Assembly: GCA_023078555.1 (NCBI GenBank)
Contig: CM041200.1
Location: 2,550,001 to 2,614,000 of the forward strand
Origin: Ulva prolifera
Taxonomy: Eukaryota; Chlorophyta; Ulvophyceae; Ulvales; Ulvaceae
DNA length: 64,000 nucleotides
Reading direction: 5' to 3'
Below, piece after piece: positions 1 through 64,000 of the stretch (position 1 is its first letter; each line of letters opens with the position of its first letter). Made by a program: the position numbers and the translations under genes. The notes beneath the pieces were generated by a model that saw only the letters and a program-made list of their open reading frames with translations, ran no database searches and was not told where the DNA came from.

Positions 1-811
1 ACCCAGCCGAGCTCAAACGCACCGCTTTGCGGAAAATCACCCGGAGGCGCCCAAGCCCTCGAGCAAGGCTGCGTGCGCGCTCCCTGCTTGTCAAGAAGTT
101 TGTGAACATGACTGCCATGCAGCGGTACGATCACGCAAAGATGCATGCGGCGCTCCTTCCCCGGGCCCTCAGACTAGCAGACCTCCGGGTCATGGGTGCT
201 ATGGTGGACCTTGCACTGACGTCTGTTCAAGTGCGCCCATCTCCTCTTTTTGTCATTGGTGCTCCCCCCCTCGGGTCATGTGTAAGCCCCTGCGGTGCTC
301 AAGGTTGGGGTCGTATATGTGTTCACACAGCAGAGAAAGGAAAGAACAAGCACAGCCTTTGCACACAGTTTCTATCTCTATGATTGGATGGTCGCACACA
401 TTGCCATTACGTAGCTGTGATCTGACTTGACCGGACTCGCATGCAATGATTCGAGCGCGGCAATGTTGCAATGGTTTCGTGGTGATTGGCTTCAGTGCCC
501 CCAGTCTCGTAGCAGTTTTTGTGCGTGTAGCTGGCGATGAGGCAGCTGCTGCAAGACAGTGTGACGATCTGCCACTCAGCTCATCCGGTCCAATACAAGC
601 ATGGGTTGTGGGTCATATCAGGGGAGGTCATCCCAAAGAAACGCCGCCTTGACATCCAGAGTGTCTTGAGGCTGTCCCCGTCCGCAGCTGAACTTTGCTC
701 GCACGCAACTGCAGTGGTGCGCAGCTGTTTTCCTGATTTGCCGGACAATGGACGCCATGACTGGAAGGTCAACAGTCATGGACTAGCATCTTTGCAATCT
801 CACAATTCTGA

Positions 812-3800
812 ATGTTGCAGCTTCGTGAGATCGTTGGCGTGGCGGCAGCCACTAGGAGGCCACTGGAGCTGGACCACCTTGTCCAGCACTACAACTCATT
901 CTCGCCCAATCTGCATGATGATCAACTGTCAATATTGGCGTTTTCCTCGATTTTCAAGACAATGTGCGATATTGACAGCCAGCAAGCATCAATCACACAG
1001 CTGCTGGAATCTGATTACGAAGCAGCTCGGGCCTCCAATGTCATGACAGCATTCACAAATGTGGGGGAGCTATTCACTTTCATGGAGGCCTTTGATTCTG
1101 ACGCATACCTGACGGCTACCCCATCATGTGAAGATGTCTGTCTGGACTTGGGGATACTCCAACGTTGGATAGCAGATCTAAAATCGCTGCATCCGACATT
1201 ACAAAAAGGCCTGCTGCTCTTCGACTTGTCTTCCCTCAGGTTAAGCGTTCTTGAGACAGCAGAGACCACCATGAAAGCATTCATTAAGCTGGCGAATGAT
1301 TGGCTCTACGACAACTGCATACGGGTTCGAGTGAGTCTCTTATTGTAGAGTGTTGCTTCTTTCAGCATGCATTAGTTAGGCTTCTGCCACGGACGAGCAT
1401 CATACAGCGCATGGTGATTGGCCTGTGATTGATTGCAAGCTGTTTGCTTGTGCAGGCTGCAGCGGTCAGTGCGTCAGACGGCATTGGGATTGGTGCTCCA
1501 CCATCTGACCTCAGCGACTTCATGGCATGGGTCAATAGGAATGGCGACCACTTTGCGGGCGATCAATCCGCCAGGAAACATCTCATGCAGTCAGTTGAAA
1601 GCTTACAGCGTATGCATTCTCAGCTTGCTCAAGAGCGGTCAAAATTCAGTAAGGTGTGTGCTGGTCTGTGCTGGAGGATAATTGTCACTTGCATCAGTTC
1701 GTCCGATGAGCGGTAATTAGTCGATAAATACATCTGGTCCTTCACTCGGATAGCATGTAGGAGCGCGTGGGATCACGCAATGATCGTGAGATGGAGAGCC
1801 TGTCAGCTGCAATGGAGGCGTTTGATGGCATGGCAGCTGTGCTGAAGGTGTACAACGATCGATGCGATCACGCACACATGTACTACCAGGAGCGCATACC
1901 TGTGATGGGGGCAAAAGTCAGTGCCAGAGTCAGGGAGATCTGGTCTCATGTGCAGCAGATTATGAGCCATGCCAGAAGCGATTCAGGCCTGGCTGCAATC
2001 GGTGGCGATCCACACGCAATGCAGCAGATGGCGGCGCAGCTGCGTGCTAGTTTGACGGAGTTGGTCTCTGATGCTGCTGTGCTAGAGAAGATTCAGGAGA
2101 TGCTGGTGAGTGAAGGGCGCCAGGCGCCATCTGAAGCTCCACTGATCAGCAAAGTGAAGGAGTGCACACGTCACCTGGACAGTCTGAAGCACCTGTGGAA
2201 CAGCATCGCGCTGTGGACCCGCGTTAGTGTCACATTCTCCAGCGCGACACTGCTGACAAGCACAGTCAAGGTGGCCACGTTGAATCGGGCCCTGGCAGAC
2301 CTGGATACAGCCATCTGTGCATGGGAGGCTCGGACGTGTGCTGATGGCGTATTAGATGTGGAGGGCTTGACTCCATCTGAGAGGGCACTAGTTGATCGCT
2401 TGCGTGCCGTGCACACAGCTTGGCAGCAAGGCTCAGAAATCCTGCCAGAGTTGGTGAGCCCATCGCTCCAGGAGCGGCACCGAGCGCAGCTCGAGCGGGA
2501 ACTGCAGGGCCTGCGATCGACACTGGAGGGATCCAACAGGCCCATCGACCGATTCCTGTGGCTTGGTGCTCCCCCTGATCCGGGGTCCGAGCTGACCTTG
2601 TTGGATCAAGGTGATCCTGATGTAGATGAGGTGCAGCCCCCTCCTGGCGTGCAGGCCACGTGTGGTACTGTGATGTGTTTCCAAATGGGAGCTACGCCTG
2701 CCAGCTGCACCTCTCAAATGAGTCCGTGTCTGTGTTCCTACGTACGACTGCGTTGGTAAATTTGCACAGCTGTATCCATGATGCGGGCAAGCTTTTCCAA
2801 TGCAGATTTACAGTGTAGCTCTTGATTCGGAGTGACAATGCAAGAGGACATGTCTAGACTTCCAAGCTGCCATGCATTTCGTACACAATGTTTTCGGATG
2901 GCCTGGATTCTGTGCAGGCTGTGCCGTTGGAGTCTACTAGTAAGGGCAAGGCAGTGGTGATGCATGCTGTGACATTTGCTACAGCACTGGTGAACGCTGC
3001 GGCAGTCAAGACAGTGAGCCTTGCAGCTTTTGTCGGGCCACCGCTAGTTCTAGAAGACCCCAGCCTGGCGCCTGCACTCGAGGGTGCCAAGCTGTGGCGC
3101 ATCCTCTCACTGCTCACGATCTCGGGTGCTGCAAAGGCTGTCTTCAAGCGCTTGTACAAAGCATCTTCTGAGGACTCCCAGGTCCTACACAAATTGATGT
3201 GCCTGCGAGAACGAGTCAGCAACCTTCGCCTGGAACTGTCCGTTCGCAGAGAGTATGGCTGCCTGCTGTTGACAAATCTGCCAGAAGTGCTATCTACAGT
3301 CAGAGAAGCCAGCGATGCGACCGCGTTGCTGCTCTCTGGCCAGGCAGTGACCCCCCAGCTTCGCAGTGAGTTCTCAGAAGCAGAGGCTCAGCTAGCGACA
3401 TATGAGTCCGCCTTGCTTGCGGCTGACAAGACGCAGACTCTTTGGCTGCATCTATCTCGTATACTGGCTGAAGAATCCGCCCAGATGCTTGTCAAATCGG
3501 ACATGCCCGCGTTCCATGAGGTACAGACACGGTGGAGGGTGATGCAGGTCCAGATCATGGACGGGGCCGCCACCCTCGCAGATGCGTCTGCTCTGGCCGG
3601 CCCGCTGTCGCACTGCTCAGCAATGCTGCAGGTTCTGCAGCGCATTTACAACCGCCTGCTGACATGTACATCGGCCATGCGGGACAACTTCCCACGCTTC
3701 CATCTGTGCAGTGACGCCGAGGTGGTGTCTGCGTTGGCCTTCGCCCGTGCCCCTCTCGAGCTGCCACCTTCCATGCTGTCGACATGTTTCCCGGGGGCCG

Positions 3801-6800
3801 TGGCCTTGGTGACCGACACCCATGAGGGGGGCGGAGGCCTGTGCGTGATAGCGGTGCAAGGCTGCAACGGGGACACCCTGCAGCTCCTCGAGCCGATCCC
3901 GGTGGACCAGGCACCGCTGGCTGAGTGGCTTGCACACTTAGAGATCGCCATCAAGTCGGGCTTGCGCACGCACACGGCAGCAGCGCTGAAGCTCGCGTCA
4001 ACGATGGACTCCAGGCTCTGGCGCTCGGCGTTCCCGCAGCAGGCGATGTACCTATGCGATGGGTGCACGTTCACATTCACGGTCGAGCGTGCGCTTGCGG
4101 CGCTCGCATCCGGGGAGAACCCGCACGCGCTGCGCACGTGCTCGGAGATGATGGCGGTCCGTGTGGAGTCGCTCACGCAGCAGGTCGCGGCAGTCAAGGT
4201 GGAAGAGAGGCCGGGCCTGCGGATGCTCGTCCTCGCCGCCATTGCACACCGCGACTCTGTGGCGCGCCTGCTCGCCGAGCGCGCTGCAGACCCCGCAGCA
4301 TGGGCGTGGCAGCGAGAGATCCGGCACAGCTGGCGGCGAGATTCGAACGAGTGCTATGTGCAAGTCGCCGACGTGCGGGTCCCATTCCAGTGGGAGTACT
4401 GTGGGGGCCACATCAGCGAGGCTGCGCTGCTGCTCGCACACTGTGACCGCTCCGTCGCCCTGGCTTGCGCAGCGCTGCATCATGATGGCGGTCTGCAGCT
4501 CATACCTCCAGGTCCCTCGAGCGCGGGAACCCCCGTGCCGTGCTATGCCGAGGCGATTGCGCGGGTATTTGGGCGATTCCTGGTGTCGGTGGAGTGCACA
4601 CCCAAGCTAGGCTCTCTGGAAGTACTGAGGATGGTGCAGGCACGTTGCTGATCTGTGCTGGACACTGAAATATTTGCATGTGTGCGAACATGGCCAATGT
4701 CACGAACGGTCGTGTCTGCAGGGGATGATTGCCATGAATGCATGGGGCTTTTTTGAGAATGTGAGCCGCTTGTCTCAGGACATGGTGTCGTTCCTATCCA
4801 GTGTCGTCTTGCAGCTGCAGGCAGCTCTCGCAGCCCGCATCGAGAGCACAACGGTCGCAAATGTCACGTTTGACCTGCCCCATCAGCCAGTCCTACAGGA
4901 TGCAGTGAGCCAGCCCTTTGCGTTGATGTTTTCTGGTCCCAGTCCCAGTCATGCCACACTGGCACCACGTGCGCAAAGGCAGCTCATCGATGAGTTCTTC
5001 GCTTCTCACTCCAGACGGGTTGTGCTTATGGCTGCGCCAATCTCGCTCATGATAGAGGCAGCGCTCAGGTGCGCCCATGGGCAAGCAGCCTGCTGTTGTG
5101 CTGGCCCCACTCAGTTTCTGGTGCTGTGTCAGATTGAAGAGGGCATGTCACCCTGCTGTGAATACACAAGACAAGTGCGTGCCTGGCTACAGGCAGCAAG
5201 GACTGCGACAGGCTGATCAAGCATCGCACGCTACTGCGGCCTTTCTGAGGACGCTTCGTATGCAGCTCCCTGCTTTCTGCAACACCCACTGCTTCGGGTC
5301 CTGCATGAAGTTTCTCACCAAATGTGTGTGGGACCAATGCCAAGGGCAGCGCAACACGTCTGCGCTTACTTGCAGCAGGAGAGCTTGTGATGCCATGATT
5401 GCGTCCATTCTTCCTGAGGACATGAAGTCATGTGCGAGTGAGATTCTTGTTGAGGCTTTTGGTCCAGACCTGGGACTCAGCAAGCGCCAGCTGTCTCGGA
5501 GCCGAGCAAGCACAATCGTACAGCACCAGTTTGATGCGATGAACTCCGCATTCTTAGATCTGGATGGAACTGGATCTGACCTGGAAGAACAGAGGGCCAC
5601 GGCGGCAAGGTGCAACACCCCAACCCAAGTTCCGCGCATTCCTCGGCACACCTTGAAACTCGATGAGGCTCTCGACTCTGGGAACCTGGAAGCCAAGAGT
5701 CTCATCGACGATCAGGGCTTGCGAGTGCTCAAGCCCAAGGTGTGTTGCCTGCATGCCTGGAAGGGCTGCCCACATGTCATGCGGCAGCTGGTGGAAAGCT
5801 CTTGTGTCTTACACTGCAGGCCACGCTGGAGCTGATTGACTTGCTGGAGGGGCTTGTGTCATCACATGCATGTACCATGATAGTCGGTCCACCAGGCTCT
5901 GGCAAGACAAGCCTTTGGCATCTACTCAAGACGGCTCTGCAGCAAACTCACATGATGCGAGATGAAGCTGTCATGCTGACACCAGAGGACGTAGTGTCAA
6001 CACACCATGTGAGCTCTCCTGTTTATGTTCCATGTTGCACGTGCTCACCGTAACGGTCCTGTTGTCCAGAGTTGTCATTGTCCCGATGGATCTGGCTGTG
6101 TCATCATGTAAACATACGTACGTACCAACGAACATGCAGACAGAACATGCCAAGAGTTGGATGACTTTTTGCAGATTCATGCTAATGCAATGAGCCTGGA
6201 TGAGCTTTTCGGGTCATCAAGAATGCGGGCTGAAGTGAACGATAGTGGAATCATCGGCAGCGTTCTGCACCCAACAGAACCTGGCATACACGCAAGGACA
6301 GTGGCATCCGCTGCTGCTGGCGGTGACCCCGGCGCCTCAGCAGAGAGTGTGCGCCCGCCACATTTTGCAGCAGGTCATTCCTGGTTGGTGATAGATTGTG
6401 CCCTTGAGGGGGGCCATGCAGACCAACTCGCTCCCCTGCTGCTGGGGCAGGCTGTGTGGTGCAGTGACGGCACGCGGGCACGCATCCACGGCGGCCAGAG
6501 GCTCCTATGGGAATGCACTGATCTGAAGGGGGCGACGCCTTTGACCATATCTACTGTTGGCATCTGTGCTGTCCCACCAGCTCTCATTGATGCATATGCC
6601 ATAATTGACGGAGTACAGGATCTTGCAACAACACGATGCCCACTGCTGAAGCTGGTGTGTCAAGACGCACACCTGCCATCTCCAGTGTTCGTGCCCTGAA
6701 ACTACGGCGGCAAATCCGGCGTTGCTGCAGGAACAACTCCACCAAGTGTGGCGGTTCGTGCCAGGCATCGTCCAGCATGTACACGGCAGCCTGCTGAAGG

Positions 6801-9800
6801 GTGCTGGGCTGAGCCAGACATCCCGCGTCAACGACCGCTGGGTCACGGTCATTGCAAACAGCATCTCAGCTCTGGCGCCAGGAACTTTCAATGTGAACTT
6901 GACCCTCTGGGATGCTCACAGCTTCCAGGGCAATCGCACCGCAGCTGACTCAGCATTGCTGCTGCAGCTGTGCATCATCTTCATTGTGTCCTGGGCAGCA
7001 CGCGGAGCATGTTCAGCCCTGAGCATGGACATCTCAGATGATGTGCTGGAAGCGATGCTGCGACAAGCGTTCCAAACTCAGGATCTCGAGTGTGCTCCAC
7101 CTGAGGATGCGCTGTGGAGCAGCTACATCGATGCACCAAACATCAGGTGGACAAGCTGGGTTGAAATGCTGCAAGCTCGTGCAGCTGCAAAGGGCCCCGA
7201 GTTGGTCACGCCAGATGGGACACTATTGTTAGCACCACTGTCAGGCACGAGTTTATGCTTGAGGCACCTGATGGGTGCTGGCATGTCATCAGGCGCGAGC
7301 GTCCTTATTGAAGGGCGCACACAGGCCACTTTGGACGTATTCTCCCGGTCGCTTCTTGGCAGTGTCCGCCCGATGGAGTCTGACACATCTTTCCAGTGGA
7401 TCTCATGTGCCACATCCGCCGTATCAGCTGTGCACTGTCTCAGGGTGCGGTGCATCGGCTGCCGCCTGTGCTTCATCGACTGCATATCAGATTATTTGAT
7501 GCGCTTGCAGATGCATGTGGAGAAGTTTCAGTGTGTGCCCGCAACTGTCCAGGTGCTCATCAGAGGCTGTATGGCAGAGATTCATCCCCGACTGATGAGA
7601 TCGAAAGACTCCAGCCGCATTGCCCTGCGCATTGATGACGTGCACGTTGGCAAACCCGGATCAGACGCACCGTCATCGATACTTGAGTTCATCAGGTCAT
7701 ACCTGGATCTCCAGGGGTTCATTCATCCCGCTCAGGGGTACACGTGCTGCACGCCCGACCTGCAGCTGTGTGCATCAGCTGTCCCGTCACTTTTCTCCGC
7801 ATCCGCTGAAATAGCCAGGACTCGAGCAAAGCTTTTGTGCATCTCCCCAGCTGAAGTCCGCTCGTCGATCATGAGTGGATCCGTGCTGTCCAAGGTCTCC
7901 CTGATGCAGCTGCAGAGCACATGCGATGCATTCATGAGCGTCATGCAGGACAGCATGGGTGAGTGCATGCCAACTGCACCAGCGGCCCAGTTGTCATCAT
8001 TCCTTGCGTCTATCATCCAAGGAGCCCACAACAGCGGGATCGCGGTGGCACCAGGTCTATGCTTTGACATTGATGCAGTCCAGCGTATGCTGGAATGCGT
8101 GCACGCCGACCTCACGCTGCCGTCCATAGACGATGTGCAGCCTGTGTCATCAGGTCCCAGCACGAAAAGTGCTGCTTCCGGGTCTGCAGTCATCGCACTT
8201 TTTGGCTGCATGCTAGAAGGTCAAGACTCAGAGGAGGCTCTTGCAAGACGTGCTCTGACAACAAAAATCACTCGAATGCAGGTGCGATGCGGCGCTGCTG
8301 CTGCTGGCCATTACCCAAGTGTACCCATGCATACGTTCTGATCAGCAGTGGCGTTGGCCAATCAGCCTTCTCATGTGCTATTGAGCTGCAGGACACCCTG
8401 AAGGGGTCTGACGAGCTGCGGATGGAGCATTTGTGGCTGGCCATTGCAGCTGAATGTGTCAATAGTCTCTGGAGCAACACAAGCAGCCACAGGAGCTTCA
8501 TCACAGAGCACGTTGGGTTGTTGCTGCAAGATCAACTCACTGACCTCTGTCGATTCTACGACGAAATCCCAGAGACCAAACAGGCCTCTCATCAGGCGGG
8601 CACCCTTGATGTAAGCCAGCTCGCACTTGGTTTGTGGAACACTGATCTTGCAGCAGAGGAGGTGTGGTGTTGCTTGAGCTTGGCATGCCTCGCGTGTGCT
8701 CCGATATCCACCAAAGCAGTCTAGGCTTCCAACCATCAGCGTATGGTTCTGCAGTCAAGCGGCGACGATGATGAGCCTGAGCCAAGGCGATCTAGACTCC
8801 TAATCGGCCTAGATCAAGCTCAAATCCAGCAGCTGGCGCTTCTGACCGTTACGTGTGGCATTGCTGTCATTGCAAGTCGGCCGCAGGTGGTCAGGAAATC
8901 CGTAATGCCCCTGCAACCTGAGCTGCTGCAGGCATTGCTGCTGCAGGGCATCCGCCTCGTGCCCGAAGCAGACACGGTGAGCATAGTCCCCGGTCTTGGT
9001 GATGCAGTCATGTTCACCACTCTCTCCAATGTTGAGGTCGTGTGTCACACAGGGCGGCCATCCGCTACATCTCATTCCAGAAGAGCGACAGCCAGGCAAG
9101 TCCCCACGGAACTACCTGAAGACACTGGAAAGCACTGCTGAATGTTTGAGAGATCTACGGTTTGTCAGCGACATCAGCAGACTCATCACTGCTGTACGGC
9201 GCCCTTTTGCCATGGGATGCTGCATTCTGGTGTCAGCATACAGTGGGATTCAGGCTATACACTGCGTTGCGGCATACTTGCAAGCATCTGTGGCCCCATT
9301 GTGGGCAGAGGATGTTGTGGGCACTAGACATGGAAGCAGGTCGATGCTGTTGCGGCAGTTGATACGTGCTGCGGCGTCGGCGGCCATGCACTGCACTCCT
9401 GTGATCATTGTGGCCTCCAATGAGCTGATGCAAGATCCAGACCAGCTTTGGCTGTTGCAAGAATTCATTGTGACTGGGATGCTCAACAACATCGCATCCC
9501 CGTCAGAGCTGCTTCGGGCATTCTCTGATGACCTGCAACAGTTTGTTGATGCGATTGCAGCATTAGGATGTGTAGATGAGCTGCAAGAGGTCCGTACCCT
9601 TGCACCTGTGGTGGCCTTGCTGCTTGGCATGTTATGTGCATCTGTCGCCACTTCATGGTAGGAAACTGCTTTTGCAGGCGCTGCCTGGCGCTGGTCTGCC
9701 TTGGCCGAAATCACATTCAAGCACAGATCAACCATCTGGCTCGCGTACAGCTGATCACGAAACAAGTGTGAGCACAAACAGAAGTGGTGTTGCAACCTCC

Positions 9801-12800
9801 ACTGTGCCTCAGAGAGCACGCAGTGAAGCCAAGGTGATAGATGCAGAGCAGCGGCTCATGCATCGTCTCAACAGGTCTCTGGAAGACGTGGCAGAGCTGC
9901 TGAGAGTCTGCGTGTGCATGCACCCAGCAGACCTTCATGAGGCCAGAGGAGCATGGTGTGCTCCCTCTTGGCACAAAGCCTACTCATTGCCCGACAGAGG
10001 GCGGACGCCAACGTCTGCCCTGGCAAGTCAGGAGGCCGTGTAGCATTCCAGGCCTGCCTGTAACACTAGACTTTTGTGAATCAGTGGCCACGTTGTGGCG
10101 CCTGCATCGGAGAATCGCCATCACGCATTATGGCTTCATGCAGTCCCTCGCTGTTTCGAAGAAGCATGATGGTACAGATGTCAGACACATCATCGCCGCT
10201 CGACAGGTTGGCATGTCAGCACATGATCATGTGCAATTACCAGCACATACTGAGGCCATGGAACAACGATCTGGGAAGAGAAGAAGCAGAGGCGCCTCGC
10301 AGTGTGACCACAGCCGCTCAACTGCTGCAGAGGACATGTGAAGGCACAGTGTCTGGGTTGACATTCATGGAAGTAACAGAATTTGTGACCGAACCCGTGC
10401 TGGTGCGTGACTGTTGTCGTTGAGTGGTGGAAGCTGTGGCAGGCTGCTATTGTGTGTGTGTTTGAAGGCACTAGCGAAGAGTCGAAGGCTCGACACTGAA
10501 CAGGCCTGCTGCCAGACTCTGGTTCAGGTCCTAGCGGTTTTGACTGGCTCACAGAAAGGGCACCCCTTCCTGTAACATGCTGCGCGTGATTTGCTGGCAT
10601 TTTGAGATCTGAACCAGCTTACATGCAGAGGCTCATCCAAGAAGCGGCCAAGACTGATAATGCTAATAGCCATGTCCCCAAGGGCGGCCTTTCGTACTCC
10701 GCTGTACTGTCTCAAGCATGTGCCAAGCATGTCTTTGCAGGCAGGACCCTGACACCAGGTACTGCTGCAGCAATGCGCAGTTCCTTGAAACAATGCAGCT
10801 CTGCTGTGCTGCATATACATGAAATTGGGAGGACGTACCTGGAGGGTGTGCTTCCTGTTGCTGCCGGTCTGATCTGAGTGTCGTTCCTCTTGCAATGCCT
10901 TCTGTCCGGATGGTGTGAAGGTCTGTCCACAGTTTCAGCATCACCAAACCTCATGCCCCAAATATGCAGGCAATTGTGCTCACATTGAGTTTGAAGTGGT
11001 ACCATGCCCACAAAACTTATTGCCCCATGTGCAGGTGTGCAAATGCAATGCAGCATGCATAAACAGCTGCAGCTCCTGGAAGTAGCCTCCATAATTTACA
11101 GTCGTTACCACAAGCACATGAGGCATCATCTGGGACAGCTCTCGCATTTCCTGCAGCTTGCAGAAGGATTGAACAAGACGCACGAGCAGCTGAAAGAGGA
11201 TTTAAGTGTCTCCGCAGGCCAATCCACACACCAGGCTGCCAGTGAATCTGATACCAGGGAGCACCTGTCACAGGCCACAGCGAGGCTAGAGCAGATGCTT
11301 GCATCACAGGCTGAGCTGGAGTCCATCGTCAACAGCGCAGAGAAGGAGGTCGCATACATCAAGGTAAGCTTCAAGCCCCCTCCCTGTCCCCCTGCATAGG
11401 TGGTAAGCTCTCTCGGTCATCCATAATCAAGCTGGTCGATGCAGAGCCAAGCAGCGGCGGACATTGAGGAGCTGAGGCTGCAATATCGGACGTCGGTCAC
11501 AGCTGTCCTGCAGCTGGCAGAGAGGGACCTCGTGGAGCTCCGCACGTACAGTGCCCCCCCAGCAGCCGTCACGCAAGTGCTCGCGGCCGTGTGCACCATT
11601 CTGGGGTTCCCATCCGATTGGGAGTCGGCGCTCACGCTGATGAATCACTCGGATGTGACCCTCATCCAGCGCATCACGGACTTCGATGTGCTAGCGTTGC
11701 CCCAGGCACGCCTCATGAAGCTTCGCGCCCTGCTTCAAGATGCGGAGCTGCAGCCAGGCCGAGTGGCAGCGGTGTCAGATGCAGCACAGAGTCTTGCTGT
11801 GTGGGTGCGTGCGGTGGAGGCCCACAGCAGCAAGGAGGACATCCGCAGGCGGATGCTGCGGGCCACCCGCGCCGTCCTGGACAGCTCCAGTGCCAGCCAG
11901 GTGCAGACCCACTCATGTGTGCACAGAGCGCGCTCCGGGCTGTTACAGAATGGCGTGGGGACAGCCCTGCAGTGCTGAAGTAGCTGTGCCCATGCACAGG
12001 AGCAAATGATCGAGAACGCGGTTGAGCTTCAGCAACTGAAAGCGACTGTGTCAGAACTGACGCAGAAGATAGATGCTGCAATGCATGGCCACAGAGTCAT
12101 TGACACGTCTGCTCGGGCGCGGGAAGGGAAGCTGTCCACGCTGGCGGCGCTGAAGGAAGCGCTGGCACCACGCATCGCAGCCACACATGCCCGTGTTGCA
12201 GCTCTGCAGAGTTGCCTGAGCTGCCTCCTGGGCGACGCTTTGCGCGCGGCAGCGATGTGTGTATATGCCGGCATGCTGCCCTCTGCAGCACAGGTGTCAT
12301 TCCAGCGCGAGGTGCAGCAGGCCCTGCACGAAGCTGGTGTGCCACACACGCCCGACCTCGCTCTGTCGCAGTGGATGGAATTCCTGGAGCAGCAGTACAC
12401 ACTGCTGCCGCAGAGGGTCGTCATGGATGCCGACTTACAGCATACCATGTACTGCGTGTCCCTGGTACGTCATCACTTGCACCTCAAATGCCTCTCTTGT
12501 GGTGCTTTCGTCAAACGGTGGGACCGTTTGGATAGCTCACAGGCACGAGAGTCTGCTCCACGTGTATGTGTGTCTCAAGCGTTGTGCCATGTGGTCCATT
12601 GAACTCTGCTTCAGGTGAGAGGGCTGGTACTGCTAGTGGATCGTGAGGGTGAGGGCTTGGGCTTGTGCAAGGCACTGCATGCACAAGCGCCGCAGGGTCC
12701 ATGGCTTGAGGTCACCCTGGACTCTGTTGCGGCGCTTCACAAAGCTGTTGATGCGATGTCAAGCGGCTGCACCGTGGCGGTGGCTGTGGCAGATATGGAC

Positions 12801-15800
12801 GTCGCTGAGCGGCTCATCCCATCGCTCGCCCACCACTTACAGCTTGTGCCGCCCAGCACAGCCAACCGCTTGCTGCTGCACACCCGGTGTGCCATCGCCC
12901 CCGCTCACTCCCACAAGCAGCACCGCTTACAACCGTCAGTGACCTTAACATACCGCTGTTTGCATTGCAGGCTACCCGGGCCATGGCCTCCTGCGGTGCA
13001 AGCCAGCACAGTGATGCTTAGCTTTGCAGCTGGCTCAGCTTCAGCACGGCTCCACATGGAGTCTGCGATGATTGCTGCTACAGACCGCACGGCAGAGGAG
13101 TGCCGCCGCATGGAACTCGCGAATGTGGCTATGTGCAAGCGCAAGTGCAGCGAGATCCGCGGCGCGCTGTACCAGCTGACTTCCTCCATGCAGGCTGACT
13201 GCTGGCGCGACCCTGCGCTCTGCAGTGTCGTCATGCGGCGCCTCAAGGGCTGGTCTCAGGTGGAGCAGGAGCAGGCCACTGCCGAAGCTCGGCTGCAGGA
13301 GATCATGGCAGCAGCAGCCTGCTTCGCCCCTGCACTGCACGTGACCGACGTACGGAACACTACTCTCCGTGCACGTCTCGCGCGCTTGTGCCTGCGTGTG
13401 TGAGCACCCCGGAGGAGGTGTTCGTGAAAATGTACGCAACCGCGGCAGCGCTGCAGGCACTGTGGGCAGCGATGACGGCTCTCAGGCGACACAGCTTAGC
13501 GTTTGATGTTCCGTTACCCCACGTGCTGCCATGGTGGCAATCTGTTTTCCATGCGGCACTCAGGGCCGCTCAAGCCTCGGCTCTTCACCGCACATCGCCC
13601 CGTCCATCTGGTGCTTCTCAAGGTGGGAATGGCGATTGTGAAGCAGCAGCCTCAGAGTCCGATGTGGGCAGGCCCGAGGCTGGTGTCAGTGAAGCAGAGG
13701 ATAGCAGCACCAGCGACTCGGGCTCTGAGAGTACCGGCAGCTCGGACTCCTCCAACAGTGCCTCAGGCAGTGCGCGTTCAGCCGCCAGAGACCTGGTGAG
13801 GACGACGACAGCCACAGAATCCACGCGCCTGGCTGCCCGCCTGCGCGCCAAGATGTTGCTCCCGGTGCAAGACTTCTGCGCTGCGCTGCTGCGCTCAACG
13901 GCATGGTGGTTTGACGCCGCACACTGCACGGTCCTCATTTCTATGTTCCATACGTTCTGGGGCGTAGAGCATTCGTGCGGGGGGAGCAGTGGGGGCAGCT
14001 CGCAAGATGCACAGCTCATTTGTGACCTTCTCTGCCGCCATACATCCTTGCTACAGATTCCTGTGCTGCTTACGACAGAGGGGCCGGGAGGTGGGGACCC
14101 TGGCGGCGAGTCTGATGGATTGGGGGCAGGACCACCTGGCACATCAGTCGACACCACAAGCACGGCAGAGCAGCACAGGCCGGCCATGCGGCTGGACTCT
14201 GCAGACGTTGAGTCTCTGGCATGGCTCGAGAGCAGGTGCCCGTCGCTGACAGGTCTTGTGGCGGCCATCAAGAAAGACCCAGCCGCCTTCTACTGCAAGC
14301 GCCGGCCAGGCCTGCTCGTGGAGCAGCTGTCCATGCCGTTTGCGCACCTGCGCGCTGCCCTTCGCGCCCTTCTTGCGATGATGCTGTGGCCCTCAGAGGC
14401 GCGCGCGACGCTGGCATGGCTCTCTGAGACGTGTGCCAGCACAAGCTTGGCCGGCATCAAGCACACCGTGCATGGAGTGCCAGACACGTTCACGCAGCTG
14501 GACGCGGCATCGCGCTTTGCGTCTGCACTGCTGTGCTCAGACGGCTACAGGCCCATTCTCATGCATGCAAATGCAGCCGAGCCGCCGGCCCAACTGCTCA
14601 TGCACCTCATCAGCGTGGACAGGCGGGGGGTGCTGGCGTGTGGGGCCCCAGCCGTGTCTGCCGCAATGGAGGCCCTGAGCACCGCCTCCGCGGGGGCAAC
14701 TCCGCGGCCGTCACACACCCAGCTGCGGGTCCTGCATCTCTCCGCACACGTGCCTCTGGCAGCCTGCAGTGGCATGATCGAGGAGGCGGCGTCGCTGGGG
14801 CAGTGGGTCCTCCTGTCGTGTGCACACCTGCGCCCTGACATCTGCCATGCATGCGTGGCCGTGGCAGACGCACTGTGGCAGTCAGACTCTCTGTCGCCGA
14901 GGTTCCGGCTCTTCCTTGCCTGCCCCACTGCGGAGCTCTGGCGCCTCCCGCTGCGGTACGGCCTGCTGCCTGTCAACTATGGAGGCGATCGTGCTGCGCC
15001 ACCAGTAGCCCTTCATCTTCTACGCGCCATGGACTCCGCAGCAGGCTCGCAGCTGGGGCTGTTTGACGACATCTCCCCGGATCCGCTGCACTTTGCAAAT
15101 GTGGCCCCGGCATCGCAGCCAGTGCCAGCGCGGCTGCCCCTGCACCACCGCTCCGCGCTACAGCAGTGGGCGGAGCGCATCGCAGGGGTGCTGGCGGCTG
15201 TGGTGGAGCGCACGTGTGGCATCGGCGCGTGCGGTGTGCTGGCAGACTGGCGGTGCGCCTGCACTGACCGGGACTTCATACACGTGCTGCACTTGCTGAA
15301 GGCCATGATCGGGAGGAGCGAGGGCGGAGGCGCGCATGCCGCGCGCCCCGCTGACCTGCAGGCCGCCGTACTGCAGGTGCTGCACCCCTCTCCGCAGTAT
15401 TCTCTGCCAGCATACTGCTGTCTGTTGGCGCTCATGTCACTGGTCAGCGGCTAGAAGGGCAGCACTTGCATCCTACAGTCCCACCTTACACTGGTCAGCA
15501 CAGGACGAGTTGAGGCAAGATGCAGGTTGCGGTCGAGCTTGGTCAGGGGCAGGCAGCCGTGCGCTCCGTCGGGCAGCAGATCTTGCAGGACGAGCTGGGA
15601 TCATGCCATCTGCGGGTCGGGGTGCCTAGCCGGCAGGCTGGCCCGGCATCTCGGCTGGCCCGCGAACCCATCGCATCCTTGTCCGCGTTCCTTAGGAAGG
15701 CGGCCGCAGGCAAGGTCGGGAAGTACAACCCAGATGGAGGAGGCTGCATGCACGGAGCTGGATGTGCTCCGGCATGCCAAGCCCGGGGCACACGCCAGGT

Positions 15801-18090
15801 GCACTTTCTGCAGAGCTGTACCCGAAATCTCTGGCATCCTGCACTTGAAGGGATCGCAGACTCCTGGGGCTGCAGCACAACGGCCGCTGCTTGTGCAGGT
15901 CTTGAACGTCCTGTATGGCTGCTCCCCGCCCACAGCCACGCCAGGCGCCACATCCAGCGCCCTGGAGGCAGATGTTACCCGCCTGCGGCATCAGCTCACC
16001 GGCATACAGCACCAGATCGATGCGCTTTACCGACGTGCGCAGCGGCGCTTGGCGCAAGCGCTGGATGAGCCCAGCGAGGCGTCCACGCCATCGAGGGGCA
16101 TGCGTGCAACGGACTGCAGCTGCGCACCGCTGGGCCCAGGCAGCGAAGCAGCCTCTCAGCTGCCCACCCTGCTCAACGCCCCCCTTCCACCCCGATGCAC
16201 ATCCAGCGACAGCCACTCGGCAGCTGGCGAAGGGCCCGATGGCACGCAAACTCAACAGAGCGCATGTGGGGAAGCTGAGTGCCCCTCCGATGGCGGTCTA
16301 CAAGGCGAGCAGCCTGCGGAAAAGGCAGTGGATGTAGCTGCCTCGGCTGACATGCATCTGTCGCCCCCCCGCACGGGCACATTCAGACGGTTCAGTGCTT
16401 TAACGGCCACTCCTGGCCACGCACGCAGCCTACTGCGACGATCATTCGCCGCCGCTGGGGACGGTGAGCAAGGCCAGGAGGTCAGGTTCCGACCTGGTGA
16501 TACCTGCAGGAACACCGTGGCAGCGTGTGGTGTCGGCGTCAGCCAGCAGCTTGGGCGGGCCGCGGCCTCACGTAGCGTGAAGCACCCCGGCTTGGAGGAG
16601 ACCAACACTTTGGAGCCCTCAGCTGCAGGTCGGCTGCCGGGCTGGCCACGAGTACCTGGCTATGAGAGACCCGGGCGTTACAGTGTTACAGACAAGGCGC
16701 CGCGGCGAAAGAGAATTACTCTGAGGAGCACAGCCTCGGCCACAGCTGCGCCATCACAGCCGCAGAACATCCTTGTCCTTGGCAGCACGGCAGCCAGCGA
16801 GGCGGGTGCGTTGACGGACAGGTCCCAGACCCTCTCCGGAGGTATTTCTACGCAGAAGAGCATGCAGAGTGTTGGTGGTGCAAGCAGCAAATTTGAGATT
16901 GGTGGTGGTGGCAGCTTGGAGAGTGCAGATCCATCTGAGGCAGAGCGGCTCAGCTCGGGATCTAGGAACACATGGCAAAAGCCGCCCAGGTTGCGGGAGC
17001 ATGCCACGAACAGGAAGCGAGCCGTACTGCTGGGTCAGTGTCTGCTGCAAGAGGTGGTGTGCATCGGGCAGGCTGTGAGTGGCGCCCTTGCATCTGCGGC
17101 CCGGCTGCAAGCCTGCTGTGCGCGTGAGGGCACGCCCGCCGTGGAAGTGGGACGTTTCCTGAGCACGCTGAGCAATCATAACATGCCAGCGGGCTGGACA
17201 GCGGGCAGGGACAGGGGCGGGGGCCAGCACTGTGTATTTGGGCCATGGCTACAGGCGCGTACAGTCGCAGGGTGGTTGGAGCGCGTACGGCACCAGGTGC
17301 AGCGGCTCCAAGGGCTGGTGGACAGCGACTGGGGCACCGTGTGCTGGGCCGCGATACTGCAAGACCTGGCGTGGCCGGGGGCCCTGGTTGCGGCGTCTGA
17401 GCGTCTGTTTGCAGCCTCGAACCAGTATGTCCTGGCGCAAGTGGGCACACTTGCGTCCGTCGGCGTGTGCCAAAAGCACCGTGGGTTGGAGGGAGTGTAC
17501 TTCCAGCTGCCACCGGCAGGTGCGTGTCCTGCCCCGTCCCATCTGCAACACAGCAAATCAGCCTCCGTGCACCTGCACTGCTGCCGCAAGGCTGCTGGCC
17601 CGCCGCCTCCTATGCTTGCTGGAACGCTGCCCCACCAGGCTTTGCGGTGAGAGTACATTCATGCGTCGTGCCATAGACTGTGTGTGGAGGCTGAGGGATG
17701 CAGGCGCCTCACAGTTTGGCGAGACATGCAGGGTGTAACACTGCGGGCGTCGATTCGAGGCTGCACCTTGACGTGCCGCACATAGGCACATGCCCCTGGA
17801 GGAGCGACCGGGCCGCGGATGCGGGCTCCACGCACGCTGCCATCTTGCACTGCAAGCCGGCGCTTTCCGCAAGGAAGGGCGCGAAGCTGCTGCCTGGACA
17901 GGAGCCATGTGATCGGCCTGACGGTCAGATTGCTGTAGCATGGGTGCAAGATGATGCTGCAGGAGCAGGGTCTCACCTAGTCGACGGTCTGTGTGGTGGG
18001 GCGCATGTGGCGGCCGCAGCACACATGCTGAACCAGGCATGCAGTGAGGGGCTAGTGTTGGAGGAGACCTTTGCAGCATTCAAGGACTAG
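812..18090 (+). CDS. Dynein heavy chain, divergent and probably non-motile (multi-exon)
   Basis: The pieces match dynein heavy chain order from tail to C-terminus. Tail exons run from about 820 to 2760. The linker (about 2890-4400) ends in a recognisable HRDSVARLL segment. AAA1 remnant follows at 4380-5085, AAA2 at 5816-6650 with an intact GPPGSGKT loop at 5886-5909, and AAA3 at 7200-7850 with IDDVHVG at the Walker B position. AAA4 is at 9150-9600, stalk and microtubule-binding domain at 11004-12180, AAA5 at 12180-12840, AAA6 at 14500-15050 (GQWVLLSCAHL), and the C-terminal domain at 17000-18090. Many introns of about 60-200 bases separate exons; the longest open exons encode 540-700 residues. 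The last splice I place joins LPPAG near 17519 to the exon at about 17730, ending at the stop at 18088-18090. The 5' end is uncertain and could lie upstream of 812 or of the window. AAA1, AAA3 and AAA4 ATP sites are degenerate. It resembles the non-cytoplasmic, non-axonemal (DNHD1-like) class in spirit, but orthology is inference. Confidence 0.9.
4380..5085 (+). other. AAA1 remnant of the dynein-like protein
   Basis: This stretch aligns with AAA1 from the EYLG motif (here WEYCGG) onward. Where dyneins have GPAGTGKT, this gene has GPSSAGTP at 4511-4534, so the Walker A Lys and Thr are absent. After an intron, the Walker B block WCFDEFNR reads WGFFENVSR (4743-4769), replacing Asp-Glu with Glu-Asn. 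The normally invariant MNPGYAGR segment is also unrecognisable (around 4920-4980). The fold can still be followed, but no residue set for ATP hydrolysis remains. Confidence 0.85.
11004..12180 (+). other. Dynein stalk: coiled coil 1, microtubule-binding domain, coiled coil 2
   Basis: Heptad-rich coiled coil 1 lies at 11004-11364, then an intron. The microtubule-binding domain is at about 11505-11830. It keeps the landmarks of the family: L-x-x-x-D-(L/I)-x-E-(L/I)-(R/K) near its start, the PP-x-x-V turn (APPAAV), the V-C-x-I-L helix, a DW-x-x-A helix and the closing WVRA. Coiled coil 2 begins after 11830 and continues in the exon from 12006. This is the best conserved part of the whole gene, in contrast to the ATP sites. 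Confidence 0.88.
15500..17000 (+). other. Long low-complexity insertion before the dynein C-terminal domain
   Basis: Between AAA6 (ending about 15450) and the recognisable C-terminal block (from about 17020) the gene codes for several hundred residues rich in Ser, Ala, Gly, Pro and Arg, with one short coiled-coil-like segment near 15960-16080. It remains open and in frame with the C-terminal domain. A shorter acidic Ser-rich insert lies at 13640-13800 in the AAA5-AAA6 region. Standard dyneins have no such insertions here. An intron lies near 15455-15530. Confidence 0.6.
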
Positions 18091-18635
18091 ATACTTGAGT
18101 AGGAGTTTTGTGGTTCCCAGGGAGAGCGACGAGCGACGACTGTATCATGACGCCCTGCTGTGCCAGTACAGCAGTGCACCAGCCTCTGCAGGTAGATCCA
18201 ACGGGGCCGATCGCACCCAAACAACAGCCAGCTCCAGGCAGGCAAGCTTGAACTTGACTTCACGGCATGTTCACGTGATCCACCAGGCGTACTGACTCGG
18301 GTCTGTGCATTCACTGTAAAATAACTGACTTGCATGCTTTCCGACCTGGCGTCAGCTTGGTCCCGGGATGCGTGCTCGGCGTGTGGACGTGACGTGCAGC
18401 ACTGCCCTGTGTTTTTGTACACGCGTCAATGCAAAGTAAAGCGATAGCACGTACCTCAGAGAAATGCGATGTGAACAGAAGAGCGTCGTGAGAGAATGTC
18501 TTTCTCGACTCCTGCTCGACAACACAGCACGTCTAGAATGTACTGCCCGACCGGCACGTCGAGCGTGTACTCATGACTGTGCCTTTTTTTGAAGGCCATC
18601 GGCCATCATTGCACTGCCATGATGTAACATGAGGG
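18091..18635. other. Intergenic, dynein 3' end to SLC19 start
   Basis: A TGTAA motif at 18315-18319, about 225 bases after the dynein stop, is a candidate poly(A) signal. The rest should hold the 3' UTR and the promoter of the transporter gene. I see no other feature. Confidence 0.4.
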
Positions 18636-20981
18636 GTGCTTATGTTTTGGTGGAGGCTTGAAGCTCAGGGGCTTCGCACTGTTGCCTTCGTGTCTCTATG
18701 CGGTGTTCGATTTTGGAACGCCTTCAAGCCGTCTGAGCCGCACATTGTACCGTTTCTATCGCAAGTAAAGCAATTTACCGATGATCAGGTACAACGCCTG
18801 CGCAAGTGCTTTTCCTCAGAATGGACCCTGAGTTGACGTCGTACCTGGTGGCTGTGATGCAGATTTTGCTCGACATCTTCCCAATCGTAGTGTACGCCCA
18901 TCTCATTGCAGTTGCAGCAATACCAACTGCAGTGCAATGGCTGGGGCTGAAAGGCAGTGTCTACACGGCGGCCGTGGCCCGAATTCTCACCCGGCTCCTC
19001 CTCATTTGGGGCAGCAGTTTACTTGCTATGCAGCTGGCAGAGGTGTGACACTGGCCGTGCTCTACCCAGGGCCTGAATACGTCCAACACCAACTCTGCAC
19101 AAGTGGAACCCTCGTTCGCAAGATCACGTTCCGATCAGTACTTTGCACATGTGCAGGCCCTCTTTGGGATAGTGCTGGCTGGTGACATTGTCTTGGATGC
19201 CTATGTCTTTTACCTCGTGCCCGAAAGCTCGTTCATGCAAGCCGCAGCAATCACTCAAGCTGCGTCCCGTCTAGGCTATGTCACTGCTGCAGAGTTCAGT
19301 GAGGTGGCCATCACACTGCTGGACATGTCACTGACAAGCCTGTTCTGGGTGTCCCTAGTAGCCATCCTGTGCGCCACCGCGCTCACGGTCGCCCTGCCCA
19401 GGCCTGCAGAGCACTCCCACACCCTACAGGTACAACTCCACCCTAAATTTCCCTGCACACTTTGTAATGACTGAGTCCGAGCGCCCAGGCCGCGTGCGGA
19501 ACGCATGAAGATGTGCCCTGCTGCCACGCCCCCAGCGCCATGCAAGCCCCACGCAGTCAGCACACATATACCACCAACTGCTCACAAGCTCAACCTCGTA
19601 CAGCTGGTGGACATCGCGGAGGACGATGAGCGAGGCATGCTGCCGCCATGCCAGCCCCGCAGCGATTATAATCCTCCCCCCTCCCCCATAGCTACCGCCC
19701 CGTCCCAACACCATGCGCTGCGGCCCCCACCCATCGCCACGCCTGCCCCCACCATCTCCCCCACCCACAGCGCTTCCATCGGCTCGGCTGACGGCACCGG
19801 CGCGTTCTTGTTGAAGACGCCGCACCTGCAAGACCGGCCGCCGCAGTCCCCCGGCAGCCCCCTCTGCCGCGCCTCCATGGAGCGCTCCGAAGGGGGCCCC
19901 CGTCCGCATACGCCTCCGCACCTGCCGCAGCGGCCTCTGCTCGGCAGCACCCCCCACCACATGGTCGCCGCCTCCCCGGTGTCCGAGATCGAGCTGTCGA
20001 GGGCCTGCAGTGCAGTGGCACCGCTGCGGCTGCCGGCGTCGCCGCGCACGCATGCGGCGGTGCCGGTCGAGGTCACCGGCATGTGGCGCCGCGGCGGCGT
20101 CACGCTGGGCGTGCTGCGGCGCATCGCGGCGGAGCCGCGGCTGCAGCTGCTCAGCTTCTGGTGGGCGGCCGTGTACGGCCCGGTGTTCATCTTCGCCGAG
20201 AGCTACATCACCAACGTGTACGAGCAGGTGGACGCGGGGCAGGACTACAATGGCCACGTGGACGCGGCCGCGGCGCTCGCTCGCATCGCGGGCGCGCTGT
20301 GCGCACCGCTGCTGCAGCCGCTGGCTGCAAAGCGGCCAGGGGTGGCGCACGGCGCGTGGCTCGCAGGCGCCGCGGCATGCATCGCCGCGATCGCCGGAGC
20401 CGGCAGCCTGTTTGCGGTGTATGCATGGTATATCGCTGCGGTGGCACTGCTGCAGCTGCAGCTGTGCGTGGTGCAGGCGGAGAGCGCGGCGGCGGTGGCC
20501 GGCGAGTACACGGCACTGTTTGGACTGAACCAGCTTGCGACGCTGCTGCTGCAGGCCGCCTTCCAGGTGCGCGCTCTCGTGGCTGCAGACACGCGCGCGC
20601 CACGGATTGGATGGCTCGCTGATAGCAGCATGGGCGTCCTCCAGTAACAGCCTGCGGCCCGAGATGTGAGTGGTCGTGGGTTGCTGTGGAGTGAAGTGCA
20701 CACATGCGGCTCGTTGTTGTGTACCTGCTGGCTGGGCGGCCTGGTGGCGCTGCTCCGCTGCGCCGGCGCCTCTGCCCGCGAGACGTGCGCTGCAGGCCGC
20801 TGTGTGTGAAGGAGCGAGTGTGGCTGCCGTGTGCCTGAACGGGTTGTGTTGCATGCAGGCAGGGTTGCAGCTCAGCGGCTGGAGTGCAAGGACGCAGTTT
20901 GCGGCTGTGGCGGGGTGGACGGCTGCTGTCGCGGTGGGGATGATGCTGTGGGGCTGTCGTGCGGCACAGCGGGCTGCGTGA
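18636..20981 (+). CDS. SLC19-family (thiamine/folate-type) membrane transporter, possible frameshift
   Basis: The N-terminus carries the SLC19 signature PSEPHIVPFL (vertebrate carriers have RPSEPFLTPYL), followed by transmembrane segments up to LLAMQLAE, an intron 19043-19156, and further segments to 19429. A long Pro/Ser-rich cytosolic loop (about 19505-20100) precedes the second half, which keeps YNGHVDAA (family: YNGAVEA) and ALFGLNQLATLLLQ (family: ALVFGINTFxALxLQT). An intron from about 20570 leads to the last exon (about 20858-20981). The family carries thiamine, thiamine phosphates or reduced folates across membranes; the substrate cannot be told here. Oddity: homology runs through EWTLS directly into SYLVAV, but these lie in different frames at about 18826-18845 and no GT-AG pair fits. 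So there is a one-base frameshift or a sequence error. Downstream frames are fully open. Confidence 0.8.
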
Positions 20982-21324
20982 CGTCGCTGTGGCACCGCGC
21001 TCTCGCCGTGCAAGGGCGCTGCTCCGGTGAGGCGCAGGCAGGCAGGCACAGCGCCCTCCCGGTCCCGGAAGCATCTACTGCAGCAGACCAAGGCCACCGC
21101 CGTGGGCAGCACGCCTGCGCAGTGCAGCGCTAGGTGCATGTAACATGTTCGACAGCCGCCATCGGTGCCACCCCTCCTGGCACTGCATGCAGACAGCCAG
21201 CTGCATATGGAAACAATCACAGCTGTCACGTCATCAACGCACTCATCACCACACAGCTACCGTATCCCGACTGCACTCACGTCAGGCATAGCAAGCATCG
21301 TCGCAACTTCCCCGTGACGCCGTG
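20982..21324. other. Convergent intergenic region
   Basis: This is the 3'-to-3' gap between the transporter (+) and the SET gene (-). A TGTAA at about 21139-21143 on the plus strand is a candidate poly(A) signal for the transporter. Nothing else is seen. Confidence 0.35.
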
Positions 21325-23340
21325 TCACTGCCGCATCTTCTCTACACGCCGCTCCAGCTGCTCGATGCGCGCCTGTAGGCACTTGCCCCTCTGCACGTTG
21401 TACTGCCGTGCCACCGCCTCCCGCGGCCGCCCCCCCTTGCGTGCCGCCTTGAGCGCCGCCCGCTCCCCCTTCCCGGCCAGCCCGCTCTCCCGCTGGTCCG
21501 CCCGCGCCAGCTCCAGCACAAACTCCCACACCGGCGCGTCCACGCGGTTCGACGTCTTGTCCGCCGCGTCCTCCAGGCTGGTAGCCACCCCGAGCAGGTA
21601 CCGCAGCGCCGCCTTGACCTCGTCTGCAACCTGCGCCTTGTCCGTCAGCGTCACGCGCTCGAGGCTCGGCAGCGTGCCGGCTCGCACGCGCCCCTCCACC
21701 TCCTCCCACCGCTCCGCCGGCACGCGGGCGCGCAGCGCGGCGGCGGCGCCGTACAGCGTGCACACGTCGGCGCCGCCGCTGTCCGCGGCCTCCACGAAGC
21801 CGTAGTACTGCAGCAGGGAGTCGGCCGTCTGCGCGCCGTAGCTGATGAAGACCTGCTCGCCGCGGCGGAAAGGTCCCGCGGCGCGGCTGAAGAATGAGTC
21901 CCGGAAGTAGTCGTACTCGACCTCCGCGCCGCGGCTCGCGCTGTGGTTCGCCATGTCCAGCAGTGGGCACAGCGCTGCGCAGCACAGATGATTCGCCTTC
22001 GACACCGGGGGCCCCCGGGTGGCCGGAGCGCGCGGACACTGTTGACATGCATGCAAAAGCAGTGGCGAGAGAAACAATCGGTTTGGCGGCGGTGCGAGAG
22101 GTGGGAGGGCGCACTGTACTGCTTGACTTGGCGGGAGCGCAGCAGCTCAAAGAGGACGTTGAAGACGATCGACGCGAGCGCCGCTGACGCGACCTGGCCC
22201 TCAGGGGCGACCCCGAGTGTGAGGGTCACCGCTGACGCCCCGGAGACCAGCAGCAGCAGGTTCAGGCGGCTCTGCACATGCGGGCGCGTGCTGTGAGCCA
22301 CGTGGCATGCATGCGCTGCGCAGGCGCCCCGCCATGCGCTCCGCTGCGATGCACACGCAACGCTCATGCGGCTGGTGGTGCCGCACGCGCTTGCGGCCCA
22401 GCAGCATGCCGCTGCACAGCCAGCAACATGCGCACAGGGACAGTCAAGCAGCCTTTGTGCGTGGCGGTCGGCGTGAGCAGCGGTGTGGGTGGGGCAGGTG
22501 CGGGCGGTGGCAGGGCCTCACCTGGATGGTGGAGCCAATGTACGGCCCGGTGAAGGCGCGGCTGGCGACGCAGGCCAGGGCCCACTGGAGGTCCGCCTCG
22601 GACCAGGGGCACTGGGGGCTCGCGGCGTGCAGCTGGCCGTGCCAGCCCCGCCACTGCTCCGCCTGTGCCGTGATGCGGTCGCGCAGGCCCTGGTTGCGCA
22701 GCCGCTCGAGGCTCTCGCCGTCCCACAGGCACGGCAGGTCCACCACCTCTGGCAGCGCCGCGATGTAGGTCTGCACCTGCAGCCGGGGCGGCGGTTTGCG
22801 GCATTGTGTGCCGTGCGTGAGAGGGGCGAGAAAGGACTGCAAGTCCGGGCTGGCAGGAGCTGCGAGGCGCACCTTTGATTCTGCGCCGAGGCTGCGTTCG
22901 TAGAGTAGGGTGATGGCCAGCTTGAGGAGGCGGGGGGACTTGAGGAAGAAGGCGGGGTCGACCACGTCCGGGCACGGGCACTTGGACACGTCTGTTACGA
23001 CAAGTGCGATCGAGCGGGGGACCATGGCGATGTCTTCTCCAGCTGCGATGGAGTCGGAGGCTAGGAGGCCCCTCTCGCCTGCGCTGCCGCGGGGCTTGTG
23101 AGCGCCGTGCATGGTGGCGTCCTGCGTGGCGAAGGGGCATGATGGCTGTCGCGCACCTTGGGACGATCCGATGGCGATCTTCGGAGCTTTGGCGCCGGCG
23201 TCTCTGGCCCATGACTGCAATTCGGTGGATTCAGGCTGGACTGTGGTCTTCAAGGCGGATGCTACGTGCAACGGGAGGTGCTGGCGACCTCTCTGCGCGG
23301 CGCTGTGCGAACGCAACTGCGCACGCATCCTAACCATCAC
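21325..23340 (-). CDS. SET-domain protein lysine methyltransferase (RuBisCO LSMT/SETD6-like, plastid type)
   Basis: Exon 1 is 23340-22522 and exon 2 starts at 22271, joined in phase 0 (GSTIQ to SRLNL). A third exon starts at about 21974 and ends at the stop at 21325. The protein has an N-terminal Ser/Ala/Arg-rich leader, the SET start (RGLLASDSIAAGEDIAMVP), the RAFTGPYIGST block typical of plant plastid SET proteins, and a hydrophobic insert (LLLLVSGASAVTL). It ends with the catalytic SET end: LLDMANHS (the Asn-His-Ser that binds SAM), GEQVFISYG and LLQYYGFVE, followed by a Rubisco-substrate-binding-like helical tail. The family transfers methyl groups from SAM to lysine, or histidine in SETD3. 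The target here is unknown; plastid location is inferred. Exon 2 end and the exon 3 splice are approximate. Confidence 0.82.
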
Positions 23341-23923
23341 GCAGATGATCGAGCTAGAACATGTATTGTACGATTAAGGGATCTGGTCCCGCATGTGGAC
23401 ACGCGCGACGCCAGCGTGGAGCTCTGCGTGCGATTGCACCGGGAGCTAGCTCTTCATGATCCAGGCCCCGTGGCCACACCATTGCCGCACGCGCGCATTT
23501 CGAGCAACGAGTCACCGCATGAGAGGTACAGAATTGCTACAGCATGCCTTCAGGGCCAGCCAATCGTTGCGCAAGCCAGATTGTGAATGTGTGCGGCTAC
23601 GGGTGCCCCAGCGCCACCCTGGCAATCCCGATGCATGGCACGTTGGCCGCTGCTCCAAGCCACGCAGCCAGCTGTGCCTCGGCAATTTACAGCTGCTGCA
23701 CGTTGGCCAAGTGTGCAAGCGAACATGGGCACACATTTAAGTCATTTGCATCGCTTCCTCGCGTATCGTCGTGTTTAGCTAGCAGCACCGAGTCGTGCAA
23801 TCGCGCCAGATCGTCTTTACAATCAGCGGTACATATCCCACGCAAACCTAGAGCCCCGTCACTCGCACGGCACCAACACCCCCGCGTGCCGAGATCGGAT
23901 CATTGGCAGGCTGTTGAGGAAGT
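23341..23923. promoter_or_regulatory. Divergent promoter region between SET gene and aquaporin
   Basis: The two start codons face away from each other across 583 bases, so both promoters must lie here. I see no TATA box or named operator that I can defend. Confidence 0.4.
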
Positions 23924-26900
23924 ATGGATGAAATCCGCAAGCGATTCCAGCAGCTGCAAGACCGCGGCGTCAGCATCAAGGCAGCGCTGGCCGAGATGCT
24001 CGGCACGGCAGGCTTCGTTCTCATCGGCCTGTTGACTGTGGTCTACGCCTCCACGGGACTCTCAGGTCAGCCCCGCACTGTTCGCGCTCGCACACACACA
24101 CGCCCCTCCTGCTTTTCACGCATTCCCACCGCCCCGTGCGTTGCTGCTGCTGCAATGCCGTACAATTCCGCCAGGGTGATGGCTCGAGCATGCATGATAT
24201 CGCTGCGTCGCGCGCGGGGCACGCCCGATTCGTCATGTTTTGACTGGCCGCTGACAATTCGTCATGCCGAATGTGTGGTCATGGCGTTTCGTCATTACCG
24301 GATCGCTGCTCGGCAGGCGCGCAAAGTGCAATTCATGCCGACAAACGCGAGGTGCCGCTGGGCAGCGCGGCGAGCGCTAGCGGAGCGTCCTCGCTGCGGC
24401 AGATGTGTAGCTGGAAACACCCGCGTGTAAATTTGGCGCGCGGGGTGTAGTGGGAAAAAATCTGCCGAGCGCTGCATGCGCCGTGGAGGCCTGTCAACGT
24501 GTCGACGAACAAAATCAAAAGCAGCATGGCAAGTGGCAGCAATGGCCACTTCCGTCGCGTCTGGTCAGCCCCGGACCGGATCTCGATCCGGACGGCAGCC
24601 CGGGCTTTCGGAATGTAAACGATTACGGCAATATCTCATTTCCGGACGGCAACAGGCTGGGGTATCTAGGCACCTGCAAAATCGAACAGCACAAAGGCAC
24701 CACCTTGCACATCTATGGCCAAGGCCAGACACGGCGTCACATATGCATGGACCGTGAGCCTGCCACCGCGACATGTGTCGTGCACGCATTGGATTCGTCC
24801 GTCAGCCAACGCATGAGGCGGTAGGGTGATGACCGGTCATCACCGGCACGCAGTCTTGTCTTCATACGAACACAGACGCATAGAACGCCAAGGTAGTTCG
24901 AGTCATCTGATGCATTCGCGCGCACACAGCTGGAGATCCCTAGCTGGGAGGCACAGTGTATATGCAGCTCGACAGTTGTATCTTCAGCAATGCATTTCTG
25001 GAGCAGTACCACGTATCTCTTGAGATACCTCAGGCCTATCGTGATTGCGGGATTCGGACACTCGAACTGACTTTCTTGATGCTCGAAACACATGCGGCCT
25101 GACGCATGCTGCCCGTCAGCTGGCCGGTGCACAACTTGACTGTTGTTTAAGTCATGTGATGAATCATCGAATCGTCTGGCTCACACAAATAGGGGTTTTG
25201 CCCAGTGGCCACTCAGCTCAGCAACCTCAGCTCGCGTGTCACAAACCCCACACGCAGGGAGGAGGTACTGTGCGCCGGGCGGCCTCAAGGCATTTCGTGT
25301 GACTCGGGATCTGAGTGCATTCGCTGTATGTCGCCCTGCAGCAGCAGGTGCGGTGCAGCCGGGTGTGCCACACGGACACAACCCGCAGCTGGGTGTGTGC
25401 TGGCCAATGCATGCATTCCAACGAGTGGCGTGATGTGCAGATCCGCTGGTCATCAACTTTGTGATTGCCTTTGCCTTTGGCATGGCAATCACCGTCATGG
25501 TGTACATGACCTGGTTCACCTCTGGTGCGCCCCCGATTGCTCCCCCTCCCCCTCCCCGCGTGACCCTGGCCGGTGCTGTGAATAGCCCGCACAAGCCCAT
25601 GCTCGCTGCACGAACGACAGCGTCTGCACCATCACTCTTCTGCTCAGCAGTCCGCCGGCCTCCTGGCATGCATGTTCCTGGCATAGGCAGCTGGGTTTGA
25701 AGAGGGTTCGAACAGGGTTGCTTGTCTAGCCATGCAATTGTGTGTCACTGCCACCTTGCCACCACAGGAAGCTTGACAAGGCTTCTCATGTATTTCAATG
25801 ATGCAATGCAGTTGGGCAATCACTGTCGGTGGTACTGTTTCATGCAGTACTAGTCCAAAATGCGTTGTGGTGAATTGACCGTAATGCATACCCCCTTCTG
25901 TGAGGGCCAGGGTAGCACTGCATCGACACGCCCGGGCCCCTGGCACACCCCTGGAAGCCCCACCCTAACCCCAGCTGGCTTCAGCAGCTCTGTGCAGAGC
26001 CCAGTGCGGTGTGCAGGCGGGCACCTGAACCCCGCGATCACGGCCGCGATGTGCGCCGCCGGCGTGACGACGCCGGTGCAGGCCATCGCGCACATCGTGG
26101 CGCAGTTTGTCGGCGGCATCATCGCCACCTTCCTGCTCATCGTCCTCGTGCCGCAGTCCGTGCTCAAGGGCACCCACCTCGGCGCCAACTTCGTGCCGGA
26201 CGACGGCCACCTGCTGCGCGCCTTCCTCGGTGCGCCCCCACACCCTGCCGCCGCCTGTGGCCGCTGCCGCCCGCAAGATGCCTGACCTACAGGTCACAAC
26301 ACACCCTAGCCGCATTACCCCGATGCTGCATCGCGTTTTGCTGCTGTGTGTGCGGTGCAGCGGCACGCCGATGCCCGAGCGCAGCTGTGCATGCATTCAC
26401 CTGCAGCACCTGATCGCCCGTGTTTATCGCCGCGAGCGAACGAGTCGCCGCGCGGCCTCCCCGCACTACCGCAGCATGGCTGCCGCTTCTACATGCCCCG
26501 AGGGCCCGGGCTGTGCGCCCTGTCAACTGCAGCGTCCTTACACTGAGTCCCTCCCCACGCGTTTCCTGCCAGTTCGGCCGCCGCGGCGTTTGTTGGCAAC
26601 CGGGGATGCCCACACCTCGGCGTTCCGAAGCGGCCAGTGCCGGCGCAGACGGCCGGTATGTCTCGCCAGCTGTGCATGCAGCCTCGGTGAGCGCCTTGTG
26701 AGCTTGCGTGGGCGCGTGCAGGGGAGATGATCGGCATGTTCATCATCATGCTCACCATCCTCGAGGTCGCGACGCACACCAAGTCGCAGGCCGGCAGCAC
26801 CACGCCGCTCGCCATCGGCCTCGTCTTCACTGTCTGCATCCTCGCCTTTGCGCCCGTCTCATCAGCGTCATTCAACCCCGCGCGCTCCCTGGGCCCCGCC

Positions 26901-27134
26901 CTCTTGTCGGGCCACGTCGTCCACATCATCATCTTCCTCACCGGGCCTGTCGCTGGAGCGCTGCTCGCGGTGCCGGTGCACCTCCTCTCGCTTGCGGGCT
27001 ACGACACTCGCACGCAGCCGGATGAGATGGTGCCCGGCGGCTCCCCGGAGGCATCGGCGGGTGGCCAGTCGCCGTCTGCGATCGCGGGGGATGTGGAGGA
27101 GGCTCTGCTTGGTGAGGCCGGCAACACTGCCTGA
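23924..27134 (+). CDS. Aquaporin (major intrinsic protein)
   Basis: Four exons are defined by clean splice sites: 23924-24065, 25441-25524, 26017-26229 and 26722-27134, giving 283 residues. All three introns are in phase 1. Both channel-lining motifs are intact: GGHLNPAIT opening exon 3 (loop B) and SFNPARSLGPAL in exon 4 (loop E, with the selectivity-filter Arg after NPA). The N-terminus has the MIP helix-1 motif AEMLGTAGFVLIG and a short cytosolic lead with a possible coiled segment. The C-terminal tail after helix 6 is polar and about 45 residues long. MIPs pass water, glycerol or other small neutral solutes through the plasma or an internal membrane; the substrate class cannot be read from what I checked. 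The first intron is long (1.4 kb) and I see no gene inside it. Confidence 0.95.
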
Positions 27135-28234
27135 GCGCGCGCCCCACGCGGCAGGTGACCTCGAGGTAGACTGATACGTAGCAGGGTGCGCAGATGCGGG
27201 CTGCTCCTGCGCTCAATGCTGCGGGCAAGCTGTGGGAGGTGTCTGTGTTCTGTGGAGGTGTTGGGCATCGCATTGTGTTCACGGCTGCTGGCGTGCATGC
27301 GTCATGCGACCCTGTACAAAGGGATCTGGGGGGTGGGTGCGGGCGGCTGGGGCGCGAAGGCCGCTGCGCAGCACCGTGCGAGGCCTGCTGAAGTCTTGGT
27401 GGAGGATGGCCTGGCCAGCGGGAGGGGCTGGGTGATGGCGCATGCGCAGGTGCGCCGAATAATACTGCGTGGTATCTATGCCCTGCGCTCGGGCATGAGT
27501 TTTGGCTGTTTTTGAGCTTTTTGGGCTTCTTTATTGGATTTGCAGTGTGGAGCTCGCCTAGTAGAGGTTGTCTCAGCTGCCGCATCGTGTAGGACATCGT
27601 AGTGGTCTCACAAGGGCGCCTCTTGTAACAGGTGCAGCTCATCGCGGTACATTGCAAGTCGCATGCCTGCTAGCTGTGCCCCTGATGACCTGCGGGTGTG
27701 AGCGACTGTTGTGAATCTCGTTGCACCTTACCGGGTAGTCCTGTGTGTCATACACGATGGAGATCCAGGTGAACACGCAAGCCCGTCATATGCTGATCAT
27801 CCGGTCCCATTGTCACCAGGTATGGCTACCAGTGCTGTCGACGTTCACGATGCCATGTTCGTGGCCCTGAAAATGCCTGACCTGTACCGTGTCCACGCCC
27901 ACCACCTAACAGTCCCCGTCTACATTGCGTTCACGTGGGACCGGTTCCTCTGCACGCGGCTGCAGACGGCAGCAAGTGAACCATCATTTCCGCGTGAGGT
28001 CGGTGTCGATGTTCGCATTCACAACCGAGCTGCTCGACACACAAGCCAATCAAACGAATGATGCAAATTCCGGATCTGCACAACTTTGCTACATCTTCGG
28101 GCCTTGTATAAGTAGCAGTGGCTGTGCATGCCTGTGATGTTGGCAGTGTTACCCTTCGCTCCCAGGCATGCCTGAGAGCAAGCGTCGTTCGCCAGTGGTT
28201 GATCTAGGCTTGTTCACACAAAGTACTGTACAGC
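27135..28234. other. Intergenic, aquaporin to RMI1
   Basis: A TGTAA near 27624 lies about 490 bases after the aquaporin stop. An open stretch at 27711-28061 (116 codons) encodes nothing I recognise; it might be an upstream exon of RMI1 but has no homology that supports this. Confidence 0.3.
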
Positions 28235-30864
28235 ATGAATTCCGGAGTCTCGCAGCTTCAAGATCTACTGGGCATCAAACTGGAGGATGCCTGGGTCCAG
28301 AGGTCGGTGCATGGCAACGTCGACCGGGATACCCTGCTGAAAGCCTTCCTCCTGTCAGATATGGCGGAATCATCAGCGGGATGTCTTCCTGTAGACTGGC
28401 AGGTCCGTGATGTGTGGAGTGGAAATGGACTGAACGCAGCCTTGAGTAGATCTGTCTTGCAGCTGAATCTGGCTTCATCGGATGCAGAAACAACCGCAGC
28501 TGCAAGGCACATTTGTTCTACAACTCAATGAAGTCGTCAACATCGCGGCTCCTGTGAGAGACAGGTGTCCATCTGCCTATGCTAATATGTGACTGCTGCA
28601 AGCAGCACCTGGCCCCCCTCACGCTCCGTGTTGCTCAGGTACAAGCCAGACGCCGGGAGGCGCTGTTTGAAGCTGCATCTAACAGATGGTATGCGTATCC
28701 TTAGATGATCTGTACTCAAGTCATGCACACCTGCATTGTTCACCGGCAGACTGAGTGCAGGAAAGAACACTGCGTGGGCGATTGAATTATCTCCGTGTGG
28801 GGCACTGAACTGTAACATTGCGGCCGGATGTAAGGTAATTTTGAAGAACCCAGTGATTCACCGGGGCTGCTTCATGCTCATGGGAGCTTGCATCCAATGC
28901 CTGGGTGGGCATGTACAACGCCTAGAAGCGGCAAGGCAACGGCTGCTGGAGCACTGGAATCAGCCCCTTGGCTGCAGTCTGCTGTCTGTACAAGTATGCC
29001 TATGTATCAGATCGTTGCTCCTGGTCTGCTTGGACGCAGATGGAATAACTTCCGATGTTGCAGGAGCGCCGGACATTCCCGCAGTTGATGCAAGAGGCAA
29101 CACAGGCAGCATGGCCCCCCTGCCATCAAATGGTCATGCAGCCAAACGTCCAACATCAAGCAGCCATGGTGCAGCAGCAGCAGCATCAGGTAGCATCACA
29201 TCATGCTGCTGGGCCTGGTGCAATCTTGATGGCTGACACCGCATCGGGTGTCTCAATTCCTGGGCATCATGCACCTGGGCATGCCAGCGCAGCAATGGCC
29301 CAAAGCCATGCCGCATCTGGTCAACTGCAGGCAGTGCGTCTCCCAGCAGTTCCTGGCACTGCCGTCTCCGCGAGCGCTGCTCCTGCAACACCAGCTGCCG
29401 CTGCACATGCGCATCCTACAGCACCACCGTATCCTACACCTCCTGTTTCTGGTGCGGGAGTGCAGGGTGCTGGGTCAGGCCTCCATCAAGGAGGTTCCTG
29501 CATGCTTCAGGCTAGGCAGGCGGCACATCACAGCCAGCCGAGTGGTGTCCGACAAGCAGGCAGGGGGTCTGGTATTGTGTATGGAACGGTTGGATCAGCG
29601 GGCCAGCCGCAGGGACCGCGATCTTCAGGGCAGGCAACACTGCAGTATCACAGCCGGCAGTCGACAACCCAGCACCGCGCGGCCATTCCCAGTAGTGACA
29701 GACCCATGACTGACGCGGTCACAACAGCGAACGTGGCAAACTTTCACTCACCGGCAGGCACTAGCGCACTGATGCCTGGCAAACATACATATGCGCAGCC
29801 TTTTGCACCCGAATCTGGGGGGCACCAGGCCGGTCTATGTGATGTTATCATGATCGACTCTGATGATGATGAACCTGCAATGATGTCTCCCGGCAAGTCG
29901 CAACCGACCGTGGGGCGGAATGTAAGAGCATCGCATCTCCCTGGGCAAGCTGTGGGTGCTCCTGCTACGGTGCTGCCAGGGCACTGCGTGCTGGGGCGTG
30001 CACCTTGCGAGGACTTGGCGGTGTTGAGATCATCTGATTGCAATGCTGGGGCGCCCGGCCAAGATGACTCTGATGATGAGGCACCGCTACTGTGTAGACC
30101 ACGAAAGTTGCCAGGTCACAAGCACAGCCCGTCACTCCATTGCACCGGACCTGAAAATGTAGGTCAGCTCAACAGGGAAAATCGTAGGGTTTTACTGAAG
30201 AACTCAATGGCAGAAGCTGCGGATGCAGCCATTTCGCATGCCGAGTATACATTGCAGGTATAGTTCCAGGCCCACCTTGTCATTTCTCGATGCGATACAG
30301 CATGTGTTGGGAGTAGCTTGACAATGGATTCACAGGTGTTCTTGGCGCAGGTGCCTGCATCATTTCATGCTACTGAAATGTGCTTGTTTGATGACCAAGG
30401 TGCATGTAAAGTAGAATTTGATATAGTGGGGAAGATTAATGATGGATGTTGGGAGTGCGATGGCGTTATCAAGCCAGAATTCTTGTCTGCCTGCGGTATG
30501 GTCCCTGTACCTGAACAGCCAGGACCTGCTTTGCTCTTTGTCATTTTGCACTGCAGTATCTGCTCATACCCTGGAAAAGGTTCAAAACGTGAAAGCTGAC
30601 CAAACTTTCAGCCTGAACTGTGATTTCTTTGTAAAAGCTATTTGACATGCAGGCTTGGGGAGTGGCCCTGCAGACTTCATAGCTGCCACCAACAAATTTG
30701 CGGAAATCAATCCTGAGCAAGATGCGTACCAGGCCCCAGAGTATCAACGAATGGACTTTGTATTATCACAGTTAAAAAGTTATGGCACTTTGTTAGTAGA
30801 ACGGCGACACGGCAGATGGCACGTTGCCCTCCCGATGGCAGCTGTTACATCAGTGTCAACATAA
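28235..30864 (+). CDS. RMI1: RecQ-mediated genome instability protein 1 (RMI1)
   Basis: The first exon (ATG at 28235) resembles the RMI1 N-terminal helices, with LLKAFLLSDM matching the WLLTDL region of animal RMI1. After two introns comes the OB-fold signature: AGCKVILKNPVIHRGCFMLM then CLGGHVQRLE, against PGTKxxLxxxxxxxGxLLL and VLGGEVxxL in the family. A long disordered, Gln/Ser/Pro-rich segment (29055-30250) follows, then a final region (30324-30864, intron from about 30496 to 30652) compatible with the second OB-fold that binds RMI2. RMI1 is the scaffold of the RecQ helicase-topoisomerase III complex, which dissolves double Holliday junctions in the nucleus. The exon count (about six) and the exact start are inferred. 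A SUMO-interacting-type motif lies in the linker. Confidence 0.8.
29836..29878 (+). other. Candidate SUMO-interacting motif in RMI1
   Basis: The linker contains CDVIMIDSDDDEP: a hydrophobic core V-I-x-I followed by Asp/Ser/Asp-rich residues, which is the textbook form of a SIM with an acidic, phosphorylatable tail. A second acidic cluster, DDSDDEAP, follows near 30064. Function is inferred from motif form only. Confidence 0.5.
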
Positions 30865-31008
30865 GCAGGAGCTAGCATTCCAATGACTGCAAAGGATCGA
30901 CATTAGCACAATAATGCTCAATAGTGCTTTCCGATGTACAGGAACCTTGCGACAACGTATGACTGGTCAGCACATGATCTTGTGTAAGTACCAGGCCTTT
31001 CACAACGT

Positions 31009-32473
31009 TCAACGCCGTGTTTGTGCTCGGGCCGCATGCCTTGACAGATAAATCATATTGCTCCCAGGCTTGTCTGTGCGCCTTGTCTTCACGCCCATGA
31101 AAACCTTGCCCCATGGAGTCTTTCGGTTCTTCTTCGCCTTGCCACCAAGAGGATGGTCATATGGGTTGGTAGCGATGGCACGTGTCGTGGGCCGTATGCC
31201 CAGGTGCCGGGATATGCCAGCCTTCCCGAGATTCCGATTGAAATGCTGTGCATTACCTACGCTACCGACTGTTGCGCAGCACTGGCTGCTAACAAACCTT
31301 TGCTCACCTGCAGTCAGAGCCGTCTGAGCCTGCTTGCTTGTCACAACACAGCATTGCGCCACTCTCTCGCTACTTACATGTCACAGAATTGACGCTAAGC
31401 CGCAGCACCTGCCACAAAATCTCATGGAGCCAGCATTGCGCATCACAAAGAGTCATCATGCTGTATGGTGGGGCTTACCTGAAGGAAGCATCAGGAGCGT
31501 CCAGCCATCGTCACCATTCTTGACCAGTGTTGCAGATGTTCCAGCTGCACGGCAGAGCGAACCACCAGCACCTGGCCGCAACTCGACGTTATGGATAGTC
31601 GATCCTGTTGGCAGATCACGGAGTACCTTAGTCATGCCGACCTTGATCGGAGCATCTGCTCGTGAACTGATGGTGTCCCCAGCACCTATGCCGCTCGGAG
31701 CCAATATATAGCGATGATTACGGGCCTCACGGTCCCCAGGAAGAGGAGCATCTGCATCGACACGGCATGATTGCGCTGTTTCAAAATCTACCTTGCTCGA
31801 AGTATGCAAAACCCAGCTGATCTGCTGCAGCGTACCTGCGCCAGGAGGGACAGCGTGTTCTATGAGAGCTATGCGTGCATTTCTGTTCGGATCGTATTCT
31901 ATTCGCTTGACGATGCTTTCACATTTGTCATCGCGTTTGAAGTCAACTAATCGGTAGAGGCGTTTGTGCCCACCGCCTTGATGCCATACAGTGATGCGCC
32001 CTGTATTGCTTCGGCCACCTGCTTTGCTCAAACCTTCCGTCAGAGGCTTGAACGGCTTCCCGTTCCATAGATTATACCGGTCCACGGTGATGCGGTGTCT
32101 CTGCCCAGGGGATGTAGGCTTCCACACTTTCAGGCCTGAACAGCACATGCAATCAGGAATACAATTGGTCCGCGTCAACATTGTTGGCCCACCCACAGTC
32201 CGGCCATCGCATGTATACATCACAACATTGCATGGGTAGGGTAGCAGTCTCTGATCACTTACGATCTGGAGGGTGGTAGAATCTGGCATGTGGACACCTG
32301 CCATGTAGCAGGTCCGTTTGAAACGCTGGTGTGTACCTACACCGCCGTCTTAGATGGGTGAACGCATCCAACAGCACCTTTGACTGACCAATGACGCTCT
32401 GCCCTGCACCGAGGGCCAATACGGACGCGGAGAGCTGGTGTGCTGCCGTAAGTGCCGCGCCATACATGTTCAC
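31009..32473 (-). CDS. rpl2: Mitochondrial ribosomal protein uL2 (L2), nuclear-encoded
   Basis: Exons 32473-32263, 32135-31479 and 31307-31009 join in phase 1 twice and give 388 residues. Exon 1 is a presequence-like leader, low in acidic residues and rich in Arg, Ala, Ser and Leu, which fits mitochondrial import. Exon 2 starts the conserved part: RYNLWNGKPFKPLTEGLSK, GGRSNTGRITVWHQGGGHKR, EYDPNRNARIALIEH, then IHNVELRPGAGG and RAAGT. Exon 3 carries the peptidyl-transferase-supporting C-terminus, with NPYDHPLGGK in place of bacterial NPVDHPHGGG, and ends with a basic tail. uL2 is a core large-subunit protein needed for subunit joining and peptide bond formation. The leader and the mitochondrial-style divergence argue for the mitoribosome rather than the plastid. 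Its stop lies 145 bases from the RMI1 stop, so the genes converge tightly. Confidence 0.92.
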
Positions 32474-33023
32474 TATCCTGCAATTTCAGGGCGAAACATT
32501 CGTGGGGCTGACATTCAATTGAGTAGCCCTGCATAGCTATTGCAGTTGTCCTGCGGCCCAACATGCAGTTTCATGCGCGGGCTCTCATGAACCGGTAGTC
32601 CGTGTAGCCACTCAATATACCGACGTGGTGCACAAGCAATCGTGCCCCGCTATGGAAGCTCTTGGTAACACGTGCTTCACCGAGTTCAGCTGGCGATAGT
32701 GTCAATGCATATGTACCCAAAATCAGCTGGTCGCCACTGGCAAACTATGTGTCTTTGTAGTGAACCCCAATCCCACATGTGCGAACATCCTGCTTTTACA
32801 CATCCTCTCTCTGGAATATATGCAGCAAAAAGTCTTTCACAGCAGCATAAACTAGTCAGCGCAACATGGGCCAGTCGCTGCATCCGATTCCCCCCTGCAT
32901 TTGTTGAGGGGGACTGGCAACTTCGCTGCTACATAATCCTCACGGCCAGCTGGTAAAGTATTGCAATACAAGTTGCTCAGGCTTCATTATTATTCAGTCC
33001 GCACACACTGTAACATCTGACTG
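32474..33023. other. Intergenic between uL2m and IQUB
   Basis: This holds the uL2m promoter and the 3' end of IQUB, both on the minus strand. I looked on the minus strand for an exon matching the extra C-terminal part of animal IQUB and did not find one. Confidence 0.35.
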
Positions 33024-35643
33024 TCAGGAACCTGCAGCAAGTGCTGCTCCGCGTTGCAAATATGCTGCCGGCTCTGATGGAATGACCTGCAGGGCGGCTG
33101 CTTCTGGATTGAACTCTGGTGTTTCAACAAATGCGAGGAAAAGTGCTGCAATGCGCTTTCGTAGGCCCTCTACGCTCTTGGCGCTGCGCCCTCGGTTCAG
33201 CAGGTCGGCCTCTCTGTCAATCTGCATGTACTAGTGTGAGCCTGTCGGGTCTTGTAGCATGCACGTTCCCTTGCCATAGTGCAGCATCACCGCACCAGAT
33301 CAACTATCTCGCGTGTCAGGTTGCAGTCAAACTCTTTCACTGTCCACTTGACGTGTAACAGCACATCTAGGCGCTGTTGCAGCTTGGCTAGTGGCATCGT
33401 TAGGCCATGGTACAAGTGCATGAGTTCGCGCGCCCGTGTGGTGAGTGGCGTATGCACATTCACAGCCTTGCCATTCTTCAGCGGCCAGACCTTTGGGCTC
33501 CCGAGTGTCCGGAGTGTTTTGTCGATTCGCTGCGTTTTGTTGGCGTTCAGTGCTGCCCGCTTGAGACGATCCACAGTCTGCAGCAACCTTACCTCCTGCA
33601 CACACAAGCCGCTGACAACTGAAGCGTCAGCCCAGGCCTGTGGATCTGCAATTTTGGACCGGTGAAAGCCTGTGATAGATGTGTGAGATTCATGTGCATG
33701 TGCATCACAGCCATCATGCCAGCCTACTGCTGCAGTTTCTCAAGGAATTCTGAAACAATTTCAGGATGTTGAGACCACGCCAGGCAGATGTTGTTCATTC
33801 AGCAAATGCAGATTTGGATCCCAAAGGTTCTGATTGCTTGCCTTCTGAAGCAAGGCTTGCATGGCTGCCTTGCGCTGAGCTGGAGGGAGGCCTGAGGCCT
33901 CAATTGTGCGGGTCTCCTGAAGCCGCCAGGCCTCAAGCTCGTTGTATAAAACCTCAAAGTCCTCACTTGTACGAGGCCGCATGCGTCTTTCAATCTCCCG
34001 CTTACGTCGTGCCTCCGACCTTTGTGAGTCCTTCTGTGCTTGTTGTGCCAAGAACGCATTCAGCTCGTCCCGGGCCTTCCGCAAGCAAGCGGCGCGCCGG
34101 CGAGCGAGAAAACCACGAGCGTATTGCTGAATCACAACAGCCTGCTTCATGTGCAGTCTGCAATGCAGCCGCTGTCAAGTGCAGTGGTGCTGCTACCCAC
34201 GCAAAGTCACAGTGGCACGCACACAATGATGAGGTCAAGAGAAACAGTATGTCCACAAACCATTGGTTGGGCGCGACCTTTCCTGCTCCTCTGATGTAAA
34301 GTAGCTACCAATATCAACTACTCTGTCGCTTGTGTCATCTAGAATCAGATTAGGCCGAGGCATCTGTGTAGCAAATTCACGCACATTTTGTGTGCCGCGA
34401 GATTTGACTTCAACAGTCTGGGCCTCCCTACAACACCGTTTTGTTGGCTGCCTCCTCTGTCCAATTTGAGCAGTTTGGCTGCAAGCATGGTGGTAAATTG
34501 TTCCATTGTCTTTATGTCTGTAGCCACCAAGGTAAGCTTTCTGTGTCGCCTGGCGAGAATCAATGGACACTGTCACCAGGCGCTTCGGTGAGTCCGGGTC
34601 ATTGTCCACCTGGGCAATTGAACCTCATCAATAACGTTTGTGCCATATATGTGTTTGTGGTGTTGAGATGTGCTGAACCTTGGTGAAGAGTGATAGTGAG
34701 TTCAAACACGTACCACTACTTGCAGCTGCACTGGGGTTGCAGGTGCTGAGAGATCAACAGTGTCGACCATGCTACTCTGCCTTATGTGGGCCACGATAGG
34801 AATATCACCTGCACCGTCAGTGTTGCTCGGCAACACCATTCCACCGGAGAATTGCTGCCCTGCAATCTTGATCTCCACAGCGCCGGGTTGTTTATTCAAA
34901 CGCCGTGCCAGCATATCAACAATGCCCGCTGCAGAAGTGTTGTCTTCAGGAACATCAAGAACCATGGTTCCAGTTTCACCAGATTGCTGAACTTGCACAG
35001 TGATTTGAACGTAGGGACCATTTTTTGATTCGCCAGGGCAAACTGCTGACGCGTGGTGAGCAAGGGAAGGTTCAGCAGCTAAGCTGTGCTCTCTCGTAGA
35101 GGAAACGTCTTGATCATCTGCTACATCAGGGGACAATGAGATGTCCCGTGTGAATTCATGCATGGTTTCGACAGCATCAGTGGACACTGCAGCCAATTGG
35201 TGTCCTGGGCCCAGGTTTTCATGATGTGGGCCTGCTAACGTCTCGTCCACATCAGCAGGCATAGCAGCAATAGCATCATTTTGTGCAATGACGGGAGCTT
35301 GGTGTTCCCCACTGCCATTCTGGTTGCCATTGAACGCCCCTGGACCATCTGAGTCAGCGGAACGCCTCGTTTCCTCAGCCCCCTGACTGGCTGCCATGTA
35401 CGTTGCTGATGGTCCGATTGTCCCCTGTCCATCAGCATTCGCGTTGGCGTCGTTACGACCAGTGTGAGATCCATTGGTTTCCGGGGCCTGAACATCTTCA
35501 GTCTCAGTGCTGCCAGGTAAGCCGTCTTCAAGCTCGTGCGCAGCATCTCCGCCATCAACAGCAGACATTGCATTGCGGTTTTGATCGCTGCTTGCAGACT
35601 CTGATTCATTGAACGACGGGACCTGATTCGCCTCGGACGACAT
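33024..35643 (-). CDS. IQUB: IQ motif and ubiquitin-like domain protein (IQUB; ciliary radial-spoke-associated)
   Basis: About five exons read from 35643 down. An acidic, disordered N-terminus (35643-35050) leads to a ubiquitin-like fold (YVQITVQV to IPIVAHIR, about 35020-34775). Next comes YLGGYRHKDNGTIYHHA (34609-34250), a hallmark of IQUB. An IQ motif follows (VVIQQYARGFLARRR, near 34135), then the SEDFEVLYNELEAWR helix, and the block KWTVKEFDCNLTREIVDLV joined to DREADLLNRG and GLRKRIAALFL. All of these match animal IQUB in the same order. IQUB attaches to radial spoke RS1 in motile cilia; Chlamydomonas has a counterpart. The protein stops shortly after NPEAAALQVIPSEP, so the long C-terminal part of vertebrate IQUB appears absent. 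Exon edges are approximate. Confidence 0.88.
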
Positions 35644-37334
35644 GGCTCAAGAACCAGCAGGCCAGAGACGGATGTTTCAAAGGCAAATATGCATACAAAA
35701 GCCGGTGCAACAGCTCCTGTGCCGAACAGTATCGTCGTGGATGCAGGATAGTGCGGGCGGAGCTGGGAAGACCTGTGACTATGGCCATGTGGTGTACACT
35801 CGTGCGTGGCTTGGACACACGTATCGTACCTACGTGATCGGCAAGCATCGGGGGCGGCAATGCTGTTCAATGCAAATGGCTCCTGGTTCCCTCAACACTC
35901 GTCCTCGATTCGCCTACCGGTGTACCGAAGGACACGCCGGACGTACACGCATGCTGCATACAGTCTCGCAGAGAACGCGATCTGATTATGCAGCTGCTGC
36001 AACGACACAGCGTAACGTACACGAGATTCAGCAGAATGAATACAAGACTGTACGCACTGTGAATACATATGTAGCTGACATGGACATGGATGTTTGTAAA
36101 AGCATGACTGTTCTAGCTCTATTCACAGCATCTCTCGTATATGCCTAGATAGCAAGCATGCATGGTTGCCACGGCCATGGCAGACCATGACTTTGGTTAG
36201 CATCTTGAAGCGGTCATCATCATCATCGTCCCAATATCGATTGTGACAGTGCCACAATTGGCCTGAGGCATGGGCTCATATTTGCAACAAGTCATGTACA
36301 TCGGCTGGTAAGAGCTACACAGCTCCAATGATGCGTGGTGGTAGCGTTGGCTCAGACGGCGAGCAGGGGCGTAGCAAGCCCCACGAAGACCACCATACGG
36401 ACTCATGGCCTTCTGCGACAAAAGTTCGTTACAACCCTTGGCAGTGCAGAGCCAACCGTGCCTCATCTCGGACCCCGTGCCTGTGGAAGCAGGAACTCAG
36501 ACATGGTACAGGAGCACTTGCACCAACATGCAGGTACTGACCCCACGGCAAGCTCAAACATGATGTGTGCATTGTGCAGACCAAGCTCCGGGCTCCGGGG
36601 GTGGACATGACCATGGGCATCAACGTACTCTACGCAACAGGCAGGGTTGGCAACAACTCCGACACCAAAAACCGGTGACGTCAATGCACATGAAGCTACC
36701 ACTAATGATTGGTGTCACCTTCACCATGCACAGGCCAGTAGCATCGCACTGGGACTGCTTTGACAGATGTCGCCAAGATCATACTTGCTATTCGATGAGG
36801 ATACACGTGGCTGCTGCAGGGGGCATGACAAGAGCCCATGCTTTACATATTTTAAGTTGGTCCATATCAGTGGTTTTGATTTGCATACTGTCCCTCAAAG
36901 CATTTGTGCTGCTGCATCTGTCTGACACATTGTCATCATGTGCGTTGACAGAAGACAGCACGTTGACCCAGCTCCGAGACATGACGATACCTGTGTCAAG
37001 TTTCTGATGCTTAGAGACTGGGTGAATTGCTACAAGGCAGATGCAGTAGATCTCTTTTGACATGTGCCCTCGTCGCACACAGCGATCTGATGTCTGATGG
37101 CAACGCATGAGCCCCTTCGACGGTACGCATGTGATCTTGCAATCAATATCACAACATTCACTGAGCGCGAGCCCTACTGTTCTAAGCAGCAGTTGAAGGA
37201 ATCTTTGTGCAAGTTTTTACATCAGTGACCCCTACAGTTCACATAGGCATGCTCAAGCAGATGCACTGATGTTAGCATGAAGATAAGATGTTATGATGGG
37301 ACGAAATATTGAATCAAGTACATCTTGAGGCACG
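35644..37334. other. Intergenic upstream of IQUB and downstream of LSF2
   Basis: The IQUB promoter should lie next to 35643. A short TCA/ATC microsatellite occurs near 36214-36232. Open frames at 35642-36148 and 36567-37007 on the plus strand look like chance: no homology and no splice support. Nothing else is seen. Confidence 0.35.
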
Positions 37335-38594
37335 CTACGGCCTGAAATTTTGAAAAATGTGGTACTGCAGCATGTGCTTGTCCTCCTTCTGTAGTGTCGT
37401 GTACATATGTGGTGCCAGGGCTTGAAATGCATGCCAGTCCCCACCGGAAACGATGTCATATGTGGCACCTCGGATCGCATCTCTATTGGGACCGCAGGGC
37501 CGAATCTTTGTCAAGTGTTCATACGCTTCGTCTAAATTGAAGTCTCGAAACCAGAACAGATAAGCGATACAGCAGGCCGGAGCCCGGCCCAGGCCAGCTG
37601 TACAGTGGACATACACTTTTTTCCCATCGTCGATGGCTGTTGCGATCTCATGCACAGCCCTGGGCAGTGTCTTCCGTAGGCTCTCTGGATCGAAGTCAAC
37701 TACCTGCATGCATTAGGGATTCGTTGCCAAAGAGACCAGCAGAGCCAACAAACCAGATCCACGGCAAGCAAGCAATCAACCAAGAGCATGACAGTACATG
37801 GAGTCAAGGTGAACGTACTTCCGTTCTCTTGAATCCTATCCCGCAATCTTCCATGGCTGTGTGTATCGCATTAGTGTCTACTCCCCAGTACAGAGGATCT
37901 TTTTCTTGTTGCAGCTGCAGGACACGTGGAGCCGGATCGTGTATACACAAAGCGCAAGGGCCGACTATTATGAATTATATTTGCTTCCTAGGTGGCTGTG
38001 GCGGCATGGACCGCAACGCAGCCGGGAGAGAGCCCGCGGCCTGCGAGGCCACGACATCGTGGACGCAGCGTCCCGTGTACACTCCAATCACACGACTACT
38101 CGGGCAAGGTCAGAATGTGATACATGTTTGAGCGAGGTTCGTGCCATGATAGGTTCCAGGCTCAAGGCTCACGACATATCCCAAGTCGAAAGCTCCAACG
38201 TGCAACACACCGAAACGATCACATCCACCTCCTCTGCTTCCCTCAAATAACGAACGTCGTCCACATTGGTAGGCTGAGATCCACAGAGGAGCTCATCGGC
38301 CAGTATGTGATGATAGTAAAGACCTCGCTCGAAGTCATACTCGAACGGGGAGTTCGTCCACTGCATCTTCTCCTGCATGACTTCATTGTACTGCTTCCCC
38401 TTATCGAAGACTCGAATATCGCGAGCTATATTTCTTGTCATCAGCCTGTGCTTGTGCCCGCATCGAGATACGTTTTGCTTTGCCGCTCTCATGGTGTCGG
38501 CAGTACTAGTACCGCTGTGACAGATATCGTCTACCAGATATACGCACTTTTGCGCTCTGACTGGACCGTCCTTTGGACCTAACTGAAGCATCAA
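37335..38594 (-). CDS. LSF2: Phosphoglucan phosphatase LSF2 (Like-SEX4 2)
   Basis: Exons 38594-38211, 37914-37819 and 37703-37335 join in phase 0 (VDVIVS / LQQEKD...KRTE / VVDFDPESL), giving 282 residues. The dual-specificity phosphatase signature VHCTAGLGRAP has the catalytic Cys and Arg in CX5R. The flanking FDPESLRKTLP and RPCGPNRDAIRGATYDI match plant LSF2 closely. No carbohydrate-binding CBM48 follows, which separates it from SEX4; LSF2 binds glucan through sites on the phosphatase domain itself. The enzyme removes C3 phosphate from starch glucans in the plastid during transitory starch breakdown. Residues before MTRNIARDIRV are not conserved and may be a transit peptide, though acidic and cysteine residues there make it atypical. 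The start could also lie in an unseen upstream exon. Confidence 0.93.
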
Positions 38595-39542
38595 GACATT
38601 CCACTGTTTGTTATACGTGTGAGTGAATACAGCCGGCGAATTCCCCGGTTGAGCCCCGTTTTCCTACGCCCGAAACTAACCTTAAATACGGTCGAAAACA
38701 CGCTCGGCCACGCTGAGTGTGTGGACACCGGACCCACAGCATGTCCAGTCACACTTAACGACGTGGCCCGCACCGTCCTGGCAGGATGTTCAGGGCCGAG
38801 CCCACTTCTCACCTCTGTCGGCGCCTGCCGTCTCTGAGGTGCTCTACATGGCTTACATTCGCTGTCAAAGGTTAACATGGGACTTCTTCCATGCATGCAG
38901 CAGCACCGCGGGACATCTCCCCAGTGCTGCTTGTTCATTGAGAAATGAAACTTTCGCCAACCCATCACGGGATGGCCTCAGCCCTTCAACTTCTGCTGAA
39001 CACATGCTGGCATGGTCAGCGTCCGCGTCGGCTAGGCCAGAGCCTACAGTCCATGGGTCGCCAGCGGGCACATCTGGGTTGCGAAGTTTCACCATAGGTG
39101 GCAGGCTTGCTTTCCTACTTAGATCTGGTACATTTGCTTGGTGAAGATCTCCACAGTCCATCTTTGTGCTCATGCCCCGTCCTGCTGCAGCCAGCTTGCG
39201 AAATGCCTGCAGCGGCAGATCATTAGGTGGCTCGGAAGTGTCACTTTTTATGCTATCAAGCAACGCCAGAGTGAAGACATCAAATCTCGCTCACTCTACC
39301 AAAATTCGCGGATACTCAGCACATCTGTGGCTGAGAAGGGGAATCTCAGAGATGCAACATATCACCGTGCATACCCAGATGCGCGTAGGCCCCCAAATTC
39401 ATTATGCATGCCTGAAGCAGCCAGCGACTGAGAGTCAGCTGCCACTGCAAAGCCTGCCCAACAGAGTCTGTCACCGAGATATTACCTTCAATCAAACACG
39501 GGGCAAGATCGGTCAGCATAAAGCACATGCCATGCACATGCT
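38595..39542. other. Region between LSF2 and the LRR/IQ gene, possible extra 3' exon
   Basis: A minus-strand open frame at 39263-38865 (132 codons) has protein-like composition (start LDSIKSDTSEPPNDLPLQAF) and lies just downstream of the LRR/IQ gene on the same strand, so it could be a 3' exon of that gene. It lacks recognisable homology. The LSF2 promoter should also be here. Confidence 0.3.
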
Positions 39543-42500
39543 TCAGCACCCGGCTGCATGGTAGGAACAGCTCAAACAACAAGGTGAGGCGGCCATGTGT
39601 ACCCGTAGCCGAGCGGTGGGATCTTGCAGTCGGCGAAGCTGCTTTCGCTTTGTGTGGCCACGCTGCGCATGCCTCCGACTCTGCAGGAAGGCTGCAGCTG
39701 TGCCCTCATCCTGAAACCCCCATTCCGCTTGAAGCTGCTGTACCTTGATCCTGTGATGTTCGCGGGCAGCGTCGCCGCTGTGCCCGGCAGCATTGTGGAG
39801 GCCTGCTGGGGAAGGGGCATCATTTACGTTCCCAATCACGTGTCCGACTGCTGAGGAAGGTTGTGTGCTGCTCTGCTGCAGGGTTATGTACGCATCATAC
39901 AGCGTGGGGGAGCCGTTGCGCTGTGGTGCACATGGCACCTCCTCAGCATGCACGACATGAGGCAGGCTAGGGCTCTGTGGGCCACTGCGTTTCTGCTGCT
40001 GTAGTTCATACTTCCGCAACAGCGCAGAGCCAGGCCCCAGCTTCTGCCGGATCTGACCCATGTCAGCCAGCGCATGTTCAGAATTCTGCCAGCCAACTTG
40101 CTCACCAGTGGCCAGATTCCCCGTACTGCCCAGATCCACTGAAACATGCGCAGGGTTCAGGGGCGGCAGTACATAAAAGCCAGAGTCTGCAGCCGGTGCA
40201 TGCGTATCCGGCTGATCCTGGTCACATGGCCACGAGCCCATGTGCTGTCCCGCCCTCTTGACGGCGGGTAGCCCCTCGTCTGGCTCCAAGGCAACCAGCT
40301 CCTGGAGGATGTCCTCACCCAGGGCTGGCAGCTCCCAGTTTAGGCTATCACAAGAAAGATCGTCCTGATCGCAGCAGCTTGCAGAGCTCCGTGCTGCCCT
40401 GCCGCACTCTCTGACGGCTGCACGTGCAGCCGCCATGAGCCTCCTCACCCTAAATCCCCTCCACACCTTTTGCACCGCCACCGCAGCGGTCTGCCGCACT
40501 CCCGCCGCCTGCAGCCTCAGCTTCGTCAGCAGCCCGCCCTGCCTGACCCGCCGACCTCGCACCCAGGCCTGGATTAGCAATGCCGCGGCATGCCGCCTTG
40601 CCACGGACACAGCGACGCGGCCGCGATTTGCACGCCAGGCTTTCTGCAGCACAGCCGCTGCGGTCTGACGTCCTGCGACCCGCCGCGCCAGACAGGTGCT
40701 GTTCACCTGGAGTACCCCGTGCTGGTAGCGCGGAGGGAAGGTCTGTAGCGAGACATGCATATCCACACAGGCTTGCTGCAGCTGTGCACGAGCCTCGCAG
40801 AGTTTCTGCATGCTCAGCACCTCATTGGCGGCGACCGCAGAGCAAAGCTCATTTGCCAGGTGTGTGCATTCCCACCTCCGAGACGCAAGGGCCTCGGTAT
40901 GCTGATGCAAGTGCAACCTCAGTAGTGCACATGCATGCTGCTCGTCCGCCGGGTCACCACGCGCACAGCGGCGCAGGCTACCGCATGTCGCCCCGGCAAC
41001 GGGCTGTGCAAGCCTCAACACCATTGGCAGTGCTCCCAGAAGCGCATCCTGGCCCCCCTGCAGTGCTACATCCCCAGCGGCATCCACAGCGAGCCTGCAA
41101 CTGCTCTCCAATTCTGCACTGCCAGACATCAACCTCCGCCGAACCTGCTGCACCGTGCACGGAGATGCGACTAGCGCCTGCAGCGCTGCAGCTGCTTGCT
41201 GCTGCGGCGACAATTGGACATGGTCCACCTCCAGTAGCCATGGCATTGTCTGTAGCAAGGTATCCAGAGACGTGCGACCGCTGCGCGTGTGCTCGGCGGC
41301 AATGGTGTCAAGAACCTGCAGCTCCTTCAAGGAGGTGAGGGGCTTCAGGGCAGGGCAGACAGTGCCCTGAGGCAGGCTACAGAAGGAAATGTTGAGGGCG
41401 CGCAGCAGTGGCTGCTGTGTGAGAGGCGGCAGGTGTGTCAGCGGATTGTCGGCAAGGTCCAGAGCCTGCAGCTGTGGCAGCCACGGCAGCGGCCGCAGGC
41501 TGCAGATGCGGTTGGCGCTCAGCTGGAGCCGCTGCAGGCTCGCATGGCGGCAGAACACCCCGTCAATGCACTGGATCCTGTTCTCGCTTGCGCACACCTC
41601 CTGCAACCATCTCATTTTGGTACACTGGGCCACATGCTGCTTGTCTGATGGTCAGAGGGGGGCCATGTGGTAGCATGCAGAATACTGGCGTCGGGCAGGG
41701 GTCGAGAGTTGGGGAGGGGGGGGGGGGAAGGGGTCGGCGGGGGCACACTTGCAGCAGGCTGCAGTGCACTAGCGGCTGCAGCGAAGTGATGATATTCCGT
41801 GCAATGTCAATGTGCATGAGGCTGGTGCAGCTGGAGATGTCTTCAAGACAGCTCAGGCAGTTCCCAGGCAGCTGCAGCTCAGCCAGCTGGCTCAGGTGCC
41901 CAACAGAATCCGCCAAGGTGGCGATGCTATTATTGGCTGCCCTCAATACCTGCAGCCCTGAAAGCTGCTGTATCCCTGCACAATATGAAGGCGGGGTGTG
42001 GGTGTTTCATGAACTGCCGCCGGTGGCGTGGTCAACTTCACTGTCACCACAGGTGTACGCTGGCAACGAGCGGTACCATGTAAGCTTGTCAAGCCATTTT
42101 CTCCAATATCAAGGAACCGCAGCTCCTGGAGCGGGCCCAAGGATGAAAGGGATGTCATTGTGTTTTCTGAAACGTCAAGGAAGCGCAGGCATCGGCTGAG
42201 CTGCTCCAGGCCCTGCAGGGATGTAATGCGGTTGGCCCTCAGGCACAGAACCACCAGAAGTGGGCAAATCCTGCCTATGCCACGCAGGCTGGTCAACCCT
42301 GAAAACGAGACATGCAGTGCCCTGCGCTCTGACACGTTTTCACCACCTGCACGTGTGCATGACGTGCTGTTTGCCGCCACCGGAGTCCATTCATTCTTAT
42401 GGCATTGCACATGTAGAGGAGGAGGTTGCCTGCGAAAGCCTGCAGCATGTCAGCAGTCAACTCCTGGTCACTGGAGATGTCGCCGTCGTGGCCTGGGTCA

Positions 42501-45500
42501 CAGCTGTTGGTGCTGGCCTCTGATGCTGGGTTGTGTGGGTAGCTTGCTGCACGCGATATGTTGTCTTGGAAGGCCGTCAGCCCAGCGAGCAGCCGGACAT
42601 GTTCGCCACTGATCACAGGCTGCAGAGCTGGCGCCAGTGCGTCATTGCTCAGGCTCGTTTCCTTTGCAATGGCATCCAAGCAGATGTCCATGGGACTTGT
42701 CCCGCTGCTTGACTCCCGCGGCTCCGGAACACATGGCAGGATGGTACCAAAATAGTCCGGCGAGACACAGCTTACACCCTTGGATCGCACATGAGTGGCA
42801 GCAAGGCAGCCACAGCACCACTGCAGCCATCCCTTTGTGGCTGCGGCTGCACGCTGCAGTCCAAGGCGCTCAAGCTCTCCAAGTGGTGCTTGCATGGTTG
42901 CCATCACAGCGCATGCTTTGCAGAGACAGCCAAGGGACCCGGCACTCGCGTCCCCGTGTGTGCCTGCTGTAGACCAAAGAGGTCTACCTACTTGCGACAG
43001 CCCTGATATTCTGGACAGCCTAGTCGCCACACTCACGACGCAGCAGCTGATTGCAGAAGAGCATGTGCCTTGGGTCACAGCGAGCAAGCGACATGCGCCT
43101 GTACTAGATCTGCCGTGATCAAGCAGCCCTGCGCTCCAATTCCGAGCTGCTGTCGACACCTCGGAAAAGCACTTGCGTGCCCGGGCGGTGACAGTGGAGC
43201 GGGCCTGCGCAACTGCAGCCGCCTGCCCAAGAGCCCGCGCCTGCCGAGCTAGCTGCAGCACGTTGGCCAGCGGCTGCACGTCAGCCGACTCCTGGAGCTC
43301 CGCAGCAACAGCCTCGCCTCGTGCCGTCCATACGCACGTGAGCGATTGTATGGTTGCCACACGCACCCCCTCAGCCATGGCATCCTGCGCGGTCCCACTA
43401 CCAGTTACGCTGGGCTGCTCGGTGACATCCCATGTCAACCTGCAGCATCAAGCAGGACACGGGAAGGACAGTGCATGAGAGGTTCACCAGCACACACGAG
43501 TCGAATGCATCTTTGTCGGCAGACTGCGCTGCGAGTTCCAGCCGGCCCTCTGCCGCATGGGCTCGTGCATGCAGAGCCGCCTTCAATTTGCGCAGTGCAT
43601 CCCCAAGGCCCAGCTGGTCTGCTTCGTCTTGCAGAGCACTGAGCTGTGCTGGCTCAGCTGAAGAACTTGCGGCGTGAATTTGGGCCATCAGCTGTCCCTT
43701 GCGGGAGTGCACGTGAGCCTTGGCCGCAGTGATGGCGTCGTCCAACCCAAGCGCTTTAGCCTGCACGCCACTTCACCTCATCGCAACACCGTACACAACA
43801 AGGGTCTGCATCGCACTGATCCACCTGCATTAGACCGGCTTGGATGGTAGAAGTGAGATGGCTGTGACATGTTCCGGAGGAGTCTCCTCCAGGCATCCCC
43901 GCAGGCTAGGCCTCGCACCTTCACAATGGCCTCATCAAATGCCAGCCGTTCGAAATCTGGCTTCGCTGCAATGCTCTGTACATTGGCAGCCACAGCGGCG
44001 CGGCGTGACTCCCAGCGCGTCTGATGCTGCTTGATTGTTGCGACCGCCACCCCACAGTCAAGCGCTGAGGACAGGGCCCGGCTGAATGTGGCTGAAGACC
44101 CAGAGGTCGCCTCGCACTCCAGAGCGCCAGCGGTCTTTTGCTGCCGCCTCTGGAACGTAAGCTCAGCATCCTGCGGGAATGCGGCAGTGATCAGATGCTG
44201 ACACCCAGTGACACAGTGCTGTGGGTTCTCACCGTGCAATCACACCTTGATATCAGACTTCATCAGGTCAGCAATCTGCATGGCCTGGGATCTTGCATGT
44301 ATATACTGCGTCATGGGTGCATGCCTCGCTGCCGCCCATAGCTTTGCGCACAGGTCTGCCCTTGTGCTCTCTAGCCGTGCCATAAGTGTCTTGGCGTCGC
44401 CGTCAGCCTTGAGTGCTAGCGCGGCCCTCAGGGCAGCTTTTTGCTGTGATAGCATGCTGCTGGGAGCTTTGCCTTCCAACACCTGAGTAGCACCACGACC
44501 TCACAACAGGGTGGAATACAGCAACCCACAATTGCTACGAGTTAGCCTCACAGCAAGACAGATCTGCTGTCATCAGCAAATGGTCGATGTGAGGTGGTGG
44601 CCTCACGCCACTTCTCATGGACTGCTTATAAGTGAGCAGCGGCATTTGCATGTGAGCTGTATCTGCGGCCCAGGCGCATCCCAGAGAAAGTAAGCATGTG
44701 AGCAGAGGGGCAGGCACGCACAATCTGCCTGAGCGCTGCTACTTCCTTCATAGACGCCGTGAGCTTTTTGGCAATTAAGGCCCGTGCACATGCCTGAATC
44801 TTCACGATGGCGACCAGCCGTTGTGCCCTTGCGACACTGCCATGCCACTGTTCCCATGCATGTGAAATTCGCAGCACCGCAACACGGCGTCTGGCATGCT
44901 GTAGCATTTTCTCAGCTGCTCTTGCCTCACGTTCTTTGATTTGAACTTCAAGCTTGCGCTGGGCGACGGCCGTGCGCTGCATCAGTTTCTCACGCTCCGC
45001 CGCCGCAACGGCTTCCACAACTGCCTTGACTGCAGCTGCTGCAATAGCAGCTGCCACTGCCTTTGCCTCACAAGAATTTGCGTCGTGGTCCATGGCTGTT
45101 TCATGTGTCATGGGATTGTCAGCAGCAACATCAACATTGTGGTCGCGAATCGTAGCAGCATGAACCAACAAGGCAGCACATGGTTCCTGAAACAAGGCAA
45201 GGGCAGATGCAGTGCGGTCATTTTCCTGAGGAGAAATAAACCCTTCAAGACTTGCTTTAGTCTTGGTATTTGGGGAGGACGGTGATGGTGCTCCCTGCCC
45301 AAAAGGCGAACCCATCGACATGGCTGGTGAGGACACCACAGGTTCAACTTGAACTGTGTCCAAAATCCAGCTAGATGCCATCGCTTGCCTTTCATTGGCT
45401 GCGCTTATGAGCATCTTGTTGAGACTGTGATCTGCAGCGGCTTCATGTGATGCCTCTGAAGAAGTTGCTGATCGAGCGCCACCTGTGGGGTCCCGGTCTA

Positions 45501-46019
45501 CGGCAGCGAGACACATATCATGCGGATTGTCTTCAGTAAATGGGATGGTCTGACAAGGAAATCTATCGAGTTCGGTATAGTTGACTTGTGCATGCCGCAG
45601 CTCTGAGGGTGAAATGTCGGAGTGGGTCGTCACACACAACGTAGGCACTGTATCCCGCGCGCTATTTTCAAGATGAGAAGACTTGGTGCCTTCATTCATG
45701 TGTGGTACAGGCACATATGATAACATATCCAGGATGCGATTGCTGCTGCGAATGGCCAGGTCGAAGGCTTCAAAGCAAGGGTACTGCGACGGGACGTCAT
45801 TGTCATCCTCACTGGAAGATTCGCACACTTTCACATCTGCAGAAACAGTGCGTAATAGCACATCACTTCTTAGCGGCTGTTTACGAGTTTCACATTTATG
45901 TTTCGCGTACCGTCGATGCTGAGTACATCCGAATCGGTGCCACTTGAGCTCGGGCGTGTGGGTGTGCCCGGGCCAGGGGACAGCATAAATGCTTCCATTT
46001 CATCGGCATGAGTATTCAT
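39543..46019 (-). CDS. LRRIQ1: Leucine-rich repeat and IQ motif protein, LRRIQ1-like
   Basis: The order of parts matches LRRIQ1. An acidic, disordered N-terminus (from a likely ATG at 46017-46019) leads into a long Glu/Ala/Arg coiled coil and a first IQ motif (VAIVKIQACARALIAKKL, about 44825-44770). A helical region at 44482-43400 and the 43438-42420 exon follow. Roughly ten LRRs of about 22 residues come next (42350-41300), with LCLRANRITSLQGLEQL and similar units. Three IQ motifs sit at about 40690-40440 (AAAVLQKAWRANRGR, ALLIQAWVRGRRV, AVAVQKVWRGFRVRR). A polar tail contains QAEWGFQDEGTAAAFLQ, which recalls the LRRIQ1 C-terminus. IQ motifs bind calmodulin. Animal LRRIQ1 is expressed in ciliated cells, so a ciliary role is likely but unproven. 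At least seven exons; edges approximate; 3' end may extend toward 38865. Confidence 0.75.
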
Positions 46020-47358
46020 ATATACGATCATACACGCCGTCGCGAATGATAGGCTGACGTAGGGGCATGCTGCCCCTTTCGAAATACTGGATTCTGCGGT
46101 AATCAGTTTGCAGGCCTGCAAAGCAAGCGAACATGGCAACACGTTGACGCATGTGTCGCGTACGTTAGGCCTGCTGCAGACAGCGACGATGCCACGCCAT
46201 CATGTTCGGACTCTGCACTGACTGTCAGGTTCTGCTCATGCATAGCTGAGCCAACGGAGGTGGTAATGAGGCCGCGGGCTCAAAAGCTTCGTCAATGCGG
46301 GATGATCCTGACATGCCAGCATCAGCTCCCTTGCAGATTGGCTCATTCTGTGCTCTCAGCCTCAGCCTGTCCACTCTGTGCACTTCTTGCCCCATGCAGG
46401 TTGATGAAACATTGGAACACCCAACCACCGGCCGCGCACATTTCGATTCATATGTACAATGCATGGTGATTGAAGTGTAGAAATTTCATGTCAATCTAAT
46501 GCTCGAAAGAAGCTGTCATCGGGACAATAAATGCAGCAGGACTCCTTCTTGCCAGACACGAGGCGGAGGATGTGCTGTCTTGCAAAATACTCGCACTCCG
46601 TCATGGCCGTGCGATGCTCCAGATGCGGCCACTTTCACAAACGATCAGCGGCTGACTATGTTGCACCTACGGCGCACACAAATCACCATGCAAGGGTAGA
46701 AATTGAGTGCTCATCAGGGTATCTGCAGGGCGCATGGAAACTGGGGTCATGTCGTCATACAATGATCACATTCCTGACAGCGTGGCCTGTCTTTGCGAAG
46801 ACCATATGATGATGACTCACAGTTATTCATCTTGCTTAATAGACCCATGGAATGATCAGGGCTGCTAAACAGCGAAGGATCCTTTGTGACAAGCACAGTA
46901 CGGCCACACATCAATGATCAGGGACATGCATGATTGCCTTCTGATTCTGAGCCTGAAGAGCTATGTTCTATCAGCTGTGTGTGAATGATTGTTGCACCCG
47001 ACTCAGTGGCTGTTCATGCAGCACTGCAGATACTTTCCATGCAATTAGAACAAAGTTTGGCCCAGAGCAAAGCACTTGACTGAAAAAAAATGCTTTATCC
47101 AGCTTGCCCACAGGCTCATCACAAGCTTTTATCAGCAGCAACATTGTTCACCAGATGATGATGAAATTGGGAAGGTGGAGCCAAGTTCTGCCTCAGCTAT
47201 ATAGTTACCTCACCTCAAATGTAGGTTGGCTGTCTGCTTCGATATAGTTGACACATGTTCTCCAGCATGTTGTCAGGCGGACCAGTGATGACAGCTACCT
47301 GGATCACGCAATCACCAACACACCCCTTTTCAACACCATATCACGTGCACTTCTACTA
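46020..47358. other. Intergenic, upstream of the LRR/IQ gene
   Basis: AT content is higher than in the genes and only short open frames occur. The LRR/IQ gene promoter should lie next to 46019. I see no RNA gene or repeat I can support. Confidence 0.35.
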
Positions 47359-50168
47359 CTATGTTGACCGCCTCCACAGTGCCAGCGAGTATTTATCATG
47401 AAGTTCATGAGTGACCGCGAGGCACACCATATCTACATCATCCTCATGCCTGTCCCACTGGGCTGGTCTACAGCAGCCACAAGCTGCCAAAAACGAGAAC
47501 AAAATCACGAGCAACAGCAACAGTGGTCTACATGATGCTGCAGCAGCTGCCCTTGGACGTAGTAGACCTACCTGACTTGAGGTAGGTAGAATCAACATGC
47601 ACACCCATAAAGTCCACAAAGGGCTCGTCATTGACGATACTACCACGCAGATGGGCCGCGCTCATCTCTAACGCCCCCCGGCTCAGCGCAGGCTCCAGCC
47701 CATGCTTTGAGGCCCCGCCGGCAGAGTACAGATGGTCCGACCCTGTTTGTAGCAGCCCGCTCCGCTGCTCCGAGCCTGATTCGGAGATTGACACATCCGG
47801 TTCAGAGCCATGCAGAGCTGGGAGGGACGTGATTGTTCTGGGGGGACCTGCAGTTGACGGTCGAGCCTTGGTACTACCTGCTGTGGGCGGCCTTGTAGTT
47901 CGGGTGTGAGCGGTCGCAGGCCTTGCATCTGCCGGCTTCTTCTTCGGGGAGTTTGAAGCAAAATTTTGAGCGGGCAACGCTGGGGACCCATCTGGTGCCA
48001 GCAGGTTTGTTGTGAGGGCGTCGTCGTCATTTCCCCTGGGCGACGCCAGAGCCTTCTTCAGAGGCCTCTGCAAGCATCCCGATGAGAACTTTCGTCACAT
48101 GGCAAACAGGCTGCATGCACAGACATTGGCAAGGTCTGAAGTTCCCATGCACAAGGCAGCGCACCCACAGTGACTCGACAGGGGATGTGCAAGCGTCAGA
48201 CAGGCGAGAAAATGCGGCACGGGTCGGCGGCGAGGCAGCAGGAGCCTGGCCAGCGGCACTCTTCTTGCCTGGCTTCTCCTGTGCCTTAGCAGGGGATGCT
48301 TGCTTAACTAGGCGAGGCTGAACCTTCGTATCATGACCCGGTCGTCTGCTGGCTACATGCGTGGCCACCGCTACCCTCTGCGTGCACTCCGTGCCACCAT
48401 TGCCTCCAGTTTTCGCGGGCGCCCCAGCAGCCGACCGTTTCCATGTAGACGCGACCTCAGATTCAGCGCCCGTTGGTGAAGCCATATTGACATTACAGGA
48501 CATAGATAGCATGGAATTCCGCGCAGGTTTCACCTCAGACGAGGCGTCAGCCACATCAACATGTCCCGGCATCGGCGATCCAAATGCAGCTGCATGCAGC
48601 GGGACCGCTTTTGCTGTTGGTGGAGAATGACCTGGAACGGCAGAGTGGAGCCCGGCTGGAGTAGGGATGCGTCGGAGCTGCACTGGAGCAGGACGACCAT
48701 CTGCAGGGTATGGTGCTCCTACCGTTGCTACGTGCAATGCAGATGGGCGCTGCAGCTTACCAGCTGACACTGCACCCTTCCTCTGGAGACGCGGGTCCTG
48801 TGGCATTCGATGCGTGACGCTGCTGGCAGCCGGCTCGGTGCTGGCTTCACTGAGGTGTTCGTCAAAGGCGGGCTTACCCTGTTGCACTGGCTGAGTGGTG
48901 TCACCCTCGCAGGGGATGGTGCACACGACAGAGCTTGGAGCTTTGGGGAGAGCGGAAGGCTGGCCAGCGCCGGGATCAGTGTGAGTGGATGTCGGATTGG
49001 GCCGTGGAGGGGGTGGCTGCTTCTGCGCTCCACGTGCTGCGGCCAGACCAGCCTTTGCCTCAAAGCGATTCGCAAGAGCCGCAACAGATTTTGGGATCTC
49101 TCGAGACTGGCGTGTGGAGTCGGTGCTCTTGGTCAATTCACCATGGTTGGGTGTGACCGCATTTGCTGGAATTTTGGCACCAGCAGTGTCATGTTTCTGA
49201 ATTTCTGAGCGCTGTGCAGTACTGTGCTCAATTCTGGTCCGGGTCTTCATGTTGTCCCCTTTAGGCTGGTCTTCAGTCTTCTCTACACCTTCGACATTGG
49301 GAGACTGCAGGGTGGCAAACACCAGCTTCTTGGACGCTTCACTGCCCTGCTTTGCTTGCTGCATGGAAGAACTCCGTGGCACACGGGATGCTGCAGGCTG
49401 GCCTGCGACCTGTTGTCCCATGCTTGCCGCCCGCAGTAGCGCCTCTGTGGAAGGCTTCGAACGATCTCCACGCTTGTGATGCTCTGCACGCATCCTGTTG
49501 CACTGTGTTGCACAAGGATTTTTTCCTTTCCACCGTGCCGATCACTTATGTGTTCGAATCCATGGCACACCTGTGACCAGCTCTGCCACATTCACGTGTG
49601 TCTGTGCAACTTCCCTCTTGCTGCTGCAACGCTTCTGCGATAAGCTTCCATGTGGACGTACTGCATTTGCACCTGAGTTTTCATTGTTGTTGACGCTAGG
49701 ATTCCGTTGCTTCGTTCGCTCCAGACGCTCATTGGCCGCATGCATTTGTTTCAAGTGCTTTTCTTTGAATGCAGCAGTGGACTGCTGTTGGGATGCTGAT
49801 ACTTTTCCTGAAGTAGCAAGGCTGCTACCTGCACTCAGCATCAGGTTGTAGAGTCTGCAACGTTCATGTCGAAACATTGCAATAGAAGTGCATGAGCCTG
49901 CACCTTGAGCATTGGACACTCGGACTGGGTGCGCGCTGATGTCACGGTTCGCTTCCTGCAATGGGGTCCGTCGTACGGCATCAGCAGTGGAGCGCTGCGT
50001 ATCTCCTTGCGTGCTCTCAACGTTGCGCTGCGCTTTCATGTTTGCCGCAACATCTGCCATAATGCCACGCTGCTGCAGCATTGGTCTGTGGCCATCTGCA
50101 AATGGAACGCTACCACAGCTTTCTGAAACCGCGAAAGCACCATCCATGGCAGCTTCAGGTATAGTCAT
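47359..50168 (-). CDS. Unrecognised, largely disordered basic protein with RPxTAG-like repeats
   Basis: Exons read from ATG at 50168: 50168 to about 49572, about 49495-48200, about 48070-47572, and 47462-47359. The last junction is a clean phase-1 GT-AG splice that extends the frame into a charged C-terminus (QWDRHEDDVDMVCLAVTHEL). The rest is rich in Ser, Pro, Ala, Lys, Arg and Thr with almost no hydrophobic core. A short stretch near 47930-47850 repeats RPATA, RPPTAG and RPSTAG, a basic Ser/Thr-Pro style often seen in microtubule-associated proteins. I do not recognise a family. The open frame of nearly 490 codons in the middle exon and consistent splice sites support a real gene. A microtubule or ciliary role would fit the neighbours but is a guess. 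Confidence 0.6.
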
Positions 50169-53100
50169 GGTCTGACCTGCGCAGAAAGAGCAAGTGTATC
50201 GTCATCAGCGGCGCCCACATCGTTGCGATGTTATTGTTAACGCGCAACGGTGAAACTGCACAGTCACGGATCAGCCGCACCTGGCTTTGGTTTATCCAAC
50301 AACGGACTGATGGTATGTGAATATGGGCTAAATTCACACATGTACTGCCCATCTTCGTCCTTCGCGGGGGCACGAGCGCCGGGCCGGAATCGGTAGCTGG
50401 CTGCCATTATTCTTTAGCACCGATGACAAAATACGTGTCACTCTATACAGCAATACTTTATATGATCCCAAAATAGATGTTGCAGAAGGCAATCGTGGTG
50501 TTCGAGTCGGATTGCTGCACGCGCAAGCACCGGAGTAGTTGCAGATTGTTCCGCGATAACGTTATCGGCCTAAACAGAGCATGGCTTCCCCCACAACGTG
50601 CATTAAGCGTGACATATTTCCACGTCTGGATGTGAACCGGTCACAGTGAGGGATGATCAAAGTGCGATGACAGGCCATTGCGCCTATCTTGACGTGCAGT
50701 TTCACCTGTAGCCATGCTGTCGCAGGCTGACACGATCGCTGGTGGTGCTCGCGCTCGATCAGCAGCAGTGCATCTCTGAGAAGCGAGGATGTGGAACTCA
50801 TATCGCTGTGCAAGTTCCTGTTGTGAATGGTATGCGCATGTAGAAAGTCTACCACGCTTGGCATGTACCGGGCGACTCGGTATCGGCAAGATGCCAGCTT
50901 GTATCAAGCTGTGAAGCCCGGCGCTCGGTATATATGCCACACGGAAGAAAGCCTATAGTAGAGACGTACTTGATCCTCATCAGTGTTGCTGACGTGGCGT
51001 GTTTGGGGCAGGCATTACCCAGGCCACCTGCGCTGCCCAGACCCGCTTGGCGGCAATCCGAGCATTAGCGATTAATTCTCGTACATTAAGGCCGTCTTTT
51101 CACAATGCGTAGTCATCATAAAAAAGGCAAGCAGACAAAGTTTGTAGCACCACCCAGGTCAGGATCAATCTTGTTGGCGTCTTTGCAATGCTGGTTACGG
51201 GATGTTTGCTCGTGTTGATCGCCGTGCGGTTGTAACGTCACCATTTCCAACTCTGCTCCCATGGCTCTTCCTAGGCCCTATAGCTCCTTTGGCTGCATTT
51301 CTCCTGTAAGGTATCTAAGCAGCCTTTGCTGAGTGACCGCATTAGTCTTGGTGGATCCGAAACAACTTTCTGGTGCCCCGAACTCGAGACTGTATGTGCC
51401 CCTGCCTGCTTTGGCAACTGCACGTTGAGGCTGTTTCACGTTGAAGCTTTTGCTAGCTCAGGCCCAATCAAAACTCGTGTGATCGGTTGTTGCAGTCTGA
51501 CACCCCAAGAAGCATCCGGCAGCACATTAGCAATCGTCACCGTTACAGCCGTGATCATCGGAGCATTGTTCTGGCGCGCGAGGCGGTCTCTTAAGCCGGG
51601 AGGTCGCACATCGTCCCAGGTACCAGCTTCATGCAATTGCCATCGCCATGTAACGAGAGCACGGCTGATGCTCAAGCCTAGTGAAATCAATGTACCTTGT
51701 GGCCTGTATCAGGTGTTCAGAGCTGGCCAGTAGTTCTTGTTCTCTTACGTTGAGGTGATGCAGGGTGCAGCAGTGCCCAGGTCTGCCCCAGCAAAAACGC
51801 AAGGTGGAAGACGGGTGAACAACAAGAAAAAATCGAAATCGAAAAAGAAACAAGAAGAGCACCAAAAAGAAACTAAGAAGTGAGCCTTCCATAGTTTTGT
51901 TTGGTCCAGACGTGTACTTGTCCCGGCGGATCTGTGTTCCAGACAACCCAGAGGAATCTCTTCGAACTCTGCCGGCCGAGGCCGCCCGGATCCTGCTGTC
52001 AGAGTCTTGCATGGAGTCATGTGCCACAATAGTCTTGTGATATGCCCTAACAGTTTGAGCCTTGCTGCAGAACAAAGAGTAGTGCTCCAGACGATGGTGG
52101 TGATAGCGTGCTGTACACTAATCATCGGTACTTCAGGAACCCCAACGGAGGGGCTGTGCCATTGGCGGCCCCAACGCCACAACCCAAGTGAAGATTCCTG
52201 ATCGAGCATCGTGGCAGGGTTCTCATATTTCCCATCGGCAGATCTCCTGCCATGTCTGCCGGCTGGTCCACCATGACGTGGAACACATACGAGATTACTC
52301 CTGCCACACTAGCTGCATTCTGTATCCTGGCATGGCAGTGTTTCAGGCTGTCGAATTGCATAGACAGACGCGCCAAATGAAGCGGCCTTGACTACGGTCG
52401 TACATGGCCGAGTCCTGTTGCCATGCACGCTTCTCTGTTCGTTTCACTTGCAGTTCAGGTACCCGTTCGTATCTCTGCAATGCATCTGCCGCAGTATGTT
52501 AAGTGTCCTTGACGCCCATCTGTCAATCCGAGTTCATGTGCATGGTTCCTCCAGTTTTCCAAGTACTGTACCGCGGTTCTGGCAGAATGATTCAATTGCA
52601 GCACCGATGGGCGCCAGCTACATTGTAATGTGTTTCAGTGCTGGACCAGCACTGCTGCTCTGTGGCCACCTGGATTGAAGCAAGGATTGGAAGGGTTGAT
52701 TATGCATCTCTGCATCTACATCGTTGTGGCAGTATTCCGAATCAACATTCAAAGCCATACTAACCTGCATGTGCGAGCTCTGCGTAGCCAAGCAAATTCT
52801 AGGTCTGCCGTCTCTGCTGATTCGTGGACCACTCAAGGTTAGTCTGCGCGTCGTGAATATCAAGCTTACCTTTACCTACTAGCAGTGAGCAACTTGAACA
52901 GACTAAGAAAGCACAGCACTTGCCAATGGTCACGAGGAACCGGATTCCATGGTGCACTTTGTTGCAGTGCAGGTCTGAACTTCTCAGGACACAGTGCCTG
53001 CTATCGCTGTCCGTTGTGAGCCATGTGGATCAGTCATCAAAACTACTGGTATGAGCGACCACCCCAGTAGACGTATGGCTGATGACACATTCCTGATAGA

Positions 53101-55500
53101 TAGGAGAGCAATCACGCAGCACCCACATCAGTGCACTGCAAAAAATATACTGCTGATCGCAAGCTCTGTAGAATGTAGAGCCTTTGCACTGCTGGTGGAA
53201 CGCTGCCACAATGTCAATACAGTCATCACAATATTGCAGGCAGTGATATTGAGCTATCGTGTGCACAATAGCCGAAAGTCTACATCTATACAAAGTGCTT
53301 GTATGGCTCCATGTACCACGTGCTGTCCTAATTTGGTGATGGTCGATGTGTTTGCTGAACCAGTACAGGCCTGCATCACTGCGATTGGTGCGCATCAAAA
53401 TATCTGCCGCCGGCCGGAGCAGCAGTGTCGGCATGGCCTGACACTGAGTGGGATGGCGCTCCAAGTGAGTAGAGCCCAGGCAGGCCCAACAGATGAAGCG
53501 GTGATTGCTGCAATTTGTATTGACGTGGGCGATGTACCTGTGTGCAGGCATGCACAAGGGTGACCGAGGATTGGCGCACACCTGTTGGAGTTACCAAACT
53601 GGGCATCACAACTCACTCAGTCGCGCATCGGCCACGGCAAGGGGTGAACAGGTGGAACATTGAACAGTCCAAAAGTCAGCGGCCAGTCAGCGGTCTCAGG
53701 GGCTTCGATCGCCGCGGAAAACACGCCAAGGGACAGCCACACAGCGGCCGTGGCAGCACTCACAACAGCATCACATGCACGACCGCCATGCACACGGGGG
53801 CCACCACCGGGCGGACACAGGCACCCCGCACGCAGGCTGGCACCGGGCCTGCACTCTGCAATGCCATTGCCTGGTCAGACAGAAAAGGCATGGTGCCGGC
53901 AGTTCACATCTGTAGGGCAAATCGGCACGGCCACGGCCGGTCCGAGTGGGGGCGCCATATATAATACTATGAGGGGGAATTTTCAACTGGAGGGACATGA
54001 TAGCGTGCACCGCTGTAATGGGCATGGTCACATACTGCAGGTGGACATATATGTGCATATTGCTGTCTCATCAGAAGCGAGCTGAAGCCCTTACATGTTG
54101 ATCTACGGAGATGGCGTAAGACAATGGAGAAAGCTCGCACTCATTCTTGAGTGGGCTACCAGCGCTGTTTCTAAGGATCTGCCCTCTTCAGGTGTCAGAT
54201 AGCCACCAGGCGAGTGAGGTATTCATGATTTGGCAACAGATATGAAAAGAGCCCTGTAAGAAAGCATGTACGTGTCGCCTGCATCCCACGTGATCACATG
54301 GGAGCCGCTAAACCCTTGGTTGGTGCATTATATGCGGGACCTATAGGAAAAACACAACCGCCACCACGTCAGCCATGGCATCCATGGACATCAGAGTGTC
54401 CACTAGTCGCTCCCCTGGCTTTTCTTCATGGAACCAGGCATGCTTATGTCGGAATGCAGTCAGGCTGTGCCTTGCACATCATTTGTGTGTTGACAGAAGT
54501 ACACAGAGAGCTGCACTTGCAATTGTTAATGTGTCATCTTGAAAACGATTTCAGTACCAAAAGCCACAATCCTGAAGTGCCAAGAGACTATCAAAACCAA
54601 ACCACAATTCGCAACGTGTCGCTCGACGAAAAGAACAGTCAGCCGCTTCTGCACGGATAAGGCTCTGGGTTCTGATGCTCCCGTCTCATGTTTCGGCATT
54701 TTCTTGGCCTTCTGGAGCAGCTGACACGCAATGACCCATACGATTTGCTGAAGATGTGTAGGACAGCCAAGTACACTTGAATTGACTTAGGCATACCCTT
54801 ATCGGACCTTGATCACTCCGAATAGGACCTGAGAAAAGAATCGGGACTACATGCTGAAAAAGCAAACCATCGCAAGACCTCCTTCAGACAACCGCACGGG
54901 GTGCTCGCAGGCCCTCTGCTTGTGCTAACCGAGGTGGTCATGCACGGTTGTTCGGGGTCCCCAATCGCACGCGAAAGCGAGACCATGGTCCCCCGAAGTT
55001 TTTGTACCATCCACAACTCTCTGGTTGGATATTGCTCCTGCGAAGGGGCGGTCGCCAAATGCTGCGGTGTACCTGCAGGCTGCCGACGGCGCTTATACGC
55101 CGGCCAAGTCCCGTCTGATGACCTCTCGCCGCTTACAGGTCATCCGGCCTGAGCGGTGGGGTGCCCCTCGGGAGCCCCGCCCGCCTGACGCCACCAACCG
55201 ATGGCCTCTGACTCCAGCTAGGCCGGGTCCGATGGGCGTGCGGGATGCCTTCATTGGCATGTGCAGGGATTGCGGAGACGGCTTGGGCGATGCATTGTCC
55301 TGGGTACGGTGCGGCGTGGGCCGGGGAGGCTGCATGGCGGTGTGCTGGGCTGGCGTGGTGTGCTGTGGCTCGGGGGGTGGGGGTGGGGTGTGGGGCTAGG
55401 GCGGCCCCCGGCAATCGGGCGGCCATGATGGGCGGCCTCAGGCAGCAGTGTGTTGGGCGTGGCCCTGTCGTACGGCGGCGGGCGTTGTGGTGTTGGCGGT
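50169..55500. other. Gene-poor region
   Basis: No recognisable gene over about 5.3 kb. Lower GC, scattered open frames of up to 189 codons (52994-53563) without homology. A Lys-rich small frame at 51758-51883, followed by a protein-like frame to about 52040, is noted separately. No transposon ends, tRNA or array seen. Confidence 0.4.
51758..52040 (+). other. Possible Lys-rich small ORF and adjoining exon-like frame
   Basis: An ATG at 51758 opens a 41-codon frame ending in a block of Lys, Ser, Gln and Glu (KKKSKSKKKQEEHQKETKK). Immediately after its stop, another frame reads VYLSRRICVPDNPEESLRTL and stays open to the TGA at about 52040. Both look more protein-like than their surroundings, but no splice pair joins them and no family is recognised. 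Confidence 0.2.
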
Positions 55501-55534
55501 TGTGTTGTGTGTGGGCCGTGGGGTCTGTGCGTGC

Positions 55535-55790
55535 GTGTGTGGGTGTGTGGGTGTGTGCTTGGCGGTCTGCGGATCTGTGTCGTTTGCTGCGCCGGTGATG
55601 GGTGAGATGTGCGTGGGTGTCTTGGTGTTTGCTTCGTCTGCTTGCTACTTTCGTGGTGCTGCCTGCCTTGGTGTATTTGTTTGCTTTGCCATATAATGGC
55701 CCGGTATGTGTAACTTGATAGCCTTGCTGCCTTTGTCCTTGTAACACGCCGGCCAAGATCCTCTGATCATGGTCCTTGCTGCAGGCATGG
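55535..55790 (-). repeat. Dispersed repeat copy 1
   Basis: Read on the minus strand, this contains GGCAGGCAGCACCACGAAAG (at 55668-55648) followed by a CA-rich stretch with AGACACCCACGCA and CGCAGACCGC. The same ordered set of blocks occurs on the plus strand at about 63420-63700. By eye the core of about 150 bases is roughly three quarters identical. Element type unknown. Confidence 0.55.
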
Positions 55791-55820
55791 CCTGCGTGGG
55801 CCTCAGGACCAGTGCTCCAC

Positions 55821-56022
55821 AAACCGATCGGTTTCCCGACAAAAATTGGAAAAAGCGGGGAAACCGATCGACGGCCAGCGAAGCGAGTCGTCAGGTTTTC
55901 CCGCCGACGGGAGGGGTCTCGTGGTAAAAACCGATCGTTTTCCCGCCACATTTCGACATTTTTCGCACAATATCAACGCGTGGCCACGACGAGCGAAGTG
56001 AGCCTTCGGTTTTCCCGCCAGG
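55821..56022. promoter_or_regulatory. Cluster of E2F-like sites and AAACCGATCG repeats
   Basis: TTTTCCCGCC, a full E2F/DP consensus, occurs three times on the plus strand (about 55896, 55938 and 56010). A TTTCCCCGC variant lies on the minus strand near 55855. A perfect 14-base palindrome AAACCGATCGGTTT is at 55821-55834, and AAACCGATCG recurs at 55861 and 55929. Two of the E2F sites share a longer repeated flank (AGCGAAG-GAG-rich). Whether this drives a gene is unknown. Confidence 0.45.
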
Positions 56023-57320
56023 AAAAATTCAACTGTAGAGCACTGCTCAGGACTGGGAGTTGAAAATGTGCACAATTTTGCACAATGTGCACAGGCCCTC
56101 GAGATTGAGCTCAGGCTGAGTACAACGTGCGTGTAAGTTTCTGGCGCTACGACAGCACCCAGATTTGCTTTGTGGTTTAGCAAGGTCGCCGGAGGCACGT
56201 ATCTAGTTCCACTTGCAAGGCTCGTTGCGCACTGCAGGGCCACCGCGGTGCACCGTTATGACGTTGGCCATATGCCACGCATCTCACACCTCGCGGTCTG
56301 AGCTCATGATCAGACAAGGGACACGAGCATGCACTCGAAGCATACGCACCAACGTGATGGCCATGTATTGGTGACGGCGTCCACACCGCTGTTGCAACCC
56401 GACCGTACCGTGCATGCCTTCATATACGTCGTATACGTCGTAGCCATTGATGCTGACGCGCGTGGCTGCCTGCCCGCGGCTGCACGAACGCGCCCGTCCT
56501 CGCGCGCCAGTACCGTTGCTGCTCCCAGTACCTGCCCATGCATCTGGCGACATGGCCAGGTTGGACGGCCTGCGACGGCAAGCGTGCATCAAGCGAGCGC
56601 GCATCCAGTATACTGATCTAGTGACAATGTCACCGTGTCAGAAAGTGTAGGTGTTCTGTTTGCTACTCAGCCAATCCTGCCACGGCACGCTCACACTGCA
56701 GTATCGCATTGCGCCACATACATTTGTAGCTTCTCTGATCGATTCGCAAATCCAATGATATATACAAGGTGCTCCTCTGGTATTCCTGTATGAGTGTGCT
56801 CTGCTGCTATGCACAAAAACAAGTTTCGTACATCGTCCCGTCGACCGCGTTGCCCCGAGACTTCCAGTTCCAGATCAACCCACTGTTCTTGCTTCGGAGA
56901 TGAACCTACAAATGTTTTATTGCGATTGCAAACTCGATGTGAGCCGTTCTGCCACGGCCTTTGTGATCATTACGTATGGCAACGCTGCCTGGCAGCCGTG
57001 TGTCACAGGCGACAGCTGTATGGGTATGATCAACGTCCATCAACAACGTCCTCACGCAACATGTTTGCGTAAGTTTGAGGCTTTGTTTCGGCTCTTATGC
57101 TTGATGATCGTATTCTCGGGTGTGGACACATGGAGATTCCCCATGTCCTGCAGTACCGCTGCAATTAGAATGTGGAACGTGTGGTCCGTCGCGACAACCT
57201 GTCAGAGTTTTGGTATGGTTTGGTGTTGTTATGCGCTCCTCGCTGCTATTTGTGTTGCCCAGGTTGAGTACGAACCAACGTGACACGGAACGTGACACTC
57301 GAGTAAGGATGCTTCATTAC
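56023..57320. other. Upstream region of the first surface-protein gene
   Basis: No gene recognised. An open frame at 56900-57283 ends with a signal-like stretch (MVWCCYALLAAICVAQ, near 57215-57262) followed by a possible donor, but its phase does not fit the next supported exon. Confidence 0.25.
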
Positions 57321-57374
57321 TCTATGTGTGCCCAATCCATCACAGTTACACTAAGTGGGTCATATTCTGCAGGA

Positions 57375-59110
57375 CTGTCTTGGCCTACGCGGCCGTGGGG
57401 CTCGCTGGCGTATTGGCTGTTACTGGCCAGCCTGCAGGTGGGCCCTTCTGATGTGCGTGGACCTGGGGTATGAGCTGGCGAGGCTCACCATTTGTGTACA
57501 TTTCATGCAATCGCGATGACTTCCTTCGCGTGTTCTGCCGCGCATGCGTCACCCTTTCTGATCGTGTAGTGCATGGAATATGCAGGTGTTCCAATCGCGA
57601 CGGGCGTCGCAGGCACCACCAGCATGTGCTCCGCTGCCGGCGTCGAGTACTCCGGCCGCTGGAGTATTCCCGGCAACGGTATCACAGTTGAAACGCTGGA
57701 GGAGTGCGCCGCGATGTGCGAAGGGGACGCACAGTGCAGCGGCGCGACTTGGATCGCATGGGAGCCTAGCCAGGCTAACCCTCCAGACAACTGCTGGTTC
57801 AAGGCCTGGGACCCCGCCGCCGCTGCGGTGCCCTGCCAACCCTCCAACTCCCCAGACGGCCGCACATACGCCGCAATCATAACCCTCCCCACCGGCGCCA
57901 CCGATTGTGCTGCCATCCCATACCTGCCAGACCCGTCCATTGACTGCGTCCAGGAGAAAGAGGACTTTGGTCAGTTCTCAGGCTCCAGTCCCGTACTGGG
58001 CCCAGCAGAAGGTCCAATGGCAGAAATCGTCGCCGGTCCAGAAGCCGCAGGTCCTACGGCTGTTGCCCCTGAAGTTGAAGCTGTTGCACCTATCGCTGAG
58101 CCCACGGGCGCCGTTCTGGTTGCGTACGAAGGTCTTGACACACTCGAGCCCCCCTTCATCGCGTACAGCGGTGCCGATTACAGTCCCAACCAGAAGCCTC
58201 CACCTATGGTGGCTGTGGAGAACGTGATGACCGGTTTCATAGCAGACAGCGTGCTTGATTGCGCTTCCGCATGCAATGACAACCCAGCCTGCAATGCCGC
58301 CTCGTACTACGGCAATAACCCCATGGACACCTGGCCTGCGGGCGCTACATGCTGGATGAAGACCCTCGGAGTGCCGTGTGAGCTGCCGTTCGACCATGAG
58401 GAAACAGAGTTGCCTGGCTCCGTCTTCCTCCTTGCACAGGAGAGCTGTGGTGCGCCCCAGCCACACCTCCGCCCCCCTTCATCCCCCTTCCCCACATCCA
58501 CTGCTCCATTCACATTTAGCTCTCAACGCATTGGTGACAGAGTTGTGCTTGCAGCGGCCGCGCCCGTCGGAATGGCTGGTGCTGTGTCATGAGCAAAGTT
58601 TGTGGTGTAGGTGTGATCGCTCCGACAGCGGCTCTGATCCCTGGCATGGCACCTGATATGGCACCTGACATGGCCCCACTTGATACAGCACCACTCGATG
58701 GGCCAATGCTCGTGGCTCCAGGCGAGGCTCCCCTCGACGGGACTGTGCTTGCCGATGGTCCTGCCCTGGCTCCCACCGACACGACTCGCGACTTTGTGTT
58801 TGGGGCCAGCCTCGCGCCGACCGATGCTGGTGTCCCACTGCCTGTTGACGCCACAGACCCCGTTGCTGTCGACCCGATCCAGGGCCCCCTTCTCACAACT
58901 GATGTTCAGTCCCCAGAGCCAGCAGCTGTGCCAGTGGACGCCGGCCTTGGCGTAGATGATGGAGGCATTGAGGACTTTGATGACTCAGCCTCAGATGAGA
59001 CGACCCCGGAAGCTAGTACCATCGATGGTGATGTGGATGGTGCCACTGGCCTTTCCGCGGCCCTCATGACCGCGGCCCTCATGTTCGCCACCGTCTGCCT
59101 GCTGGCCTGA
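57375..59110 (+). CDS. PAN/Apple-like secreted surface protein, probably GPI-anchored (copy A)
   Basis: Supported exons are 57586-58449 and 58611-59110, joined in phase 1. A hydrophobic first exon near 57375-57445 (TVLAYAAVGLAGVLAV) ends in the required phase but lacks a visible ATG, so the start is unresolved. Exon 2 holds two Cys-rich modules. The first (57615-57900) has the PAN/Apple pattern ECAAMC, QCSGATW and NCWFKAW. The second (58220-58445) has CASACNDNPACNAASYYG, CWMKTLGVPC and FLLAQESC. Exon 3 encodes a Pro/Ala/Asp-rich stretch with MAPD and APLDG repeats, an acidic segment, and a terminal hydrophobic run (GLSAALMTAALMFATVCLLA) ending at the stop, typical of a GPI-attachment signal. 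PAN modules bind proteins or sugars outside the cell. A paralogue follows at 60997. No enzyme activity is suggested. Confidence 0.65.
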
Positions 59111-60996
59111 TTAAGCGACCGTAGCAGAGCGGCCCAGTATCCTGCCAGGATTTCCGGCCCTCCCACCCCGTGCCCCGTCACATCGGTGCTGTATGAGCTA
59201 CGAAAGAATCGCGTTTGTACAAATACAAATGCAAAATGGTGCTTGTGTGTACGAGGCTGGCAAAGTGCTTGGTTGGCAGCTAAGGCTTGCTGTACCCTGT
59301 GACCGATCTTTGACAGTAGGTGTGACCAGGGCATTCCATTCATTTGCCAAGGCTTGTCTCGGCATGGTGCAGTGACTGCGCTCCTGAAGCCTCTACCGAG
59401 ACTGCACCAGTGTGGCTGTGCAGTATCCATCTTCTTCAGGGAGTGCGGGATGCGTGTTCTGTCCATGTACACGTAGAGCAAGGACCTAGCCTGAAATTAT
59501 CAGGAGCGTAATGATGTGCTTGCAGGCTTCCATTTTCAATAATTCGATATCAGAATGCCAACACGATGTTGATGTGTACGCGATTGGCTGTCACACAGTC
59601 TCGTGAAGCCTGACGCTCGGCAGTGATACTGTGGGCGCTAAGCAGTAACAGCTATTCAGATTCATGATGCTTGATGCATCAGCGTGCTTCATAGATCAAC
59701 CTCCCACTCCAAACGGACACATTGCCTGCCCTTGGGTGCATTGCTTAGCAACATCCCAACGCTCTTTGACGCCGCACTTGCTGGTGAAACGGACTGCATG
59801 TCGGTGCACATGTGTGCGAATTGTATTTCTGTAAAACTGCTGGCTCACGCACCGTGTGCAGATCACATGCCTGGAGAACTCTGTGGCGGACCAAGCTCAG
59901 GGCCAGTCTCGCTACGCATGTGTGCGTTTTCCGTGGGCACGGCTGGATCGAACAGATATCTCGGAGGTGTGCAAAGTGGCCGTAGGCGTCGCAGTACAAT
60001 CCCGGATTATCGCAGCGACGTTCTGCCATCGGTCGCAGCGTGTACGTCAAAGTCCCACAACATGAGTGTATCAAAGGCGTAAATGAGACATTGTTGCCCA
60101 CGCGGAGCACTGGAGTAGTCAGGCAAACAAAGTCGCAAATATGAGTGATCTGCGCTAGGCAGCCGGCCGGCCAACGCAGCGTTGCACCGCTGGCATGCCC
60201 TCTCCCATTTTTGATTCCAAGAACCAAGAATGACGCATTTCAGGTATGGAAGATGCCGACGCGGGGCACCCGCTGCTGCTGTACGTGTGACACACCGGCT
60301 TGCAGGCATCTCGCGATGTGAGGTTGATCGCGAAACCTCTACGAAGGGCCGTATGTGTCGAGATGTCCACGAACCTGTCATTTTGAATGTGTTTACGCAT
60401 GATCGTGCTGTGCTGTTTGGAGAGTTCGACTGCTGTGGCATGGGCGTCGCATGCTTTACGTACGTGATACCTGACACAGACTCCGCAGAGCGCAGCGCGC
60501 GAGCCAATGCTGCCATGTTTCCCATCGATCACACCACGCCATGTCGAACTTAGCTGTGTACGGTGTGGCCCTAATGCAAGCTCTGCCAACAAGCAAGGAA
60601 TCATTCATTAATATTTTGTTCCTCTTCGACACAGAGCCGCGACAGATTGCCCCGTCATGGGCATGGGCTGGCGCCGGAGTGATCCAAGTATGCAAGCCCA
60701 CACAGGACATGCCATGCAAAGAGCTGTGGCAATTCGACGCTGTGACGGGAGACTTGTCTGAAGTTACTTGAGAGCACGCTGAGTGCAAGCAGCTGAGTCC
60801 ACGCGGCTCTGCCCTTGTAACACGGTGACACCTGGCTTGGGTGCTCATGAGGCCAGCGATCCTCCTCTGCATCCAACGCCCCCCAAACACCAACACATAT
60901 CAATCTGAATGAGCACTGCACCATGCCCACAACGGCATCGACCTCTCATGGCCTGCCTTGTGGCACCCTGCAGCACCCTCGCATCTTGCTTGCAGG
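59111..60996. other. Spacer between the two surface-protein paralogues
   Basis: About 1.9 kb with no recognised gene. Frames at 60230-60553 and 60541-60771 (+) and 60155-60604 (-) are open but have no homology. The promoter of copy B should lie next to 60997. Confidence 0.3.
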
Positions 60997-62614
60997 ATGG
61001 TGATGCTGTGTGCTGTGCTGGGTCTCGTGGGGGTCTCTTGCGCGGCGGCGCAACGCGCAGGTGCGCGCTACCCTGAAGCAACAGCAATGCTGCAGTGCTG
61101 CTGCGCACCATGTCTTTCCTGATGCCAGCTGGTGCCGCAGGCTGGTGCCGGCCCCCTCTGATAGGGCCCTGTTTCGTCGATGCTCTTGCCCATGCCGCCT
61201 CGTCCATGACACACGTAGATCTAGGGCTGTGCCTGGCCAGACTGCGGTGTTGTACGGTTACATGGGTTCCGGTTTGCGATGGCGTGCGCTGCCTGAGGTG
61301 CTACCTGCCTAACGTTGCCCATGCAAACACAGAGCACGTATACATGGTTGCCCCCACAGGCGCCGCCACAAAGGCGAACGCGACCTTAATTGAGGACCTG
61401 GACGAGCTGGACCCCCCTTTCAAGGCATGGACGGGCATCGACTATGGCCCCCTGCAGTCGCCGCCCCCCCGCGTGAACATCACTAACATGACCGGCATCT
61501 TTGTCGAGACACCGCTGGAGTGCGCCGTCCGCTGCAACGATGAGAAGCTGTGCAACGCAGCCTCCTTCTTCGGGGACAACCCCGTCGGCTCGTGGCCCTC
61601 CGGCTTCACCTGCTGGCTCAAGACCATCGGTGTGCCGTGCAAGCTGCCGGCGGACTACGAGGTCTCGGAGTTCCCGGACACCATCTTCCTGCTTGCGCAG
61701 GAGGAGGAGTGCGGTGCGGTGCTGCCTTGCAAGTCACGAGCGCCAGCCACGTTGACGAACTTGCCTGTGTGATGCTGTTTCATGCTGGGCCACCTGCGAC
61801 ACTGCGAGCCTCGGTGCTGTTCTTACTTGAGGGGGGAGCCTGCTGCACTGTGCATGCTGATGTTGAGGGGCTGCACAGCGATCGGCAGGGGTGGCATGTT
61901 GTGCGCGGCGTGCTGCAGTGGCGGCAGTGCCCAGGCCAGCGTGAGTTTATCGACCATTGGACAAAACCACGGGCTGCAAAACAGCGGACGTTTTCGTATG
62001 CTGCCCACGCTGCGTGTTCTGTGATGATCCCCCCTCGTCAAACTGCAGAGGAAGATGAGCCCTCTATCCTTGCGCCCCTCCTGTCCGCAGATGCACCTGG
62101 GCCGGATGCGGGCCCGCTGATGGCGGAGCTGGAGAATGACCCTCTGATGGCGCCACTGGAGGACTACGTTCTGGAGAATGACCCTCTGATGGCCCCGCTG
62201 GAGGACGGCCCCTTGATGGCCTCTGACGATGCTCCCCTAGATGCAATGCCACTCGCCGACGGCGGCCCAGCGCCCGCGCCTGGTGGCGGCGTCGCTGGCA
62301 TCCCCACTGCCGCACCGTTGCCCGCCGCACCCGTCGCTACGTCTGGGGGACTCATCACGGACTTTGAAGTCGGTTCAGCGCCGGCCGGTGCGTCGGGGAG
62401 ATCCCCGACTCCGCCCGCGCCGCGCGCGCAGCCCGCCATCGGTGACACTGCCCGGGCGCCCGCGCCCGGCCCAGATGATACGGACAACTTCCCTGATGCG
62501 TTCTCGCCGCAGGCAGCCTTCGGTTTGAACCGTGAAACAGGCGGATCTGGCGGCCTGCGTGCGGCCGTCGGCGCTGTCGCTGCTGCAGCTGCCGCAGTGT
62601 GCCTGATGGCTTGA
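60997..62614 (+). CDS. PAN/Apple-like secreted surface protein, probably GPI-anchored (copy B)
   Basis: Exons 60997-61060, 61360-61713 and 62049-62614 splice in phase 1 both times and give 327 residues. Exon 1 is exactly a signal peptide (MVMLCAVLGLVGVSCAAA). Exon 2 is a single Cys-rich module closely matching the second module of copy A: CAVRCNDEKLCNAASFFG, CWLKTIGVPCKLP and FLLAQEEEC. Exon 3 encodes a Pro/Ala/Asp-rich stalk with ENDPLMAPLED repeated twice (about 62130-62210), and ends in a hydrophobic tail (AAVGAVAAAAAAVCLMA) consistent with GPI attachment. Compared with copy A it lacks the first module. The fit of exon borders to protein parts is notable. Likely site: cell surface or wall; ligand unknown. 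Confidence 0.75.
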
Positions 62615-62663
62615 CAGAGCATGTTCAAGGTCAGCAGCCATGGCCCGTTTAATGGCATCATCC

Positions 62664-62698
62664 AATAAAGAATGATATGCTTGGAGGATGAGATGTAA
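62664..62698 (+). terminator. Candidate poly(A) signals of copy B
   Basis: AATAAA lies at 62664-62669 and TGTAA at 62694-62698, 50-84 bases after the stop. TGTAA is the common signal in green algae. Confidence 0.45.
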
Positions 62699-63419
62699 TA
62701 GCAGTCTAGGGACTAGCTGTAGCGTAGACGATAGGAGCAGGCGCTCCTGGTAAGTCCATGCCTCCGGCACCACTGTCAGGACTGCAGTGGAGTGCGAGAC
62801 AAGCGCGCATGGCTGCCAGCGAAGCAAGCATCTGTCGCGGTGGCTCCATGTATCGTGAAATTAGGCAGCCACAGCCACTCCGCCGGGCATGCGCAAATCG
62901 CACGCCTTGCGACGAGTACATCTGTGCTCTGGCTGCCCGTCCCTTGCGTACTGTGTGCACAGGGTAGCCTCCACGTGTGCCACGCGCTCAAGACTGGCTG
63001 GACGGCAGCTGTGGCAAACGGTCCAAATAACGTGACCAACAGCTCCGTGACCCGTCGACTGCTGCCATTCTGTGCCCTTGTGGCGGGCCTGCAGAGTGCC
63101 AGTGACGTGTGAGGTCGAGTTCGCAGCCGCACCTGGCCTCGGGGATGTGAAGCCCTGCTAGGCCGGGGCTGGACGACGCCCAAGCCGGCCAGGGCTGTCG
63201 CCAGCCCGGCTGTTGTCGTTCACTACAGGTTCATGGATGCCTTAATGTCCGACGCCTGCGGTGCGTGCTGCAGTGTGCCAGCCATGCACAGCTTGGCTCT
63301 CAATCCGAGCACCTAGGGTTAGTAAGGCTACCGCCACTGGTTTAAACTGCACTCGTTGATCCCATTGACATCACCGGCACCCACTACGCATCAGCGACCT
63401 CTTCCACAACTGAGATTGC
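62699..63419. other. Region after the surface-protein pair
   Basis: No recognised gene. A plus-strand frame at 62792-63112 is open over 106 codons with no homology. Confidence 0.3.
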
Positions 63420-63700
63420 AATGGACGGTGCATGCAGCAGTAGATGCCGTGACTGTCCTGGAAGTCTTTCGACCTGTCACTATTGCGCACCAAATGTATT
63501 TTACAAGGATAAATGCGGCGAGGCGGGCAGCACCGCGAACGAAGCAAGCAGATCAAGTACAAACCCAGACACCCACGCAACACAGCACACACACAGCACG
63601 CGCCCAGCAAACGGCGTCGCACACAGAGCCTCAGACCGCTACACACCCACGCACATACAGACACACGCCGCCACACACACGGCAGCTGTGTGCACACGGT
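63420..63700 (+). repeat. Dispersed repeat copy 2
   Basis: It contains GGCGGGCAGCACCGCGAACG (about 63521-63541), GAAGCAAGCAGA, AGACACCCACGCA, CAGCAAACG and CAGACCGC in the same order as the minus-strand copy at 55535-55790. A CA-rich tail runs to about 63680. Family unknown; no coding capacity seen. Confidence 0.55.
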
Positions 63701-64000
63701 TCGGTAGCTTGACAGGCAAAAGGGACGGCCTAGCCTGACGGCCAACCAGGCGCATCGCAGTGTTTGGCTGCACAACAGTGACGGAAAATGCTGATGTGAG
63801 GTGGCTCGAATATTGTGCCACTGGCGGCACCGCAGCCGGAGTCAACCCAGTGCAGTGCAAGCGAGCAAAGGCGCAGGCGGTCTGCGAGCTGGGGCGCCAT
63901 TCTGCCTGTGGGCTGTCCTCTGGGCGGCTGTGTCATTTCATATGCCTGGCGCGCCCAGCTCTGCCCTGATGCAAGCCAGACTACAACCAGGTTTTGGCCA

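Follow-up and report, generated by a model that had tools for sequence, protein, structure and literature searches.

Laboratory dyneins with Walker A mutations in AAA1 do not bind ATP at that site and hence lack ATP-driven release. In ordinary dyneins, ATP at AAA1, the principal site of hydrolysis, causes the tip to release its microtubule, and the nucleotides of the other AAA modules are regulatory (PMC7215579); the catalytic residues of dynein have also been described (PMC4879348). Human IDAg is DNAH6, and the axonemal position of the single-headed inner arms is set by divergent N-termini (PMC10266980). Among atypical chains, DNHD1 is a dynein-related protein of 4753 aa tied to malformed sperm flagella (PMC9916431), which has been called an orphan "ghost gene" that is maybe becoming a pseudogene (PMC8754002). 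Wickstead and Gull mention one divergent axonemal heavy chain from the green alga Chlamydomonas, 206178, and chose their threshold to keep out extremely divergent sequences (PMC2239267); genes like the one presented here may therefore have been overlooked. Among titles and abstract openings in one open-access library, we found no natural loss of AAA1 in a dynein heavy chain.

Here we describe a gene predicted to be such a case. We put at about an even chance the reading that it is a ciliary pseudo-motor, a divergent inner-arm-like heavy chain with a dead AAA1 that serves as a static crossbridge, spacer or brake.

Methods

The window is the whole 64,000-nucleotide stretch of DNA that was analysed (C5:2550001-2614000), and positions are counted from its first letter, negative ones lying before it; the genome searched comprised 88.9 Mb in 44 contigs. 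Exons were predicted by a finder trained on ten further dynein loci from this genome, whose introns have AG/GTGCG-like donors and TGCAG/G acceptors (the slash marks the splice junction), and the path was then curated. Gene-finder outputs in which introns were too cheap (255, 73 or 38 exons) were discarded. All junctions are predictions, and the model is least certain at 2565-2918, at 9589-11035 and beyond 15442. Exon choice was guided in part by openness and used a paralogue codon table, so the absence of stops and the codon preference of the model are not independent evidence; a mechanical list of open reading frames (ORFs) provided a test of openness independent of exon choice.

The phmmer query was the joined protein minus its tentative C-terminal part (4220 residues), and results refer to the best 60 of 101 PDB matches. 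A locus was called canonical when it had both AAA_6 and DHC_N2 matches, the window gene being excluded. Sequences were retrieved and gene models made for ten of the 13 canonical loci; the other three are known from profile and pattern searches. Locus C1:125019 has AAA_6 matches and is not counted among the 13.

Results

The gene begins about 1.06 kb before the window. Its predicted model has 27 exons and 4879 codons with no internal stop, and runs from -1057 to a TAG stop at 18088-18090; the N-terminus lies further upstream still. All parts are on the plus strand, and along the model the domains are arranged as tail, linker, AAA ring, stalk and microtubule-binding domain (MTBD). Pfam matches found in separate frames (DHC_N2, AAA_6, P-loop AAA, MT and D6, with E values given for each part below) follow the dynein order on this strand. 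The predicted protein is a dynein heavy chain, in agreement with the original prediction. Once joined, it exceeds the cut-offs for DHC_N2 (E 2.3e-28, 99.7 bits against 31.9), Pfam MT (E 2.3e-10, 40.5 bits against 24) and AAA_6 (E 2e-9, 37.4 bits against 25.2); D6, at 19.3 bits, falls below its cut-off of 30.5, and AAA2-AAA4 and AAA6 were placed by alignment. Within the best 60 of 101 PDB matches, phmmer returned DNAH2 (1.3e-48), Chlamydomonas I1-beta (2.6e-45), 8glv_Fm (1e-39) and DNAH6 (1.2e-36), with cytoplasmic dynein-1 and dynein-2 reaching 5e-28 and 1.7e-27 at best. The DNAH2 and I1-beta matches span linker-AAA1, AAA2 and stalk-AAA5.

The tail begins with an upstream exon (-1057 to -836) and an exon that starts about 81 bases before the window and extends to 230, followed in frame by exons at 531-716, 821-1333 and 1456-1653. 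Together, the upstream exon and the first part of the next align collinearly over 77 residues with tail residues 221-297 of Chlamydomonas 8glv_Fm, but the match is weak: E 0.034, where the same search gives an unrelated protein E 0.32. Residues 291-478 match 8glv_Mm weakly as well (E 0.25, and an unrelated protein scores at that level too). Searched against its own genome at E 10, the tail piece found only itself and no paralogue tail. The passage from tail to linker occupies 1761-2565 and 2655-2731 (DHC_N2 positions 2-103, E 7e-4), the second junction being tentative. A single exon of 574 codons (2918-4639) then carries the linker and the first half of AAA1, with DHC_N2 at E 1.1e-24 and a genome match at C5:2553137-2553982. 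The second half of the AAA1 large domain lies at 4722-5068 (AAA_6 E 5e-4 in the frame and 2e-9 in the joined protein), and the AAA1 lid with an insert at 5193-5739 was placed by the exon chain and by column R1500K.

AAA2 spans 5820-6008 and 6175-6654, with P-loop AAA matches in the frame (AAA_5 E 1e-4, AAA_7 E 2e-3) and an alignment to AAA2 of DNAH2. The AAA2 lid and AAA3 share a single 517-codon exon (6731-8281), identified by five paralogue segments at 19-25% identity; its AF2 model is poor (pLDDT 36). The exon chain and alignment place the region from the AAA3 lid to AAA4 at 8392-8610, 8755-8976, 9053-9589 and 9678-9955. The AAA4 lid and the start of stalk coil 1 (10207-10402, 10629-10758 and 11035-11363) come from a constrained exon chain and are least certain. 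The stalk tip and MTBD lie in one exon of 152 aa at 11445-11900 (Pfam MT E 4.8e-9 in the frame, with phmmer matches in addition). This exon is confidently predicted to fold as a dynein MTBD: the AF2 model, built on a ten-row alignment including the query, has a pLDDT of 89.4, and Foldseek gives 25 matches at E <=0.001, every one of them titled as a dynein or axoneme entry (highest TMq 0.83).

Stalk coil 2 and AAA5 follow at 12000-12464, 12615-12886 and 12971-13349, matched by phmmer to residues 3055-3606 of DNAH2. The AAA5 lid and AAA6 occupy 13415-15442, where Dynein_heavy D6 appears at about 14768-14926 (E 3e-4, under the curated cut-off) and 12 of 20 invariant columns are retained. The C-terminal part, at 15899-17519 and 17732-18090, is a tentative open in-frame chain with a long low-complexity insert; its likeness to the dynein C-terminal domain is by eye only, and it had no PDB match at E 10.

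The AAA1 nucleotide site can be read directly from the letters. Its Walker A position (4511-4534, plus strand) is GPSSAGTP in place of GPAGTGKT and its Walker B position (4749-4769, plus strand) is FFENVSR in place of CFDEFNR; both are dead, just as the original prediction had them. HMMER aligns query residues 943-1385 with residues 1443-1880 of bovine sperm DNAH2 (9fqr_D0), pairing GPSSAGT with GPAGTGK and FFENVSR with CFDEFNR, so that the window gene has neither motif where DNAH2 has both. MAFFT, run on the query and ten paralogues, shifts Walker A by two residues relative to HMMER and sets AGTPVP on AGTGKT. In HMMER and MAFFT alike, Thr or Val stands in for the Walker A Lys and Pro for the Thr, and the Lys/Thr pair is missing from the predicted site under either alignment. 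The Asp-Glu of Walker B is Glu-Asn in the alignments with paralogues and with DNAH2, and the catalytic Glu is lost, as had been claimed.

The damage extends to the surroundings of the site. At the sensor I position (4917-4949, plus strand) FALMFSGPSPS stands where the paralogues have FITMNPG; the Asn is absent, its partner being Ser by MAFFT and Phe by eye. In the AAA1 lid an Arg that is invariant in the paralogues is Lys (column R1500K), and SRCG in AAA2 has become STVG, Thr replacing the invariant Arg of the paralogues, which we take to be the arginine finger for AAA1. The active-motor residues (AAA1 Walker A Lys/Thr, Walker B Asp/Glu, sensor I Asn and the AAA2 Arg) are all absent, and the predicted AAA1 cannot function as a normal ATPase.

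Walker A and Walker B of AAA1 sit in separate exons (2918-4639 and 4722-5068, respectively). The intron between them, 4639/4722, requires a GC donor, or a GT donor with the loss of two residues; the frame and the motifs survive both. No hidden alternative exon restoring AAA1 emerged from a pattern scan of the plus-strand frames of 2801-6200, in which G....GK[ST] occurs only at 5886, in AAA2, and the pattern used found no D[DE]xNR-like Walker B.

AAA2 is the one module with an intact P-loop. Pattern scan and alignment with the paralogues both locate GPPGSGKT at 5886-5909 (plus strand), which is the sole G....GK[ST] in the modelled protein. Its Walker B position by alignment, LVIDCALE (6385-6408, plus strand), keeps the first Asp; the Glu after this Asp is absent here, as it is in the paralogues. 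In AAA3, alignments with the paralogues set GRTQATLD against GPTGTGKS (7313-7336, plus strand), a dead Walker A, with the Walker B IDD retained at about 7631-7639. In AAA4 the alignment sets SAYSGIQ, with one gap (S-AYSGIQ), against GVGGSGKQ (9233-9253, plus strand), and Walker B is VIIVASNELM (9401-9430, plus strand); both are dead. The original prediction was silent on the P-loop losses in AAA3 and AAA4 and on AAA2 as the last P-loop. Motif loss in the predicted protein is wider than was said there, for it takes in sensor I of AAA1 as well as two further P-loops, those of AAA3 and AAA4.

The same genome holds at least 13 canonical dynein heavy chain loci, and GPAGTGKT is kept at all 13 of those found. 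A DNA pattern for GPAGTGKTE matched 12 places, each inside one canonical locus, and the reversed control gave 0 matches; at the 13th locus GPAGTGKT was seen in the spliced model. The DEFNRI pattern occurs at 11 of the 13, D2 reads DEFNRL, and the remaining locus is the one on C7. No second copy of the window gene was found in its own genome, where the linker/AAA1 exon, its own locus apart, is matched best by 87 residues of D2 (E 9e-9) and the best match of the AAA3 exon outside the dynein loci is at E 0.08. No relatives were found in genome_contigs and viral_contigs, as expected for a eukaryote. A gene for p28, which serves as light chain in single-headed inner arms, is present as well (one locus with two exon matches), as are 38 LHC-domain exon matches; a search of the assembly for the RuBisCO large subunit, a plastid marker, gave no match. 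The ordinary heavy chain loci, at least 13 in number, together with p28 point to motile cilia, and the LHC matches, dynein loci and p28 make this very likely a photosynthetic, flagellated alga; it is the LHC family, together with the splice signals, that points to a green one.

Discussion

The closest kin of the window gene differ according to the part compared. In phmmer its MTBD best matches 8glv_Fm (1.6e-16) and DNAH6 (8e-14), and its stalk and MTBD score 68.0 bits against paralogue D5, the next paralogue reaching 42.3. D5 is taken as the 8glv_Fm/DNAH6 counterpart because of its own MTBD match to 8glv_Fm (2.6e-57). With the DNAH6/IDAg type (8glv_Fm) the window gene shares a similar stalk and MTBD, the linker and ring order and, weakly, the tail, and it lacks the loop insertion of paralogues D7-D9, which we take to be the "flap". 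The DNAH6-type D5 has GPAGTGKT and DEFNR, whereas the window gene is without the P-loops of AAA1, AAA3 and AAA4. Over the whole protein, DNAH2 and I1-beta (IDAf) score above DNAH6 and take the top places, and at the linker-AAA1 junction the best-scoring paralogue is D2. The chain is axonemal-like and probably of inner-arm origin, an origin and class that are not settled because the whole protein favours DNAH2/I1-beta and the linker-AAA1 junction favours D2. A tree with the paralogues does not place the gene, which adjoins D5-D9 without starred support on a branch of length 10.

The non-axonemal class first suggested for this gene was not borne out, since the MTBD best matches axonemal inner-arm chains and one tail exon does so weakly (E 0.034); that label is probably wrong. 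Chlamydomonas heavy chain 206178 is likewise a divergent axonemal chain of a green alga, a likeness by description only, and the text available from its source mentions no lost AAA1 (PMC2239267).

We think it rather unlikely that the gene is an algal orthologue of DNHD1, the animal orphan heavy chain, with the same role in building flagella. Human DNHD1, likened here by description only, is also dynein-related (PMC8754002), very large and atypical, and its size and its link to flagella in animals agree with such a role (PMC9916431). However, the chains closest to the window gene are ordinary axonemal ones, and no DNHD1 is named in the best 60 of 101 PDB matches, a search that cannot decide the matter. 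A non-ciliary or assembly function, in which a dynein-shaped protein acts in the cytoplasm as a scaffold or dominant partner, binding to dynein chains, to light chains or to microtubules, is unlikely. The ring and linker might still bind partners and the axonemal tail match is weak, but the best match of the MTBD is axonemal, the tail exon aligns, if weakly, with an inner-arm tail, and it is divergent N-termini that place single-headed inner arms in the axoneme (PMC10266980).

The gene appears to be maintained. Between 1 and 18100 the plus strand has ORFs of 751, 731, 597 and 563 aa, and the longest on the minus strand is 235 aa. In 500 block shuffles the longest ORF was 515 aa and the fourth-longest was never above 231. 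Simple neutral decay is unlikely because four ORFs of 563-751 aa exceed the longest ORF of all 500 shuffles, and the long open exons over about 17 kb that were originally claimed are real. Composition would lead us to expect about 163 stops in the model, where 0 are observed, and codon choice is paralogue-like (0.029 versus a null of -0.088 +/- 0.007 in 200 resamplings), both figures being biased by exon choice.

The protein is far diverged, its top identity to any paralogue being 20%. It nevertheless retains 74 of 205 invariant paralogue columns (at least 8 of the 10 fetched paralogues present), and divergence is uneven along its length. Among 13 regions, with D2 left out, AAA1 has the lowest ratio of identity to paralogues over identity among paralogues (0.219 versus 0.618) and the MTBD the highest (0.263 versus 0.382). 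Erosion of the predicted protein relative to the paralogues is greatest in AAA1 and least in the MTBD; in stalk coil CC1, 0 of 5 invariant columns are retained. ORF lengths, retained columns and the contrast between AAA1 and MTBD support the earlier suggestion of selection, and the gene looks maintained, not decaying. The branch leading to it, about 10 substitutions per column in the tree with the paralogues, would suit drift under weak constraint as well.

The opposite pattern is seen in a dynein copy that is decaying elsewhere in this genome. C1:125019 is short, 84% identical to D4 over 51 residues and adjoined by stops, whereas the window gene is far diverged yet open. We rejected a pseudogene as the main reading, as there are no stops, no frameshifts and no high-identity parent, and the ORFs are long, with the caveat that exon choice favoured openness. 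A milder version, in which constraint is strongly relaxed and the gene is turning into a pseudogene, a fate also suggested for DNHD1, seems distinctly improbable. The extreme branch length would suit it, but random sequence would carry the stops estimated above (a biased figure) and would lack ORFs of this size, the MTBD is still modelled confidently, and the decaying copy looks quite different.

The non-motor nature of the protein is well supported, and we infer its location and action from the parts that it keeps: a tail, a linker, a ring scaffold, one nucleotide site (AAA2) and a folded microtubule-binding tip. We propose a model in which the chain, if expressed, is a ciliary pseudo-motor. 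The tail would dock on a doublet or other axonemal site and the tip would attach to a neighbouring microtubule. A nucleotide in AAA2 would be a structural cofactor that steadies the ring. As ATP could not bind AAA1, there would be no release signal, and the contact would be that of a crossbridge, spacer or brake, static or passive, with no stepping. The protein probably holds rather than moves. Laboratory AAA1 Walker A mutants share the defect predicted for AAA1, but here the loss is natural, affects more than one motif and reaches AAA3 and AAA4 too. That AAA2 alone still makes the chain an ATPase or ATP-driven switch, its ring reshaped without stepping, is highly improbable: AAA2 has its GPPGSGKT and the Walker B Asp, but the Glu after this Asp is absent, as in the paralogues, and AAA1 is the main hydrolysis site, the others being regulatory (PMC7215579).

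Tentatively, and with some doubt, we suggest that algae may have a conserved class of ciliary pseudo-dyneins in which an inner-arm chain has abandoned stepping on ATP, the single AAA2 nucleotide is structural and the protein forms a permanent, ATP-insensitive inter-doublet crossbridge or brake. Were this true, a fixed share of axonemal arms would be static by design.

In a broader context, dyneins are regarded as motors with an indispensable AAA1, and a maintained chain that lacks working P-loops in AAA1, AAA3 and AAA4 yet has AAA2 and the microtubule tip would split structural from motor use. Such a chain would let the purpose of the AAA2 nucleotide be tested in nature. It would also help to decide how orphan chains such as DNHD1 should be seen, as working scaffolds or as genes that are fading, and a flagellated alga is a setting in which that question is testable.

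Other dynein loci and features of the window

Paralogue D2, a canonical dynein heavy chain of the same genome (contig C2, 2463001-2483000; pieces L013-L014), appears to resemble the IFT dynein-2 class. Its AAA4 P-loop is degenerate (GRCGASSRG), but its AAA2 P-loop, GPAGSGKTTLW, is strong and resembles that of the window gene (GPPGSGKT). Elsewhere in the genome, a decayed remnant of a dynein heavy chain lies at G000:C1:125019-125351 (piece L031), where a fragment adjoined by stop codons shares 84% identity across 51 residues with D4, another canonical paralogue.

An open stretch of 731 codons on the plus strand (15455-17650), mostly of low complexity, apparently sits within the window gene, between AAA6 and the C-terminal part. 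Directly downstream of the gene, plus-strand exons are predicted (18789-19396) whose product would be strongly hydrophobic and membrane-like. Further open frames in the window include one of 702 residues (39546-41651, minus strand), in which leucine-rich repeats occur alongside an IQ motif, and one with PAN domains (57570-58589, plus strand).
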